Below, piece by piece: positions 1-64,000 of a stretch of DNA of 64,000 bases. The translations under genes were made by a program, and so were the position numbers. A model generated the notes under the pieces. That model ran no database searches. It was not told the origin of the DNA and saw nothing but the letters and a program-made list of their open reading frames with translations. How positions within the stretch are numbered: the first letter of the stretch is position 1; every line of letters starts with the position of its first letter. The stretch comes from Paracoccaceae bacterium (lineage in GTDB: Bacteria > Pseudomonadota > Alphaproteobacteria > Rhodobacterales > Rhodobacteraceae): assembly GCA_033344815.1 (NCBI GenBank), contig JAWPMR010000001.1, positions 2,962,136 through 3,026,135 on the forward strand, written 5' to 3'.

Positions 1-3000
1 ATCGCCCACAAGATTCACGCTATCAACCTTGTAAATGATCCCATTGGTGATCGCATCACCGCCGACAATCCCGGTATTCACAAACCCATAAACGTCATTG
101 CCTAGCTCAGCATTGACGGCTTCTACCAGCGCCGCGACGGCGGTACTTTCCGTTGCGTTCTCGACCTCGACAAGGCCCAGAACATCGGCGTCAATTTCCA
201 CGATCGCGGCGACTGCTTTCTCAAGTTGCCGCTGGAACTCCGCATCCGGAACGGTGTTGGCAAGCTCAGAGCCATCATCAAACCGCGTCAGATCATCCGC
301 ACCGCGTGGTTCGTTATTCGTATCCGTCTCAGTCGACCCATCATCCAGCGTGGTAAAGAAGTTCAACACATTGAGGCTGGCCACCTTGAAATTGCCACCC
401 ACATCCTCTGGCGTCTCGGGCCTTGCGTTGGTCTGAGTATAGGTGCCTTCCGGATTGTGGATGCGGAATTCGTCAAAACCATAGGCCACAACGCCCGTCA
501 CCGCCTCCAGAGTATCGCCCATCCGGAAACTGTCATTTGCGTCCAGCACCCCGTTGTTACCGTCCAGTATCTGCAGCGCATCGGGGTTCTGTTCCGTCAG
601 TCCATCATCCAGAACGATGGATTTCGCAGCGACCTCCTGCTGGTGCGCCGCGAACCCTGTCACATCAGGCGCGTTGTCTTGCGTGAATTGTGTAGGTCGT
701 CCGTCAGCGGAAACACTGTATTGACCAAATCGATCCAGGTTGAACATCTCCGAGATCGTCAGCGCACTAGTGAATTGCACCAACATGCCCTCGTAGGCTT
801 CGATGTTCGTGACGTAATCAAGATCATCATTGTCCGTCTCGATCGCTCCCATCGCGCCGAGGTCTACGAATGTCACGCTGGGCGCGTCATTGTCGCTGGA
901 AATCACGCCAATATTAGTGGCCACCACCCGCGTTTCGCCAAAGAATTCGTCAACCGTGCCGGTGACCGAAACCAGATCCCCAACGGTCAGACCTTCGGGC
1001 GCACCTGTGCTGAAAGTGCTCACAAAAAGCCCTTCGGACGTGCTCACATCCGCGTCCGTGTCTGCGTCTTCTTCCTGCACGAAGAAACCATTCAAGCCGC
1101 CGGTCAGAAACTCCGCCGTCACAATGGCTTCAATCGTGACCACTTGCCCTTCCAGGGCAGAGCCGTCATCAAGCCCGACCTTGGTCACGCCCGCAGACGA
1201 CCCTTGGATGTTATGGATGAATGTCACCACAGGCTCAGGCGGATCAACCTCAATCACATTAGTTTCACCCGGGGTCGCTTCCTGGGCCACAAAATCGCCT
1301 GACCCATCAGGACTGCGTGAATTGGACTGGGTATCTTTCAGCCCGTTCGCGTCCTCATTGTATTGCACCGTCTGGCCCAGTGCCGTCAGGAGCCCTGTGT
1401 CATCCGAGTCATTTGTATCATAAACGACAGCGTCGATCAGGTTTGTGGTGGTCGGCAGACCATCGACCAGATCGGCCGGGCTACCGGAATAAAGCGCGAC
1501 GGCATCAGCACCGTTTTGCAAACCATTGGACGTGAAGGCCTCAAGATCCACATTGGGCACATCTGCGGATCCGATCACGAAAAACCCGTTCTCATCCGTC
1601 GTCAGACCATCCAGAACAATCGTGTCATAAACGGTGTCATTGCTGCCATTGAAGAGCGCCACAAACAGACCATCCAGCGACGCGTTCCCCACACCGCCAT
1701 CATAAAGCTCAATGAATTCAGCAGTGTCCGTGCCGGGCGTATCCGCATCCACCTCATTGATGGTGAACACCGGGTCTGGGCCGACAAAACCCGTGCCATC
1801 AGCTTGTGTTCCCGGCGAGAACAAGGCCCCCGCCGCACCGGTGGCATCCGTGTGCGGAACAAAACCGCCGCTTGTGTCGGGGTCCCGCGTCAAAGACTGG
1901 TTGTTGCCCCCCTCACCGCCATAGCTGACCTCTGCGATCAGCGTGCCATCAGTGGCCGCAACAGTGATGGTATCACCGCCATTGTTGAGACCGAGCGCTC
2001 CGCTGGACGCCGTGAAGACCTGCGCGCCGCCGAAATCGCCCGTGGGTGTGCCGCCTCCAAAAACGACAAGCGCTGCGCCGGCCGCCAACATGGTGCCTTC
2101 TGCAAAGGTATGGCGCACCGTGAACCCATCGGAGATTGTGACACCGGATAGATCGGCATCGAAACCGCCCGTGTTCACAATCTCAACAAACTCATCTTGC
2201 GTCGCATCGCGCGTCCCGTCCCCATTGGCATCGCCGGTCAAATCGCCAGCGGGGTCCGCATTGATTTCGTTTATTGTCAAAACAGGGGTCGCAGTGGGCG
2301 GTGCCAAGAACGGATCTCCATTCACCTGCGTGCCCGGCGAGAAAACGGCGCCCGCGGCACCGGTTGCACCGGTGTGCTGCACAAAAGCTCCGGTGGAATC
2401 GGGATCGCGCGTCAGGGATTGGTCTGTACCGCCCTCACTGCCATAGGTAAATTCGGCGAGCGCATCGCCGTCAGCCGTCGCAAGCGTCACGCTATCCCCG
2501 CCATTGTTCAGCCCAAGCGCTCCCGTGGATGCCGTAAAGACCTGTGCGCCGCCAAAATCGCCCGTGGGCGTGCCGCCGCCAAAGACCACAAGTGCCGCGC
2601 CCGCCGCCAAGGTTGTCCCTTCTGCGAAGGTGTGGCGCACCCCGAACCCGTCAGAAATCGTCATGCCGGAAAGGTCGGCTTCTGTGTCGCCCGTGTTCAC
2701 AATTTCGATGAACTCGTCTTGGGTTGCATCGCGCGCGCCATCACCGTTGGCATCGCCCAACGCCACCGAGGCATCAGGATCCGCAAGGACCTCGTTGATG
2801 ACAAGAGATGGCAGGACCGGCACAACCGTTCCAAACGATTGGCCTTCGTTCACCGCACCAGGCGTTGCGCCGAGGGGTCCCGCAAAGACGAAGTCACCCG
2901 CTTCTGATCCTGTCCCTTGCCGTTGCAAAGACTGACCTACGGGTGTGTCGCCCGGCTCGGAAAAACCCACATCCGTCGATGTCAGCCCGACGGCAGGTCC

Positions 3001-3321
3001 ATCTGTGGCCGTAACGATACCTTCGTAGCTTAGAAATTCGACGACGGCCCCGGTGTTGTTTACCAATGCCATGCCGTCGGGCGACCCGTTTTGCAACCCG
3101 TTTGTCGGGAGCGATACCGTGACAAATCCGACACCCGCACCGGCATCCACAACGGTGAATGGGGACAGATCGATCGTTCTGTAGGTCGCACCGTTGCTGC
3201 CGTTGTAAAGCGTGATAGACCACCCCGTCAGATCAAAACCCGCGGGCGCTGCTATTTCAATGAATTCGCCAACATCCGCACCCGCGTTGTCATAATGGAA
3301 TTCGTTAATAAAAACTGACAT
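1..3321 (-). CDS. ExeM/NucH-family extracellular nuclease (3' end beyond window)
   Basis: The frame is open for 1107 codons from ATG 3319-3321 to the left edge, so the C-terminus is missing. The start MSVFINEFHYDNAG is the usual opening of this family: a lamin-tail (LTD) domain at residues ~1-110. Two nearly identical LTD domains follow (~172-345 and ~347-510, each with INE, DEFVEIVNTG and NQSLTRDPD-like motifs), then a fourth (~515-680). Next comes an OB-fold-like segment (~690-960), then the start of an endonuclease/exonuclease/phosphatase domain from ~975 (FKVASLNVLNFF, then DADVLGLVEVEN, whose Glu is a metal ligand in this fold). GGGGA lies 9 nt upstream of the start. Family members are secreted or surface DNases that release phosphate and nucleosides from extracellular DNA. 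No Sec signal is visible at the N-terminus, as is common when export uses a C-terminal type I signal, which cannot be seen here. The family call is strong; the substrate is inferred. Confidence 0.88.
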   Translation of the reverse strand, partial: MSVFINEFHYDNAGADVGEFIEIAAPAGFDLTGWSITLYNGSNGATYRTIDLSPFTVVDAGAGVGFVTVSLPTNGLQNGSPDGMALVNNTGAVVEFLSYEGIVTATDGPAVGLTSTDVGFSEPGDTPVGQSLQRQGTGSEAGDFVFAGPLGATPGAVNEGQSFGTVVPVLPSLVINEVLADPDASVALGDANGDGARDATQDEFIEIVNTGDTEADLSGMTISDGFGVRHTFAEGTTLAAGAALVVFGGGTPTGDFGGAQVFTASTGALGLNNGGDSVTLATADGDALAEFTYGSEGGTDQSLTRDPDSTGAFVQHTGATGAAGAVFSPGTQVNGDPFLAPPTATPVLTINEINADPAGDLTGDANGDGTRDATQDEFVEIVNTGGFDADLSGVTISDGFTVRHTFAEGTMLAAGAALVVFGGGTPTGDFGGAQVFTASSGALGLNNGGDTITVAATDGTLIAEVSYGGEGGNNQSLTRDPDTSGGFVPHTDATGAAGALFSPGTQADGTGFVGPDPVFTINEVDADTPGTDTAEFIELYDGGVGNASLDGLFVALFNGSNDTVYDTIVLDGLTTDENGFFVIGSADVPNVDLEAFTSNGLQNGADAVALYSGSPADLVDGLPTTTNLIDAVVYDTNDSDDTGLLTALGQTVQYNEDANGLKDTQSNSRSPDGSGDFVAQEATPGETNVIEVDPPEPVVTFIHNIQGSSAGVTKVGLDDGSALEGQVVTIEAIVTAEFLTGGLNGFFVQEEDADTDADVSTSEGLFVSTFSTGAPEGLTVGDLVSVTGTVDEFFGETRVVATNIGVISSDNDAPSVTFVDLGAMGAIETDNDDLDYVTNIEAYEGMLVQFTSALTISEMFNLDRFGQYSVSADGRPTQFTQDNAPDVTGFAAHQQEVAAKSIVLDDGLTEQNPDALQILDGNNGVLDANDSFRMGDTLEAVTGVVAYGFDEFRIHNPEGTYTQTNARPETPEDVGGNFKVASLNVLNFFTTLDDGSTETDTNNEPRGADDLTRFDDGSELANTVPDAEFQRQLEKAVAAIVEIDADVLGLVEVENATESTAVAALVEAVNAELGNDVYGFVNTGIVGGDAITNGIIYKVDSVNLVGD

Positions 3322-4132
3322 TCAGATATCCCCACACTCGTTGATTGTTTGATGCGACGTGACCAGTTCAGACGCAAAGGCGCGCAGTTTTTCAACAATC
3401 GTATGTTCCAAAATGCCCCCTTGTCGCGTTTCCGTTTTTTAATATTCATTAACATTAACGCCAGAATCCAAGACTGCTACAGAAAGTTTTGTAAAAATGC
3501 TTTGTGCCGGGGGACTTGCCTTTTCGGCTCCGGATTCGAACAGAAATGTAACAAGAGCGCCATTTCTTGATCTGGTACCTCATCATGGATTTGGCGGTGT
3601 CGACCAGCAAATTTTCAACATTATTGTCTCCGGGAAGGGCTTTTCGGATATTCACCGGATAACCCCGAGCGCCCTTCCGGGTGGTCATGGGAGTACCACG
3701 CACGTCATAGGCTTGTGATTGTTCGCTGGTGAGCGCGGCAGGCAATGATGGTTCCAGAGGTGCGCCGCGTTTGATTTTCGCGAGGTTTGATCGGTATTGC
3801 TGCTTTGGTGTCGCCGCTCAAATTCACTTCTGCTATGTTCGCATCGCGATGTATACGACAGACCAGCCCAACAGAAAAATCCCCTAGCGGCACATCCCGA
3901 TGCCCGGCAAGTTCCTCTTGCGCCTGGCGTTGTAGACCCATGACCAATGCGCTGATGCGGAGCAACTCCTCGACAGCGTTAAGCGCTCGCCAAATGGCGA
4001 TTTCTTGGAGCCGGTTCTCCAGATCAACCTGCAATGCGTCCGCGTCCTAGGTGGTAAAGATCGCAAGCACTGGCTGTCTGCGGACAGGACAGACTTCGAG
4101 TCGCCTTCTGCCTGATGACATTCTTTGAATTA
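3322..4132. other. Non-coding / decayed stretch between nuclease gene and partition remnants
   Basis: No convincing intact gene. A minus-strand frame at 3705-4034 reads like old coding sequence (for example LQEIAIWRALNAVEELLRIS), but I do not recognise the family and it has no credible start or ribosome site. It lies immediately 3' of the repB-like remnant on the same strand and may be part of the same decayed plasmid locus. The nuclease promoter should lie in the first ~150 bases. Confidence 0.4.
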
Positions 4133-4429
4133 TCAAATATTTTGAAAACTGGACGCTCTTGAGGTCCAATCGGCGCCGCTTGAACCTCCTCGAATGGGTG
4201 AGATTTGTCTGCGGTGCTCAATGCTGGCAACCAACTGCTGGAAATCGTCTTCCTGCTGCCAGCCCGCCAGCCTGTCGCTGGCGATAGCATCCTTGATCTG
4301 CGCCGGCTGAAGTTCCAGCGCACCCGTACCAGTGAGAATGCCCTGCGCTGGCGTGCCATGCGCGTCCTCGATGCGTTGCACCAAAGCGTCATTTACCGCA
4401 TTGGTGATTGCATCATGGCGGCTGTATCA
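4133..4429 (-). pseudogene. ParB/RepB-like plasmid partition protein remnant
   Basis: The minus-strand reading contains LELQPAQIKDAIASDRL, then DDFQQLVASIE and ISPI. This follows the pattern at the N-terminal ParB domain of RepB/ParB proteins, where a hydrophobic 'ELDPxxIxxSxxxDR' strand precedes 'F..L..SI...GQ..PI'. The frame starts after a stop at ~4430 and loses similarity straight after ISPI, so the DNA-binding HTH and the C-terminus are missing. A ParA-like remnant lies just upstream on the same strand, in the order expected for repAB. Assignment rests on motif resemblance only. Confidence 0.45.
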
Positions 4430-4541
4430 GACCTGCATAACCCCACGGCGCGCCTATCGATCGAGGTCGGCAATCTGTTCAGTGCCCTGTGTCATGTGCG
4501 CATAAATCATCTTCGGAACGGTCATTTCATCCCATGACCGA

Positions 4542-4883
4542 TCACAATAATGGCTTGAAAAAAATGAAGAATTCCAGTAGCCCGCCAATGCTAGAGACAT
4601 ATCTGGTCTCGATCGCCAGATCGATCCCATTCATGGAATGTGGAGAGAAAAGAATATCCGAGGCGCTCAAAACGTTCAACTACAACAGGGTGAAAGAAGG
4701 TTGGCGGTCGATCATGATCACCTCCTCCGTCTTATTCAAGATTGCCTCGAATGCATCCACGCTCGATTTACGCAATGCATCCCGCAGAACCTCAGCACCC
4801 GTCTTCGAAATATGCCACGCGCGCCACTTGATGTTCCCAACCCTCAAAACATGGTGTAACGGCACCCGCGATCTTTGCGACAT
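4542..4883 (-). pseudogene. ParA/RepA-like partition ATPase remnant
   Basis: The minus-strand frame reads DAFEAILNKTEEVIMIDRQP, then SFTLL, an in-frame TAG, then LNVLSASDILFSP. This matches the central part of ParA/RepA ATPases: the 'vvIDxpPsl' Walker-B-type strand followed by 'LtLNaLxAsdxvlvP'. The TAG falls where Gln or Thr would be expected, so a single substitution is likely. The N-terminal deviant Walker A motif and the C-terminus are absent. The adjacent RepB-like piece supports an old repAB locus. I cannot tell whether the surrounding DNA is a plasmid or an integrated relic. Confidence 0.45.
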
Positions 4884-5834
4884 GAAATAGAGATTGTTGT
4901 CTCCGTTTTGGATGTTTCCATAGCGTGGATTTTCGGGTGGCCTTTTGCCCTGTAAATAACGTGCTTGGTCACAATACGCGGGCTATTCTTCCAAGGTGTT
5001 TTCGACCTCTTGTGATCTTGTGGTGACCGTCCCGGCATCGCGCAGCGCGAGAACTTAGCAAAAGTCGAAGATTTCGAGTATTCCGATTGGTAGAATTACG
5101 GAGCAATTCTCCCGATCGAAATATCCCTGATTTCCGCAAAGCTTTTGGTCACGATTTTTTTCGTATCAATGACTTGGGACCCAAAAGAGAAATAGGTATT
5201 TTGTGAAGTTCAAGACCGCCGAGTGGTAGCAGCCGCTTGTTTTTTGTCCTGACGTTTGCCTTGTCCTGCTTGATGACCTGTACCCTGCATGGGTGTGCAT
5301 TTGGTGCGCGACGGAGGTCAGCTGACGGGTTCAAATTCACGGTGCATCACCGCTTGTATGTGCTTTTCTGACAGTCGTGAGGCGAAACACTAGAGACTGT
5401 GGCACGAAAAAATGTCCTGTGAATAGGCGCTAATCCAGGGGTTGAACCAATCCATTGTTTTTGCATGAAAATGTCGAGAACGGCCCAAATCAGGCACGTC
5501 TACGCTACCGAGCGCAAATTTGGCGAAATAAATGAAACCTTTACGATTCGATTCCTGCGACTGCCGTTGAATGATGCATATCTGCAGTTGAAATTGCAAT
5601 TAAGCGGTGTTTTGCGCCGCACCGGTGTGGCCGCATATGCGTCAATAATCGCAAGCAAAAAATGGCTGTGTCTCAAGGTGATACGGTTGTGGACGCGAAA
5701 TAATTGTAAAAAATTCTTGCCTAATTTGTTCTAAAATTTTTACTATCACCAGATAGAAAACTCGAATTAGGGGCTTTTGCCCTGGGCTCATTGCAGCTCG
5801 ACATTTTGATTATTTATTTTGCTGGGGGGCACCA
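4884..5834. other. Intergenic region upstream of the giant repeat-protein gene
   Basis: No gene supported. The last ~150 bases are strongly AT-rich (around 5700-5760, runs such as aaaaattc and ctaaaattttta), unlike the flanking DNA, and probably contain the promoter of the gene at 5835. A purine-rich ctgggggg tract just before ATG 5835 is the likely ribosome site. No clear operator was identified. Confidence 0.4.
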
Positions 5835-8800
5835 ATGGTTGTTGCGCGCACGGACTCTGAATCTGTAAATGTTTTTGTTGAGGGGGATCAAACTAGGGTC
5901 CAGTTGCAGAGCCTGGATGGCGGAGGTTACGTCGCCGTATGGATGTCAACAGGTGAAAACGGCTTTGGCTTCAGCCTCTACAGTCAAGAGTACAACGATT
6001 TTGGCGAACGCATTGGGACACCGGCCGTTCTGAGATCGACAACTGTTGCAAACAGCGACAGTACCTCCGTTACAGGATTACAGTCAGGCGACTTTGCCGT
6101 GTCATGGCTAGAGGGTAGTGCGGTTTATTCAGGCGTGTTTGCGGCGGATGGGACGCCTCTGGTGGAGCCGGTCGTTGTGGCGAGCGGTATTTCAACCGGC
6201 TACAGCACTTCAACGCAGATTTTGCCCGACGGCTCCTTTCTGGTGACCTACAGCGGTTTCAACGCAGCGACGAGCACGTGGGACGTCAGCGCGCAGCGTT
6301 TGAATGCCGATGGAACGTTGAACGGTTCATCTTATGAATTGTCGCCCGCAGGCGCGACGCAGGAGTATTTGCCGGCCACGACGGTGCTGAACAATGGCGA
6401 CGTAGCAACGGCTTATTACGACGCCGATGCGCGCGTAAGCGTGGTGACGTCCAACGCCGATGGCTCAAGCATCAGCGCGCCAGTTCAGATCGCCCGCGTA
6501 AATTCGGTTTCTTTCGAGGCTCTTGATATCGTTGCGCTCGCAGGAGGCGGATATGTGGTCGTCTGGACGGAAAGCAACTCTGACGGGAGTGGCGTTGGCA
6601 TTGTGGCGCAGCTCTTTGATGCAGCGGGCAACACGGATGGCGCGCCCATCGACATCAATGAGGCGACGATCGGTTCACAAAACCAACCCGATGTGATTGC
6701 CACACCGGACGGTGGTTTTTTCGTGGTCTGGAGCAGTGTTTACAATGTAGCGGGGCAAGCGCCTTATGACATCGTGGGCCGCGGTTTTGGCGCCGATGGG
6801 ATTGCGAAATCCGGTGATATTGTTCTGAACGAAGGAGAGGCGGATTTTTCCGAATTCCCGTCGGTCACATTGCTCTCTAACGGCGCATATGTGGTGGCGT
6901 GGAATGTCGGCGGCGTGGCTGGTGATGGCTCGGGCGAGGGCGTTAAGCAACGTATCTTCTCGGAGGATGGCGTCATATTGAATATCCCGGAGTCCCCGGT
7001 GGTTGAAGGGCTGGCGCTGGAGCAAACCGTCTCTGAGGATGACGTGAATGGCGCAGGCGTTCTGTTGGATACCAACGGGGCGGCTGCGGTTTCCGGCCCG
7101 GCAGATTTCGATGGCGGGCGTCTTCTAGTGATGCGCAACGATCCTGATGATCCGGTGGGTGTGAACGACAATCAGGTGTTTAGCCGCGATCAGGATCAGG
7201 TCACAGTCAACAATCAAGGCACCGGAGCTGGCCAGATTGGAGTGTCTGGCACTGCAGTGACTTTTGGCGGCACCCAGATCGGGACCATCACAGGCGACGG
7301 CATTGCTGGTGCAAATCTGGAAATACAACTCAATGCCAACGCAACGCCGCAAGCGGTCGAGGCCTTGGTCGAAAACCTGCTTTATCGCAACGGGTCGGAT
7401 GATCCCGAAGAAAGCCTTGAGCTCTCCATTTTCCTTGAGTCTGGCGATGGCGCGTCATCTGCGCCGGTAACGATCACGATCAATGTGGAACCCGTCGTGG
7501 ATGCGCCGGAACCCATTGGGGTGGACCGTCAGGTCAACAGCTTTTTCAATAGCACGCAGGATGAAGTTGATATTGCCGCTCTCAATGATGGGGGATGGGT
7601 TGCGGTTTGGACGTCCGTGGGTCAGGACAGTATCCAAGGCTCCAACGATGGCATCATCCAGCAGCGTTTCAACGCCGATGGCGTGCCGATCGGACCAGAG
7701 GTTGTCGTCAACACGCAAACAGTGGGTGTGCAAAACGATCCCGCAGTCGCAGCGTTGACAGGCGGTGGCTGGGCGGTCAGTTGGTATGATCAGAACGACA
7801 GCCCAAACGGCTTTGTCAAAGCACAGATCTATGGGTCGGATGGCGCGCCGGTTGGCGGCGAAATCAATGTCCCTACCACGCTGTTTTCAACGCAATTCCA
7901 ACCCGATATCAGTTCTGATGGGGCAGGCGGGTTCTACGTAACCTGGTATGCGCAGTCCCAGACCACGGGGTCGACCGACATTCGCGTGCAGCGCTTTGAT
8001 GACACGGGTGCCAAGCAGGGCAATGAAATCACCGTAAACGCGGAAACCGACGGGACGCAGACCCAGCCCACCGTCGCTGCGCTTTCAGGCGGAGGTTTCG
8101 TTCTCAGCTGGTCTGATTTCAACAGTAACCTGGGCCCATCAACCAATATCACGGCGCGTGTTTTCGACAACAGCGGCAACCCCGTGTCCGGCGATATTGC
8201 GGTCAACACCAATCGCCCCAACGAGGAAACAGACAGTCAGATCACCGCCCTGACAGGGGGCGGATTCGTTGTGACGTGGACGGCGGCCTCGGCACAGGAT
8301 GGCAGCAGCAACGGTATTTTTGGCCAGATCTTTGACTCAAGCGGCGCGCCACAGGGCGGCGAGTTCCAGGTCAATGAATTCACCAGCAGCGACCAGAGTC
8401 AAAGTACGATTACTGCGCTTGATACCGGTGGGTTTGCAGTGGCCTGGCAGAGTTTCCAGAACAACAGCACCTATAATGTGTTTGTGCAGTTTTTCGGGGC
8501 TTCAGGCGAACGCATCGACAGCCAGATTTTGGTGAACAGCAATGTCGCCGGCAGTCAGACGGCGCCCACGATTTCGACACTGGCCAATGGCGATCTGGTT
8601 GTCGGCTGGGTGGATACGGGTGGACAGGATGGCAGCGGTTCAGGTGTATTCCAGCGCATCGTCGGCAACCCTGCGAACTATGCTACGGTGGAGTCCGCGC
8701 CGCAGTTGGCTATTGCAGAACTGCAACGTGAATTTGCTGAATCAGATGTGAACGGGGGCACCCAGAAACTGATGCCCGCCGTTGCGGTCGGGGATACAGA

Positions 8801-11800
8801 CAGCGCAGATTTTGATGGTGGCACATTCGTTGTGCTGCGTCTTGTCGACAATAACGTCGAGAACCAGTTTTCCAGCCCGGATGATGGCACGCAGGACCAG
8901 CTTGGCATCGCCAGTGAGGGCGGGATTTCCACGTCTGGCACGGCGGTTTCGTTCAACGGCACGCAGATCGGCGTGATCACCTCGGACGGGGCGGCGGGCG
9001 ATCTCGCGGTCGATCTGAACCAGAACGCCACACCGGCAGCGGTCGAGGCTCTGGCGCAGGCGGTCACGTACAGCAATCTGTCTGATGATCCGGCCGCACT
9101 GCGCGATTTCCGGGTGGTGCTGTCGGATGGCGATGGCGGTGTATCGATCCAGCAGATCGTACAGGTCACCGTGATCCCCGAAGCGGACGGCGCGGTACCG
9201 GTTGCGGACGAGGTTCAGAACAACACCTTTACAAATTCAACACAGCAGTTTTCCGACATCGCCGTTCTGAATGACGGTGGCTGGGTTGTGGTCTGGGAAA
9301 GCACGGGCCAGCAGAGCTCTGGCACCAGTGTGTACGCGCAGCGCTACAGCGCGGATGGCAGTGCTGTGGGCGAGGAATTCCTTGTGGATTCCAATCCGAT
9401 CAATTCCCAGTCTGAATCGGCCGTGACCGGCCTGAGCGACGGTGGTTTTGCGATCACTTGGTACGATTCCAATCAATCCGGCGTGCGGGTGCAACTGTAC
9501 AATACGGACGGCAGCACGCGCGGCGGCGAGACCGTAGTAGAAACGCAAATCAGTTCGACGCAGTCTCAACCTGCCATTGCGTCCTATGATGGTGGCTTTG
9601 CCATTGTCTGGGCCGACTTCGGATCGGTCAGTGGTGATATCAAACTGCAGCGTTTCGACAATAGCGGCAGCACGGTTGGTAGTGAAACACAGATCAACGA
9701 CATCACTGTATCCCGGCAGGACACCCCGCAGTTGGCAGCGGAAAGCGATGGATCCCTGCGCGTGGTCTGGACGGACCAGGGCGGCTCGGATGGCAATTTT
9801 TATGGCGTATATGCCCGTGACGTGGCCGCGGACAACACCCTTGGCGGTGCGCAGGAAGATCTCGTCAACACGTTCACGGCCAGCTTCCAATATGAACCCA
9901 CAATCGCGATCCTGAATGACGGTCGCAGTGTTGCGATCTGGCGCGACGATGCCGGGCTTGATGGGTCCGGATCTTCGATACAAGGGCAGGCTTTTGACGC
10001 CAGCGGTGCGCCCATTGGCGGCCAGTTTCTGGTCAATGAATTTGGTTTCAGCACGCAAAGTGCACCGGACATTGTAGCGCTTGCTGACGGTGGATTTGCC
10101 GTTGTCTACCAAAGCGCCGGCAGTCTGGATGGCAGCGGGACCGGTATCTTTGTGCAGGAGTACAAAGCAGATCTGTCGCGCCGGGACGGCGAGCAGCAGG
10201 TCAATGTGGAATTCAGTGGTACGCAGTATGCGCCAAGCATTGCCGCCACGGCGACGGGCTATGTGGTGACATGGTCTTCGCAGACGTCCCTCACCGCGGG
10301 CGATGGGTCAGGGATCGGCGTATTTTCACGCGTCTTTGGTGATAACACGACGCCGGTTCCGGCCAACGCATTGCCAGAACTGAGCGATCTTGAGGCCTCT
10401 GTGAGCGTCGCTTCGGACAACGCGGCAACACCAACGACCATACCTGCCCAGATCATCGACGATTCGATCCAGATCACCGATGCGGACAGCGGTTTCGCCA
10501 ATGGCTCTCTCGAGGTGATGCACGATGGCGATGGCACATCTGCCAGCGACCAACTGAGCATTCTGGATGGCAAGGGGATCACAACCTCCGGCAGCAATGT
10601 GCTCTTTGACGGGGTAGTGTTCGGCACGGTGCCAGGCAGCGAAGATGGCGTTAATGGTGCCGATCTGCGCATCAATTTCAATGCCAATGCAACACAGGAT
10701 GCGGTGCAGGCATTGGCCGAGCAGATCGGTTACAGTTCAACAAGTTATGCGTCATCCTCTTTGCGGGAAGTCACATTCCAGGTCACGGATGCAGGCGGTG
10801 CCACGAGCGCAGGGCAGACGATTTCCATTCGCCACCTGTCGTCCGTTTTCCCGGCTGCGATTGTCTTGACGGACAATACCAATGTCACCTTCGATGAGAG
10901 CGCTCTCAAGTCAGCGCCACAGATATTCGATGGTGCCTTTGATTTCGATTACTCAGAAAGTGACGGCTTTGATGGCGGGCTGGTTTCGGTCACAGCGATT
11001 TCTTTCCGGGCTGATTTTGGGCGCTTTGAAACCCTGTCTGTTGTTGATCAGGGTTCCGGGGCAGGTCAGATATCAGTCAGTGGCAATCAGGTCAGTTTTG
11101 AAGGTACCGTGATCGGCACGATTGATGGCACGCTGAACGGTGAGGCTGGCGCTGCGCTGCAAGTCAACCTTGGGACAGGCGCCACTGAGGATGCGGTTGA
11201 TGCATTGCTCGAAGCGCTTGCACTGCAGTACGCGTCGAATGAGCCGAGAGAGGCCAATGTGTACCGCTTCCGGGTCGAGGATGCTACCGGGCGACCGGCG
11301 ACTGCAGATGTGACCGTGACTGTTGTTCTTGAAGATGACGGGTCATTGCAACCTCTGGGCGATGAAGAGCAGGTCAACAGCTTTGTGGAAGGCGGGCAGG
11401 AACAGCCTGACGTCGCGGCCCTGACAGATGGGGGATATGTGGCCGTCTGGCAATCCAACAATCAGGACGGCACCTTCGAGTTTGATATTTATGCTCAGCG
11501 CTATGACGCGGATGGATCCCCCGTCGGTGGGGAGTTCCGGGTCAATGTTGCCGATCAGGGTTTTGGAACAAACAGTAACCCGACAGTATCAGGGTTGGAA
11601 AACGGTGGTTTCGCGGTTGCCTGGCAGAACAACAATGGCGAAATTTATGCGCGGACCTATGATTCCAGCGGTGCATCTTCGGGGGAGTTCATTGCCAATG
11701 ATCAGACCTCCTCGACGCAGAGCTTGCCGGACATTCAGGGCCTGTCGAACGGCAATATCCTGATCTCATGGCAGAGCGTGACCAGCGCAGGTGCCGGGGA

Positions 11801-14800
11801 TGGCAGCAGCAACGGGGTTATTGGCCGCTTGTTCACGGCAGATGGCACGCCCGTGTCCGACACACCCGGCTCGGATGACATCATTCTCAATACGACCACA
11901 ACCGGGTCACAGGTGAATGTGTCGATCTCCGCGCTTGGCGCCGGGGGGTTTGTGGCGGTCTGGGAAGATGATGCCAATGGCGATCTGAAATTCCAGCGCT
12001 TCGATCAGAATGGTGCGACACTTGGATCCGAAACTGTTGTCAGGACCTTGATCACAACCTCCTATGGTGATCCAGTCGTCACCGAGCTGGCAGGCGGCGG
12101 CTTCGTCGTGGTGTTCACTGATTTTGACGGCAGCGGCGAGGGCATTTTCCAACAGCTCTATACTGCGGCGGGGGTTGCGGATGGCGGCCCGGAATTGGTC
12201 AACCCGGTTGTCCAGTCGACGCAAAACGCGCCGGATGTTACGGCGGCCGCAGATGGCGGTTGGCTGGTAACATGGCAGTCCAATCAGGCTGAAGACGGTT
12301 CTGGTTTGAGCGTTCTGGCGCAAAGCTTTGCCGCAGATGGCTCGCGCATCGGTGAGAGCTTCATCGTTAATGAGAAAACAACCAGCTCGCAGTTTAATCC
12401 GGCCGTGACAACACTGGCGGACGGGCGCGTAGCGGCAGTTTGGGTGTCGATCACCAGCGGAGGAAATGCCGGCGATGGCTCCGGCAATGGTGTCTTTACC
12501 CGCCTCTTTGGCTCTGACACGGATACGGCAGCGAGTGCAGATCCCATCGTTGGCGGATTGACCGAAATCACGCTGAGCGAAGATGACGTGGACGGGGCGC
12601 CGGTGTCCCTTACTGGACCGGGCACGGTTGTGGTCAGTGATGCCGACAGCGCTGATTTCGACGGGGGCCGGTTGTTGATCGGCGTTGTGGACGAAACAGA
12701 TGTGCGCACGCAGTTCACGGGTGTGGACGGGGCTGCGCAGGACAACCTGACGGTTGCATCCGCTTCCGTGGCGTTGAATGGCAATGATGTCGAAGTCGAC
12801 GGTACAGTGGTGGGCACATTGCTCAGCGATGGTCAGTCTGGTGCGCCATTTGAGATCCTGTTCAACAACAATGCCACCGTTGAAGTCATCGAGGAAATTT
12901 TTGATGCGATGCGGTATTCGAATTCCTCTGATGATCCGGAGGCCAGCCGCACGTATCAGGTGGTTCTGACCGACGGGGACGGCGGTTCATCCGAACAGTC
13001 CAAGTTTGTGGTCAACATCACGCCGACCTCCGACACAGACGGGCCGATCGATAGTGAAGCCCAGGTTAACTCCGCAACGGCAGGCACGCAGGACGAGCCC
13101 GAAGCGGCGGGCCTGACCGGGGGCGGTCATGTGGTCGTCTGGGAATCCACAAATCAGGATAATCCCGGCGACAATAATACCGGCGTCTTTGGCCAGTTGT
13201 ATGACGCCAACGGTCAGCCGAATGGCGTAGAGTTTCAAATCAACACAACATTCGAAGGGGCGCAGAACCGTCCCGATGTGGTGGGCCTTTCCAATGGCGG
13301 GTTTGCGGTCATTTGGGATGGTGCGGGCGCGCAGGGCACAGGCATTTATGCGCAGCTTTTCGACGCGACAGCTCAGCCGGTTGGCAATGAATTCCGGGTC
13401 AATGACAGCGATCAAAGCGAAGTTTCCCCGCGCATCGCGGCCAGTGACACCGGATTTGCGGTGGTCTGGGCCGGATCCAGCGATGTCTTGATCAAAACCT
13501 ATGACAATGACGGAAACGCCGTAACCACCGCGACCAATGTCACAGGCGGCCAATCCAACAGTGAGTCTGAAACCGAGATCGTGGCACTGGCGGACGGACG
13601 CTATGTTGTGTCTTACACCTACAGCAGCACCAACCAGCCAGACACCAGCAGCAATGGCGTTTTTGCCCAGATCATCAATGCAGACGGGTCTGTCGCGGTG
13701 TCTGAGTTCCTGGTCAACACGGATACGCTCAACAGCGAATCTGATTCCAGCAGCGGTGCGTTAAGCGATGGTGGCTTTGTCATCGCCTGGACTGCAGGCA
13801 GTGCGCAGGACAGCTCTTCACAGGGAGTCTACGCGCAGATTTTCAACGCAGATGGCAGCAAGCGTGGCGAAGAATTCCTCGTCAATGAGCTCGTCGCCAA
13901 TACCCAGGCCGATGCATCGGTAACAGGTCTGGCCGATGGCGGTTTTGCCATCAGCTTTACCAGCAACGATTTCGTGCTGGACGGATCAGGCAACGGTGTC
14001 TTGGTTCAGCAATATGACGCGGGCGGCAACCGTCTGGACGGGGCGCGTCTCGTCAATGAAGAAACCAGCGGCAATCAGTCACAAAGCACGATTGCGGCCC
14101 TGTCCAACGGCGGCTTCGTCGTGGGCTGGACATCGGTCACGTCCGGGTCTGCCGGAGATGGTAACAGCAATGGCGTCTTCCAGCGGATCTTTGGTGATGC
14201 GGGCGATTACAACGTCGCCGGGCGCCCCGTGATCGAGGGGGTGAATGACACGCGCACCTTCGTCGAAGACGACATCAACGGGGCACCACAGCTGATTGAT
14301 GCAAACGCCGCCGTGGCCCTGTCGGATATGGACAGTACCGACTTTGATGGTGGCTTCGTCCGGGTGGACGTGGTTGTCGCGGAACGTGGGTATACCGATC
14401 AGTTCAGCCCGCCGGATGATTTGACACAGGATCAGCTCAGCCTGTCACAGACCGGGGGCGTGACCCTATCGGGCAACGCTGTGTCGGTTGATGGTGTGCT
14501 GGTGGGTGCAATTGTGTCCACCGGTGTCGGCGGGCAACCGCTGCAGATCGATCTGAACGCCAATGCGACGGTCGAAGCCGTCGAGCGCCTGATCGAAAAC
14601 CTTGCCTATCGCAACGCTTCTGATGATCCATCCGAAAACCGGACGCTTCAGATACAGGTCGCGGACGGTGATGGTGGTGTGTCCGATGCCGTGCGTGTGG
14701 AACTGGTCATCGAGCCCAGCGTGGATGGTGTTTTGCGCGAGTTCCCGGAACGTCAAGCCAATACGACCACGCTCAGCGATCAGAGTGATTCCTCTATTGC

Positions 14801-17800
14801 AGCCACGGACGAGGGCTTTGTCATAATCTGGCGTAGTTTCGACAACGAACCCAATGTGGCATCTACATACGGCATCTTTGGTCAACGGTTCGACACGACA
14901 GGAAATCCCATTGGTGATGAATTCCTGATCAATACAACAGAGGCTGGAAGTCAGTTGGATCCGCAGGTCACAGGCCTCACCGGTGGCGGTTTCGTGGTCG
15001 CTTGGGGTGATCCGGGTACGCCGGATGGGCAGGATATTTTCATCCAACGCTATGATGGCAATGGCGATCCTGTGGGTGGCGAAACACAGATCAACACCTT
15101 TGTCAGCAGCACCCAACAAGATGTTGAAATCATCGAATTGGCCAATGGCGATTTGCTGGCGGTCTGGGACAGCTTTGGGGTATCTACCGGAACGGGAATT
15201 GGTTGGGATGTCGTTGGCCAGATCATTGACGGCGGCACCGGCGCACTTGTGGGCTCTGAGTTCCTGATTAATCAGACAACGGCGACCACACAACAGGACG
15301 TGTCGGTTGAAGCAACCGCAGGAGGTGGTTTTGTCGCCACGTGGCGGACGGATGACGGGAGCATTGACGGGGCGTCTTCGGCGGTCCTTGCAAGGATCTT
15401 TGATGACTCCGCTTCGGGATATGCCCCGGCGGATGACGAGTTCCTCGTCAACACCACCACCAGTGGTGCACAACAGGACAGCGCGGTCGCAGTTCTGAAC
15501 GACGGCAATTTTGTTATCGTCTGGGAAGAACCAAGCGCGGACGGCAGTACCACTGGCATCTTTGGTCAGATTTACGCGTCTGACGGGGCGCTGGTTGGTG
15601 GCGAATTCCGTGTGAATGACAACCGGCTCTTCGCGCAGTCTGATCCCGGAATTACAGCGCTCGACAACGGCGGTTTTGCAGTTGTCTATTCCGACAACTC
15701 AGGGTTGGACGGTTCAGGCACAGGTGTCTTCCTGCAACAGTTCAATGCGCAGGGGAACCGGATTGACGGTGCCGTTCAGGTGAATACCGAAAACTCCAGC
15801 ACCCAGAGCCAGGCGGAGATTGCCAACATCGGCGGCGGCCGGATTGCGGTCACCTTCACTTCCAACACAAGTGCGACAGCCGGTGACGGTTCCAGCAATG
15901 GTGTTTTCTATCAACTGTTCAACCAAGTGGAACCGCCGATCAGCGATCTGGCCGTGTCACTGGATGAAGACACAACCTATACTTTCTCCATCGCGGATTT
16001 TGACAACGCACTTGAGGGGCCGCTGGCTTTGATCCGTCTGGATGTTGTGCCAAGCTCGGGCGAGTTACTGCTTGACGGATTGCGTGTATCAGGGGGCGAA
16101 ACCGTCACGGCGCAACAGCTGATTGACGGCGATCTGGTTTATGATCCGGCACCGGATTTCAACGGGTTCGACAGCTTCTTCTGGTCCGGCAGCACCGATG
16201 GTGTGACCTTTACACTGATCCAGACGGAAGGTTCTGTTTCTGTCGCACCGATCAATGACGCGGTGGATCTGCAGGCGCAGCCCGATTTGGTTCTGCCTGA
16301 ATCCGCAGGCTTCAACCTGTCCATTCCTCTGACAATCGGCGATCCGGACAACAGTGACACCTACACAGTCACCGTGGATTACGGTGAAGGCGATGCGCCG
16401 CAGGTGTTCAACACCACGTCCAAGTCACCCTTTATCCAGAACCGCTATGAGGATGAAGGCACCTATGCGGTGTCGGTCACGGTGGATGACAACAACGGCT
16501 CGTCCGAGACGATCAATTTCGATGTGACCATTGAAAACGTCGCTCCAAATGCGGGCAGCAATTTCTACGGCACGGATGAGGATACGGCACTGTCGGGTCC
16601 GAACATCTTGAGCAATGATTCCGATCCAGGGCTGGACCTGTTCACGATCACGGCGATCAACGGGGTGGCCTATACTCCCGGTGATACGGTGGTCCTGCCA
16701 AGCGGGGCTACGGTTTCGGTGGCCGTCAACGGTGCGCTGTCCTATGATCCGACGACGTCTACTAGCCTGCAGAACCAATCAGACGGTGATTTCACCGACG
16801 ATACCTTCAGCTATACGATCACAGATGATGGCGGTCTGTCCGATACGGCGGATGTCACCGTCCGGGTGACTGGTAGCGATGATTTCGCTGCGCAGGATGA
16901 TGTGCTGACGGTGGATGAGGATTCCTCGATTACCGGTTCGCTGCTCGATGACAATGGCAATGGCGCGGATACCGATCCAGAGGGTGATACAATCACCATC
17001 ACCGAGATCAACAACCAGCCCGCACTTGTTGGCGCTCCTGTGGTGCTTTCGGGCGGCGGTGTCCTGACGGTTCAATCCGATGGCAGCTTCATTTTTGACG
17101 CCTCCGGCCAGTACGAAGAGTTGGGCGTCGGGGAAACGCGTCTCGTGACCTTTACCTATGATGCGATTGAAGCGGGCGAGGGCGATACCGCCAACGCGCA
17201 GGTCGAGATCACCGTTACCGGTGTGAATGATGACCCGACCGCGAACAATGATCTGGTGAACATCGATTTCGAGACGGAATCCGGCATCATCAGCCCCTTG
17301 CTCAATGACTTTGACATAGACGGTGATACGTTGACGCTGACTGATGTGAGTGATCCTGCGAATGGGTCGGTTGATATTGTGGGCAACACCTTCACCTTTA
17401 CGCCGGATGAGGGTTTCTCTGGCGATGAGATCGTGACTTATACGCTCTCTGACGGGAATGGCGGCACAACCACGGCTGACGTCACCCTGCGCGTTGCCCC
17501 ACCAGACAACCGCGACCCGAATGCGGTGAATGACACCTTTACGATCAATGAGGACACGCAGACCACATTTGATGTGGTGCTGAATGATACTGATCCTGAT
17601 GGTGATACGGTCACGATTTCAAGCGTCACACAGCCGTTGAACGGGTCCGTCTTTGTTTCTGGCAATCAGGTGGTGTTTACACCTGATCAGGATTTCAATG
17701 GCGCGACGAGCTTCACCTACACGGTGATTGACGGCAACGGAGGCACTGACTCTGCCGAGGTTACTGTGACGGTGGATGCGGTCAATGATGATCCAATCGC

Positions 17801-20800
17801 GGTACCAGATACGATTGTAACTACAGAGGATGACGTCGAAACCGGTAACATCCTTACCAATGACACGGATGTTGATCTCGATACGCTGAGCGTAAGTCAG
17901 ATCAACGGCATTGATCTGGGACTGGTGGACAGCGATCCGGGTACAGCCGGCATCCAGTTTGACCTTGCCGGAGGCGGGGTCGTCACGATTGATGCAAACG
18001 GTGATTACAGCCTTGATACAAATGGGGCCTATGACGCGCTGGCGGTCGGGGATTCTGCGGCTGAAAGCTTTACGTATGAAGTGAGCGACGGGGCAGGGGG
18101 CACGGATACCGAAACGGTTTCCATCACCATCAGCGGGGTAAATGATGACCCTGATGCGGTGAATGATACGCTCAACGTGGCTGTGGACACGGACCTGAAC
18201 GGCAATGTTCTGGACAACAACGGCAACGGTCCAGACAGCGACGTGGACGCGGGTGACATCCTTGCAGTGACTGAGTTGCAGGGCAATCCGTTCAGCAACG
18301 GCGATGCCGCGACCTTAGCCTCTGGCGCAGTGGTCAGCTTAAACTCAGACGGGACATTCACCTATGAGCAAAATGGGGCTTTTGCCGGTCTCGGCGCCGG
18401 TGAAACCGCAACAGACAGCTTCACCTATGGCATCAGCGACGGCAACGGCGGCACGGATACGGCGACGGTGACGATCACCATTGGCGGTTCCAATCAGGCG
18501 CCAACAGCCGTGGATGACGGGTTCAGCACGGATGAGGACAGCTCCTTTACCACTGGTTCTGTTCTGAGCAACGACACCGATCCGAATGGTGACACGCTGA
18601 ATGTTATTGGTCTCGATGACACCGGAACAATTGGCAACGTCACTGATAACGGGGATGGTACCTTTGACTATGACACCAACGGTCAGTTTGAATCGCTGGC
18701 GGTGGGTCAATCCACGACGGATAGCTTTGAGTACACCATCAACGATGGCAATGGCGGCACTGATACGGCCACCGTCACGGTCACCGTCAATGGAGTGAAT
18801 GACGCTCCTGATGCGCAGGACGATGGGTTCAGCACGGATGAGGACAGCGCCACAAGCGGAAATGTCTTTGACGACAACGGCAATGGCGCAGACGCTGACA
18901 TCGACACAGGTGACAGTTTTACGGTCAGCGCGGTTGAAGGATCGGGCGCGGATGTGGGTCAGGAAATTACCCTGGCCTCCGGTGCACTTGTGACGCTTAA
19001 CGCAAATGGTACGTTTGATTATGATCCAAACGGTCAGTTCGAAACACTGGCGGTGGGTCAGTCCACGACAGATAGCTTCAGCTACACCATCGATGACGGC
19101 AACGGCGGTACGGATACGGCCACTGTTACGATCAATATCGACGGTGTGAATGACGCACCGGTCGCGCAGGACGATGGGTTCAGCACGGATGAGGACACAG
19201 CCACAAGCGGCAATGTTCTGAGTGACAACGGCGCTGGCGCAGACAGCGATATCGACGACGGTGACACGGTGACCGTCAGCGCGGTTGAAGGATCGGACGC
19301 GGATGTGGGCCAGGAAATTACCTTGGCCTCCGGTGCACTTCTGACGCTCAATGCGGATGGCACGTTTGATTACGATCCAAACGGTCAGTTCGAAGCACTG
19401 GCGGTGGGCCAATCCACCACAGACAGCTTCACCTACACCATCGATGACGGGAATGGCGGTATGGATACGGCCACTGTTACGATCAATATCGACGGCGTGA
19501 ATGACCCGGTCTTGGCCGTTGATGACAGTTTCTCGATGCGCGAAGACGATGTGCTGACCGCTACGGTTGCAGCCAATGATATTGATCCGGACGGGCCGTC
19601 TGCTGTCTACTCCCTTGTCGATACCTCGGGATTGGGCGCGGCAAGTGGCGCGCTCGAATTTAATGATGACGGCACATTCGCATTTGATCCGTTTGGGTTC
19701 TTCCCGGAGTTTGACGATGGAGAGTTCTTTGACCTGTCGTTCGAGTATCAAGTCAATGATGGGGCGGGCGGCATTGATACGGCCACTGTCGAGATCGAAG
19801 TCGAAGGCGTCACCGATCCCGAGATCATCCCGACAATTGTCACGGTGGATGCACCGGAAGTTGTCGAAGGCGATAGTGGCACAACCCAGCTGGTGTTCAC
19901 CTTCACCAGGTCAAATGCTGATCCGGGCTATTTCCCGCCGGAATCATTCTTCACTGCTGAAACGGCAGATGGCACAGCGACGCTCGCCGATGGGGACTAT
20001 GTGTTCAACCAGAACACCGTTACTTTTCTCGCTGGAGAGTTTACGGCAACCTTTGCAGTCACGATAAACGGGGATCTGGACATTGAACCGGACGAATTCC
20101 TGCAACTGCAGCTATCGCAGGGCCCGGCAGAGCAATACGTCTTCCCAGGCGCGGTAACGGGTACCATACTCACCGACGACTTCCCTGTTGTGAATGAAGC
20201 ACCTGATGCCGTTGACGATGATGTTGAGACGGATGAGGACACGTCCGTGTCCTTCAATATCCTCGACAATGACAGCGATCCAAATGGTGATCCAATCCTG
20301 CTGAATGAGGTGTTTGACAGTGCAGGGGCGTTGATCCCGTTCAACGTTGAAACGGATCTGCCAGAAGGTGGCACGGTGCTCATCGATGTTGATGGGTCGG
20401 TGGTCTTTAACCCGAATGGCGATTACGAGGCGGTAGGCTTCAACCCGCAACCGGAACCGCCGGCAATCACCTTGGAGCTGAGCTACACTGTTGTCGAAGA
20501 CACGGACGCAGGTTTGATCAGCGATCCGGCGACAGTTTTCATTGAGATTCGGGGCGTCAACGACGCACCTGATGCGCAGGATTTGGTTGGTTCTGTGGAT
20601 GAGGGAGCGTTGTTTACCGGCAATTTGCTAGCCGGTGCGACGGATGTGGACGGCGGGCCGCTGACGGTCACCAGCCTGAATGGCACGCCCGTTGGCACAA
20701 CGTTTAATGTGACCTCAACCGGTGGGAGAGAGGGCGCGGTGATTGCTGCCGCGACGGGCCTGGTGAACATCGCTTTTGATCAGATAGGCAATTTCGAGGA

Positions 20801-21575
20801 TCTGGGCGAAGGCGAGACGGACACAGTCCTTTTCACCTATGAGATCAGCGACGGCAATGGCGGCACGGATACCGCAAGCTTCACGCTGACCATCAACGGT
20901 GAAAACGACGCGCCAACTTTCGACGGTCAGAGCAGTTTCACCATCGACGAGAACACCACGCTGGTGGGCGATATTCTTGGCGATGACGTGGAGGGCGACC
21001 AGATCATCTATGCCATCGACGGCGGCGCGGATGCAGCACTGTTCGAGATCGACGAGGACACCGGCAGCCTGTCATTCATCAATGCGCCCGACTTTGAAGC
21101 GCCCGGAGATGCGGGCGGTGACAACCAATACGATGTTACCGTGTCCCTTTCGGATGGATTGGCTGAAACCACTGTCGATGTCATCGTGAATGTTGAAGAC
21201 GTCGAAGAGGGGACAGGTCCGCTGGTGATCATGGGCACCGAAGGGCGGGACCGGTTGGTCGGGACAGAGGAGGATGAAGTCTTCTATGCTCTTGGCGGAT
21301 CGCTGGACCAGATGAGCGGGAACGGTGGTTCGGATACCTTTGTCTTTGGTGCGGAACTGACCAACGGCAGACGTGAAAGGGATGTCATCCGGGATTTCGA
21401 TGCAACAGACGATTTGTTGATCCTGGCCGATGACAATTATACGGTGAGAGAGCTGAGTTCGGGGCTCGTGATTTCCCACGGCGGGGATCGCGATCTCATC
21501 TATGTTCTTGGCGACAATCTCACCGTTGACAACGTTCAAATCGGAATAGGCACGTTTGAAGATTATCTGGTATAA
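5835..21575 (+). CDS. Giant secreted multi-propeller / VCBS-cadherin-like repeat protein (5246 aa)
   Basis: Residues 1-~3370 contain 42 repeats of ~50 residues (core pattern Q-RF-DG-GGEF-VN--T---Q--P-V--L-GGF-V-W) in six groups of exactly seven, at residues ~1-385, 563-950, 1124-1505, 1842-2230, 2405-2792 and 2970-3367. The seventh repeat of each group is longer; in all but the second it carries a GDGSxxGVF-like insertion. This suggests six seven-bladed beta-propellers. Six ~165-residue modules (DSADFDGG..., SDDP..., DGDGG) separate them; two of these are adjacent at ~1508-1836. Residues ~3370-5128 hold cadherin-like/VCBS repeats (VNDAP, DEDT), one PKD-like domain (~3500-3580) and a Calx-beta-like domain (~4670-4770). 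The end has only one degenerate RTX-like stretch (GTEGRDRLVG, then DTFVFG and a DFDATDD motif), as in type I secretion C-termini. No N-terminal Sec signal is visible. Likely a surface adhesin or biofilm matrix protein; no partner transporter is in the window. Confidence 0.88.
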   Translation: MVVARTDSESVNVFVEGDQTRVQLQSLDGGGYVAVWMSTGENGFGFSLYSQEYNDFGERIGTPAVLRSTTVANSDSTSVTGLQSGDFAVSWLEGSAVYSGVFAADGTPLVEPVVVASGISTGYSTSTQILPDGSFLVTYSGFNAATSTWDVSAQRLNADGTLNGSSYELSPAGATQEYLPATTVLNNGDVATAYYDADARVSVVTSNADGSSISAPVQIARVNSVSFEALDIVALAGGGYVVVWTESNSDGSGVGIVAQLFDAAGNTDGAPIDINEATIGSQNQPDVIATPDGGFFVVWSSVYNVAGQAPYDIVGRGFGADGIAKSGDIVLNEGEADFSEFPSVTLLSNGAYVVAWNVGGVAGDGSGEGVKQRIFSEDGVILNIPESPVVEGLALEQTVSEDDVNGAGVLLDTNGAAAVSGPADFDGGRLLVMRNDPDDPVGVNDNQVFSRDQDQVTVNNQGTGAGQIGVSGTAVTFGGTQIGTITGDGIAGANLEIQLNANATPQAVEALVENLLYRNGSDDPEESLELSIFLESGDGASSAPVTITINVEPVVDAPEPIGVDRQVNSFFNSTQDEVDIAALNDGGWVAVWTSVGQDSIQGSNDGIIQQRFNADGVPIGPEVVVNTQTVGVQNDPAVAALTGGGWAVSWYDQNDSPNGFVKAQIYGSDGAPVGGEINVPTTLFSTQFQPDISSDGAGGFYVTWYAQSQTTGSTDIRVQRFDDTGAKQGNEITVNAETDGTQTQPTVAALSGGGFVLSWSDFNSNLGPSTNITARVFDNSGNPVSGDIAVNTNRPNEETDSQITALTGGGFVVTWTAASAQDGSSNGIFGQIFDSSGAPQGGEFQVNEFTSSDQSQSTITALDTGGFAVAWQSFQNNSTYNVFVQFFGASGERIDSQILVNSNVAGSQTAPTISTLANGDLVVGWVDTGGQDGSGSGVFQRIVGNPANYATVESAPQLAIAELQREFAESDVNGGTQKLMPAVAVGDTDSADFDGGTFVVLRLVDNNVENQFSSPDDGTQDQLGIASEGGISTSGTAVSFNGTQIGVITSDGAAGDLAVDLNQNATPAAVEALAQAVTYSNLSDDPAALRDFRVVLSDGDGGVSIQQIVQVTVIPEADGAVPVADEVQNNTFTNSTQQFSDIAVLNDGGWVVVWESTGQQSSGTSVYAQRYSADGSAVGEEFLVDSNPINSQSESAVTGLSDGGFAITWYDSNQSGVRVQLYNTDGSTRGGETVVETQISSTQSQPAIASYDGGFAIVWADFGSVSGDIKLQRFDNSGSTVGSETQINDITVSRQDTPQLAAESDGSLRVVWTDQGGSDGNFYGVYARDVAADNTLGGAQEDLVNTFTASFQYEPTIAILNDGRSVAIWRDDAGLDGSGSSIQGQAFDASGAPIGGQFLVNEFGFSTQSAPDIVALADGGFAVVYQSAGSLDGSGTGIFVQEYKADLSRRDGEQQVNVEFSGTQYAPSIAATATGYVVTWSSQTSLTAGDGSGIGVFSRVFGDNTTPVPANALPELSDLEASVSVASDNAATPTTIPAQIIDDSIQITDADSGFANGSLEVMHDGDGTSASDQLSILDGKGITTSGSNVLFDGVVFGTVPGSEDGVNGADLRINFNANATQDAVQALAEQIGYSSTSYASSSLREVTFQVTDAGGATSAGQTISIRHLSSVFPAAIVLTDNTNVTFDESALKSAPQIFDGAFDFDYSESDGFDGGLVSVTAISFRADFGRFETLSVVDQGSGAGQISVSGNQVSFEGTVIGTIDGTLNGEAGAALQVNLGTGATEDAVDALLEALALQYASNEPREANVYRFRVEDATGRPATADVTVTVVLEDDGSLQPLGDEEQVNSFVEGGQEQPDVAALTDGGYVAVWQSNNQDGTFEFDIYAQRYDADGSPVGGEFRVNVADQGFGTNSNPTVSGLENGGFAVAWQNNNGEIYARTYDSSGASSGEFIANDQTSSTQSLPDIQGLSNGNILISWQSVTSAGAGDGSSNGVIGRLFTADGTPVSDTPGSDDIILNTTTTGSQVNVSISALGAGGFVAVWEDDANGDLKFQRFDQNGATLGSETVVRTLITTSYGDPVVTELAGGGFVVVFTDFDGSGEGIFQQLYTAAGVADGGPELVNPVVQSTQNAPDVTAAADGGWLVTWQSNQAEDGSGLSVLAQSFAADGSRIGESFIVNEKTTSSQFNPAVTTLADGRVAAVWVSITSGGNAGDGSGNGVFTRLFGSDTDTAASADPIVGGLTEITLSEDDVDGAPVSLTGPGTVVVSDADSADFDGGRLLIGVVDETDVRTQFTGVDGAAQDNLTVASASVALNGNDVEVDGTVVGTLLSDGQSGAPFEILFNNNATVEVIEEIFDAMRYSNSSDDPEASRTYQVVLTDGDGGSSEQSKFVVNITPTSDTDGPIDSEAQVNSATAGTQDEPEAAGLTGGGHVVVWESTNQDNPGDNNTGVFGQLYDANGQPNGVEFQINTTFEGAQNRPDVVGLSNGGFAVIWDGAGAQGTGIYAQLFDATAQPVGNEFRVNDSDQSEVSPRIAASDTGFAVVWAGSSDVLIKTYDNDGNAVTTATNVTGGQSNSESETEIVALADGRYVVSYTYSSTNQPDTSSNGVFAQIINADGSVAVSEFLVNTDTLNSESDSSSGALSDGGFVIAWTAGSAQDSSSQGVYAQIFNADGSKRGEEFLVNELVANTQADASVTGLADGGFAISFTSNDFVLDGSGNGVLVQQYDAGGNRLDGARLVNEETSGNQSQSTIAALSNGGFVVGWTSVTSGSAGDGNSNGVFQRIFGDAGDYNVAGRPVIEGVNDTRTFVEDDINGAPQLIDANAAVALSDMDSTDFDGGFVRVDVVVAERGYTDQFSPPDDLTQDQLSLSQTGGVTLSGNAVSVDGVLVGAIVSTGVGGQPLQIDLNANATVEAVERLIENLAYRNASDDPSENRTLQIQVADGDGGVSDAVRVELVIEPSVDGVLREFPERQANTTTLSDQSDSSIAATDEGFVIIWRSFDNEPNVASTYGIFGQRFDTTGNPIGDEFLINTTEAGSQLDPQVTGLTGGGFVVAWGDPGTPDGQDIFIQRYDGNGDPVGGETQINTFVSSTQQDVEIIELANGDLLAVWDSFGVSTGTGIGWDVVGQIIDGGTGALVGSEFLINQTTATTQQDVSVEATAGGGFVATWRTDDGSIDGASSAVLARIFDDSASGYAPADDEFLVNTTTSGAQQDSAVAVLNDGNFVIVWEEPSADGSTTGIFGQIYASDGALVGGEFRVNDNRLFAQSDPGITALDNGGFAVVYSDNSGLDGSGTGVFLQQFNAQGNRIDGAVQVNTENSSTQSQAEIANIGGGRIAVTFTSNTSATAGDGSSNGVFYQLFNQVEPPISDLAVSLDEDTTYTFSIADFDNALEGPLALIRLDVVPSSGELLLDGLRVSGGETVTAQQLIDGDLVYDPAPDFNGFDSFFWSGSTDGVTFTLIQTEGSVSVAPINDAVDLQAQPDLVLPESAGFNLSIPLTIGDPDNSDTYTVTVDYGEGDAPQVFNTTSKSPFIQNRYEDEGTYAVSVTVDDNNGSSETINFDVTIENVAPNAGSNFYGTDEDTALSGPNILSNDSDPGLDLFTITAINGVAYTPGDTVVLPSGATVSVAVNGALSYDPTTSTSLQNQSDGDFTDDTFSYTITDDGGLSDTADVTVRVTGSDDFAAQDDVLTVDEDSSITGSLLDDNGNGADTDPEGDTITITEINNQPALVGAPVVLSGGGVLTVQSDGSFIFDASGQYEELGVGETRLVTFTYDAIEAGEGDTANAQVEITVTGVNDDPTANNDLVNIDFETESGIISPLLNDFDIDGDTLTLTDVSDPANGSVDIVGNTFTFTPDEGFSGDEIVTYTLSDGNGGTTTADVTLRVAPPDNRDPNAVNDTFTINEDTQTTFDVVLNDTDPDGDTVTISSVTQPLNGSVFVSGNQVVFTPDQDFNGATSFTYTVIDGNGGTDSAEVTVTVDAVNDDPIAVPDTIVTTEDDVETGNILTNDTDVDLDTLSVSQINGIDLGLVDSDPGTAGIQFDLAGGGVVTIDANGDYSLDTNGAYDALAVGDSAAESFTYEVSDGAGGTDTETVSITISGVNDDPDAVNDTLNVAVDTDLNGNVLDNNGNGPDSDVDAGDILAVTELQGNPFSNGDAATLASGAVVSLNSDGTFTYEQNGAFAGLGAGETATDSFTYGISDGNGGTDTATVTITIGGSNQAPTAVDDGFSTDEDSSFTTGSVLSNDTDPNGDTLNVIGLDDTGTIGNVTDNGDGTFDYDTNGQFESLAVGQSTTDSFEYTINDGNGGTDTATVTVTVNGVNDAPDAQDDGFSTDEDSATSGNVFDDNGNGADADIDTGDSFTVSAVEGSGADVGQEITLASGALVTLNANGTFDYDPNGQFETLAVGQSTTDSFSYTIDDGNGGTDTATVTINIDGVNDAPVAQDDGFSTDEDTATSGNVLSDNGAGADSDIDDGDTVTVSAVEGSDADVGQEITLASGALLTLNADGTFDYDPNGQFEALAVGQSTTDSFTYTIDDGNGGMDTATVTINIDGVNDPVLAVDDSFSMREDDVLTATVAANDIDPDGPSAVYSLVDTSGLGAASGALEFNDDGTFAFDPFGFFPEFDDGEFFDLSFEYQVNDGAGGIDTATVEIEVEGVTDPEIIPTIVTVDAPEVVEGDSGTTQLVFTFTRSNADPGYFPPESFFTAETADGTATLADGDYVFNQNTVTFLAGEFTATFAVTINGDLDIEPDEFLQLQLSQGPAEQYVFPGAVTGTILTDDFPVVNEAPDAVDDDVETDEDTSVSFNILDNDSDPNGDPILLNEVFDSAGALIPFNVETDLPEGGTVLIDVDGSVVFNPNGDYEAVGFNPQPEPPAITLELSYTVVEDTDAGLISDPATVFIEIRGVNDAPDAQDLVGSVDEGALFTGNLLAGATDVDGGPLTVTSLNGTPVGTTFNVTSTGGREGAVIAAATGLVNIAFDQIGNFEDLGEGETDTVLFTYEISDGNGGTDTASFTLTINGENDAPTFDGQSSFTIDENTTLVGDILGDDVEGDQIIYAIDGGADAALFEIDEDTGSLSFINAPDFEAPGDAGGDNQYDVTVSLSDGLAETTVDVIVNVEDVEEGTGPLVIMGTEGRDRLVGTEEDEVFYALGGSLDQMSGNGGSDTFVFGAELTNGRRERDVIRDFDATDDLLILADDNYTVRELSSGLVISHGGDRDLIYVLGDNLTVDNVQIGIGTFEDYLV
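18795..19496 (+). repeat. Two tandem, nearly identical 351-bp VCBS repeat units
   Basis: Units 18795-19145 and 19146-19496 are each 117 codons. Both begin GTGAATGACGC and share long near-identical stretches, such as gacgatgggttcagcacgga and the gcggatgtggg...ggaaattacc segment. A more diverged unit precedes them (~18500-18794). The high nucleotide identity points to recent in-frame duplication by recombination. Copy number probably varies between strains. Confidence 0.8.
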
Positions 21576-21638
21576 CTGGTCTGCGGGCCAAAGGGGTTTT
21601 TTGATATGCACACTGTGACGCGTAAAAGAGGAAGCAAC

Positions 21639-22241
21639 ATGCGCCAGAAAATAGTCGGGTTTGCTGCTGCCTGTGGTCTGGGCCTGATGGCAGCGGGCGC
21701 ACAGGCCGCCAGCATCGGTGATTTTACATTTGGCTCTAATATCCTGCCGGCAGCAGCTCTGCTCGACGTCAGTGTTTCGACCGGCTCGGGGGGCAATGCG
21801 ATCGTTGAAGGCGCTGATCTTTCCTTCATTGATCTCGATGCGGTTTTTGCGTCGGTTGAAGTCGATTCAGATGGTAATTTTGTATCCGACGCGGCGCCTG
21901 GTCTGGATATCACTTCATTTGATCTCACGCAGAGCATATTTGGCGTGGGAATGGACACCGCTGTGGATGTTGCGGCCTCCACCTTCAGCATTCTTTACGA
22001 TGTGACTGGCACAAACGATTTCAGTAGCGATGACTTCGTGCTGGCAGTGTTGGATTTTGGTGCAGGTTCGTTTTTCGACCCCTTTGATGTTTCGCTAATG
22101 GATTTAGGATTCGCCGAGTTACAAGTCCTTTCCGCTTCTCGCATAAACCCGATTCCACTGCCTGCGGGCCTACCGTTGATGATTGTGGGTTTGGGCGGTT
22201 TCGCTGTCCTGTCCCGCCGCCGCAAACGCAAGGTTTCTTGA
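21639..22241 (+). CDS. VPLPA-CTERM sorting domain-containing exported protein
   Basis: 200 residues. ATG 21639 is chosen over an upstream in-frame start because AAGAGGAAG sits at ideal spacing and the protein then opens with a Sec signal peptide (MRQKIVGFAAACGLGLMAAG, cut after AQA). The body is acidic and low in Cys, with many D/S/F. The C-terminus has the tripartite sorting signal: IPLPAGLP, a hydrophobic helix (LMIVGLGGFAVL), then RRRKRK. In PEP-CTERM/VPLPA-CTERM systems an exosortase removes this tail and hands the protein to the outer surface or extracellular polysaccharide. Neither exosortase nor polysaccharide genes are in the window. It lies 63 nt after the giant gene on the same strand, so the two could be cotranscribed. 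The role of the body is unknown. Confidence 0.85.
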   Translation: MRQKIVGFAAACGLGLMAAGAQAASIGDFTFGSNILPAAALLDVSVSTGSGGNAIVEGADLSFIDLDAVFASVEVDSDGNFVSDAAPGLDITSFDLTQSIFGVGMDTAVDVAASTFSILYDVTGTNDFSSDDFVLAVLDFGAGSFFDPFDVSLMDLGFAELQVLSASRINPIPLPAGLPLMIVGLGGFAVLSRRRKRKVS

Positions 22242-22718
22242 CCAAAACTCTCGTCACGGGGTGAATGTGCCCGGTGTTTGGTGTAGCTGGACAGAAAATC
22301 GTGGACCATTTTTTCGGTATGGGTAGTGGATAAGCTTGTCCACGCTTGCAAATTGAGGTCGCAGTCGGCTGAACATGGCGTGATGGACTCCGCAAGGTGC
22401 CCAGCCCAAGGATAAAGACCGGCATCCAAGCAGTGGGTGCAGTTGAAATTGCAAGGTAGTGTGAGACTGGGTGACGCTGCCGAGGCTATGTCATCGCTTT
22501 GCGATCTGCGAAGAGCCCGCCAATCTGGCTCGTCAAAGCCAAATCGTTTTGGGCAACGAGGACTGGCTTTCGGCCTGTTATTCTTCGTCGGTTTCCCAAA
22601 AATCGAAGGCATCGGCTCCAGAAGCGCCAGACAGTTCGCCTACGCTCCAGACGTTCCATGCTGCAGGTAACTATTTACAACACACTCTCGAAAAACGCTT
22701 GTGTTGTGAGAGGCTCGC
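22242..22718. other. Intergenic stretch with no supported gene
   Basis: Several overlapping open frames on both strands show no recognisable protein and no ribosome sites. It separates the VPLPA-CTERM gene from the ccdA relic and is probably decayed sequence. Confidence 0.35.
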
Positions 22719-22924
22719 ATGGGGCGTATAAAAGTAAACCTGACACTGGATGCGGATGCTGTGACATCGGTTTGATCGCTTAGCCTGACTATGTCACGTC
22801 TTACGGAGGCTGTGAGTGCCAAACCGTCCAATGTCGAACGAATCCGTCTGTGATGCCAAGAGAACAGGGCTGCGACAGAGGCCTATGAAGAAGAAGCGAC
22901 GCGCCAAGAGTTGCCTCTGCAGTA
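22719..22924 (+). pseudogene. ccdA: CcdA-type antitoxin relic
   Basis: ATG 22719 follows a GAGAGG ribosome site and opens MGRIKVNLTLDADAV, the standard start of Rhodobacterales CcdA antitoxins. A frameshift just after this and a TGA further on break the frame. The C-terminal part is still legible in a second frame as CQENRAATEAYEEEATRQEL followed by PL, matching the CcdA 'W..EN..A..AYN..V...GLPL' tail that binds the toxin. Type II CcdAB pairs stabilise plasmids. No ccdB toxin frame follows, so the system is dead. The family call is good despite the decay. Confidence 0.7.
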
Positions 22925-22930
22925 GCTCAC

Positions 22931-23359
22931 ACGCGCCTATTCGCTCCGGGGAATGATGGAGTATGCATTGACTTCAAAAAGAGTGAGCTTCAAAGCACAT
23001 TCGTCTCAGACCCTGAAGTCAAAGCGCAAAGCGTTCGGTATGAGAAGATTGATGTCTTATCGGTTTCCGGAGTGCTAGCATCAGATTTGCCTTTTGTGAA
23101 ACGCTTGCCTTACAAAGACGAAAATGAGTGGCGCGTTGTTATTACGTCGATGGTACTTCCAAGTGATTTTCTAGACTACGATGTCAAACTCCCGTGGATC
23201 AATAACGTTTACCTCAGCCTTTGGATGCCGAAGTCTCTGGTGGTCAGTGTGAAAAAGACGCTGAGAGGAATTCCGGATTGTAGCAAGTTGAGTGTTTTTC
23301 AAACTACTTTGTTGGATAATCAAAAATGGAAACGTGTCGCAGACAAATCGAGTTCCTAG
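22931..23359 (+). pseudogene. DUF2971-family protein, C-terminal remnant
   Basis: An uninterrupted frame runs from about 22931 to the stop at 23359 but has no sensible start; the first possible GTG, at 23072, is inside the conserved region. It reads LFAPGNDGVCIDFKKSEL, later VRYEKIDVL, then LPYKDENEWRVVI. This follows the DUF2971 pattern (an 'A..hxGvCigFd' strand, a 'V.Y' strand, then 'K...W..E.E.Rvv'). The N-terminal third is missing, apparently replaced by the tail of the ccdA relic. DUF2971 genes are common in defence and mobile islands; function unknown. Confidence 0.5.
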
Positions 23360-23766
23360 ATTCGATCATATCTGAAAGGTGAGACAGTAGCCGACGGCAA
23401 GTGGATCTGTCCAACAGGTGCTGATTTCAGACATTGCAACATCTAAAACAAGCAGCATAATCAATCACACAAACGAACCAAACCTTCCAATGCTCAAGCC
23501 GCTGCGATGTCCAACTTTATATGACGACGGACACCTTCGATAGCAATACGGGAAGATGTTAAGGGAGGGGTAGTTTGCACCGCTTACCAAATAAACTTAC
23601 TATGGGTCACAATGCCGTCTTGGCCTTCAAAAGTGTGTCTCGACGCGTGTCCCATCTTGAGCTGCTATTTCGCATGTCAGGCCATGTCAGGTGATAGTGT
23701 ATTTTCACCTCCGTTTTCTTCCCCCAGTTTGGGGTCATGACCGAATTCTTACGGAGGACCATGAAA

Positions 23767-23982
23767 ATGGCATACGAACTGAACGCACCGCCCGTCGTAG
23801 CGGATCTGCCGGCCCACGTCCAAGCCGTCACAGCCCAAGCTTTTAAGGTTTCGCACCGAACTCTGGCCGAGTGGCCGATTGAGATGCCTATCGCGAATGG
23901 TAAGCGCCAGCCAGAGACACCAGAGGTAACTGCAGCAGTGCGGCTGAGGAGTTTGGCGGGACGCATTAGCCTAGTCCCATAA
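23767..23982 (+). CDS. Small HTH/excisionase-like protein (71 aa)
   Basis: ACGGAGGA lies 9 nt before ATG 23767 and only 3 nt before ATG 23761, so 23767 is preferred. The protein contains VTAQAFKVSHRTLAEWPI followed by a NGKR turn. This resembles the helix-turn-helix of AlpA/excisionase-type DNA-binding proteins ('lGvs.rTl..W...' then a basic wing). It is small, has its own ribosome site and is followed 12 nt after the stop by a clean terminator hairpin, which supports it as a real monocistronic gene. A prophage or island regulator is possible. The family is only suggested. Confidence 0.5.
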   Translation: MAYELNAPPVVADLPAHVQAVTAQAFKVSHRTLAEWPIEMPIANGKRQPETPEVTAAVRLRSLAGRISLVP

Positions 23983-23994
23983 ATCTCAATCTTG

Positions 23995-24025
23995 ACCCGG
24001 TCTGATTTCAGACCGGTCTTCTTGT
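23995..24025 (+). terminator. Rho-independent terminator of the small HTH gene
   Basis: A perfect inverted repeat, CCGGTCTGA / TCAGACCGG, is separated by TT at 23997-24016 and followed by the pyrimidine-rich TCTTCTTGT. It lies 12 nt beyond the stop of the preceding plus-strand gene. Confidence 0.7.
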
Positions 24026-24329
24026 GGAAGTGAGCTATTCGAAGGACAAGAATCTTGACTCTAGTTTTCATTTACGTGACTTAGGATAGATAAAGGTATA
24101 ATAAAAACTGGGACTTACAAAACCTCAGAGGCCAAATCGTGCGACTCCTCACAGAAAGATACGCCGTCCAGCGCCTTATCCCAATGTTCGGGACGGCGGA
24201 GTTACGGATACTCGTCTCATTCGCCAGAGCACCTATGTTTTGAACGCATTCCGTGTTGTAACTGTCTGCCGGAAGTGGTCAGCTTTGATTGAGTAAACTT
24301 CATTGACATGGTCACAAGGGAGGCAATCC
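24026..24329. other. Intergenic region upstream of the isomerase/HupE pair
   Basis: No gene supported. It contains an AT-rich patch around 24085-24110 (aggtataataaaaac) that could hold a promoter for the downstream pair. Nothing else recognised. Confidence 0.35.
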
Positions 24330-25181
24330 GTGACGATCATAGTGCGCGTCCTGAACGAACCGCTTGTTCATTTTCTTGCCATTGGCGTAGCAATTTTCCT
24401 GATTTACGCTGCCTTGAATGGACCGGGGCCCGATACAGCCTCTGGCAAAACGGTTGATGTCACGGCTGCAGATGTAAACCAGATGGCGGCTCAATTTGAG
24501 AGCACCTGGCGGCGCGCGCCGACGCGCGAGGAGATGGACAAGCTGATTGACGCGCATGTGCGGGACAGCATCTTGGTGCAAGAGGCGATTTTACTGTCCA
24601 TGGACAAGGGCGACGCGATCATTGAACGGCGGCTGTCCCAGAAGATGGCATTTCTGATGGAATCTGCGGCCGTTGCGATGACACCCGCGGAAGAAGTGTT
24701 GAAAGCGTTTTTCGAGGAGAACAAGCTCTCTTACGCAACCGCGCCACAGATTGCATTCGAACAGGTCTATTTCGGCGAAGCGCCTGAACAATCGGAACTG
24801 TATAAAGGCCTGGCTGCGCTGTTGCGTGGAGCAAACCCGACCTCGGTTGGGCGGCGGACGCTGCTACCGCCTTCCGTTGTACCATCGTCAGAAACAACAA
24901 TTGATGGCGCCTTTGGACGTGGGTTCTTTGACGCCCTTATGAAAATGGAGGTCGGCGACTGGGTGGCGCCCGTTCGGTCCGGTTTTGGGGTACATGCCCT
25001 GCGCATAACCCGGCGTGATCCCGGCGTGATCCCCGAATTTGATGCGGTACGCGATCGGGTAGTTGCTGAGTTTACGGCATCTCGGGCTAAAATGCTGTCC
25101 GAAGCGATGTATATGGAGTTTCGTGAAGGGTATGATGTAACGCTGCCCGAGGCCTCGGAGATCGAAAGCGTTCTGCAGTGA
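24330..25181 (+). CDS. Membrane-anchored PpiC-type (parvulin) peptidyl-prolyl isomerase
   Basis: 283 residues from GTG 24330, chosen because AAGGGAGG is 7 nt upstream; an upstream TTG has no ribosome site. One N-terminal membrane helix (about residues 10-30, VHFLAIGVAIFLIYAAL) anchors a periplasmic part. Residues ~45-115 resemble the SurA/PpiC helical chaperone region (PTREEMDKLIDAHVRDSILV). Residues ~130-235 form a divergent parvulin domain ending in GFGVHALRITRRDPG, like the 'G.Hii.v' end of rotamase domains. It overlaps the next gene by four bases (GTGA), so the two are translationally coupled. PpiC-like proteins are often paired with HupE/UreJ_2 membrane proteins; the isomerase may assist folding of its partner. 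Catalytic activity is unproven. Confidence 0.75.
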   Translation: MTIIVRVLNEPLVHFLAIGVAIFLIYAALNGPGPDTASGKTVDVTAADVNQMAAQFESTWRRAPTREEMDKLIDAHVRDSILVQEAILLSMDKGDAIIERRLSQKMAFLMESAAVAMTPAEEVLKAFFEENKLSYATAPQIAFEQVYFGEAPEQSELYKGLAALLRGANPTSVGRRTLLPPSVVPSSETTIDGAFGRGFFDALMKMEVGDWVAPVRSGFGVHALRITRRDPGVIPEFDAVRDRVVAEFTASRAKMLSEAMYMEFREGYDVTLPEASEIESVLQ

Positions 25182-26188
25182 AATTGCTGCGCGCGATATT
25201 TCTGTTGCTTGCTGTGGTGTTGCTTAAACCAAACGTCACAGGCGCACATGCCCTTCAACCCGGATACCTCGAAGTGACGCTGTTGGCGGGCGACTCTTAC
25301 CGGGTATTTTGGCGGCGACCCGATGTGCGGGGCGCGCCAATGGCCATCGATGTGCGCCTTCCTGACCTGTGTGATCCGGCCAAAGGGCCTACTCCGCGTT
25401 CGGACGGATCGGCATGGGTTTCGGTCTGGGTTGCGTCCTGTCCCGGTGGGCTGCCAGGTGGTACGATCACCATCGAAGGGCTGGAGATGCAGAAGACCGA
25501 TGTGCTTGTCCGCTATGAAACCGAGCAGGATGTGGTCCGATCCGAGCGCCTGACACCGGAAAGGATGGCCTTCACAGTGCCCGAACGGCCGGATGAGTTC
25601 GATGTGATCCGAACTTATCTGTCGCTAGGGGTCGATCATATCCTGGCGGGGATTGACCACCTTTTATTCGTCTTTGCCCTGCTGTTGCTGATCCCGGATC
25701 GATGGCGTCTGATTGGCGCAATCACGGCCTTCACTGTTGCGCATTCTATCACGATGGCGGTGGCAACTTTTGGCTGGATCACGTTGCCAGGTCCGCCGGT
25801 CGAGGCCATCATCGCGTTGTCGATCATGTTCGTGGCGTCCGAACTGGTGCAGCGGGATGGGACCAACCGACGTCTGTCAGAACGTTATCCATGGACGGTA
25901 TCCTTCACATTCGGATTGCTACACGGCTTTGGATTTGCTGGCGCATTGCAGGAGATCGGGTTGCCGCAAGCCGAGGTGCCACTGGCGCTTTTGTCATTCA
26001 ACATCGGTGTCGAGATCGGCCAGCTCTTGTTCGTATTTGCGGTTCTCATTACCAGCGTGATCTTGCGCCGGGTGCTAGCGGACGCATCATCCATGATTGC
26101 GGCCAGCAGACTGGGCGGAATTGTCGGCGCTTATGCAATCGGGGGCGTCTCCGCTTATTGGTTCGTTGATCGTTTGTCCGGGTTTTAG
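25178..26188 (+). CDS. HupE/UreJ-2 family membrane protein
   Basis: 336 residues from GTG 25178, overlapping the stop of the isomerase gene. A signal peptide (cleavage near GAHA, residue ~24) leads to an extracytoplasmic beta-rich domain to ~residue 150. About six to seven membrane helices follow. They start at LGVDHILAGIDHLLFVFALL, the HupE/UreJ_2 signature whose His/Asp residues could bind metal, and include AFTVAHSITM and FGLLHGFGFAGAL, also characteristic. HupE proteins are nickel or cobalt permeases in some species, but the version with the long N-terminal domain is uncharacterised and no nickel enzyme is nearby. Metal transport is possible but not shown. Confidence 0.8.
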   Translation: MKLLRAIFLLLAVVLLKPNVTGAHALQPGYLEVTLLAGDSYRVFWRRPDVRGAPMAIDVRLPDLCDPAKGPTPRSDGSAWVSVWVASCPGGLPGGTITIEGLEMQKTDVLVRYETEQDVVRSERLTPERMAFTVPERPDEFDVIRTYLSLGVDHILAGIDHLLFVFALLLLIPDRWRLIGAITAFTVAHSITMAVATFGWITLPGPPVEAIIALSIMFVASELVQRDGTNRRLSERYPWTVSFTFGLLHGFGFAGALQEIGLPQAEVPLALLSFNIGVEIGQLLFVFAVLITSVILRRVLADASSMIAASRLGGIVGAYAIGGVSAYWFVDRLSGF

Positions 26189-26470
26189 AGGCAACCAACT
26201 TGAAATGTGACACGTGTCTGCAAGCGGTAGCCATACTTGATCCCGAAACTGCTGACCTCAATGTCATTCAACAGCACGCCCGGTTCAAAGCTCAACAAAT
26301 GTGACGATAGCCAAAGACCAAGTTGGTGCGTTCGACGTTGTAACAGATCCCGGAGAAAACCTGCCATGTGAAGTCGGACTCGCCTGCGCCCGCACCAAAA
26401 TGGAACGGCACGACGAAATTCCTCGCTGAGATTGGCGCGATTTGGAAACTGGCAAACGACGCGCAAACGC
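26189..26470 (-). pseudogene. Outer-membrane beta-barrel protein, C-terminal remnant
   Basis: Minus strand. One frame gives APISARNFVVPFHFGAGAG, then SDFTWQVFSG and TNLVFGYRH. After a frameshift near 26295 another frame continues LLSFEPGVLLNDIEVSSFGI. Together they read like the last strands of an OmpW/porin-like barrel ('D.tWqa.aGigY.f..l...YRyl.ydF...l.dl..sG..iG..f'). Neither a start nor the N-terminal half is visible. The exact family is uncertain. Confidence 0.45.
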
Positions 26471-27648
26471 TTGGGATTCCATTGCTTGATATCCTAGTAG
26501 GGTTTAGAGTCTGCGGTCTCGCTTTTGCGCTGGCGATCCGGTGGACGCTAGAAAATTCATAAGCGGTTTCGTTCTCTGCACGGAGAAACCGATCAAATCG
26601 GGCGACTACTGTTCGTTTGGCACGTGGGACCGTACAATGGAGTGCATTCGCGCCGGAACCACGCGTATTTGCACAATCGACCACACGTAAAGCTCTGTTC
26701 CGAACCCGAGGATTTTGGACCTTGAATTGGTCAATCGGGAGTGCCCAGATCACACGCATGATGCACTATTACCCACGTATCAATACCGATACCGTAAGGG
26801 TCCGCTGTGTCGGGTATGACGCCTCTTCTTTGGTATTCGAAAGTCGCGTCTGTATCATCACGCGCGAGTGGAACGATCTCTAAGCAATTCAGCACGACGT
26901 GCTCTTCCGTACCAAAGTCATAACTAAGACATCGGGGAGCGGAGGCGCCGACGGCACGAACTAAGCCGTCCGAGTTTTTCACCAGATGGGCGCCAGCGCG
27001 CTGAGGGTCTGTTGATGTACCTCCCACACCGGTTTCAACCGATGCATCGCGTGACGCAGAAAGGCCGATACCAATAAAAGAGCCTCTGTCGTTGGGTAAG
27101 CCCTTGTCCTTTGGGGCCCTGAACCCGAGGCGTCTGAAACGGCGGAAGACGAAGAAATGGGTGACAATACGGCGGGCGGGATTAATGCTACGGGTAAGGC
27201 AGACAAGCCAGATTGACGTCCATTCAACGTCCGCTCCCAAAGATCACCCCGCCAAAGTCGGCTAAGTTCTGGGAGAGACGGTTATTGCCTTGGATCAGTA
27301 TGCGTACCTGCAGAACTAAAACTGCAATCCGAGGATCGTTGCGCCGCCTAGGCGGGCGATGCGAAGATCGGCGCTTAATGTTGATTGAAAGAGCCAACAT
27401 GTGCTGTAAGCCCTTCAAGGGAAACCGTTTCCAGGACAGTTGCATTGACCGGATCTCTGACAATCCATCTTGGTTTCTCTCCTACACTTTGTTGTCATAC
27501 AACGTTCAACGTAGGCTCGCTGTTTTCGAGCAAGGTTCTCAACAAGGGATTGTCCAGTTCCCGGACCCAGTGAAACAGTCCTATTCAATACCTAACCGTC
27601 AGAACAGATGGAAAATGTACGTCTCTTGATGACTTGCTCCATTTGAAC
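26471..27648. other. Decayed intergenic region
   Basis: No intact gene with a ribosome site. A minus-strand frame covers 26731-27240 (169 codons) but resembles nothing I know and has no start context; it may be chance or a remnant. The region links the HupE gene to the GNAT gene. Confidence 0.35.
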
Positions 27649-28254
27649 TCAGACTGTGGATGACAACACTTTCTCAAGTAAGAGAACGTCTCCTGTATAG
27701 TAAGGCTGGCATGGATGATGGCGCACTGGAGCACGCTCGGTCACTGAATAGCCTAACCTTTCGTACAAGCGCACAGCACCGATATTTTGCTCGTAGACCT
27801 GTATGCTCACTCTATCATACCCGTGTTGGCGTGCGGAATTCTCTGCTTCTTCCATCAGTGAATTTCCGATCCCGATCCCTTGGAACGCCGGAAATACGGC
27901 CAGCGCGTTTATGTACCACGTTCCCACGGCACTTTTTTCCAACTCCAAAAAGGGCGCGATCGGCAGCGGCAAATCATCGGGGTTTTCTTTCGGCAATTTG
28001 TCGATGGGATAAGAAAGCACCATACCGGCGATCTCACTGTAACTCTGGGCCAAAGTTGCATTTCGGTGAGAAAAGCCGCCAGTACGCCTCAGAGCACGGT
28101 TCACACCAACTTCGAGAGGGGATTGACCGCGTTCCAACGATTTTGCCCACAACCAGGTGGGAATTCCTTCACCGGCGATGTCAATCAATTTGGCAAGATG
28201 TTCCGCATCGCCCGCATGCGCTGGACGAAAGTTCAATTCGAAAAAGTCTTTCAT
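27649..28254 (-). CDS. GNAT-family N-acetyltransferase
   Basis: 201 residues. An N-terminal strand (FRPAHAGDAEHLAKLI) is followed by the acetyl-CoA-binding core at ~110-165. The motif A region reads INALAVFPAFQGIGIGNSLM, with Q-x-x-G-x-G making the pyrophosphate loop. After it come a helix and the typical ending VYEQNIGAVRLYERLGY of motif B. A cytosolic enzyme transferring acetyl from acetyl-CoA to an amine; the substrate cannot be inferred. AAAGAA precedes the ATG as a weak ribosome site. It is on the same strand as, and 77 nt downstream of, the exported protein gene ending at 28331, but the functions look unrelated. Confidence 0.85.
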   Translation of the reverse strand: MKDFFELNFRPAHAGDAEHLAKLIDIAGEGIPTWLWAKSLERGQSPLEVGVNRALRRTGGFSHRNATLAQSYSEIAGMVLSYPIDKLPKENPDDLPLPIAPFLELEKSAVGTWYINALAVFPAFQGIGIGNSLMEEAENSARQHGYDRVSIQVYEQNIGAVRLYERLGYSVTERAPVRHHPCQPYYTGDVLLLEKVLSSTV

Positions 28255-28330
28255 TTCTTTGTACCTGTATGAAACATGTCATGAAGTTTCGTGCCCTCGC
28301 CCGTTTCCCGAGCGAGGGGTATTCTCCACT

Positions 28331-28999
28331 TCAGAAGAGATTTTGGTTGCGGGGCTCTAGTGGACCCACAGGTGCACCGGAGTCCCATTCAAGCTGGTCT
28401 TCCTGATAAGCAGAGTCGCGCAAGACATCGCTTTTTGCACCGCTTTGGTAATCGGCCTGATCTTTTGCACCAGCCTCGAATTCAAAGGTGGCACTGATGG
28501 CCATGAATTCGTTGAACCCCAGAGTGGTCTGCACAAGAGCGCCCTCAATATGCGCATAATCGCCGGTTGCTCCAGTGATCGGGCGCTGATTCTGCTGTCC
28601 GATATCCGCGATCTCCGTCCCTTGGGTGACAATTTGGTCGCCGTCATTGAGGGCAAAGACCTGACGAGAAATAACCCAGACGCCGGTGGTTGCATTACCA
28701 GCCTCGCCGACAAAGTACCCATCGCAGGTCCAGGTGCCCAAGACGAGTTCCGGGAAGGCCGGGGCGCCGTCCTTGAGAACACCGACGATACCGTCTTTCA
28801 GTGTTCCCGCTGGATAGATGTAGCCCTGGCTCAGAAATGCATTGCCATGGGCGGGCATTCCGTTTTCATGCAGCGGCTGGGCAGACATGAAGATGCGCGT
28901 ATGGTCTTCTGCGACATCGAAAGCCATCGGGGCACCTTCTGCGATGGCAAAACCTGTGGTTGCCAGCAGGGCAATGGCAGAGAGAGTAGATTTAAGCAT
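28331..28999 (-). CDS. Exported protein, possibly allene-oxide-cyclase-like barrel
   Basis: 222 residues from ATG 28999, which has AAGGAAC upstream and gives a proper signal peptide (MLKSTLSAIALLATTGFAIA, cut after AEG or AIA); longer starts have neither. The mature protein is beta-rich with the order GTWTCDGYFVGEAGN, a strand pair, then PITGATGDYAHIEGALVQTT. This resembles allene-oxide-cyclase-barrel and dirigent-like proteins, where 'itGGTGkYagarG' closes the barrel. Such bacterial proteins are secreted and of unknown role. It follows the homocysteine methyltransferase gene by 104 nt on the same strand and may be cotranscribed. The fold is a guess from sequence pattern; export is well supported. 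Confidence 0.6.
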   Translation of the reverse strand: MLKSTLSAIALLATTGFAIAEGAPMAFDVAEDHTRIFMSAQPLHENGMPAHGNAFLSQGYIYPAGTLKDGIVGVLKDGAPAFPELVLGTWTCDGYFVGEAGNATTGVWVISRQVFALNDGDQIVTQGTEIADIGQQNQRPITGATGDYAHIEGALVQTTLGFNEFMAISATFEFEAGAKDQADYQSGAKSDVLRDSAYQEDQLEWDSGAPVGPLEPRNQNLF

Positions 29000-29103
29000 T
29001 TTTAAGTTCCTTTGAGGTTGAGGTGTTAACGCTGGTGACAGGGCGCGCGGCAATTCCGCGCGCAGCTGTTGGGGAAAGGGGCAGAGCGGTTTTTCGCAAG
29101 ATG

Positions 29104-30042
29104 TCATGCGGCGCGTGTTGACTGACACATCGCAGCGACATGACGATGATCTGTGCCGCAACACCCACCGATGACTGTCAAATTCGGCAATAGCTGCGAA
29201 AGACTGGCATAGAGTTCGCCAAGCTCTTGTGGATCGCCGTCATCGAGTGTCTCAGCGGCGTCTAACTCTGCATGACTGAGACGCGAGGCATTTGCGCGAA
29301 GACCCATGATCCGTTTGGTCCAGCCGCCTTTCAGTATATGCGCAAAATGATCCGGGTGCGCACAGTTGATCATGAAGTATGCGACGTAACTTTCCGTGGC
29401 CAGATCTACGGCCTTAATGGCGTCTTCAAGGCGCTCACCAGAGGGCAGCTTTCCATCCGTTTCGACTGTGAAAGCGACGGCAACCGGCATGTTGTGAGCC
29501 TTTGCGGCGCGGGTGATCCCAATCGCCTCTGCGGCATAGGTCATGGTGATCCCTGAGACCATATCCGCCCCAAATTCCTCGAACCAACCGACTTGCGCGC
29601 GGTGGTAGGCTTCGGCTTGATCAGATGTCAGAACGCGCGTTGGGGCATAGCCATCATCTTGCGGTCCGATGACCCCGTTCACGACGAACGGAGATCTGTC
29701 AGACTGCTCATGTGTTTTCCTTAAACGGATCAGGGTGCAAACCGTTTCCTGGTGTATTGAGCGAAGTGTTTCCTGCGTCATGGCAAGCTCTGCCGCCCAG
29801 CGGGCGCTGGCACGCCAGGTCGGCGTATCCATGATGAAACCACGCTGCTCGCGAATGGCAATATCCGCAAACCTGCTCATGTATCGGTCGATTGCAGAAA
29901 TGCCCTGTTCAGTTTCAAGAGCCTTGAAGGCTGCAAAAAGCGGAAGGTCGAGACCTTCTTGAAAGATGAGTGTCGTTTCCAACCCACCGTCTGTTATCAT
30001 GGGGGTGCCGTCGAGTTGCGGCAGCGCATTGCGGTACTTCAT
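29104..30042 (-). CDS. Homocysteine S-methyltransferase family protein
   Basis: 312 residues from ATG 30042 (AAAGGATC ribosome site), which gives the family opening: ITDGGLETTLIFQEGLDLP. Zinc ligands are visible as Cys in FMINCAHPDHF (~residue 220) and the pair in IGGCCGTDHRHV (~residue 295), the signature of BHMT/MmuM-type Zn methyltransferases. The length fits stand-alone enzymes of the MmuM type. Reaction: methyl transfer from S-methylmethionine, betaine or another donor to homocysteine, giving methionine; the donor cannot be told from sequence. It is divergent from a CadC-like regulator (30191), with starts ~150 bp apart, so that protein may control it. Confidence 0.85.
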   Translation of the reverse strand: MKYRNALPQLDGTPMITDGGLETTLIFQEGLDLPLFAAFKALETEQGISAIDRYMSRFADIAIREQRGFIMDTPTWRASARWAAELAMTQETLRSIHQETVCTLIRLRKTHEQSDRSPFVVNGVIGPQDDGYAPTRVLTSDQAEAYHRAQVGWFEEFGADMVSGITMTYAAEAIGITRAAKAHNMPVAVAFTVETDGKLPSGERLEDAIKAVDLATESYVAYFMINCAHPDHFAHILKGGWTKRIMGLRANASRLSHAELDAAETLDDGDPQELGELYASLSQLLPNLTVIGGCCGTDHRHVAAMCQSTRAA

Positions 30043-30190
30043 CGTGGATCCTTTCCCTGGCTTTATTGTGTGCCGGTGTCGTGGCAGACAGGTAGTCGGG
30101 GCAACAGAACAAAGCTTGAGAAGTATCTGAGAAGTATCTGAGAAACTCTGAGCAGCACTCTTTGGGCGCATTCAGATGGGGGAACGCAAC
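30043..30190. promoter_or_regulatory. Divergent promoter region between methyltransferase and CadC-like regulator
   Basis: A 148-bp region separates two divergent starts, so it must hold both promoters. It contains a short direct repeat, agaagtatctg, repeated back-to-back at about 30119-30141 (gagaagtatctgagaagtatctgagaa). That is a candidate binding site for a winged-helix activator. No clear -35/-10 elements were assigned. Confidence 0.4.
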
Positions 30191-31762
30191 ATGAAGGTCC
30201 GAATTGTCGATGCCGAGATTGACTTTGAAAATAGGACGGTGCGTGCAGGTGACTCCGTCCGAAAACCCAGCCGTCAACCGCTCGACATTCTGCGAGCGCT
30301 TGTTGATGCGGATGGGGAGATCGTCAGCAAGGATCAATTGATCGATGATGTCTGGGATGGGAGAATTGTTACTGATGCCACGTTGTCGACCGCCATCAAG
30401 GAAGCCCGTCGCGCGGTTGGTGATACCGGCTCCGCGCAACGCGTCATTGAGACGGTTCATGGCGTGGGTTTTCGACTGGCGTCGCCCTTAGAAAGCATCA
30501 TTCCTGACCAGAAGCCGCAAGTCAGTTTGCCCTGCCTGCTGGTACTCCCGTTTCGCAACACAAGCCGTGATCCGGATGCGCAATTCATTTGTGAAGGTCT
30601 GACGGATGAGATCATTGCCAGCCTGTCGCGTTTCCCTGACTTCAGAGTGCTTTCAAGAATGACCTCCGATGTAATTCGAACCGCCTGTTTGGAGCCGGCA
30701 GAGATCGGCAGCCGTTATGGCGCCGGTTTCGTTGTTGAAGGGAGCGTTCGAATGACCGCGTCGCGCATTCGTGTCTCCATGCAGCTGATCTCGACCGACA
30801 CTGGCGTAATCATGGTGACCGAGCAATTTGATCGCGAAGCAACGATTTCGTCGCTGTTTGATGTGCAGGACCAGATCGCACAGATGTGCGCCGGTCGCCT
30901 TGCGGGTCCGCATGGGCCCGTCGCACACGTCACAGACCAGACAGCGCGGGAATACGCACAAGTGGCCAGTTGGCAGATGTTTCGCCTGACTGCCGAGTTC
31001 CGACGATTTTACCGAACCTATGATCCTGAGCTACATGCTGAGTTGAGAGCCGCCTTTCCAATTGCCCTGAAGACGGATCCGAGTGCGGCCAGTGGATGGG
31101 CAGCCTATTCGGTCTTGCTACTTGAAGAGCACCGTTACCACGTCAATGAAAGAGTAGGCGTGGATGCGTTGGGACTGGCGACGACGGCAGCTGAGAATGC
31201 GGTAAAGGCAGACAGCAGACACGCGTTTGCGCAGGTTGCACTGGCCATGTGTCGGTTGTTCGCGTCGGATGTTGCAGGCTTCGACCGCGCCGCCGATCGT
31301 GCGCTTGAATTGAATCCCGGAAACTCCGACGTTTTGTCCGAGATAGGTCATTGCTACGCGTTTCTTGGACGCGAGGAGGAGGCAATAAGGCTATTGGACA
31401 AAGCCATGACAATCAGTCCCGAGCATCCCGGCTGGTATCATTTTGCCAAGACATGGCGATATGCACGCCTTGGTATGTTCGAAGCGGCCTTGCTTGAGGT
31501 CCAATTGGTGCCCATGCCGGGGTTTTACTGGTATCACGCTCATTTGGTTTGGCTGCATTCAGCGCTCGGACAAGCAGAATTTGCGGCGGCCGAAGTCGCC
31601 AGTTTGCGGAACGTATTCCCCGGTTTCGAAAGCCGTGTTCTGGATGAGCTGACAATGTGGGACGCCAACAAGGATCTTGTGGAGTCCGCGTTGAAGCATT
31701 GGCGCGCTGCGGGGATGTCTATTGAAGAAACGAGCGCCGAGAGCGCGGTATCAGGGCAATGA
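30191..31762 (+). CDS. CadC/ToxR-like winged-helix regulator with TPR domain
   Basis: 523 residues from ATG 30191, preferred to ATG 30176 because GGGGGA lies 7 nt upstream. Residues ~1-95 are an OmpR/ToxR-type winged helix (PLDILRALVDADGEIVSKDQ, then DDVWDGRIVTDATLSTAIKE, ending VIETVHGVGFRLA). Residues ~110-245 match the domain often linked to it (LLVLPFRNTSRDPDAQFICE, then GLTDEIIASLSRF and a 'GAGFVVEGSVR' strand). That domain is common in adenylate-cyclase-like and CadC-like proteins of alphaproteobacteria. Residues ~280-500 are TPR-like helices (DRALELNPGNSDVLSEIGHC). No transmembrane helix is evident between them, so it is probably cytosolic. It is likely to regulate its divergent neighbour, the homocysteine methyltransferase; that is inference. 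Its 3' end overlaps the convergent transporter gene by 44 bp. Confidence 0.8.
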   Translation: MKVRIVDAEIDFENRTVRAGDSVRKPSRQPLDILRALVDADGEIVSKDQLIDDVWDGRIVTDATLSTAIKEARRAVGDTGSAQRVIETVHGVGFRLASPLESIIPDQKPQVSLPCLLVLPFRNTSRDPDAQFICEGLTDEIIASLSRFPDFRVLSRMTSDVIRTACLEPAEIGSRYGAGFVVEGSVRMTASRIRVSMQLISTDTGVIMVTEQFDREATISSLFDVQDQIAQMCAGRLAGPHGPVAHVTDQTAREYAQVASWQMFRLTAEFRRFYRTYDPELHAELRAAFPIALKTDPSAASGWAAYSVLLLEEHRYHVNERVGVDALGLATTAAENAVKADSRHAFAQVALAMCRLFASDVAGFDRAADRALELNPGNSDVLSEIGHCYAFLGREEEAIRLLDKAMTISPEHPGWYHFAKTWRYARLGMFEAALLEVQLVPMPGFYWYHAHLVWLHSALGQAEFAAAEVASLRNVFPGFESRVLDELTMWDANKDLVESALKHWRAAGMSIEETSAESAVSGQ

Positions 31763-32741
31763 AACCAGATAGCAATAAAGCCAATGCCATCAATTGGTAT
31801 CCGCCGATTTTCACTAGGACCGCACCCGCAAGACCTCCCGCGGCGAAGCCAACAAGATAGCCGGCCATGGCTTGGGGCATCCTTTCCCCCGCAGTCTGCA
31901 GATAAATCGGAAAGAAAAGGAATAATGCAAAAGCGTTCACCAAGATCGTGATCCCAAACACGGAAATGTCCTGAGCGACATAACTCGCAGCGCCGCTTGC
32001 GGCAGCAAGTGATAGCCCGACCTTTTGTGCTTTGCTTTGCCATGTTCCGGGGAGTCGCGCGGCCAAAATCGATCCGCATGCGCCTGATACAAGGCTGGCT
32101 AGCAACCAAAGCGCAACCGCATCGCCATTGTTGAAACGCGCGCCATAGAGTTCAAGAAAAGTCCAATACGCGCCCATCATCACGAAAAAACCGATAAACT
32201 TGGTCGGTGCTCGAATTGAGCCTGTCGACACATGGCCTGCGCCGTCGGTGACAAATGGCGTGCCGCGCAGCGCAACAATCGGTAGCGACAGCAAAAACAA
32301 AAACCAGAAAGGGGATAAATCAAACAGTGGCAACATAAGATAGAAGACGAGTGACACGACCAGACCAATCGACATTGCCAGTCCGATAGATGTCAAACTC
32401 TTTTCTGAACGCCTTATAGCGTGCAAAGCTTCTTGTGTCAGACTGCCCATGGATACGCCGAGACCGATACACGTGCCAGCCAAGATCGTCACGTGCCAAT
32501 GCTCCCCAAAGGCGAGCGCGGCAAAAGCAAGCGGCAGCGCGTACCGGGCTATGTAGGAAACTGCGTTCTGGAATAGCCCAGCACAGGTCAGCGCCGCAGA
32601 AAACAAAACGAGACTGGCGAAAGCGCCTGCCAAGCCATCTCCGACTTCGGGATTGCGGGATAGATTGCCTACCCAAACTGGCATTGTGTTGATAATCACT
32701 GACCCTAGACACAATATGCCAATGCCAAAACCGAGTTTCAT
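31719..32741 (-). CDS. MFS-type membrane transporter
   Basis: 340 residues from ATG 32741 (AAGGAACAGCA before the start). About ten to eleven hydrophobic helices cover the whole length with short loops, for example LGFGIGILCLGSVIINTMPV at the N-terminus, and a central loop near residues 170-180 divides two halves, as in the major facilitator superfamily. It is shorter than the usual ~400 residues. The classical motif A (GxxxDRxGRR) is not obvious, so the family call is by topology. The substrate is unknown. Its 3' end overlaps the convergent regulator gene by 44 bp. Confidence 0.7.
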   Translation of the reverse strand: MKLGFGIGILCLGSVIINTMPVWVGNLSRNPEVGDGLAGAFASLVLFSAALTCAGLFQNAVSYIARYALPLAFAALAFGEHWHVTILAGTCIGLGVSMGSLTQEALHAIRRSEKSLTSIGLAMSIGLVVSLVFYLMLPLFDLSPFWFLFLLSLPIVALRGTPFVTDGAGHVSTGSIRAPTKFIGFFVMMGAYWTFLELYGARFNNGDAVALWLLASLVSGACGSILAARLPGTWQSKAQKVGLSLAAASGAASYVAQDISVFGITILVNAFALFLFFPIYLQTAGERMPQAMAGYLVGFAAGGLAGAVLVKIGGYQLMALALLLSGFIALIPRSRRSFLQ

Positions 32742-33148
32742 TGCTGTTCCTTGCCATGAGGGCTGCATTGAGCATTAACGTTACTGCATTCACCGCGTGC
32801 CTCAAGCTTGCAGAATGCATTTTCGACGACCTGCAAGCACTTCTTTTTCGGTGTCCAAGCGCGTTCGGGATGAACCAGCGCACTGCGTACTCGACTGGTC
32901 TCGGCGATACAGCGCTGCGGCCGACGTTTAGTGCCCCTCGTCGCATTGCGTAGAAACAGATGAGGCAACGGCATAAATGGGCTTTTACTGTTCGCCTGAT
33001 GGAGCAAATAAGCTTCGGCCTTGCGACGGTGCAAGGCGCAATCATTGTTGCGAATTTTCGTTGCGATCACAAAGTATGATACCGGACGGCGTCAGCCTTG
33101 TCCGGTGTTGTTTCTTGTAACTGTCTGCCAAAATTGGTGTTGCGGCAT
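32742..33148. other. Intergenic region with no supported gene
   Basis: It lies between the start of the transporter gene and the stop of the methyltransferase gene (both minus strand), so it should hold the transporter promoter. Open frames on both strands here are long but not protein-like. Confidence 0.35.
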
Positions 33149-33922
33149 TCACTTGCCTGGTTTGCAGAGGTGCCAAACCTGTTCAACCGGGAACGACTTC
33201 GCCCATTCGGCTGGAACACCAGCTCTCACATGGCGTGCTCCGTCAGGCGCGTAGATCTCCTGATAATTTTTCACGGTGAACCCAATTTCAGTGAAAAGCT
33301 TGAACCAATCCGCTATTGTCAGATTGAAACTAATCCCGCTGGGATCAAATTCGACTTCTGTCCAGTCGGCACCCCACATGCCGCGATAAGGCCGATGTAT
33401 GGAATCATCACAGGGCGCTCCGTTCCATGGCGAACAGATGAGAGACAAAGGATGGTTTCCAAGAAAGACGAGCTCACCACCAGGACGCAACAATCGCCAC
33501 GCCTCGGTCAACCAGCGGTCAGGGCGGCACCAAATTGCGGCTCCATACTCGGAAACTGCGAAATCGAAAGAGCCGTTTGAAAGCCCTGTAGCCTCAGCGT
33601 CACCCTCTATAAAAGTGATTGTCGCATTGTGACGTTTCGCAAGGTGCCGCGCAGTTGAAAGTTGAGCTGGAGAGATGTCGATGGCCGTGACATGAGCGCC
33701 ACGACGGGCCATCCATCCTGCCACATACGCCGTGCCGCACCCTAGTTCCACCGCGTCAATGCCCGAAAGCTCCTTCGGAAGAAGGTTGATCTCCGCTTCC
33801 GGTACGCCCCAATTACCCCATTCCGGTTCCTTTGCTGTCCAAAGCCGTTCGCCGACATCGACCCAATTGGTGGCGTCATCGTTCCAAACGTCCCGATTTA
33901 TTGCAATGTAGTCGCGCGTCAT
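33149..33922 (-). CDS. Class I SAM-dependent methyltransferase
   Basis: 257 residues from ATG 33922 (MTRDYIAINRDVWN), the usual start for this family; upstream in-frame starts add an unlikely tail. The SAM-binding motif I is AVELGCGTAYVAGWMARRGA (~residues 55-75), followed by acidic strand 2 (VTAIDIS), motif II (FIEGDAEATGLSNGSFDFAV) and a post-motif with LRPGGELVFLGNHPL. These form a complete Rossmann-type methyltransferase. Small-molecule C-, N- or O-methylation is expected; the substrate is not inferable. No operon partner: the gene upstream on this strand is a dead exported-protein gene. Confidence 0.85.
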   Translation of the reverse strand: MTRDYIAINRDVWNDDATNWVDVGERLWTAKEPEWGNWGVPEAEINLLPKELSGIDAVELGCGTAYVAGWMARRGAHVTAIDISPAQLSTARHLAKRHNATITFIEGDAEATGLSNGSFDFAVSEYGAAIWCRPDRWLTEAWRLLRPGGELVFLGNHPLSLICSPWNGAPCDDSIHRPYRGMWGADWTEVEFDPSGISFNLTIADWFKLFTEIGFTVKNYQEIYAPDGARHVRAGVPAEWAKSFPVEQVWHLCKPGK

Positions 33923-34065
33923 TGGCTTGGTTCCAGTATACCGGGAGTATTCTAGCAGATGACGGGCGCACTTGGCAAAAATGCCCACGGAGCTACCTTC
34001 GATCCCTCAGGTCATTTGACTGTCGCGCAGTTCCGTGACCCTAAGTTCATGATTGGACATCGGTC

Positions 34066-34646
34066 TTAAGAGGGCGTTCTGGTGGCCCGACTTTGCAAGA
34101 AACGACCCAAACTAAACGCGCTGGCCAATGTGATGAGCAGTAAAGCCGCTGCCGGTTGCAATGGCACTGACGCCAGGGATGGTTCAATCCGCTCAAAGGT
34201 ACCGACACTCTTCCGGCGCAAAACTCTACTTGCCGAAACCGCTTCGGTTGCAAACAGATCCAAGGATAGAACATCAAGAGATCCTTTAAGACCCGGAATT
34301 TCCACAAAGCCAGAGCTTGGCACGGCGGGTGGAAATGCATGTGGACGGATCTCTCTTGCTTCAAAGAGGATGCCGGCAGTTGGGTCAAGCGCCGTTCCGA
34401 TACTGTCAAACCGTGAGAACGACGGGGGGGCAGTATGGAGGCCACATACCGAATAGCAACAGGGTCCCCATCGCCGAACAGGTCCAAAGATGACGGCCGC
34501 AACAGAAAGTACGTCGGTTAGAGAGTGGTCGTGCGAAAGGTGGCGAAACTATACGTCCCACGGACCACCTGCCCCGGGTCGATTGTCAAAGCTGCTGCGG
34601 GCAGGTTGTGGACGGCCATTACCGCAAGCGTGGCTGCAATTCACAT
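34066..34646 (-). pseudogene. Broken VPLPA-CTERM exported-protein gene
   Basis: AAGGAGAAATACAGTTAAG precedes ATG 34646, but codon 2 is TGA. The frame then continues as a signal peptide (IAATLAVMAVHNLPAAALTI). Another stop occurs near 34520, and a frameshift falls at a run of seven G (about 34424-34432 on the plus strand). Downstream, the frame runs from SFSRFDSIGTALDPTAG through FVEIPGLKG to a C-terminal sorting tail: ASVPLQPAAALLLITLASAF followed by a basic end. The VPLPA motif itself is mutated to VPLQP. The gene is complete in outline but has at least three disabling changes. Confidence 0.6.
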
Positions 34647-34746
34647 CTTAACTGTATTTCTCCTTTAAAACATTGACTTAATTAACCTGGACGAAAATCG
34701 CATACCGGATGAGGGCGCATCGATTCGGCTCGGCAATGCCGTCAGC

Positions 34747-35247
34747 CTAGGCCCTGCCTGGAAAAGTTGGCGGCAGGCTTTCATTCGAACAACCGCCCCG
34801 ATACGTGGTCAGCATGGACGCGGCCATGTCCGGAATGAGCGGACCATGGTCATTGAGCGCCAAATGAATTTCGGCTCGTGTGGGATCTGGAACGTCCTGA
34901 TCATACCAACCGTTCGGGATCTTGCCTGCGGGCAGATACGCCGCAAAACGCGCTGTTCATCCCGGGCGTTGACCGTCCCATCGGCACAGACAGTTGGCGT
35001 TCCCACATCTTCAGCGCGACCGATCACGTCGTTGGCGGGGCAGGGCGTTTGTCGACATGCTCGGGCATTCGATATGACAAACCACCTAAGGGTGGTCACA
35101 GAGCCCGGTGTCAATTCTCGCGTTTGCAGGGACATGCATAAGCCGGGCTTGTCGGCATCCAACCGGGCGATGGTATCCGCGATGGCATAGGATGCTATCG
35201 GCAATGCGACCCCAAGTACACGGGCGGCAACCACGTTTGCGTTTCAT
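34747..35247 (-). pseudogene. Broken exported-protein gene of unknown family
   Basis: ATG 35247 opens MKRK, then a frameshift leads into VVAARVLGVALPIASYAIAD, a signal-like segment, and ADKPGLCMSLQTRELTPGSV. A second frameshift near 34955 leads into ARFAAYLPAGKIPNGWYDQD and ends NESLPPTFPGRA at the stop 34747-34749. The three segments join smoothly and have coding character (acidic, Cys-containing, consistent with a periplasmic protein). Family not recognised. Confidence 0.45.
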
Positions 35248-35824
35248 CCTGTGCCCGAATGCATAAAGCCGTTCCAGCTTGCTTTCCCTGTGCCATTGAT
35301 GTTCCCGCAACAACCAGAACATTTGGCGCAGGAATCGAATTTTGATGGAAAAAACGTTGCGGATCAGCGGTATAACCACAAGGTAAGAAACTGTTGCTTT
35401 CACTGGCCTTATCCAAAAAAACGGAATTCGGGATGCGTTTTGAGGTCGCCGCATTGTGTTTTGCAAACTCTCTTTTGACGGGGTGGATGGCTCCCGCTGC
35501 AACCGGCGTCGCGATGCGCCATGGTGCAGTTGAGGAGTCCTACTTTTAAACGGTGTCACACCAAGTATTTTACTTCGATTAGCCCCGAAGTGACCGAGGA
35601 CGCTCTTCAAGTTCCCGGGATCAGTGAAGAAAAAGAAGGTGTTTTCAACCGGCTTATGAAACGAGCGCAGGTTCTGCCCTTCTTCAGAAAGTCGGGGCAA
35701 GACCTCGTTTTCATGGAAGCTCGCACAAGTGCGCATCATTGAGCCCGTGAACTCGCGAACTTAGGCTATTAGTTGCGTCTGACCCCGCCGATACATGTCG
35801 AGCCTAATGTCAGACGAGGGAAGC
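35248..35824. other. Intergenic stretch with no supported gene
   Basis: Frames on both strands lack ribosome sites and protein character. It lies between the exported-protein relic and the IS110 relic, and is possibly the flank of the insertion. Confidence 0.3.
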
Positions 35825-36315
35825 ACGTGCCATTCATGTGGAAGCGATCTGCGAAGCCGTCACCCGACCCAGCATGCGGTTTTTTGCAGCCAAGGCGGTT
35901 GCACAGCAATCTGTCTTTTCGGTCCATCGCACATGGGATTTGAAAGACCGCCAGCGCACGCCGCCCGTCAAAGGTTGCGCGGCATGATGGCCGAGCTTGG
36001 CGGTTTGGATTCGGTTTCGCGCGCGGGTGATTCATCGACTTCGCTCGGGACATTTTGGTTGACGAGGTGCTGGATCTACCCGCTATCGCGAAGCAATTGA
36101 CGTATAACCTGTGCCAGCACATCAAGGCGCTGGATGTACGGATCGGTTGATATGAGGATCGACGGGAGCAGGTCGCCAAAGAGGATGCGTGCGTGCAGTC
36201 GCGGTGGCTGAGTACGTCACACGGATCGTCGGAAGGGTCATCACCCGAAACGAGCCATTTACTGCATCCGCAACCTGCAAGAAACCGAACACCACGTTGG
36301 CAAGTCCCGTGAAAT
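35825..36315 (+). pseudogene. IS110-family transposase remnant
   Basis: The plus-strand sequence from ~35828 reads AICEAVTRPSMRF, then AAKAVAQQSVFSVHR and LKDRQRT. This is the section after the 'NDxxDAEAI' motif of IS110-family DEDD transposases. After a frameshift it continues RGMMAELG, then DLPAIAKQLTYNLCQHIKAL and EDRREQVAKEDACVQ, the coiled middle segment before the Tnp_20 (IS116/IS110/IS902) domain. The N-terminal RNase-H-like DEDD region and most of the Tnp_20 domain are missing. Several stops break the rest. Confidence 0.7.
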
Positions 36316-36604
36316 GAGTCTTCACAAGTTAGTCGCTACAACCAGACATCCCGTCGTCTGGCTCGCACAATAAAGCCCGCAAAGCTGCTGGGTATTTGGT
36401 TGGCGGAACCTTTCAGGGTGTGCGGTCAAAGCCGCTCAAACTGGACCCTCTCACGGTTTGCAAGTAAATCATCGGCGCGCAGCGGAAACAGCGGGCTGCT
36501 TCTGACAAAATCACAAATCAGATCAAAAAAACCCTTTCTATGAAGGAGATATCCACACAAGTCGTTCGCGCGATGTGCGGCGATTTGGTCATCTAATCCA
36601 GCAC

Positions 36605-37609
36605 TTACAGTGACTGGAAGTTTTGCCTGTAGTCCGATGGCGAAACAAACAACTCTCTTTGAAATGCGCGGCGCATGCGGTCTTCATCCCGGAACCCACA
36701 GGATGTAGCAATTTGTTTAATGCTTTGTGATGTTGTTGCCAGCAGATCCTGCGCTTTCTCAACCCGCATGGCTTCGACGGCCTTGGCCGGTGTTGTTCTC
36801 ATTTCTTGCTTGTAGACGCGGGCAAAGTTTCGCGGACTCATGCCAGTTCTGTCGGCGAGCTCGTTTACGGATAAAGGAAATGCGAGGTTATCTGCGATCC
36901 ACAAGTGCAAAGCTTCAAACCGCCCTTTACCGTCTCGCAACTGACGCCCGAGGGTCGGGCTGAATTGAGATTGCCCACCGGAGCGAACCATCTGCGCTAC
37001 CATGGAGCGTGCCACCTTCATGCCTGACGCCCGCCCGAGATCTTCCGCCACAATCGCCAAGGCCATGTCAATCCCGGCCGTAATTCCAGCAGAGGTCCAA
37101 GTCGAGCCGTCTTGCACAAAGATTGGATCAACTTCGACCCGAACGCGTGGAAACTCCTCCGCGAGCATTTTGCAATCTTCCCAATGCGTCACGGCACGCC
37201 GTCCATCCAGCAAACCGGCTGCGGCCAGGACTAACGCGCCGGAACAAACGGAACACACACGCTGCGTCCCTGCTGCGAGGGATTGGATCGCTTCGACGAG
37301 TTTTGCATCCCGCATGCCTGGAACGGCCCCGTCTCCACCCACCACAATAAGCGTGTGGATTTCGCGACCCGATAGGCTGGAAACAGGGACACTAGGGCAC
37401 GACACGACCGTGTTCGTCTGCACAAGGCCGCCGCCGGTTGAGACAACAACACATTCGTAACCGCGGCTTCCCGAAATGGAATCCGGTGCGTGGGAAAACA
37501 CTTGTAGCGGGCCAACCAAATCCAGAAACACGATATCGGGATAAATTACAAATACGACAAGCCTTGGTACGTGGGGCCGATGTTCCAGTTTGGCAGTTTT
37601 TAATGTCAT
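36605..37609 (-). CDS. GlxA-family AraC-type transcriptional regulator
   Basis: 334 residues. The N-terminal DJ-1/PfpI-like (class I glutamine amidotransferase fold) domain, residues ~15-185, contains FLDLVGPLQVF and the nucleophile-elbow-like VCSVCSGALVLAAAGLLDGR followed by THW, the GlxA signature. Residues ~230-330 are an AraC HTH (NELADRTGMSPRNFARVYKQ, then IATSCGFRDEDRMRRAFQRE). Such proteins activate catabolic operons for quaternary amines or arginine relatives, but the effector here is unknown. No strong ribosome site precedes ATG 37609. It diverges from the DUF1272/phosphatase pair across only 62 bp, so regulation of that pair is possible. Confidence 0.88.
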   Translation of the reverse strand: MTLKTAKLEHRPHVPRLVVFVIYPDIVFLDLVGPLQVFSHAPDSISGSRGYECVVVSTGGGLVQTNTVVSCPSVPVSSLSGREIHTLIVVGGDGAVPGMRDAKLVEAIQSLAAGTQRVCSVCSGALVLAAAGLLDGRRAVTHWEDCKMLAEEFPRVRVEVDPIFVQDGSTWTSAGITAGIDMALAIVAEDLGRASGMKVARSMVAQMVRSGGQSQFSPTLGRQLRDGKGRFEALHLWIADNLAFPLSVNELADRTGMSPRNFARVYKQEMRTTPAKAVEAMRVEKAQDLLATTSQSIKQIATSCGFRDEDRMRRAFQRELFVSPSDYRQNFQSL

Positions 37610-37671
37610 ATTGTCATTTCTGCCAAAAGAAACCTGGGTAGTCTACAGTTACGTGAAACGGAGATTTTGTG

Positions 37672-37950
37672 ATGTTGACTCTGAAACCAAACTGCGAGTG
37701 CTGTGATAAGGATCTGCTGCCGACCGCGTCCGACGCCCGCATCTGTTCTTTCGAATGCACGTTCTGCGCAGACTGTGCTGAGACGAATTTTTCGAACCTT
37801 TGTCCGAATTGCGGTGGCAAATTTGTACCACGACCGGTGCGGCCTGCGGAGAGACTGTGCAATTTTCCAGCCTCTACACAGCGGGTCAACAAAGCCCATG
37901 CTGCATGTAAGAACCTTCTTGAGTTGACGCAGGGAGCCCACGATGCCTGA
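37672..37950 (+). CDS. DUF1272 cysteine-rich small protein
   Basis: 92 residues from ATG 37672; ACGGAG precedes it, and the adjacent GTG 37669 would add one residue. The sequence MLTLKPNCECCDKDLLPTAS followed by ICSFECTFCADCAE and LCPNCGGKFVPRP is the DUF1272 pattern: paired Cys-x-x-Cys knuckles that probably bind one or two zinc ions. Members are usually ~60-90 residues and of unknown role. Overlaps the next gene by 8 bases, so the two are probably coupled. Confidence 0.88.
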   Translation: MLTLKPNCECCDKDLLPTASDARICSFECTFCADCAETNFSNLCPNCGGKFVPRPVRPAERLCNFPASTQRVNKAHAACKNLLELTQGAHDA

Positions 37951-38422
37951 GCTAAAACACATCCTGAACTGGCGCCGGATCGACGCGTTCCTCACAACTT
38001 CGGGGCAACCAACCGAAGAGCAGTTAGCGGAAATTCAAGCCTTGGGCGTGACCCAAATCATTAATCTCGGACCACACCATAACAAGGGTGCGCTCAAAGA
38101 CGAAGCAGGCACAGTCGCGGCACTCGGGATGTCTTACATCTACATCCCGGTTGAATTCGAAGACCCAACCGACCAGAATTTTGAGGACTTCCGAGCCGCG
38201 CTTGAAAGTAACCCCTCTGACCAGAAACACGTCCATTGCATCTACAATGCCAGGGTCAGCGCCTTTTTCTACCGTTACGCCAAAACCAATGCCAATATGT
38301 CCGCGGAGGCTGCTTTTGCGATCATGGAAAGCATCTGGAGACCCGGGGACGATTGGGCCAGTTTCATCGATAGTGCGGATGCCGAAGGAAAGCCAAATCG
38401 TTATGCGGGCGACGATTACTGA
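37943..38422 (+). CDS. Protein tyrosine phosphatase-like protein (DUF442/BLH-type)
   Basis: 159 residues. It begins in the family manner: ILNWRRIDAFLTTSGQPTEE, then LGVTQIINLGPH, the first strand of the cysteine-phosphatase fold. The active-site loop reads HVHCIYNARVSAFFYRY. It has C-x4-R rather than the textbook C-x5-R, as in the related 'HCxxNxRVSAF' group, so catalysis should be tested rather than assumed. It ends with W.PGDDWASFIDS, also usual in the group. Cytosolic. It overlaps the DUF1272 gene by 8 bp; the start is fixed by AGGGAGCCCACG upstream. Confidence 0.8.
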   Translation: MPELKHILNWRRIDAFLTTSGQPTEEQLAEIQALGVTQIINLGPHHNKGALKDEAGTVAALGMSYIYIPVEFEDPTDQNFEDFRAALESNPSDQKHVHCIYNARVSAFFYRYAKTNANMSAEAAFAIMESIWRPGDDWASFIDSADAEGKPNRYAGDDY

Positions 38423-38543
38423 CGGCCTATTCCGGCGATCCATTCAGCAACGCTATGCATCGTTGCGGCTATCCTGGTGCTGCAGTTCTTGCATCAGGCG
38501 GCATTCTTGTCTCCACGCCGACGAGGTTGTTTGAAATACTGTT

Positions 38544-39533
38544 TCATAGTTCCTGTTCTGGCATGCCAAGCGGGGACCGGGGTATCAAGCTGTCAATCTG
38601 GGCCATGATGTCATCGGGCAAAGCTCCGAACTCCAGTGCGCCTGCGATGCCTTCGATTTGCTCGACACTGCGCGCTCCTGGGATCGGTAAGTTGGTTTGC
38701 CCCTTCGCCCACAGCCATCCGATGGAACCTTGAACCAAACTACGGCCCCCGGTCGTCAGGAGCGCCCGCACGGCATCAAGTTTTTCCAAAAACTCAGGGT
38801 TCGCCTGCCCATCCTTGAAGTACTGGATCACCAAGTTGGAGCCGGCGCGAATATCGTCAGAGGGTATGGCTGTCCCAGGTCCATACTTGCCACTCAGCAA
38901 TCCCATCGCAAGTGGTGAGCGGATCAAGGCAATTGCGCCTGTTTCTTTCACAACCTGCTGAATTTGCGGCACATCTACGAACACATTCATCGCATGCTCG
39001 ACGGCACCAAACCCTGGCCGTTGTGCAACCTTTTTAGCGCTTTCAGAGAAATCCGTGCTCCAACCAAAAGCCTTGATCTTACCCAGTTGGCGCGCCTTTT
39101 CCATTTCATCAAAGACCAATTCCGCCTGCGGAACAGGAAGAGCATTGTCATGCAGCAACATCATGTCGATACACCCGCGATCCAACCGAACAAGGCATTG
39201 ATCGATTGCGGGAAGGATGCGGTCTGGCGTTGTGTCGCCAAATGTCAGCTGTTTGCTTTCTTCGTCAATGGCGATGCCAATTTTGGAAACGATCTTTGCG
39301 TCTGGCCGCGTCTTGAGCGCACGTGCCAACAGTCGATCTGCATGACCTGCGCCGTATGCGGCGGCTGTGTCAAACAACGTAATCCCGTGGTCAAGTGCCG
39401 CATGGATCGTTCGGATGGACTCCGCGTCATTCGTGTTTGTGTAGCCTAGCGATGCATCGCCCGAAAACATTGCCCCACCGATAGGCCAGCAGCCCATGCC
39501 AAGCGGGAGAATTTCTGTGCCTTGGAACTTCAT
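38544..39533 (-). CDS. Aldo/keto reductase
   Basis: 329 residues from ATG 39533 (AAAAGGAGATTGTAAG ribosome site). AKR features are all present: GMGCWPIGG at the start, TLFDTAAAYGAGHADRLLAR (Asp and Tyr of the catalytic tetrad), VSKIG with the catalytic Lys, and DMMLLHDNALP with His. The NADPH-binding end reads IGWLWAKGQTNLPIPGARS. An (alpha/beta)8 barrel that reduces aldehydes or ketones, or acts in sugar metabolism. It is divergent from a LysR regulator; the two starts are 83 bp apart and share a palindrome, the normal layout for a LysR-controlled target. Confidence 0.9.
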   Translation of the reverse strand: MKFQGTEILPLGMGCWPIGGAMFSGDASLGYTNTNDAESIRTIHAALDHGITLFDTAAAYGAGHADRLLARALKTRPDAKIVSKIGIAIDEESKQLTFGDTTPDRILPAIDQCLVRLDRGCIDMMLLHDNALPVPQAELVFDEMEKARQLGKIKAFGWSTDFSESAKKVAQRPGFGAVEHAMNVFVDVPQIQQVVKETGAIALIRSPLAMGLLSGKYGPGTAIPSDDIRAGSNLVIQYFKDGQANPEFLEKLDAVRALLTTGGRSLVQGSIGWLWAKGQTNLPIPGARSVEQIEGIAGALEFGALPDDIMAQIDSLIPRSPLGMPEQEL

Positions 39534-39587
39534 CTTACAATCTCCTTTTAAGATACAAACCCAGGAAAACACCGAACGGGTTTTAAT

Positions 39588-39616
39588 GAAATGAAACGTA
39601 TTGTATTGTTCATTTC
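39588..39616. promoter_or_regulatory. Inverted repeat in the lysR / aldo-keto reductase divergent promoter
   Basis: Arms GAAATGAAAC (39588-39597) and GTTCATTTC (39608-39616) flank a 10-bp AT-rich spacer. The repeat abuts the lysR start codon. It is a plausible autoregulatory operator for the LysR protein, covering both promoters; its position close to the ATG would repress lysR when bound. Confidence 0.55.
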
Positions 39617-40429
39617 ATGAATGAAACGATGTTTGATTGGGATGACCTGCGCCTCTTTCTCGCCGTTGCGCGCAAAGGCGGGTTGGCTCCAGCGGCTGCC
39701 GCCACGGGCAAGAGCGCTCCTACATTGGGGCGACGGATGCTCTCGCTGGAACGACGTATTGGCAAGGATTTGTTCCAACGATTTGCGCGTGGCTATGAGC
39801 TAACTGATGCTGGACAACAGTTGATGGCGAAGGTTGCTGACTTGGAGCATATAATCCTGCCGATTATTGACGTTCCCGGAACGCCCGTCGTCAAGGTGTC
39901 CGCTGGTCTCTGGGTTACACATCTATTGTGCGATCATGTTGCAGACATCATCGGCAGGGACGCGGTAAACCTGCGTTTCATAGCATCAGATGAAATCATA
40001 GACATTGGCAAACGCGAAGCTCTCATTGGCATCCGCAACCAGCGTCCTGAGGGGATCGGCATGGCTGGACGTAAAGTCACTCGGATACAGTTCGCTGTCT
40101 ATGCATGTAGCGAAAATATTGAGATGTGGGCACGCGTTATCGGGTCAACACCTTCTGCGAAATGGGTGCTCGAGCATCTGGACGGAGCGCGCGCAATTGA
40201 AGTTACGAGCGCACGAAATGCACTGGATCTCGCGTTGGCCGGATCAGCGCGGGTCGTTTTGCCGACCTTTGTTGGGCATCATCTGGATGCATTGCAGCAA
40301 ATAAGCCCCCCGATTGAGGAACTTGAGCACGATCAATGGCTTGTTACACACCACGAAGACCGCTTTGTGCCGGAAGTGCGTAAGGTGATCGACAGAATCT
40401 ACACAATTCTCAAAGCACAGGGGGACTAA
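39617..40429 (+). CDS. LysR-family transcriptional regulator
   Basis: 270 residues, slightly short for the family. The N-terminal winged HTH covers residues ~5-65 (WDDLRLFLAVARKGGLAPAA, then ATGKSAPTLGRRMLSLERRI), with the usual linker helix after it. The effector domain (~90-270) is truncated relative to canonical LysR but keeps alternating alpha/beta character. It is divergent from the aldo/keto reductase at 38544-39533 and overlapped upstream by an inverted repeat, so it most likely controls that gene and itself. The inducer is unknown. Confidence 0.87.
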   Translation: MNETMFDWDDLRLFLAVARKGGLAPAAAATGKSAPTLGRRMLSLERRIGKDLFQRFARGYELTDAGQQLMAKVADLEHIILPIIDVPGTPVVKVSAGLWVTHLLCDHVADIIGRDAVNLRFIASDEIIDIGKREALIGIRNQRPEGIGMAGRKVTRIQFAVYACSENIEMWARVIGSTPSAKWVLEHLDGARAIEVTSARNALDLALAGSARVVLPTFVGHHLDALQQISPPIEELEHDQWLVTHHEDRFVPEVRKVIDRIYTILKAQGD

Positions 40430-40945
40430 GGATCAATGTCATGGTCAACTTATGCGCTGCGTTCAAAAGGTAACAAACGGCGCGTGGTGGTCGGCGTGAC
40501 GCGGAATTCCGGCTGCACCAGACCGGACGCCCATGCACCGAGCAGCGCCTCAACTGTTCAAGGAGCTTTACCCGCTGGCATTTTGGAATATGTCCGGATG
40601 ATTTGCCGGATGGCCTGATTTTGGCATCTTGTACGCAGGTTTGCCAGGAGTCGGTTTATCAAGGGTCGGCAACAGCCGGTTGGTGCGGGGCTTTCTGGAT
40701 GATGAAATCAACGCGCAACCGTTCGTGCGAATGATCCTGCCGGTGACAGGATTGGTCAGGCGGAGCCGAGTTAATGGAGAGCTCCAGCTGAAAAGGGTTG
40801 GCCCGGATATCATTCCGGGGCAGATGCTGCGCATGTCTCTCGGCGGTTCGTTCGATCCGTCGCAGTCATTGCGTCGTTTGCTGGGCATGTGCTGTCGCAA
40901 TCTGGAACCCTTTTGGCAGAGAGCGGCGTGTGCTTGGGCGTAATG
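40430..40945. other. Gene-free stretch next to IS66 debris
   Basis: Long frames occur on both strands (for example plus strand 40629-40943) without recognisable domains or ribosome sites. Probably decayed mobile-element DNA continuing from the IS66 relic. Confidence 0.3.
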
Positions 40946-41227
40946 TCACCACGTCTGCAAACTTGAAATCAATTGGCAGAAAGATTGCGCCCCCGCCGGT
41001 GGGCCAATGACGCTTCTTTTTGAACTCATCCCCCATCCGTAGATCTGCTGGCCGGTCAAGTCATATCGATGTGCGAATTGTGTGACCGCCACCCCATCCC
41101 TCGCAACAGAAGAAACGAGCGCCAAATTGTTATCGTCACTCCAGTGTCGCCGCCGCTCAACACCAAAAACCTCGCCCCATATGACACCCTCCGCAAAAGA
41201 CACGCCCCTAACGACTTCGCTGTGCAA
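40946..41227 (-). pseudogene. tnpA: IS66-family accessory transposition protein TnpA, truncated
   Basis: The minus-strand frame reads EVVRGVSFAEGVIWGEVFGV, then ERRRHWSDDNNLALVSSVAR, TQFAHRYDLTGQQIYGWG. This is the IS66 OrfA/TnpA pattern ('g.errRrWsdeeKlalV...GatVtqVA.RhdvtrqQIyaWR'), an HTH protein of ~130-150 residues. After QIYGWG the similarity drifts and the frame ends at 93 residues, so the C-terminus is frameshifted or deleted. No tnpB or tnpC could be read nearby. Confidence 0.65.
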
Positions 41228-42892
41228 CTGTTTTAAATCCTTACGCCAGAATTATGCACACGGTACCAATCGGGCAACGAAGTTGGATCGCGTCGACGCG
41301 GTGTGCACGCAGACTGTTTGTTAATGCCGCAGGCGTGCAGCAAGCTCGAGCAGCTGCAAAAAGATGCCACACGCGATAGGTCAATTGGCGATGCGGACGG
41401 AGCACAGATTTCGCCGCGCGATCGGCGATGCGCGCTTCCTGGAAACTTGGCCACGCATGCCGCGTGGTGCCCGGTGCAATAGACAGACCGTCTTTGAGGC
41501 GGAGAACCGCCTGATTGTTTCCCATGCCTTCAGTCTGCAGGGATGTGACCGGGATATATTGTTGATGAGGTCTCCGCCCAGCAGATCGCTGTGCCATCGC
41601 CTGCCGGGTAATGGTGGTGGCGCGCGATTGTAGGACGTCGGATCCGGACGCGGCCGTCGCCGGTAAGGGGGGGTGACAACAGCGCCCCAATGCCTACCTG
41701 CAAACAGGCAGGTATAGCAGGCGTTATTCCCGAACCTCAGATCTCACATGCGGGTGCGGGGGCCAATGCGACACTTTAATGCAGAGATCGAAGTCCCTGT
41801 TTGCTCGGTGGGTGATCAACTGATCTGTCGGCTCGCGGGTACTCAAGACGGAACGGCTCTTCGGGTGTATTGATCGTGCAAATGTGCTGACTGCGTCATC
41901 AAGGACAACTGCGCTGGCCGCACAGAGCGCCACATCCACAGATCAGAACATAAGGCGGTTCCACAACGAGTCCCGCAGCGGCCCGTCGACGACCCCAAAC
42001 GGTTTGCTGTAAGAAGCATGAGAGTTGAACTGCCCTACAGCACGATCAAATCCCGGAAGGACCCTCGCACGTCTGGACGAGGCGGCTGACAAACGCAGCC
42101 ACTGGCGTTGCATTTACTCGCCAGCATTATGAACCGCTTGATACATGTCATCGGATAATGTTCATGATCATCGCGACGAAAGCGCGACATCCACAGTGCG
42201 ACCGAAAGTAGAATCTTCAAAAGTCACGTCGATGTGTTTTGTCTCAGGACCGACCTTCAGACCAACGCCGAACGGCGTAAATGCCCCCACTCGCAAAACA
42301 CGCGCCTGAACCTAAGCTCACGAAACATCACTCTATCACAAACAGGTTCCAAATAGTTTGCGGGGCACCACTACCGCTCAAGTTACAAATCGGGGGGTTC
42401 AGAGTCGACTATTGTCTAGGCTCTTGCGACCGTAGTGCACATTCTGCAAAGTGGACATTAGGAGGATGCTTGGCGTTTCAAATCCTCCAGAGTCAGCGAC
42501 GCATGACAATGCGGGCTTGCACATAGCTAAATTTACATCTCCACCTGCCGCTTTACCTCTCGACTTACGACTGTGATGCGCCGAAATCATTTGTTCCCAC
42601 TTAGTCGAAAAGGCTCGATGAATTCATCGGCCAGGCCATACTTATCGACGCGACAGGCGCGCTCTGTTCTGAACCGTGTTGTCTTGCAAAAACCGATTGG
42701 CGGTCACTAAACACGTCTTACTCAAATTGACAGCTGTGACAATTTTGTTTCGTTATTGCGTCGGATATTTGTCAATGATTGATCTGGCAGATGGCAGTCA
42801 GTAACATTTTAACTGGCAGGGATGGTCCCAATGAAATCCTGATTTGAGGTCGTCGGATCATCATTGAAGTGATCTGAAGTGGTGTTGTCCGT
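41228..42892. other. Long gene-free region of decayed sequence
   Basis: 1.6 kb without an intact gene. Two minus-strand stretches have weak coding character (41241-41690, and 41724-41939 reading VDVALCAASAVVLDDAVSTF), but I recognise no family and find stops or shifts between pieces. The final ~150 bases before 42893 presumably contain the promoter of the TPR/beta-barrel gene. Confidence 0.35.
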
Positions 42893-44440
42893 ATGCCTGG
42901 TCAAACCGAAAGTTTATTTAATCAAATAGGGGTTGGCTCATTGAAAAAAGAAGCAATCCCGCATCCTTTCGCGTCAATTGAGTTCATTCTGCGCGCCTTA
43001 AAAAAGCGACCATTCGGTCTGGATATGGCTTTGCCGGCTAAGCTTTTGGCCTGTCCATTCAGTTTTATCCCTTGGGGTGCCGTTTCCCGTTTGGAGAAAG
43101 GTGGCGCGCGCACTTTCTGGTCTGCGCTCGCATTTCTTGCCGTGAGTGCGGCGCCTCTTTCCGCACAAGACTTTTCGGCAATCTTACCTGCGCAATACGG
43201 CGCTGAATACGAAGACCTTCTGTCCGATCCGGGCAATCTGGAGCGCCTCCTTGCACTCGCCCAACGGGCTGAAGTGGATGCAACTCAAAGCGGGTCCGTT
43301 AGCGGTTACAGGTTCGCGATCAGGCTGTATGAGCGGATGCTGTTTATCGATCCTGATTTGACGCAAGTCGCCCTGAGGTTGGGCGAGATCCACTATCGGC
43401 TTGGAGAGTTCGTGGAAGCGGGCAGCTATTTCCAGCGCGCTTTGCAGGATCCAGAACTGCCACCGGACGTGCGGGCGGTCGCTGAACGATACATTGACAG
43501 GATAGACCAGACACTTGCGCCCAGCCAATTTTCAGGGCGGCTGGTCTATGGGCTGAAATACCAATCAAATCCAACGCTTCAAAACGAACCCCTGCTGACC
43601 ACACCACCGCAAGGATCGGATTTCAACCTGTTTGCAGGGGTGGGACTGAGCCATGTTTTTGATCCAGGCTGGCAGTCAGGTCATACGCTTGAGACCACGC
43701 TCGACGCCACGGCGCAGAAATATTTCGAGTTCAACGAAATTGACAGTACCACAACCGCCCTTACTTTTGGGCCACGCCTGAGGCTGGATAGTTTTGGTGT
43801 CGGGAACACTTCTGTGCGACCATACCTCGCCTTTACGGCGGAGACAGTTTCGGGCGATTGGTATTCCTTTGATACGGGCGGCGGGATAGAAATCACCGGC
43901 ATGCCCATGCAAGGGCTGCGATTGAGCGCGGACTTCAGCGCGGTGAGTCAGCGGCACAATGCAGAGCTGAAACCGGAAAACCGGCTCGACTTGCTTGATG
44001 GTGATGAATTCGACGCACGGCTTGGGGCTGATTTTCAAATTAATCCGCGGCTGGCTCTGGGCGTTGGCATGAGTTGGCGCGAGACTAATTTCGCAGATGA
44101 TGTCGAATTTGCAATTACAGACAGGTATTCGCGCCGTTATCGCGCAGAGGTCTTTGCCCGCTATCGTCATCCCCCGCTCGTCGATTTTGGGACAGGTGAC
44201 TGGTATTTGAACCTGTCTCTCAGTCATCAGCAAACCGACTGGTTTGATTCGATCACCCCAGGGAGCAATGCATTGTGGCGGGAGGACTGGGAGAACACGA
44301 TATCGTTGTCCAGCGAAGTGCCTGTGACACCGGATTTCGCTGTTGTGGGTGGCATCGGGCACACGGGGTACAACTCGACACTGGCAATCGCCGAATACAG
44401 CAATTGGGAGATGTATCTTGGATTCAGGCAACAGTTCTGA
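42893..44440 (+). CDS. Outer-membrane TPR/beta-barrel protein (surface lipoprotein assembly modifier-like)
   Basis: 515 residues from ATG 42893, but that start is doubtful: the Sec-like segment FWSALAFLAVSAAPLSAQDF lies at residues ~74-93. A later start (ATG 43025 or TTG 43091) would give a normal signal peptide, though no start has a good ribosome site. Residues ~130-205 are TPR-like (YERMLFIDPDLTQVALRLGE, then LGEFVEAGSYFQRAL). From ~215 onward alternating strands of a ~14-strand barrel (GRLVYGLKYQSNPT at its start) end in the aromatic-terminal MYLGFRQQF. This is the layout of Slam/DUF560 proteins, which move lipoproteins to the cell surface. No lipobox substrate was seen nearby. The following pentapeptide gene overlaps its end. 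Confidence 0.7.
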   Translation: MPGQTESLFNQIGVGSLKKEAIPHPFASIEFILRALKKRPFGLDMALPAKLLACPFSFIPWGAVSRLEKGGARTFWSALAFLAVSAAPLSAQDFSAILPAQYGAEYEDLLSDPGNLERLLALAQRAEVDATQSGSVSGYRFAIRLYERMLFIDPDLTQVALRLGEIHYRLGEFVEAGSYFQRALQDPELPPDVRAVAERYIDRIDQTLAPSQFSGRLVYGLKYQSNPTLQNEPLLTTPPQGSDFNLFAGVGLSHVFDPGWQSGHTLETTLDATAQKYFEFNEIDSTTTALTFGPRLRLDSFGVGNTSVRPYLAFTAETVSGDWYSFDTGGGIEITGMPMQGLRLSADFSAVSQRHNAELKPENRLDLLDGDEFDARLGADFQINPRLALGVGMSWRETNFADDVEFAITDRYSRRYRAEVFARYRHPPLVDFGTGDWYLNLSLSHQQTDWFDSITPGSNALWREDWENTISLSSEVPVTPDFAVVGGIGHTGYNSTLAIAEYSNWEMYLGFRQQF

Positions 44441-46016
44441 GGGTTCCGACACATCAAAACATACACCAGAAACCCGCAAGCGGCTTGAAAACGAGGCGGA
44501 GGTCCTGTCCGGATCTGCACGTCGGCAATTGTTCGTTCTGATCTTTGCCGGTTTCTTTTTGATGTTGACGCTTTCTGTTCCGGATTCCCAGCTTGTCAGA
44601 GCCGACGCCACGATCAACTGGCCGCTGATACAGACCCAGATCCAGCTCTCAACTTTTGTTACTTTTGCCCCACTGGCGCTCATCGCATTGCTGGCTTATC
44701 TACATCTGCTTTTTGGCCGGCTGCTCAAGCTCAGACAGGAAGGTTTCTCGCCGCCCGAGATTGATATTCTGGCCATGACCAGCCGCCCTGCGCAGCTTTT
44801 GGCGAATGCGATGCTCTATCTTTTCGTGCCTTTCGTGCTGGCCTGGTTCTCCTGGAAAGTCGTGTTTCGCGACGAAGCCCGATTTCTGATTGCGGCCACT
44901 TTCATCGTGACGCTCGCAAGTACAGTGCTTTATCTTCGCCGGTCGCGCAGCGGGGTTGATAGCAGAAGTGACAAAATGCGTCGTATCGGGATCGGCATCA
45001 CCGTAGCGTTGTCTCTTCTTGGCGCATCGCTGATGTTGCCTTGGAGTGACATCAAGCGCATCGCGCCCGGGTTGCCGCAACTTGATTGGCGAAATCCCGT
45101 TATGAAGTTGCGCATGCTTGACCTGAAGCGCGCCAATCTGGGCAGTGTGGATGAGTTTGCAATCGTCAATCTTGCGTCCCAGGACTTGAGATATGCGGAT
45201 GCTCGATATGCGCGCCTGATTGGGGCCGATCTGCGCGACTCCAACCTGACACGCGCGAACTTCCGTTATGCTCTCATCGGCTCGGATGGCTCAGGTACCT
45301 CCATGGTCACTGACTTCGAGCGTGCAGTGCTGAACCGGGCAAGCATAGAGCAAGCTGATTTGCGCAACACGCATTTTGATCATGCGTCTTTGGTGGGTGC
45401 CGATCTGGAACAGGTCGTTCTGGGCGACACCCGATTTTGGTGTGCGGATCTCTCCGGAGCCATGATGAACCGTGTGACGGGCGAAGGGGGAAACATCGTC
45501 TTTCAACATGCCCGTCTTGATAGTGCACAACTCGGCAGGGCGGAACTCAGCAGACCAAACTTCCGATACACGAGTCTTGTTGGTGCTGATCTTGGGCTGG
45601 CCAACATCGAGGGGGGACAATTCGGGTTTGCCGATCTGAGCGCGGCGCAGCTCGGCAACGGTCAGTTTCGAAATACAAGTTTTTTTGAAGCGAAGCTCGA
45701 AAACGCTGATCTGAGCTACGCTGATTTCGAAGGCGCAGACTTTTCCGGCGCAAATCTGACCGGGGCCAATTTTACGGGTGCTTACGGCATTGAATGGTCC
45801 GACGTGGCGCGTGACGCGTTTTTATGCCGGACAATCGGCTCGCAAGGAAAGACGCACAACGATCATTGCTCGGTCGTTCAACCAGAAACTTCTTCTGGCG
45901 AGCAGAGCAACCCGTCAGGTGCTGATGCTACGCTTCATCCTTGCCAACGCACGCAGAATACCGGGAATAAATCGTTTCTCTTGCGTATGTTGGAACTGTT
46001 CGCGGACGAAAAATGA
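44418..46016 (+). CDS. Membrane-anchored pentapeptide-repeat protein
   Basis: 532 residues if translation starts at TTG 44418, which has GGGAG 8 nt upstream and overlaps the end of the previous gene by 23 bases; an earlier in-frame GTG lies deep inside that gene. A hydrophilic N-terminus is followed by about four membrane helices (residues ~35-55, 75-100, 130-165, 185-210; for example LFVLIFAGFFLMLTLSV). Residues ~250-460 are a right-handed pentapeptide-repeat helix, A(D/N)LxX type, with repeats such as ADLRDSNLTRANFR and ADFSGANLTGANFTGAY. The C-terminus has two Cys. Similar membrane pentapeptide proteins are of unknown function. The close coupling suggests it works with the TPR/beta-barrel protein. 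Confidence 0.8.
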   Translation: MDSGNSSEGSDTSKHTPETRKRLENEAEVLSGSARRQLFVLIFAGFFLMLTLSVPDSQLVRADATINWPLIQTQIQLSTFVTFAPLALIALLAYLHLLFGRLLKLRQEGFSPPEIDILAMTSRPAQLLANAMLYLFVPFVLAWFSWKVVFRDEARFLIAATFIVTLASTVLYLRRSRSGVDSRSDKMRRIGIGITVALSLLGASLMLPWSDIKRIAPGLPQLDWRNPVMKLRMLDLKRANLGSVDEFAIVNLASQDLRYADARYARLIGADLRDSNLTRANFRYALIGSDGSGTSMVTDFERAVLNRASIEQADLRNTHFDHASLVGADLEQVVLGDTRFWCADLSGAMMNRVTGEGGNIVFQHARLDSAQLGRAELSRPNFRYTSLVGADLGLANIEGGQFGFADLSAAQLGNGQFRNTSFFEAKLENADLSYADFEGADFSGANLTGANFTGAYGIEWSDVARDAFLCRTIGSQGKTHNDHCSVVQPETSSGEQSNPSGADATLHPCQRTQNTGNKSFLLRMLELFADEK

Positions 46017-46025
46017 ACAACGGCG

Positions 46026-46907
46026 TTAACGGGTAATGTCCAGCCCCGAGCAGCTGCCCGTCAGGCAACTATCGGGCGGTCGAAAGGATCTTGGACCATC
46101 AAGGTTTATCGGTTCAACTGTCTCCGGGTCCGCAAGCTGAAACGCCTCAGAAAGCGGACCACTCGATGCTGTCGCCGACGCGCGTGTGTCTTGTGACACC
46201 ACATTGGACAAAGGCGCGCGAAGCTGTGCTGCTTTTTCCGGCGTTTCCCGGTCTGGCCCCCTGACTGCGCCGAACTCATCGACCCATAGGACGAAACCCG
46301 ATCTTCGGATCACTTCCGTATTGCCCGCCCCGCCGTTTGGACCGGTCAGGGACACGAAGCCTCCCGCTTTTACTGCCGTAACAGTGACCTGCAAAGGCGC
46401 GCTCACTGGGTTTCCGCGCTTTGGCAAGCCGCTGGCCTTATCGTCTGCGGCCAGCGCTATTGTGGCCACAGCCCCGGCAATCACAATTTTTCCTCTTGGC
46501 GTGCTGATGAAGATTTGGTCCTGTGGATTGTCCGCCAGAATGTTTTCAGCCTTGGTGATGCATCTAAGCGCAGTGCCCAGCGAGAACTCCTTTACCTCAG
46601 TATCAAGTTCTGCATCATAAAACCTGCCGTCCAGAACTACCCTGCACGAGGGACCGACCAGAAGGCGGGATTGATTCACGAAGAAAAAGTCCGCAGCACC
46701 ACGATCGCTCGTGTTGACAGCTTCTCGTTCCACGATCCGGATGCGTGGGGCAAGTACGCGTGCGGTGTTGTTGCCTGGAGGACGACCGCTGACGTTGGGG
46801 TTTGTCCATTCTGTTCGACCGATGGGAACAGCCGAGGATTGCGAAACTGCAGCATGCGGGAAGCCCAGAGCGAGAAGTACACAAATGACATACGGCAGTG
46901 GCGACAT
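46026..46907 (-). CDS. Exported FecR-domain protein
   Basis: 293 residues from ATG 46907 (GGGAGAATTCG ribosome site). The signal peptide MSPLPYVICVLLALGFPHAA (cleavage after VSQ) is followed by a FecR-type beta domain at ~60-190: FFFVNQSRLLVGPSCRVVLD, then FSLGTALRCITK and ISTPRGKIVIAGAVATIAL. Classic FecR is a membrane anti-sigma factor; this one lacks the transmembrane helix and no ECF sigma gene is nearby. It is therefore a free periplasmic or exported version, a common but uncharacterised type. The C-terminus DSCLTGSCSGLDITR has a Cys pair that may form a disulfide. It is convergent with, and 9 bp from, the pentapeptide gene. Confidence 0.78.
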   Translation of the reverse strand: MSPLPYVICVLLALGFPHAAVSQSSAVPIGRTEWTNPNVSGRPPGNNTARVLAPRIRIVEREAVNTSDRGAADFFFVNQSRLLVGPSCRVVLDGRFYDAELDTEVKEFSLGTALRCITKAENILADNPQDQIFISTPRGKIVIAGAVATIALAADDKASGLPKRGNPVSAPLQVTVTAVKAGGFVSLTGPNGGAGNTEVIRRSGFVLWVDEFGAVRGPDRETPEKAAQLRAPLSNVVSQDTRASATASSGPLSEAFQLADPETVEPINLDGPRSFRPPDSCLTGSCSGLDITR

Positions 46908-47121
46908 CGAATTCTCCCTTGTTCGCTTGTACCCGCCATTCAAGCACAGAACCGGAATATGTATAAAGAAACGCCTGTTTAGTCGCGATGTCAAAAGGTT
47001 AGCGTACCTGCGCAGTTGCGTAAACCGTGTGGGAATCGATTCCGCGGAAAAAGTGTCTTTTTGCATTGAGCTTTTTTAACTTAGGCTGAAGTGTATTTTT
47101 TGATTTTTTTTTGTACTCCAA

Positions 47122-47304
47122 TCATTTCCCAGCTTCTTTCATCTTGCCTTCATCTGCTTCGATAAGTCCCCGTAACAAAGGTATTTGAGCGGCCTTGCAT
47201 GTTTGCGCGTCTGTGCCATTCGCTCTGTCAAAGGCAAGTTTCCTGTCCTGACTTTCAAGTGTCGCCGTAAACTCCTCTGGCGGAGTTTTTTTGTTTTGGC
47301 AGAT
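47122..47304 (-). pseudogene. Short C-terminal coding remnant of unknown family
   Basis: A minus-strand frame reads PPEEFTATLESQDRKLAFDR, then TCKAAQIPLLRGLIEADEGK and stops at 47122-47124. Composition is strongly protein-like, but a stop at 47305-47307 lies just upstream and no start codon or ribosome site exists in frame, so only a 3' piece survives. Family not recognised. Confidence 0.35.
47269..47295 (+). terminator. Terminator-like hairpin with T-run
   Basis: AAACTCC-TCTGGC-GGAGTTT followed by TTTTGTTTT on the plus strand. It has the form of a rho-independent terminator, but no plus-strand gene lies directly upstream and it falls within the minus-strand coding remnant. It could serve an unannotated small RNA or be coincidental. 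Confidence 0.35.
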
Positions 47305-48410
47305 TTAAGTGCATTTCAGGAGGAGCGCATCGCTATCAAAGCCGTGTTTTGAGCGCCTGACCACAAGCACCGACCTGATGAAACAATTGATGAAAACAGG
47401 CAAAACCAAATTAGTCACACGCTTTGATGCGCCTGTTGCCCAGATAGTATGGTTCTTGCGGCGCAACCGAGCGGTCATTGCCGGCCTTTTTCCCTGCGCG
47501 AGTGGGGGTACTAGTTTCTCATCCTAGTAAAAAAGCCAAAAAAGTTCCTTGAGGATGTGTTCGAATACATATGAGTTTATCAAATTGGCTAATATGCGTC
47601 GGTTAAAGTCTGGAACCTGGAACGTTCAAATACGCTTCGCCGGAAAGCCAGCGCGTTAAAAGACCCTTCAATATCCAATTTGGGCCAAGGAGGGTGCAGC
47701 AGATCAGGGGTAGGCTCTCTATTTCAACCATCCAACTTTGGAAAAGGCAGGGTTTCGTCGTTGCTGTACTGTCTCGACGCACAAACCATCAAGGAAACTG
47801 ACTGAATACCATTCCAAGAGGCTCGGCAGGCAGATCGAGTTAGACAGGGTTCGTTCTGCTGTTGCCGGCCATCTTTCGATCCTGGCGCGCGAAAACCGGT
47901 TTTTGGAGCCAAGGCGGTTACCACGCACAGGCCCGAGGAAATTCGAGGCCTTCAATCATGAACGGAAGAGTGGTCAAGGAGACCACATTCATTTTTCATT
48001 GCCGAAATCAGCAAATGTACACATCGCCAATGCCAGTTGTATGGGTTGAAGCCCGCATATACATCTGCGGATCATTAAGACCCGGGGCGATGGAAGAGGA
48101 TCTGCTCGCCGAAAGTGCTGACCGATTGCTAAACTATAAACTGCTCTCAAATTCCGGGCAAAGATATGTGAAACCTTCGATAGATGCGCAGTGTCCAGCC
48201 ATGGAAGTGGTATGTGAAGAAACGGCCACTCGAATTCGACAGTCTTAGGTTTGCGCTGTTTTCGACAAAATCAGCGGGATCGAAGTGCGTTGCCGCCTCG
48301 TCACTGGCCACTGACTTTGTTAAGCTGGATTTGGACTCGCCGTTTGAATTGTTCGTAGTCAAAAGCCAGATTACCTTGATCCGGGGAACAACAATTGAAA
48401 ATGGAATGAG
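47305..48410. other. Gene-free region upstream of the SDR gene
   Basis: No supported gene. Overlapping frames on both strands (for example 47862-48248 plus) have no recognisable motifs. It probably contains the promoter of the oxidoreductase gene near its right end. Confidence 0.35.
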
Positions 48411-49166
48411 ATGTCGGAAAAAGTAGCTTTGGTAACGGGCGCCGCGCGAGGCATTGGACTTGCAACGTCGCATTTGTTTGTTGAACAGGGTTGGCGCGTT
48501 GCAATGGTGGACAGGGATGGGGATACCTTGCACAGCGAGGCCAGTGAATTGAAAAAATCAAGCGCATTTGTCCATGACGTTTCCAATCCAGATCAAGTCG
48601 ATGATATGATTAAGGCTGTTGATGGCTCTTTTGGCCGGATTGACGCCGTCGTAAACAACGCTGGCGTTGCTGATTTCGGTCCCATTGAAACAACAGATTT
48701 CAAACGCTGGCGGCGGGTCATGGAAACCAATCTGGATGGTGTTTTTTTGGTGTCTCAGGCCTGCATTCCTGCTTTGCGGAAAACGCGCGGGGCGTTGGTG
48801 AACATCGCATCAATATCAGGATTGCGCGCTTCAACTCTTCGCGTGGCTTATGGCACGTCCAAGGCAGCAGTGATCCAACTGACGAAACAACAAGCCGCCG
48901 AGTTGGGCGAATACGGTGTTCGAGCCAATTGTGTCTGCCCCGGCCCGGTGCGCACCAAATTGGCGATGGCCGTTCATACGCCGGAGATCATAGAGGCCTA
49001 CCATGATGCAATTCCGCTTAACAGATATGGGTCTGAGCTCGAAATTGCTGAAGTTATTGTTTTCTTGTGTTCCGAAAAGGCGAGCTATGTGACAGGTCAG
49101 ATTATTGCTTCCGACGGTGGGTTTGAAAGCACTGGCGTCGGTTTGCCAGCTCTTCGCGGTGAGTGA
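48411..49166 (+). CDS. SDR-family NAD(P)-dependent oxidoreductase
   Basis: 251 residues with every classical short-chain dehydrogenase motif: VALVTGAARGIGLATSHLF (TGxxxGxG cofactor loop), Asp after strand 2 (VDRDGD, favouring NAD), VNNAGVADFG, the catalytic Ser in NIASISG, and YGTSKAAV with catalytic Tyr and Lys. It ends with VTGQIIASDGGF, the usual C-terminal motif. A soluble tetramer-type enzyme oxidising or reducing an alcohol/ketone pair; the substrate is unknown. GGAATGAG precedes the start. It stands alone, with no operon partner. Confidence 0.92.
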   Translation: MSEKVALVTGAARGIGLATSHLFVEQGWRVAMVDRDGDTLHSEASELKKSSAFVHDVSNPDQVDDMIKAVDGSFGRIDAVVNNAGVADFGPIETTDFKRWRRVMETNLDGVFLVSQACIPALRKTRGALVNIASISGLRASTLRVAYGTSKAAVIQLTKQQAAELGEYGVRANCVCPGPVRTKLAMAVHTPEIIEAYHDAIPLNRYGSELEIAEVIVFLCSEKASYVTGQIIASDGGFESTGVGLPALRGE

Positions 49167-49439
49167 TATGGTTTTTAGGTGAAATGTTTTTATAGGTTTC
49201 CTCGTACGAACTGCGCAATTTTTGGGATATCGTTTCATCTGGCGTGACGGTATCAAACGTCGTCTTAGCGCCCTTGAATGCTCTCGTTTTGTTTTAGTTC
49301 GGCGATGGTTTGCCCGCGAATGAATAACGGACCTCGGTGAGTTTTCTGGCTCACGCTCTCACAGCCCACCGGCAAAATGTGGCGGATGCAGACTCGATTG
49401 CTCTTCCAAACTGCAAGTGGCGCTTTGCGTATCATAGCT

Positions 49440-49700
49440 GCGATGAACAGATCCAATGCCGGAACAGCGGTTACGTCTGATCTTGAAGACGAGCAACCGG
49501 CAATTCCTTATTTTTCTGGTGATGGGTATGGCGGCGATTGCGATGAGAGAAGTAACCTCTGGTCATGCTATTCGATGGGCATTGACCTGCTCAGCCAAAA
49601 ACCGCCACAACTGGCGCAAACAGCGATGGCCCACAAGTCGGTTCGGATCATTTGGTTGGTTCTGTCTAAGAACGAATACCATCACGCTCACATAGCTTAG
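49440..49700 (+). pseudogene. IS110-family transposase, C-terminal remnant
   Basis: Plus strand. One frame gives LILKTSNRQFLIFLVMGMAA followed by IAMREVTSGHAIRWAL, which fits the end of the Tnp_20 domain ('riSKmGnr.lR.lLv.ga.a...'). After a frameshift the sequence ends PQLAQTAMAHKSVRIIWLVL, matching the typical IS110 end ('...vAlAnK.ARi.WAlL'). The 5' two thirds are absent. It could belong to the same element type as the relic at 35.8 kb, but the two share no overlapping section. Confidence 0.6.
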
Positions 49701-49884
49701 GGAGCAAATTGCGATCGTCTCTCAGTGCTGTCGTGAATCTGGCCTGTCTGCCTGATGCCGGCAGCCAAGACTGGCTCATCTTCTCGGCGATGCCAGCAAC
49801 ATCTGTCTGACAACGGATGAGTTCCGCAAGCGCGGGTCCAATCGGCCTATCAACATAAAAGGGCCGTAGGCACTGTGCGGGCCG

Positions 49885-51003
49885 TTATTGCGGCCTCGTT
49901 CCAGCATACGTAAAGCGCCGCAACACCCACTCAAACGGGCCCAGCTTGAACCAAATTCGCCAGATGGTGAGCGCGATGATCAGCAAGATCGTAACCAGTA
50001 TTGCGATCGCGGTTGCAGTCGCCCTGCCGACCTCGTTCCAAAAACCTAAACCATAAGCCGAAAAGATGCTTGTCAAAAGGATCGACTGACCGAGGTAAAT
50101 GCTCAGGCTTGATCCTCCGGCATTAAGCGCCCGGGACATGACCGGACCCGGAGGACGTGAAATTGCGGCGATCACGCCGAGATATCCCAAGGTCACAATC
50201 GGTGCAACGATGATGGTTAAAGCCGCCCCTGGCGCTGACGGACCCCATTGCCAGATACCGGCCCCAAGCAGGCTCAGGATGAGACCGGGCCATAGACAAA
50301 CACGCCTTGCCCGCGTCCAGAGCGGATGCGCGGCATCGTCTATCATGCCTGATTTCACCGCAGCCAATCCAAGGCAGAACCAGCCGAGAGCGGAGATGCC
50401 TTGGATGATTAAAAACAGCGGCAGTGTGACCGAAAAACCGATACTCCTGAAACTCACGGCGTCGATGAATGTGCCACTGCCGAGGGCGGCCTCTTCGTAT
50501 TGAAAAACTTCGGGGGGTGTACCGGATGGGGCGAGGAGCAGTGGCACTCCAACAATCACGTGCAGAAATAGTAAAAAAACCCCGACTTTTGCCAGTCTCC
50601 CCACGGACCAATTGCGGAAGAAAAAAAGAACCGAGCCGGTTAAGGAATAAATGACCAAAATGTCACCGGGATAGAACAAGCATCCATGCGCGACCCCCAA
50701 CAGCAGCAGGCCCATCATTCGGTTGCGATAGATACGACCGAAAGGCAAGTCACGCCGCGCGGCAGAGCGCATCAAAAACCCGAGACCTACACCAAACATA
50801 AAGGAGAACAAGCCATAGGTCTTGAGCAGCGCAAGCCCATTGACAAGCCATAGAGTCAGAGCATCGCCAAACGTCTCACCGGCGGGCTCTGTGAAACCAT
50901 ACAGGGCAGAAAACGCGATATACTGGACATTGACAATGACAATGCCAAAGAGCGCGATGAGCCGAAGGTAGTCGGGCATCAAGGCACGATTTTGTGCAGC
51001 CAT
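49885..51003 (-). CDS. DUF418 domain-containing membrane protein
   Basis: 372 residues from ATG 51003; AAGGATTAAGG lies just upstream, whereas the longer frame has no ribosome site. About ten membrane helices (LRLIALFGIVIVNVQYIAFS first). The conserved family pieces are present: an 'FSFMFGVGLGF' segment, an RN/RRM loop, and the C-terminal DUF418 block with SLSIYLGQSILLTSIF and the ending KLGPFEWVLRRFTY. DUF418 proteins (YeiB-like) are inner-membrane proteins of unknown function, perhaps acyl or small-molecule transferases or transporters. No operon partners. Confidence 0.88.
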   Translation of the reverse strand: MAAQNRALMPDYLRLIALFGIVIVNVQYIAFSALYGFTEPAGETFGDALTLWLVNGLALLKTYGLFSFMFGVGLGFLMRSAARRDLPFGRIYRNRMMGLLLLGVAHGCLFYPGDILVIYSLTGSVLFFFRNWSVGRLAKVGVFLLFLHVIVGVPLLLAPSGTPPEVFQYEEAALGSGTFIDAVSFRSIGFSVTLPLFLIIQGISALGWFCLGLAAVKSGMIDDAAHPLWTRARRVCLWPGLILSLLGAGIWQWGPSAPGAALTIIVAPIVTLGYLGVIAAISRPPGPVMSRALNAGGSSLSIYLGQSILLTSIFSAYGLGFWNEVGRATATAIAILVTILLIIALTIWRIWFKLGPFEWVLRRFTYAGTRPQ

Positions 51004-51344
51004 AACCTTAATCCTTTTCTCCGACAAACATATGGAATTCCTCAACAGTTCCCGTACCAGATATGTCTGGCAATACCTTTTTCGCTCAGGCACAACTGAA
51101 ATGCGAGGCCGCATCGACACCCCAGATCGATTTTCCATGCTTCAGTCATGTTGCGGCACTGAAACGGAAACCGGTTCGCATAAGACCAAGTCGCCAGATG
51201 CGCACGGATCCCATGGCCGATCGGTCTGATATCCGTTGAATTCAAACACCGCACGGCAAACGTCAACATTGCGGGGATCGGACGCCTTTCCTTCGCGCGG
51301 CTAAGGATGCTTGAGGATCCAATGATAGGGATGCTGCAAGGCTG
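51004..51344. other. Divergent intergenic region (DUF418 / methyltransferase)
   Basis: A 341-bp region between divergent starts that should contain both promoters. No gene and no clear operator seen. Confidence 0.35.
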
Positions 51345-52025
51345 ATGGCTTTGGATGAAATGTTACTGGCAGTGCGAGCATTGCAATGGCAGACTGATCC
51401 GATGACGGAAACGATGACAAGAGCGAAGACACGTTATGACGTAGCCGCACCCAAGTGGGGCGACAAGATGCGGACGCTCGGATACTACGATGGCTATCTG
51501 GGATTTCTGAGTGCGCCAAACAAGCGCTCCTTTCGGGATGCGCGCGTTATTGACGTGGGTGCGGGGACAGCATCCTTTGCCGAAGCGTGGGTTGCGGTAA
51601 ATGGAGCGCCAGGTCACATGACGCTGCTGGATCCAAGCCGTGCGATGCTTGATCGGGGTCGAGCTTCATTGGAAAGACGGAGCGTCGAACCTCGGCTCGT
51701 TCAAGAATTACTTGGGGAGACTGAACTCGAACCCTTTGATGTGGTCTTGGCTGCTCACGTCATCGAGCATTGTCCTGACCCATCTGTGGCCCTGGAACAA
51801 TTGCGTGAGATTCTTCTTCCGGGTGGGAAACTGCATCTCGTGGTATCTAAGCCCCATTGGTGTAGCGCAATCATTTGGCTGCAATGGCGCCATCGCACCT
51901 TTCGTGAAGAAGAGATTCTCAAGCTCGTCCAACAAGCCGGCTTTGACATAGAACGGGTTCATAATTTCCCATCGGGTCCGCCGTCAAGGACGAGCCGTGG
52001 TATAGTTGCCAGAAGACAGGGCTGA
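51345..52025 (+). CDS. Class I SAM-dependent methyltransferase
   Basis: 226 residues from ATG 51345. ATG 51402 (MTETMTRAKTRYDVAA) is an equally good start and would remove an unconserved leader; neither has a clear ribosome site. Motif I reads ARVIDVGAGTASFAEAWVAV, strand 2 ends LLDPSRAML, motif II is FDVVLAAHVIEHCPDPSVAL, and LLPGGKLHLVVSKPHW follows. This is the UbiE/Coq5-like small-molecule methyltransferase layout. Substrate unknown. Confidence 0.83.
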   Translation: MALDEMLLAVRALQWQTDPMTETMTRAKTRYDVAAPKWGDKMRTLGYYDGYLGFLSAPNKRSFRDARVIDVGAGTASFAEAWVAVNGAPGHMTLLDPSRAMLDRGRASLERRSVEPRLVQELLGETELEPFDVVLAAHVIEHCPDPSVALEQLREILLPGGKLHLVVSKPHWCSAIIWLQWRHRTFREEEILKLVQQAGFDIERVHNFPSGPPSRTSRGIVARRQG

Positions 52026-52389
52026 GTTCCGCAGCGCGAGCGGCGCAAACAAGTTTGCGGTCTGGCGGTCGTCGCTACATCTCTGCCAGTGACCGCCCCT
52101 TCCTGCGCCGCTGACCTCCGCTGCATCTTTTCTTGATCGGCTTTTCGTGCAGCACCGTCGCGAGGTCGCTATCAAGCCAGAACGGAAGGGTCAGCTTCCC
52201 ACTGCGGGGGTTCCGCGAACTGGTGATCATCACGACCTTCAGCGACAGCCTGTCCTGACCCGCCACCTTGATGCCGCCCGACACCATCCGCAAACCTGAT
52301 CGGCCAATTTGCGCGCTTCATCGCTTCAATGAATCGATGTCGACCGTCAGTTTCCAATTGTCCGCAAGGCGGTAAAACGTGATGCAGGC
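52026..52389. other. Gene-free stretch between methyltransferase and htpG (convergent)
   Basis: On the minus strand a short run reads TFYRLADNWKLTVDIDSLKR before a stop, with further coding-like text at 52075-52293. It is not recognisable and has no start, so a remnant is likely. No strong terminator hairpin was found for either convergent gene. Confidence 0.3.
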
Positions 52390-54249
52390 TCAGAAAGCCT
52401 TTGCCATCACTATACCGAGACGACGCACAAATTCGGCCGGATCTGTCGGGTCTTCGCCTTCTACAATGCGGGCTTGGTCCAGCAGCAGGTGGGCAGCGTC
52501 TTTGAGCAGATCGTCGCTTCCCGCGTCATTGCCTTTTGCCCGGTCTGCAAGCTTTACGACCACAGGGTGGCTTGGGTTCAGTTCCATTACGCGGGGCATC
52601 CCCTGTTGCAATTGTCCGTGCCGTTTGAGCATTCGTTCCAGGTTGACGTCCATGTCGCCCTCTTCCGCGATCAGGCAGACGGGGCTGTCAGTCAGGCGTT
52701 TGGAGGGCCGGATATCTTTTACGGCATCCCCCAGTTCGGTCTTGAACGCTGCAATCAAGCCTGCGAGATCGGCTGTATTCTCTTCGTTGTCCTGATCGGT
52801 TTCATCTTGTGAAATCTTGTCTAGATCCGCTGATCCTCGCGTGATTGATTTGAGCGGCTTGCCATCAAATTCTGTGATGTGCTGCAGCCAGAATTCATCA
52901 ACGTGATCTGAGAGCAGCAAAACCTCGACGCCTTTCGCCTTGAAGCCTTCAAGGTGCGGAGACTGTGCTACTTTGACCGCGTCCTCGCCCGCGATATAGA
53001 AGACCGCCTCCTGGCCCTCCTTCATGCGCGCGACGTAGTCAGACAGGCTTGTAAGCGCATTGCCTTCTGTTGAGTTAAAGCGGCTGACTTCAAGGATACG
53101 GTCCCGTAGGGCAGGGTCCTCGACCAGCCCTTCCTTGAGAACGGCACCGAAGTTTGTCCAAAACGCAGCATACTCATCCGGCTTTTTGGATGCCTTCTTT
53201 TTCAGCTCACTCAGAACTTTCTTGGTAATTGAGGTTTTAATCTTGGCGAGCGTCGGATCGGTTTGAAGCATCTCGCGCGACACATTCAGAGACAGATCCT
53301 GAGAGTCGACAATGCCCCGTAGAAACCGCAGGTATGCAGGGATCAGGTCCTTAGTCGTCTCGGAGATAAAAACGCGGTTCACGTAAAGTTTCACATGACT
53401 CTTGCGCTCTGCATCGAATAAGTCAAATGGCTGGGCGGAAGGTATAAACAGCAAGCTGGTGTGGTTGACCGTACCTTCAACGCGGTTGTGCATCACATGC
53501 CAGGGTTCATCAAACGCGTGCGACGTATGGCGATAGAACTCGGTGTATTGCTCCGGGGTGATGTCCTTGGCAGGCCGCGCCCAGAGCGCGGAAGCGGCGT
53601 TCAGTGTGTCATCTCCCAGTATGACCGGGAAGCTGATGTGCTCGGAGTATGTCTTGATGATGTGTCTTACCCGCGTTTCTTCGGCGAATTCCTTGGCATC
53701 TTTCTTCAAGTGCAGCGTCACGCTCGTGCCATTTGCCTCTCGCTCGGCGGGCTCGACGGAGAACTCGCCCTTGCCATCGGATGACCACAGCCACGCCTCT
53801 TCCGCTCCGGCCTTGCGGGTCAGCACATCGACCCGGTCGGCAACCATGAACGCCGAATAGAACCCAACGCCGAACTGCCCGATTAATCCAACCGTGTCCT
53901 GCTTGTCGGCCTTGAGTGCTTCGATAAAAGCGCCGGTACCAGATTTGGCGATGGTACCCAAGGTTTCCAGCAGGTCGGCGTGATCCATACCAATGCCGTT
54001 GTCCGAGACGCACAGTGTCTTGGCCTTAGAATTTATTTCGAGTGAAATCGCCAGAGCATCGGCCGTTTTTGCAAGCGCGGGATCGGTAAGTGCTGAATAG
54101 CGTAGCTTGTCACAGGCGTCCGAAGCGTTCGAGACCAACTCGCGCAAAAATACCTCGCGGTTCGAATATAGCGATCCCGCTACGATATCTAGTAGCTGCC
54201 CAACTTCGGTTTGAAACGAAAATGTTTCCTTCGTGCTCGCATCACTCAT
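52390..54249 (-). CDS. htpG: Molecular chaperone HtpG (Hsp90)
   Basis: 619 residues, the normal size for bacterial Hsp90. The GHKL ATP-binding N-domain is intact: FLRELVSNASDACDKLRYSA (Asn for Mg-ATP, Glu for hydrolysis), LCVSDNGIGMDHADL, and GLIGQFGVGFYSAFMVADRV. The middle domain (YVNRVFISETTKDLIPAYLR, then NVSREMLQTD) and the C-terminal dimerisation domain follow, as expected. An ATP-driven cytosolic dimer that remodels client proteins. AAAGGAGACAAAGCC precedes ATG 54249. No sigma-32-type promoter was confirmed. Confidence 0.97.
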   Translation of the reverse strand: MSDASTKETFSFQTEVGQLLDIVAGSLYSNREVFLRELVSNASDACDKLRYSALTDPALAKTADALAISLEINSKAKTLCVSDNGIGMDHADLLETLGTIAKSGTGAFIEALKADKQDTVGLIGQFGVGFYSAFMVADRVDVLTRKAGAEEAWLWSSDGKGEFSVEPAEREANGTSVTLHLKKDAKEFAEETRVRHIIKTYSEHISFPVILGDDTLNAASALWARPAKDITPEQYTEFYRHTSHAFDEPWHVMHNRVEGTVNHTSLLFIPSAQPFDLFDAERKSHVKLYVNRVFISETTKDLIPAYLRFLRGIVDSQDLSLNVSREMLQTDPTLAKIKTSITKKVLSELKKKASKKPDEYAAFWTNFGAVLKEGLVEDPALRDRILEVSRFNSTEGNALTSLSDYVARMKEGQEAVFYIAGEDAVKVAQSPHLEGFKAKGVEVLLLSDHVDEFWLQHITEFDGKPLKSITRGSADLDKISQDETDQDNEENTADLAGLIAAFKTELGDAVKDIRPSKRLTDSPVCLIAEEGDMDVNLERMLKRHGQLQQGMPRVMELNPSHPVVVKLADRAKGNDAGSDDLLKDAAHLLLDQARIVEGEDPTDPAEFVRRLGIVMAKAF

Positions 54250-54755
54250 GGCTTTGTCTCCTTTGTAGCTTCACTGACAACCTCGAAGCGAAAAATAAGA
54301 AATGCGCGCCAAGTTGCAACCTGCATCGAACTGCGCTTGATACGGACCATCAAGATTGACTGGCTTTAGGCGCACCATCAAAGCCGCCTATGCTTCTGCA
54401 AAAAAACATACTGGTATGCTGGCGCGTAAACGGGTTCTCGCTGGAGGCAGCTTTCGAAGCACCGTTTAGCGAAAGAAATCTGATCTATTCGCACGCCCTT
54501 GGAAATTTTCTCAATAAGTTAAGCCATTCGTGATGCGCCTCTGTACGATACGCTGCCCGCACACACGCCAAGCAACCCAGGGATGATTTTGACAGTTAAT
54601 GCACGTACGCCCCATGAAGGTGACGTCGGTCGACGAAACATGAGTATGTAAAATTACCGGAAAATTCAGACTTCAACGGCCATGGTCAACTTGGTCTGGT
54701 CAGCATTTATCAACGATGGCTGTCTATTATTCGCGCCACTTTGGAGGCTCACAAT
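54250..54755. other. Divergent intergenic region (htpG / PAS-GGDEF-EAL)
   Basis: 506 bp containing the promoters of both divergent genes. No coding sequence or recognised operator. Confidence 0.35.
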
Positions 54756-54860
54756 ATGGACAACAGGCTGCTTCACGATTTTGCTGAGATCGCCTCTGAT
54801 TGGTTTTAGGAAACTGATGCACAGCATCGGTTCACCTTCTTTTCCGACCGCATTAGTGAC
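54756..54860 (+). other. Original 5' end of the PAS-GGDEF-EAL gene, cut off by an amber codon
   Basis: TTGGAGGCTCACAAT provides a strong ribosome site for ATG 54756. The frame reads MDNRLLHDFAEIASDWF, then TAG (54807-54809), then ETDAQHRFTFFSDRISDVVG directly into the downstream protein. PAS sensor domains typically read 'DWFWETDa..rftyfS', so TAG stands where TGG (Trp) is expected. Confidence 0.75.
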
Positions 54861-56498
54861 GTGGTCGGCGTGCCTGCCAAAAACTTTCTCGGAAAGAGCC
54901 GAGTACAACTGCCGAGAGGCCAAATCAAAAAAGATCTATGGAAAGCGCATGTTGCCGACTTCGACTCGCGGCGGCCTTTTCGCGACTTTACATACCAGGC
55001 AATAAGACCCGATGATGGTTCTGTCTTCTGGGTCAGCACGTCAGGTCAGCCAGTCTTTTCCAAGGCGGGTCAATTTCTGGGATACCGCGGTACCGGGTCC
55101 GATGTAACCGCCGAAGTTTTGGCACGCCAACAATTGGAGCAATCGAACGCAGAGCTGAAAGAACGCAATGCTGAGCTTTTGAAAGCTAAATCTACGATTG
55201 AGAGAATGGCTTACGAAGACGCGCTGACCGGATTGAAAAACCGACGTGCTATGGAAGATGAACTCGGACGCAAAACGGGCCGAAACGGTTGTTCAACGAC
55301 CGTGCTGCACATGGATCTGGACCGCTTCAAGCAAATCAACGATGCGCTCGGTCATGCTGCCGGGGACGAAGTTCTTCGCGTCGTCGCCGAAAGGTTGAGA
55401 GCTTGTTTTCCACCCCCGGCTTCTATTGGCAGGATGGGCGGTGATGAGTTCATCGTGCTTGTCCAGGGAGCGGACCCAGAGGCACTGCTGAATCAAACGA
55501 AACAAGCAATACACAATATCCGTCAAGCGATTGCACTTGGGGAGGGTTCGGTTAGTCCCGGTGCCAGCTTCGGCATTGCAATCAGCGAGACCTCAGAGGA
55601 CAGCGCACAACAATTGCTCTCAAAGGCGGACCTCGCGCTATATGAGGCGAAGGCGCTTGGCCGCAACCGCGCAGAGATTTTTACACCTGAACTGCATGAC
55701 AGGCTGGCACAGGAGAAGGAGCTGGCGAGAGACTTGCAGCTAGGTTTGCAAAGCAATGAAATCGAAGTCTGGTTTCAGCCGCAGATTGACGCCAGAACGG
55801 GCTGTATTTCGGGCGCGGAAGCATTGATGCGCTGGAATTGTCGGCAACGTGGTATCCTGGCGCCGGATCAATTCATGCCGACAGCGGAAACTTTGGGGAT
55901 CATGCCTCAGATCGACGGTTTCGTGCTCAGAGAAGCACTGGCGTTCGCCTCACAGATGGCTGATATCGGCCACGCCCTGCCTCGCCTCTCCGTAAACGTC
56001 TGCTCGGATCGCCTGACCGATGGGAGCATTGTGGAGGATGTACGCGCTCTTTGGCTGGACAGACGAACACAATTATCTTTTGAGTTGGTCGAAACGGTGA
56101 CATTCGACGGAGACATGAGTGAAATCATCAGGCACAATCTTGATCGATTGCGCGAGACTGGGGTCTCTCTGGAAGTCGATGACTTCGGCACTGGCCACGC
56201 CTCGATTACCGCGTTGTTACAAGTCGAACCTGATTTCCTGAAGATTGACCGATCTCTAATTGCAAATCTTTTGGTCGACTTGAATTGCCGCCGCCTTGTG
56301 ACGCAAGTAATAGATATGGCAACGGCCATGAACATCGGCGTCATCGCTGCGGGTGTTGAAACTCAGGAACAAGTTGAGTGCCTTGCCGATCTTGGATGCC
56401 ATCAACTACAGGGCTTTTACTATGCCGCTGCAATGTCAGCGCCTTGTTTCAGTGACTATGTAAAAGGTTTCCCAAAGCGGCTAGCTGCGAGAGCATAA
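54861..56498 (+). CDS. PAS-GGDEF-EAL cyclic-di-GMP enzyme (N-terminally interrupted)
   Basis: The longest uninterrupted frame is 545 residues from GTG 54861. The natural start is ATG 54756, separated by a TAG. A partial PAS/PAC domain (residues ~1-90; IRPDDGSVFWVSTSGQPVFS) is followed by a coiled linker. The GGDEF domain (~115-275) has DLDRFKQINDALGH and an intact GRMGGDEF; the product-inhibition RxxD site is not seen. The EAL domain (~290-535) has SGAEALMRW, DDFGTGHASI, LKIDRSLI and AAGVETQEQ, where AEGVE is more usual. It could therefore make and/or degrade c-di-GMP if the truncated protein is translated; no ribosome site precedes GTG 54861. This signal normally controls motility versus biofilm. 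Functional state uncertain. Confidence 0.82.
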   Translation: MVGVPAKNFLGKSRVQLPRGQIKKDLWKAHVADFDSRRPFRDFTYQAIRPDDGSVFWVSTSGQPVFSKAGQFLGYRGTGSDVTAEVLARQQLEQSNAELKERNAELLKAKSTIERMAYEDALTGLKNRRAMEDELGRKTGRNGCSTTVLHMDLDRFKQINDALGHAAGDEVLRVVAERLRACFPPPASIGRMGGDEFIVLVQGADPEALLNQTKQAIHNIRQAIALGEGSVSPGASFGIAISETSEDSAQQLLSKADLALYEAKALGRNRAEIFTPELHDRLAQEKELARDLQLGLQSNEIEVWFQPQIDARTGCISGAEALMRWNCRQRGILAPDQFMPTAETLGIMPQIDGFVLREALAFASQMADIGHALPRLSVNVCSDRLTDGSIVEDVRALWLDRRTQLSFELVETVTFDGDMSEIIRHNLDRLRETGVSLEVDDFGTGHASITALLQVEPDFLKIDRSLIANLLVDLNCRRLVTQVIDMATAMNIGVIAAGVETQEQVECLADLGCHQLQGFYYAAAMSAPCFSDYVKGFPKRLAARA

Positions 56499-57220
56499 CA
56501 TTGTTTTTCCGAGCACCAACGAATGGCAGGAAATTCATTGTATTGACAGTGTTGCCCACCGTAGAATGTCAGGTATCGAACCACGTGCTGTATTGAATTA
56601 CAGTGCCCCGACCCAATGGCCCCACCCTGATGACCACGGTCTGATTGGTTCTGGTTTCGAGCTTGCAATTGCTGATGTATGTCCGGCTTCTTTCGGCGTC
56701 CTGACTTGTCAGCGCGACGAGCCCCCCTGGCTCGCTCCCAAGGCACCGTTCTCCACCCTGCCGATCCACACATCAGGTTCGAAAAGCAATGGGCGTGAGG
56801 CTTCTCAAACTTCTGGCAGATGCTGCAAGGTTCCGCGAATAGGCTTCATTTGTTGACACTTTGAGCTGTTCATCCGGACAACAACACGGGGGGATCCGGA
56901 CGATATTCCTCTCCATAGCAAAGACGACTGGATAATCTGTATGGTCGTGTTGGCCAGCGCGACCGCGACGTCACTCGGATGCCGCCATTCCCGCATCCGA
57001 CCGACCCTCTGGCCTCTGAGTTATGTCTTTGCGCCGGCCTCGGCAAGGACCGCGCGGGTGCCAACATTCAATAGGGTGAGAGCGGGCCAAAGTCAGCTTC
57101 GCAAGGCATTCAGCGTGATCGCCAAGCCGCCCGCATTACTTCGTTGTCTTGTCCAAATGAAGGCGTGGGTTTCCAGATTTGGCGCGCCCAGTCTCGAAGC
57201 AATACGGAAATCAAACACAA
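56499..57220. other. Gene-free stretch with traces of decayed coding sequence
   Basis: No intact gene. On the minus strand around 56870-57150 the text DVAVALANTTIQIIQSSLLW and WPALTLLNVGTRAVLAEAG looks protein-like but is interrupted and not recognised. It could be the remains of a gene downstream of the DUF1254 copies. Confidence 0.3.
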
Positions 57221-58228
57221 TCAGCCCGAGACTTTGCGCACCGGTGGCGGCTGCCACGATCCGTCAATAAAATTACCTTTTGGGCAATAAAGACGCAGAG
57301 AATAATTCCACCCATCTGTAGTGGGCAGAAAATTGGGGATCACGTTTTCACACCCGCCGGTTTGAATTCTGGTGGTGCCGTCTTCGCTTTGATGTGCAGT
57401 AACGTTGTTCAGAGAATACGCACCACGGTCATTTTCTTCAAAAAAAATCTCTTTGTTGTAGATGCTAATCGACCAGAAACCATCGACGGGCACATCGCTC
57501 AAAACCATTTCCTGAACTGTCCCGGCGTCATTGTTTTCAGGATAGCCCGTGAAATACATTGCGGCTTCCTTCGGGTTCAATCCCCAACCGGTCGCCGTAG
57601 CCATCAGATGAGCGACCCGGTCGACATCATCGGCAGTTCCCATACGAACTTTGCCGGCAGTTACGCCAAGCACTGCAACGCGGCAAAGGCATCGCGCGCC
57701 ACCTTCAGGCTTTCGCTATCCCCGGTCGGGGAGTTCGAATGTGCCATCCTGTGCCTGTTCAACTGTAATTGCATCCTGAGCGCCATGTGCTGCCTGAACG
57801 TCAGCCTCGTCGGTCGGGTCCACAAATGTACGGAATATCAGCGTGACGACGTTCTGCTGCGTCAATTCCAAGGTATTGCCGTAGATAACAAACGGCGTGA
57901 CATGATCCTGCGAAATCACTTGCAACGATGGAAAGCGCGCGCCTTTCGTAGTTGGCATCGACACAGTCACAGGGCCTGCTGCCAGATCATGTATTGAGGA
58001 AGAATAAAACGTGTGTATGTTCATGCGAACAATGACCTGCTCATCAATGGGCGTTGTTGCACGACCATGCACGATTTTGTTCAAACCACCGTTTAGTCTG
58101 ACGACATTCGAAAAATAGAAATCTGACTCGGCACGTGAAAAATTGAAGGCATCTACCTTTTACGGATCGGCTTGAGCAACGCCAGCCAGCATTCCAAGGG
58201 CAACAGCGGTGATTGGTGCTCTCTTCAT
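57221..58228 (-). pseudogene. Second, inactivated DUF1254/DUF1214 gene copy
   Basis: ATG 58226-58228 overlaps the stop of the intact upstream copy (ATGA), so it was once translationally coupled. It starts MKRAPITAVALGMLAGVAQA (signal peptide), then DP and TAA. The frame continues to ~57716 (VTLIFRTFVDPTDEADVQAA). Two frameshifts at about 57670-57725 follow, then an open run MGTADDVDRVAHLMATATGW through LSDVPVDGFWSISIYNKEIF to the end at 57221. Gene order and motifs parallel the neighbouring copy throughout, with low identity, so the duplication is old and the loss recent. Confidence 0.8.
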
Positions 58229-59226
58229 TTTGCAATCTCAGGGTTTGGGAATGCCCATGTGCCATCAATGACTTCCTGACGAGGAAGGTACATGCGGATG
58301 GTGTAATTCCAGCCCTCGGGCGTGAACAACCAGTTGTCCTGACTTGGATCGCCACCAAAGTTGATTGTGAAACTGCCATCGTCACTGCGTTGTGCCGTCA
58401 GGTTGTTCAGGGAATATCCTGCATTCGGGTTTTTCTCGAAAAAGCCACTGCTGTTGTACATGCTGATCGACCAGAACCCGTCAACAGGCACATCTTTGAC
58501 TGTGAGGCTGTAGGGCGTGCGCCCATCGTTTTCTTCTGGCGTCACATTTACAAAAAGAACTGCATACTCGGGCCCGCCACCCCAACCGCCGGCTGTACCC
58601 AGCAAATGACGTACGGCGTCAACCTCCTCCTTCGTGCCGAACATCATCCGGCTGTCGGGGACAAAAGGGGCCATGCCCAGAACGGCCTTGCGGATGGCGG
58701 CCAATTGCGCGGTATCCCAATTCGGCAAATCAAGAGAGCCCGGATTTGCCTGTTCCAGAACAACTTTATCTTGCAACGCGTGCGCGGCTTTGACGTCTTC
58801 GGGGTCGGCTGGGTTCACCAAAGTGCGCACGTTGACGTGCACGTATCGGCTGCCAACGGTGTCCTGTGACAGCTCATAAACACCTGGCTTGGCGACATCC
58901 TGAACGATGTAGTGATCCTGATTGATGATGCGAATGGACTGGAACCTGTCGGCTTCGGGCATGGTAATTGTCGCAGGCGTGGTCAGATCAAGCACGCCAT
59001 AAGAATAAAGCGTGTCACGATTGGCACGCACCACTGGCTGCTTGTCTACGTCTACCGGTTCGCGATTATGCGCAATGGTGCCGAACGCCCCGATAGACTC
59101 GCGCTGGCGCAGATAGGTGTCGGTTTCCGCGCGAATAAAGCTGTCAATGTTGACCGGCATCTTAACCTCCTGTGCCGAAACTGCTGTGGCAAGCATTAGA
59201 ACGAAGGCTAAAAGGGGTCGTTTCAT
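58225..59226 (-). CDS. DUF1254/DUF1214 domain-containing exported protein
   Basis: 333 residues. The signal peptide MKRPLLAFVLMLATAVSAQE is followed by a DUF1254-type region (~25-130) with REPVDVDKQPVVRANRDTLY and SYGVLDLTTPATITMPE, then ADRFQSIRIINQDHY. The DUF1214 region (~230-330) has VKDVPVDGFWSISMYNSSGF and EGWNYTIRMYLPRQE. Proteins of this type are periplasmic or secreted and of unknown biochemical activity; they are widespread in marine bacteria. GGAGAG precedes the ATG. It is 195 bp downstream of the sulfatase gene in a same-strand gene set, suggesting a role in the same pathway. Confidence 0.87.
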   Translation of the reverse strand: MKRPLLAFVLMLATAVSAQEVKMPVNIDSFIRAETDTYLRQRESIGAFGTIAHNREPVDVDKQPVVRANRDTLYSYGVLDLTTPATITMPEADRFQSIRIINQDHYIVQDVAKPGVYELSQDTVGSRYVHVNVRTLVNPADPEDVKAAHALQDKVVLEQANPGSLDLPNWDTAQLAAIRKAVLGMAPFVPDSRMMFGTKEEVDAVRHLLGTAGGWGGGPEYAVLFVNVTPEENDGRTPYSLTVKDVPVDGFWSISMYNSSGFFEKNPNAGYSLNNLTAQRSDDGSFTINFGGDPSQDNWLFTPEGWNYTIRMYLPRQEVIDGTWAFPNPEIAK

Positions 59227-59421
59227 GATCTCTCCATCACATATTTTTCACGCGGCGAATTCTGGGCGGAATGCCGCAGCGGTCACGCACTACTGAAGTT
59301 TAAGCTCTGACGCGCTGCGCTCAAAGTTTGAAGGTGGGTGCAGGCATAGGATCGCTTGCATGCCTTTCTCTGGTACTAAGCTCGCTAACGCACGAATAGG
59401 AAAACACTTTGCCTTTGTGCA

Positions 59422-60951
59422 TCAGGGTTGGTTGGTACCGCGCATCATAGCGTCCATGATGGCGTCAACATCAGCATCAAAACTGGCCTGACGTGGTGGA
59501 AAACCTTCGAATGATCCGAAGAACTGACCAACCATCCCGATGGCAGGGGCAAGGGTCCAGGATCGGTTTTCCTGCCACTCGTCGAACCCGCGTGCTTCGT
59601 GAAATCGCTCGAACGGATCAAGTTTCAGGTTTGTGATGAGCGGTGTGACCAAATCATTCTGGATGCCGTTGAACCATTGGTCCTGCTCCTTGAACAGGAA
59701 TTTCCAATCCGTGAAGCGCAAACCATGGAACGTCGTTTCCGTGAAGTAAAAGAATTCTCTGCGATTGCTCGGTCCAGTGCCTGTCAGAACGTCGCTTTGA
59801 TCATACCCGTCAAGATGAACCCTATACGTCATGTCACCAACTTGCAGACCTTCGAGGAGGTCTTCCTTGAGGTCCGGTTGGCCCAACTGGGACAGAATGG
59901 TCGGCATCCAGTCTTCCAGCGCCATGAATTCTGCCGTGACGGATCCAGGCGCAACCAGCCCCGGCCATTTCACGGCAACCGGTATGCGGAAACCGCCTTC
60001 ATAACCACCAACGCCTTTTTCGCCGCGAAAGGGTGTGTTGCCGCCGTCGGGCCAGCTGTTGGACGCGGGGCCATTATCCGTGTTGAACAGGACAACCGTG
60101 TTGTCCTCGATACCCAATTCGGCAAGCAGGTCGAGCAGCTCACCGACATCGTCATCGAGCTCCTTCATCCCGTCCGCATAAAGGCCATATCCGGTGATCC
60201 CGTCATATTCCTCACTCAGGTTGGTGCGGTAATGTATCCGGGTCGTATTGTGCCACACGAAGAACGGTTCGTCCGCCTCGACCGCCTCCGTGATAAACCG
60301 CCTGCTTTCTTGCAGAACTTCATGGTCCAGCGTGCGCTGGCGTTCCGACCCGAAGTTGCCCAGATCCTCGACGGTGATTGAGCCGTCGTCCTGCAGCACA
60401 CTGTGGATCACACCGCGCTGTGCAAACATTTTGGCGACTTCAGGATCCTTGGGAAAATCTGTTTGTTCGACGTATTCGCCGGCGTTGAGGTGATACAATA
60501 TGCCATAAAATTCATCAAATCCGTGGTTGGTCGGCAAATGTTCATCGCGGTCGCCCAGGTGGTTCTTGCCAAATTGACCTGTGCGGTAGCCCAGCGGCCG
60601 GATCAACTCCGCGATGGTAGGATCCTCCGATTGAAGACCCTGCGCGGCCCCGGGCAAGCCAACCGTGGCCAGTCCGGTCCGGATCGGATGCTGCCCCGTG
60701 ATCAAAGCCGCGCGTCCGGCCGTGCAGGAGGCCTGAGCATAGTGATCCATAAAGAGCATGCCTTCTGCGGCGATCCGGTCAATATTCGGGGTCGATCCGC
60801 CCATCATGCCCCGGTGGTAGGCCGACACGTTCCACATCCCAACGTCATCCGCCGTAATAATCAGAATATTGGGACGGTCCTCTTGTGCACAAGCGACGGC
60901 GCTGAAAAGCAGAGTCGATGCTACTGTCATGGCAGAAAATAGGAATTTCAT
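59422..60951 (-). CDS. Arylsulfatase (sulfatase family)
   Basis: 509 residues. The signal peptide MKFLFSAMTVASTLLFSAVA (cut near ACA) marks it periplasmic or secreted. The start of the mature protein, RPNILIITADDVGMWNVSAY, supplies the metal-binding Asp pair. The active-site motif is SCTAGRAALITGQ, where Cys76 in C-x-A-x-R would be converted to formylglycine. FGKNHLGDRDE (Lys and His) and VLFNTDNGPASNSWPDG (Asp and Asn ligands) complete the site. Hydrolyses a sulfate ester; the substrate is unknown. AGGAGAGAG precedes ATG 60951. It lies 48 bp after the DUF3604 gene on the same strand, and is probably cotranscribed. No formylglycine-generating enzyme gene is in the window. Confidence 0.95.
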   Translation of the reverse strand: MKFLFSAMTVASTLLFSAVACAQEDRPNILIITADDVGMWNVSAYHRGMMGGSTPNIDRIAAEGMLFMDHYAQASCTAGRAALITGQHPIRTGLATVGLPGAAQGLQSEDPTIAELIRPLGYRTGQFGKNHLGDRDEHLPTNHGFDEFYGILYHLNAGEYVEQTDFPKDPEVAKMFAQRGVIHSVLQDDGSITVEDLGNFGSERQRTLDHEVLQESRRFITEAVEADEPFFVWHNTTRIHYRTNLSEEYDGITGYGLYADGMKELDDDVGELLDLLAELGIEDNTVVLFNTDNGPASNSWPDGGNTPFRGEKGVGGYEGGFRIPVAVKWPGLVAPGSVTAEFMALEDWMPTILSQLGQPDLKEDLLEGLQVGDMTYRVHLDGYDQSDVLTGTGPSNRREFFYFTETTFHGLRFTDWKFLFKEQDQWFNGIQNDLVTPLITNLKLDPFERFHEARGFDEWQENRSWTLAPAIGMVGQFFGSFEGFPPRQASFDADVDAIMDAMMRGTNQP

Positions 60952-60999
60952 ATTCTCTCTCCTAAAGGTTTCAATGCGGCACTGATTTCAAAACGCGCA

Positions 61000-62910
61000 T
61001 TAGTCAGGCGTGAACCAGATGGGTGAGGTGTAAGCGCGTTCCTGTTGTTCCAAGGGGATGTCCGAGGGCAGCTCCAGATTGAAATGGACGGCGTCATATG
61101 CAGTCCAACGTGGCGTCGGGATTTCAATGACGCGCGCGTAATACGCCGCACTATGCGCTGCATCGAAATCTGGGTCCTGCCAAACCGCTCCAAGCTCCGA
61201 AGCGCCGATAGTGTTCGTCCAAGATGGGATGCTCAAGTCGACGGTGTTTCCCACGGCCGGTAGTTTGCCGTCATCACCCGGTATCCGCTCGTCCGACCAA
61301 GCAACATCATACACTTTTTCCTGCTGGGTACCGTCCTCTTCAAGCCACAGTTTGATGATTTGGACGCGATCTAGGTTTGCGCCCATGGGATCGCGCAAGG
61401 CGTAAACAAGGAAAGACGGAGATCCTTCACCTGCGGGAAGATCGGCGCCCATGGGCACGCCTTTCGCGTAGCCGATTTGAGCGAGATCTCGGCGCAACGC
61501 GTCGTCTTCCTCAAAGCTCCAGCCCCCAAAGAAGCGCACTCGGATACGCGGACCCGTTGTCGCATAGGCTTCTCGCCGTTCCATCGCGTCGAAAAGGGCG
61601 CCGCGCGTGTTTTCTTCGGCCCAGACGGCTGTCAAACCGGCGGTTATGTATTGCCAGGCGTTCAGTGCGATCGTGCCGTCTGCGTACCGTCGGCTGACGT
61701 GTGTGGCACGTTCCGGGCTGGGCTCATAGGCAGTGAATTTGCCAAAGAAATTGTCGTTGTCGGGCGTCGTCATGCCAACGTGGTTATCCGATCCGCCAAC
61801 AAGGCCGAACTTGAACGGGTTGGCGCCAAGACTTTGTTCCAAGGCCATCCCGCGCAAAAGGCCGGATCGCACATACTCGCCGGGAAGCATCTCCGGTGTC
61901 TTGGCTTCGGTCGCATCAAGGTTTCCATAGTCCCATGTCTCGAAATCCGCGAATTCATCCTCAGTTGACAACATCGGGTGGGTTTCGCCATCGCCTTTGA
62001 TCTGAACGGCCTCGTAAAGCCGTTCCCATTTCTGGCGTTCTTCTGCATATGACGCATCCAGCGGAGCACCTTCCGCAAAATCGTCCTGCATCGCGAACAT
62101 CATACCGTTCGACACGTTGCCGTTGTGCGGGATGGCAACCACATCGCCACCGCTGACATCCTCATAGTTTTGCATCCATTTCCAGAGCTGACGCGGATCG
62201 GTGGATCCCGTTGGCGGGCTGGTCGTGTAAGGTACGATCTGCCCTGCCCGTTCTGGTCCATCGCGAAAAATCACGTTGCGGTGCAGGTTGTTGCCGGACA
62301 CCAATGACGTCCACTCATAAGCGATGAAAGTCGTGAAAACCCCCGGATCGTTAAACTCTTCCGCTGCCGCCATGATATCGTCCCAGACGCGTGCATAGGC
62401 TGGCACGCCGGGCTGATAATTCAAAGCCGGGTCAAGCTCGCCATTCCCAAAGAGGCGAACAAGATCTTGCGCCGCCCGCAATGCATCCTCACCGCCTGCG
62501 TTGAAAGCTTCATTCAAGTCGCGTCCTTGTTCTGTTGCCATGATATTAGGCGCGCCGCCCAGAATGTCGGTAATCACGCCCATGCCATCGGAATGATCCG
62601 TGATCATGTAAAAGTCGAGCGGTTGGGAAAGTTTTGCCGGTTGCCCGGTGTTGGAGGTGACCTGATCCCCTCGGGCAAATCTGTAGGCATCACGCGGCAA
62701 AAGCCGAGTGCCGCCACCGCCGGCATCAGCAGAAAGCATTGTATGCACATGGGTATCGCCAAAATAGACATTGGTCGGGAAAGCGCGATCCGCATAGGGC
62801 GAGTACGGACGACCAGCAGGGCCAGACAATCCTTCCGGATCGATTGCGTCTTGGGCCTGCACCTCCACACTGAGTGTTGCAAGCAATGAAATCAGCAGGG
62901 TGCGTTTCAC
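61000..62910 (-). CDS. DUF3604 domain-containing exported PHP-like hydrolase
   Basis: 636 residues from GTG 62910 (AGAAGGAAAC ribosome site), with a short signal peptide (MKRTLLISLLATLSVEVQAQ). The N-terminal part has NVYFGDTHVHTMLSADAGGG, DFYMITDHSDGMGV and VVAIPHNGNVSNGMMF, with a later GGSDNHVGMTTPDNDNFFG. These His/Asp clusters are the metal-binding motifs of the PHP phosphoesterase fold. DUF3604 enzymes have no proven substrate but occur repeatedly beside sulfatases and DUF1254 proteins in marine genomes. The gene lies 14 bp after the outer-membrane channel gene and 48 bp before the sulfatase, so an operon is likely. Periplasmic localisation inferred. Confidence 0.9.
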   Translation of the reverse strand: MKRTLLISLLATLSVEVQAQDAIDPEGLSGPAGRPYSPYADRAFPTNVYFGDTHVHTMLSADAGGGGTRLLPRDAYRFARGDQVTSNTGQPAKLSQPLDFYMITDHSDGMGVITDILGGAPNIMATEQGRDLNEAFNAGGEDALRAAQDLVRLFGNGELDPALNYQPGVPAYARVWDDIMAAAEEFNDPGVFTTFIAYEWTSLVSGNNLHRNVIFRDGPERAGQIVPYTTSPPTGSTDPRQLWKWMQNYEDVSGGDVVAIPHNGNVSNGMMFAMQDDFAEGAPLDASYAEERQKWERLYEAVQIKGDGETHPMLSTEDEFADFETWDYGNLDATEAKTPEMLPGEYVRSGLLRGMALEQSLGANPFKFGLVGGSDNHVGMTTPDNDNFFGKFTAYEPSPERATHVSRRYADGTIALNAWQYITAGLTAVWAEENTRGALFDAMERREAYATTGPRIRVRFFGGWSFEEDDALRRDLAQIGYAKGVPMGADLPAGEGSPSFLVYALRDPMGANLDRVQIIKLWLEEDGTQQEKVYDVAWSDERIPGDDGKLPAVGNTVDLSIPSWTNTIGASELGAVWQDPDFDAAHSAAYYARVIEIPTPRWTAYDAVHFNLELPSDIPLEQQERAYTSPIWFTPD

Positions 62911-62924
62911 AAGCGTTTCCTTCT

Positions 62925-63707
62925 CTATCTTGGCAAAAGTACCTTGAACGTCAGTCCGAGAGTGTCTTCCGGTCCAATTCGATCATCATAGAAGTTGCGT
63001 TCATAGGACAGCTGGACCTGAAACGGCACCTGTCCGAGTTTGGTGAGTTTGGAGACTTTCACGCCAAGCGGAAGGCTGGTAAACTCACTGGCCTCCCAAT
63101 CATAAACAAACGTCATATCGGAGGATCCGACAGACCAACCGTTCCCAAGTCCAACGTTCAGGATGGGTTGTATTGTTGAAATATTGACATCCGGGTCATC
63201 GTCGTCACCTGCAATTGTAAAGATGTTCTGGTTAAACAGCCCAAACAGGCCCCAACTCGGGCGCGCGACAAACCCCAAAGCAGGTCCCAGCCCCCATTTA
63301 TCGGCCGTCAAATCAGAGGACCCGGTCGGCAATAAAGCCACGGCTCCAATCCCATACCGACCCCAGGATTGATCAAAGGCCGCAAGATTGAAAACTGTGA
63401 TGTCCTGAAATCCGCTTTTTCCCGATGCCGTGTCAGTCGCATAAGGCAGCGTCACACGCGCGATGTTGTTAATACCACCGATCTGGAAAGGAATTGCAGC
63501 ACGAAATTGCAGTATGTTTTGGTCCGCACCACTGTTGTGCAGGTTTGGTGAATAGAAGTTCTGCAATTGGAAAGACATCAATGACGCTGTCGGATCACTG
63601 GCCTGGCTTTGCAGACTTTGCTCCTGCGCATGTGCACTTTGTCCGGAAATCAATAGTGCGGCAGTCGCCACGGTGTTCAAGGCCGAGTAACGGCGTGATT
63701 TGGACAT
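62925..63707 (-). CDS. Outer-membrane beta-barrel transporter (phenol-MetA/SphA-like)
   Basis: 260 residues. A signal peptide (ending SGQSAHAQE, residue ~29) is followed by a mature part of alternating amphipathic strands, such as NIARVTLPYATDT, then SGFQDITVFNLAAF and YGIGAVALLPTGSSDLTADK. The typical family step 'WGLGPALGFVARPSWGLFGL' follows, and the protein ends VQLSYERNFYDD to TLGLTFKVLLP. This is the pattern of the MetA-pathway/transporter outer-membrane family that passes hydrophobic or aromatic compounds. As the first gene of the DUF3604/sulfatase set it may import the substrate of those enzymes. The start has GGTGGTGA upstream. Confidence 0.75.
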   Translation of the reverse strand: MSKSRRYSALNTVATAALLISGQSAHAQEQSLQSQASDPTASLMSFQLQNFYSPNLHNSGADQNILQFRAAIPFQIGGINNIARVTLPYATDTASGKSGFQDITVFNLAAFDQSWGRYGIGAVALLPTGSSDLTADKWGLGPALGFVARPSWGLFGLFNQNIFTIAGDDDDPDVNISTIQPILNVGLGNGWSVGSSDMTFVYDWEASEFTSLPLGVKVSKLTKLGQVPFQVQLSYERNFYDDRIGPEDTLGLTFKVLLPR

Positions 63708-63858
63708 AGTTCACCACCCTTGCCAGAAATAATCCGACGCCCCCACATTCACTCAGTACGCAACACGTTTGACGCCGTTAACGAATCAAGAGTAGCACTG
63801 TTTGGGAGAAAGGTTTGTCCGCAAATAGACATTCTCTCTATCTGAAAGTGTATTTCCG
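63708..63858. promoter_or_regulatory. Divergent promoter region, sulfatase operon / Crp-Fnr gene
   Basis: 151 bp between the ATG of the outer-membrane channel gene (minus) and that of the Crp/Fnr-type gene (plus). It should contain both promoters and, if the regulator acts locally, its site. No perfect TTGAT-N4-ATCAA box was seen. Confidence 0.45.
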
Positions 63859-64000
63859 ATGGACCACAAAACCAAGGCGATACTAACGGAAGGGTGGTTA
63901 GCCCAATTTTCAGCCGCGTTTTCTGATGCTCTTCTGGCGGAAGGAACCCTAATGCGGATTGGTCGAGGCACGACTGTCTACAATGCGGGTGAAGATCATT
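63859..64000 (+). CDS. Crp/Fnr-family transcriptional regulator, N-terminal fragment (runs off the window)
   Basis: The frame opens MDHKTKAILTEGWLAQFSAA, then FSDALLAEGTLMRIGRGTTV, YNAGEDH and continues past the right edge. This is the start of a cyclic-nucleotide-binding fold: a helix, then 'L......f..G..vy..Gd..'. The order matches Crp/Fnr-type regulators, but the HTH and any ligand residues lie outside the window. Divergent orientation makes it the natural candidate regulator of the DUF3604/sulfatase operon. Confidence 0.6.
   Translation, partial: MDHKTKAILTEGWLAQFSAAFSDALLAEGTLMRIGRGTTVYNAGEDH

Follow-up and report, generated by a model that had tools for sequence, protein, structure and literature searches.

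In a window of 64,000 nucleotides from a Paracoccaceae bacterium (the whole stretch of DNA analysed), we find a single gene for a giant protein of 5,246 amino acids, in which six propellers in a string make up the N-terminal two thirds, followed by an Ig/cadherin-like stalk and then a C-terminal region. With fair confidence, we read this giant as a type-I-secreted surface protein whose six closed, seven-bladed beta-propellers form a multivalent, adhesin-like array. Its role as an adhesin is probable; adhesion, ligand binding and surface location are all properties that we infer. The open reading frame begins with ATG, and its product contains 0.3% lysine and no cysteine. Its features, together with those of the adjacent gene, are as follows.

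5835..21575, + strand: giant protein, 5,246 aa (open reading frame, direct reading, repeat profile)
5835..6971, + strand: propeller 1, the most divergent, with a degenerate blade 4 (repeat profiles, tree)
6972..7496, + strand: linker module 1
7497..8684, + strand: propeller 2, which reads as seven four-stranded blades (profile, AlphaFold2 model, Foldseek)
8685..9182, + strand: linker module 2, modelled as strands and short helices (AlphaFold2)
9183..10358, + strand: propeller 3 (repeat profiles)
10359..11333, + strand: double-length linker, which reads directly as two module-like copies
11334..12530, + strand: propeller 4 (repeat profiles)
12531..13025, + strand: linker module between propellers 4 and 5
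13026..14222, + strand: propeller 5 (repeat profiles)
14223..14714, + strand: linker module between propellers 5 and 6
14715..15929, + strand: propeller 6 (repeat profiles)
15930..21194, + strand: stalk with PKD-like (just under cut-off), Big_9, Cadherin_4/5, VCBS and tandem-95 domains
21195..21572, + strand: C-terminal region, weakly serralysin-like (NF035945), the presumed type I secretion signal
21606..22241, + strand: 211-aa VPLPA-CTERM protein with a Sec-like start by direct reading (TIGR03370)

The original prediction gave this feature a span of 5835..15935, which stops correctly at the end of propeller 6 but misses the further 5.6 kb over which the gene continues. It also held that a module of about 165 residues alternates with each propeller. 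Four of the linkers fit that description, at 166-176 residues, but the fifth, between propellers 3 and 4, is a double one of 326 residues that had been overlooked.

Repeat counts and the propeller fold

In order to count the repeats we used a profile HMM that was seeded with 13 of the giant's own repeats and then iterated. The repeat groups begin at residues 29, 585, 1147, 1864, 2428 and 2991, and each of groups 2-6 contains seven repeats of about 55 residues. Group 1 contains six detected repeats and a degenerate fourth at approximately residues 187-220, of which a fragment alone is picked up (residues 201-220, score -2.8). Since the gap of 104 residues fits two units, we count this blade as present. 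A further profile, derived from three giants, recovers the same 41 repeats plus one spurious match (residue 4799, E 43), with repeat 2 of group 1 scoring just 4.1 bits. The predicted 42 repeats in six groups of seven are thus borne out, 41 of them by profile detection and the degenerate 42nd by its spacing.

The ends of the groups are informative as well. The last repeat of each group had been described as longer, which is half right: it carries a longer loop in five of the six groups, but in all six it ends at profile position 29-34 of 51. A GDGS-type insertion had been noted in the last repeat of all but one group, and this we confirm: AGDG[S/N] occurs in five of the six and is absent from propeller 2. 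The motif also occurs in one repeat that is not the last, the third of propeller 4. In groups 2-6 the first repeat is preceded by a part-repeat (within profile positions 28-51), a fragment of the half that the last repeat lacks; in group 1 the profile detects no such leading part-repeat. The leading part-repeats of groups 2-6 and the shortened last repeats of all six constitute a velcro pattern in the sequence.

Structure prediction of one propeller plus module, the check proposed with the original prediction, gives a propeller and neither a solenoid nor Ig domains. The AlphaFold2 model of propeller 2 and its module has a pLDDT of 86 and a pTM of 0.84. Its strand list reads as seven four-stranded blades, with an outer strand that is both short and broken in blades 4-6; the N-terminal strand, 5-12, takes the place of the last blade's outer strand, as in velcro closure. 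The Foldseek matches listed for this model are mostly known propellers of various blade numbers, with moderate TM-scores (up to 0.45 by query and 0.63 by target among the 50 matches listed). Searching for solved relatives by sequence yields one match, at E 2.5. Closed seven-bladed beta-propellers, as originally proposed, are supported by the count of seven, the velcro pattern, the model of propeller 2 and Foldseek. An open solenoid or a series of Ig domains finds no support in the model, in Foldseek or in the count of seven. We consider the propeller fold well supported, with a predicted structure for propeller 2, and we infer ring closure for the other five propellers.

Sialidases, a rhamnose-glucuronate lyase and galactose-oxidase-like oxidases head the Foldseek list, and one might suppose from these that the propellers are enzymatic heads of such kinds, which cut or modify polysaccharide. 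We regard this as improbable, however: identity across the 50 matches listed is 9-17%, propellers match each other generically, and residues 1-2055 of the giant give no match above cut-off to any Pfam or NCBIfam family, whether of enzymes or otherwise. Within this region, propeller 2 is matched weakly by NF053835, a PDIAV motif-containing lipoprotein family (residues 685-750, E 8e-05, 22.2 bits where the cut-off is 90).

Strings of propellers in relatives

A search for homologues with the same periodicity, also proposed originally, was successful: relatives contain strings of six to eight propellers with seven-repeat groups. Because the queries used to find the loci came from the window's protein, similar propellers are favoured; the string set comprises 19 hand-picked proteins, from genome frames and two plasmid records, with the near-copies L023 and L041 left out. 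Among 217 whole groups (the window's six and those of relatives), 180 have seven repeats and 7 further groups have 14, 20 or 21, while 31 depart from multiples of seven (19 of six, five of eight, five of three to five, one of 15 and one of 20). Some of these departures may be due to blades that are divergent or went undetected. The count leaves out 11 groups truncated at the end of a frame or contig and includes identical groups a single time; a gap of more than 85 residues stands for one undetected blade (hence 21 represents 19 detected plus 2, and 15 represents 14 plus 1). Since 180 of 217 whole, non-identical groups have seven repeats, the seven-repeat grouping is not due to chance.

The strings recur in Alpha- and Betaproteobacteria, and 14 of 15 contain one double-length linker. 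Their copy number (6, 7 or 8) varies by whole propeller-plus-module units. This feature, along with the strong repetition, would suit an alternative in which the propellers are structural spacers, or filler for a matrix or surface layer, with no ligand of their own. In the tree, moreover, the Zoogloea giant L068 has propellers that are identical or nearly so (P5/P6 and P2/P3), as if duplicated without divergence. Nonetheless, propellers keep their positional identity within classes and between genera, by identity comparison and in the tree, which is beyond the needs of a homogenised spacer. Propellers in the same position share 59.4% identity, versus 41.1% for different positions, in the eight-propeller class (five giants, without L037, positions being assigned from order and tree); the corresponding values in the six-propeller class are 46.7% and 39.5%. 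The tree includes 103 of 120 propellers, omitting three short ends, eight propellers of L026 (near-copies), five of L062 (six repeats) and one of L115. Single-propeller relatives are also common, several of them in the window's own genome, so a lone propeller is useful without a string. We therefore consider the spacer reading unlikely.

Positional conservation is what we would expect if each head has its own role. In the adhesin reading, the N-terminal array of propeller heads would be displayed on the surface, where each head would probably bind a glycan or a matrix ligand weakly. One weak site per head would result in multivalent binding, which is what one expects a biofilm or attachment adhesin to show. 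The usual description of a giant bacterial adhesin is an Ig-like stalk that bears one or a few binding heads. A string of six to eight propellers, each keeping its identity, would, if true, be another way to build a multivalent surface.

The single-propeller proteins (about 400-1,000 aa, in many bacteria) belong to the same repeat family, but have one propeller, no string and no long stalk. Phaeobacter DUF4347 plasmid proteins have the linker module in common with the giant, although the matches listed cover the module end of the query and not the propeller. Relatives are annotated by their other parts, as 'Ig-like', 'tandem-95' or 'calcium-binding'. We reject a phage origin: a comparison with 50,697 phage records gives no match at E 1e-5, and there is no PHROGs match for propeller 2 and its module or for the C-terminus.

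Proposed export and retention on the cell

In type I secretion the C-terminus is exported first, and we propose that the giant would leave the cell in this manner. Its N-terminus, read directly, has no Sec signal. The proposed route is suggested by the stalk, by the weakly serralysin-like C-terminus (32.5 bits to NF035945, cut-off 500) and by an exporter of the PrtD type encoded at another place in the genome (653 bits to TIGR01842, over cut-off), which stands in a giant-PrtD-HlyD-VPLPA-CTERM set with a second giant. Within the window itself, beside its giant, no TIGR01842 match is listed among the candidates scored (96 of 168). In the betaproteobacterial relatives L050 and L051, the genes stand in the order giant, PEP-CTERM, PrtD. 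The lysine content also agrees with a study that reports a low basic content in RTX-like proteins of Roseobacter strains (PMC3933643).

Like RTX adhesins of the LapA/BapA kind, the protein is giant and acidic, has Ig/cadherin-like extender repeats in its stalk, and is presumably exported by type I secretion. Unlike them, it carries an N-terminal propeller string; because it starts with a propeller (repeats from residue 29), it has no N-terminal retention module. The genome has no LapG-type peptidase (no PF06035 match), and so this is not the LapA release system. The nearest described protein is BapP of Pseudoalteromonas tunicata, whose deletion impairs biofilm; by its description (PMC12153261) it measures 1,600 aa, with a single propeller predicted to have five blades and a Sec signal that is likewise predicted. 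Going by that description, the two proteins have in common a large size, a beta-propeller at the N-terminus, Ig/cadherin-like repeats (Big_9) and a putative link to type I secretion, and BapP is surface-associated, as we presume for the giant. They differ in that ours is 5,246 aa long, strings together six propellers of seven blades each and shows no Sec signal by eye. In agreement with the original view that this architecture is not known as a described adhesin class, our searches of open-licence papers showed neither a propeller-string adhesin nor a partner of the kind discussed below.

The gene for the 211-aa neighbour begins, with ATG, 30 bases after the giant's stop codon, and its product carries a VPLPA-CTERM sorting signal (TIGR03370, 31.3 bits, cut-off 25.35). 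This is a new observation, missed by the earlier reading. A short PEP/VPLPA-CTERM gene lies directly downstream of the giant in 7 of the 13 loci examined, and five of these seven exceed the curated cut-off. We tentatively suggest, as a possibility, a two-component assembly in which the type-I-secreted propeller string is held on the cell by the adjacent, exosortase-sorted protein, with partner sequences that differ by lineage; retention of the giant would be the partner's role. If this is true, Alpha- and Betaproteobacteria would use such a two-part arrangement in place of the LapA retention module. Through the recurrent neighbour, type I secretion and exosortase sorting come together.

Retention could also do without a partner, if a folded N-terminal propeller anchors or plugs the giant at the outer membrane and the neighbour is an unrelated surface protein. 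Propeller 1 is indeed at the very N-terminus and the most divergent; the neighbour is absent from 6 of the 13 loci, including all three congeners examined; and the BapP authors speculate likewise for BapP's N-terminal propeller (PMC12153261). On the other hand, the neighbour recurs in two bacterial classes despite largely unlike mature sequences, and the window partner's one clear paralogue in the genome (40% aligned identity) likewise adjoins a PrtD-HlyD pair and the second giant. We find partner-free retention rather doubtful.

When the partners themselves are compared pair by pair, those of L038, L040 and L114 align with one another (z 12-53), as do L050 and L051 (z 6.1), and the window's partner aligns weakly with that of L039 (z 2.7, with 5 of 300 shuffles as good). 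Most other pairs do not align at all, which contradicts a single family for all partner proteins. Their link to the giant is thus one of position and not of one family. A candidate exosortase in the genome is one 583-aa frame that stays below both cut-offs, scoring 41.5 bits against TIGR02602 (105.55 needed) and 26 bits against TIGR04152 (400 needed). The partner alignment also picks up L160-L162, three further matches over its C-terminal half with the sorting signal; by eye, their neighbours are ordinary genes.

A string of predicted propellers in one giant protein

The original prediction recognised six groups of seven repeats in positions 5835..15935 of the window, and interpreted them as seven-bladed beta-propellers alternating with modules. 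This stretch is the N-terminal two thirds of a single giant ORF.

Features of the window (position, strand where given, description)
1-3321, minus strand: gene for an extracellular nuclease of ExeM/NucH-like type (278.7 bits, cut-off 300), truncated at the window's edge
5835..21575, plus strand: the giant, a single ORF of 5,246 codons
21606-22241: partner gene of 211 aa, its ATG 30 bases past the giant's stop; Sec-like start, VPLPA-CTERM sorting signal
24303-26188: peptidyl-prolyl-isomerase-like gene, then HupE/UreJ-like membrane protein (by eye)

Using a repeat profile seeded with 13 of the giant's own repeats and iterated on the giant protein, we find six groups. Groups 2-6 contain seven repeats apiece, and group 1 contains six detected repeats together with a degenerate one compatible with the spacing, so that the grouping by sevens is borne out. 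In groups 2-6 a fragment of the profile's second half (within 28-51 of 51) precedes the first full repeat, and in all six groups the last repeat stops at profile position 29-34. These leading half-fragments and shortened last repeats produce the velcro pattern of a closed propeller, in which the first strand of the domain completes its last blade.

For propeller 2, we modelled residues 555-1116 with AlphaFold2, using an alignment of six segments from the window and 16 from relatives (mean pLDDT 86.1, pTM 0.84). The strand list of the model can be read as seven predicted blades of four strands: blades 1-3 are full, blades 4-6 have short, broken outer strands, and blade 7 has three strands of its own and takes the N-terminal strand 5-12 as its fourth. 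With E <= 0.001 as threshold, a Foldseek comparison with solved structures yields 443 matches, of which the 50 listed have 9-17% identity and TM-scores of at most 0.45 by query and 0.63 by target, and the majority of the 50 are what we take to be beta-propellers (sialidases, rhamnose-glucuronate lyase, galactose-oxidase-like oxidases, an NHL domain). Blade number differs among these families, and the matches therefore support the propeller fold class, not the blade count. Thus, velcro pattern, model and fold class together uphold the propeller reading, and we regard the predicted string as well supported by the repeat pattern and, for propeller 2, by structure prediction as well.

No Pfam or NCBIfam family reaches its cut-off over residues 1-2055, a span that takes in propellers 1-3, most of propeller 4 and the associated linkers; the top NCBIfam match is the PDIAV motif-containing lipoprotein (22.2 bits, cut-off 90). 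At E <= 0.01, 12 Pfam families touch one or more of 22 propeller-module segments; no family does so in more than three of the 22, and none is a propeller family. Relatives are annotated as Ig-like, tandem-95, DUF4214 or calcium-binding, and the Phaeobacter DUF4347 proteins among the matches listed have only the module in common with the giant.

Repeat number and propeller position among relatives

We counted groups in the window, in 77 loci of public genome records, in 16 stretches of related genomes and in two plasmid records, retaining only whole, non-identical groups (n=217). Seven repeats are found in 180 of the 217, including all six groups of the window; the others have six (19 groups), eight (five), fourteen (five), fifteen, twenty or twenty-one (one each), or three to five (five). 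Runs of 14 and 21 repeats that have no linkers would be expected of seven-bladed rings placed side by side. In L062, a protein from Magnetococcales, each of the five groups counts six repeats, and the linkers are some 290 residues long or longer; it is perhaps a six-bladed variant, or else its seventh blade is divergent. By record title, the repeat family also occurs outside Proteobacteria, in Rhabdochlamydiaceae (L063, L109), an Akkermansia MAG (L097), Nocardioides (L055), Oceanobacillus (L113) and Laspinema (L065); several such records are metagenome bins, in which contamination is possible.

We sampled 292 genomes of the order and scored up to four candidates in each; 28 genomes match at E <= 1e-30. 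Going by the lengths of the open frames, giants in this sample are confined to the window's genome and that of one congener, the other matched frames being shorter than 2,000 aa. Two further congeners also have giants, and giants of six to eight propellers occur, by record title, in other Rhodobacterales and in Betaproteobacteria, two of them on plasmids.

A double-length linker (320-340 residues), one per string, is present in 14 of the 15 strings of at least six propellers within a hand-picked set of proteins. The remaining string, L037, has seven propellers; in the tree it lacks the fourth propeller of the eight-propeller class and otherwise fits the order of that class. Loss of a single stretch would account for the absence of both the fourth propeller and the double-length linker.

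In a quick tree built from 103 propellers (22 of the 99 inner branches are drawn open), propellers cluster by position. At positions 1, 2, 4, 5 and 6 the propellers of the window, L039 and the Rhodovulum record L114 form groups of three, although the window's propeller 1 sits on a long branch and its placement is uncertain; the window's third propeller pairs with that of L114, and that of L039 falls elsewhere. Members of the eight-propeller class are collinear, and its last propeller is sister to that of the six-propeller class. Within the eight-propeller class, identity is 59.4% at the same position (69 pairs, minimum 47.2) versus 41.1% at different positions (478 pairs, maximum 49.5); in the six-propeller class the values are 46.7% (18 pairs) versus 39.5% (90 pairs). 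Between classes, most of the window's propellers, the last one included, lack a collinear best match by identity; only within a class, therefore, is positional orthology clear.

In the Zoogloea giant (L068), propellers 2/3 and 5/6 are identical or nearly so, which suggests gain of whole units; the likeness would stem either from a recent unit duplication or from the assembly. The first part of propeller 1 of the Rhodovulum giant (L114 14046-14346) falls outside the annotated gene, possibly through a frame break or a start-site error.

The sorted neighbour

The window partner's VPLPA-CTERM signal scores 31.3 bits (cut-off 25.35). A short PEP- or VPLPA-CTERM gene lies directly downstream in seven of 13 giants (the window, L039, L040, L114, L038, L050 and L051), a count that leaves out L042, L064, L066, L068, L075 and L078. 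The curated cut-off is exceeded by five of the seven signals; the two below it (L040, 16.5 against 25.35; L051, 15.7 against 16) belong to partners that align with those of L038 and L050. No such neighbour is seen within 3.5 kb in three congeners, L037 and L041 (frames, by pattern and eye), nor in the annotation, which alone was checked, of the plasmid record L115; L041 and L115 look like one and the same element.

Such signals number 11-36 in each of the six genomes having the neighbour, against one signal on the plasmid, and by our arithmetic the chance of one within 1 kb downstream on the same strand is 0.002-0.004 per locus. Given this expectation, seven of 13 is far from chance, although the loci share ancestry and are therefore not fully independent. 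Next in line in both L050 and L051 is a PrtD-type exporter that exceeds its cut-off; an HlyD adaptor, also above cut-off, follows in L050, and L051 has a similar frame by eye. Within its own genome the window's partner has a single clear paralogue (40% identity, E 9e-21, at 3.93 Mb), likewise a VPLPA-CTERM protein, whose gene comes after a second giant Ig/RTX frame, a PrtD gene and an HlyD gene, in that order (L158 5-14807; C1 3918004-3932806). Thus, each of the two is encoded next to a giant, in one case together with an exporter. Searching 248 family genomes with both members returned these two and three weak matches in the 247 other genomes.

Stalk, probable export and possible retention

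Giant exported stalked surface proteins are already known as a kind; what is new is the seven-bladed propeller string with positional identity and a sorted neighbour, and we found no description of such a string and neighbour in the open-licence papers searched. The closest described protein is BapP, which has one predicted five-bladed propeller; its authors raise the question of whether this propeller anchors the protein (PMC12153261).

Beyond propeller 6 the giant continues into PKD-like (slightly below cut-off), Big_9, cadherin-like, VCBS and tandem-95 domains, and its C-terminus weakly resembles that of serralysin (32.5 bits, cut-off 500). The stalk, the recurrent architecture and the recurrent neighbour are shown here. 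No Sec signal is seen by eye at the giant's N-terminus. Lysine makes up 0.3% of the protein; low basic content is reported for RTX-like proteins of Roseobacter strains (PMC3933643).

We infer that the giant is exported by a type I system; it would then be displayed on the surface with many heads, and may mediate adhesion. The sorted partner may help to hold it on the cell, a role weakened by the lack of a neighbour in the window's three congeners examined. Retention in the manner of LapA is unlikely, because the window's genome has no LapG-type peptidase and the giant has no room for a retention module. An exosortase-like frame is present in the genome, scoring under both cut-offs. The ExeM/NucH-like nuclease gene, which is divergent from the giant gene, carries N-terminal repeats.
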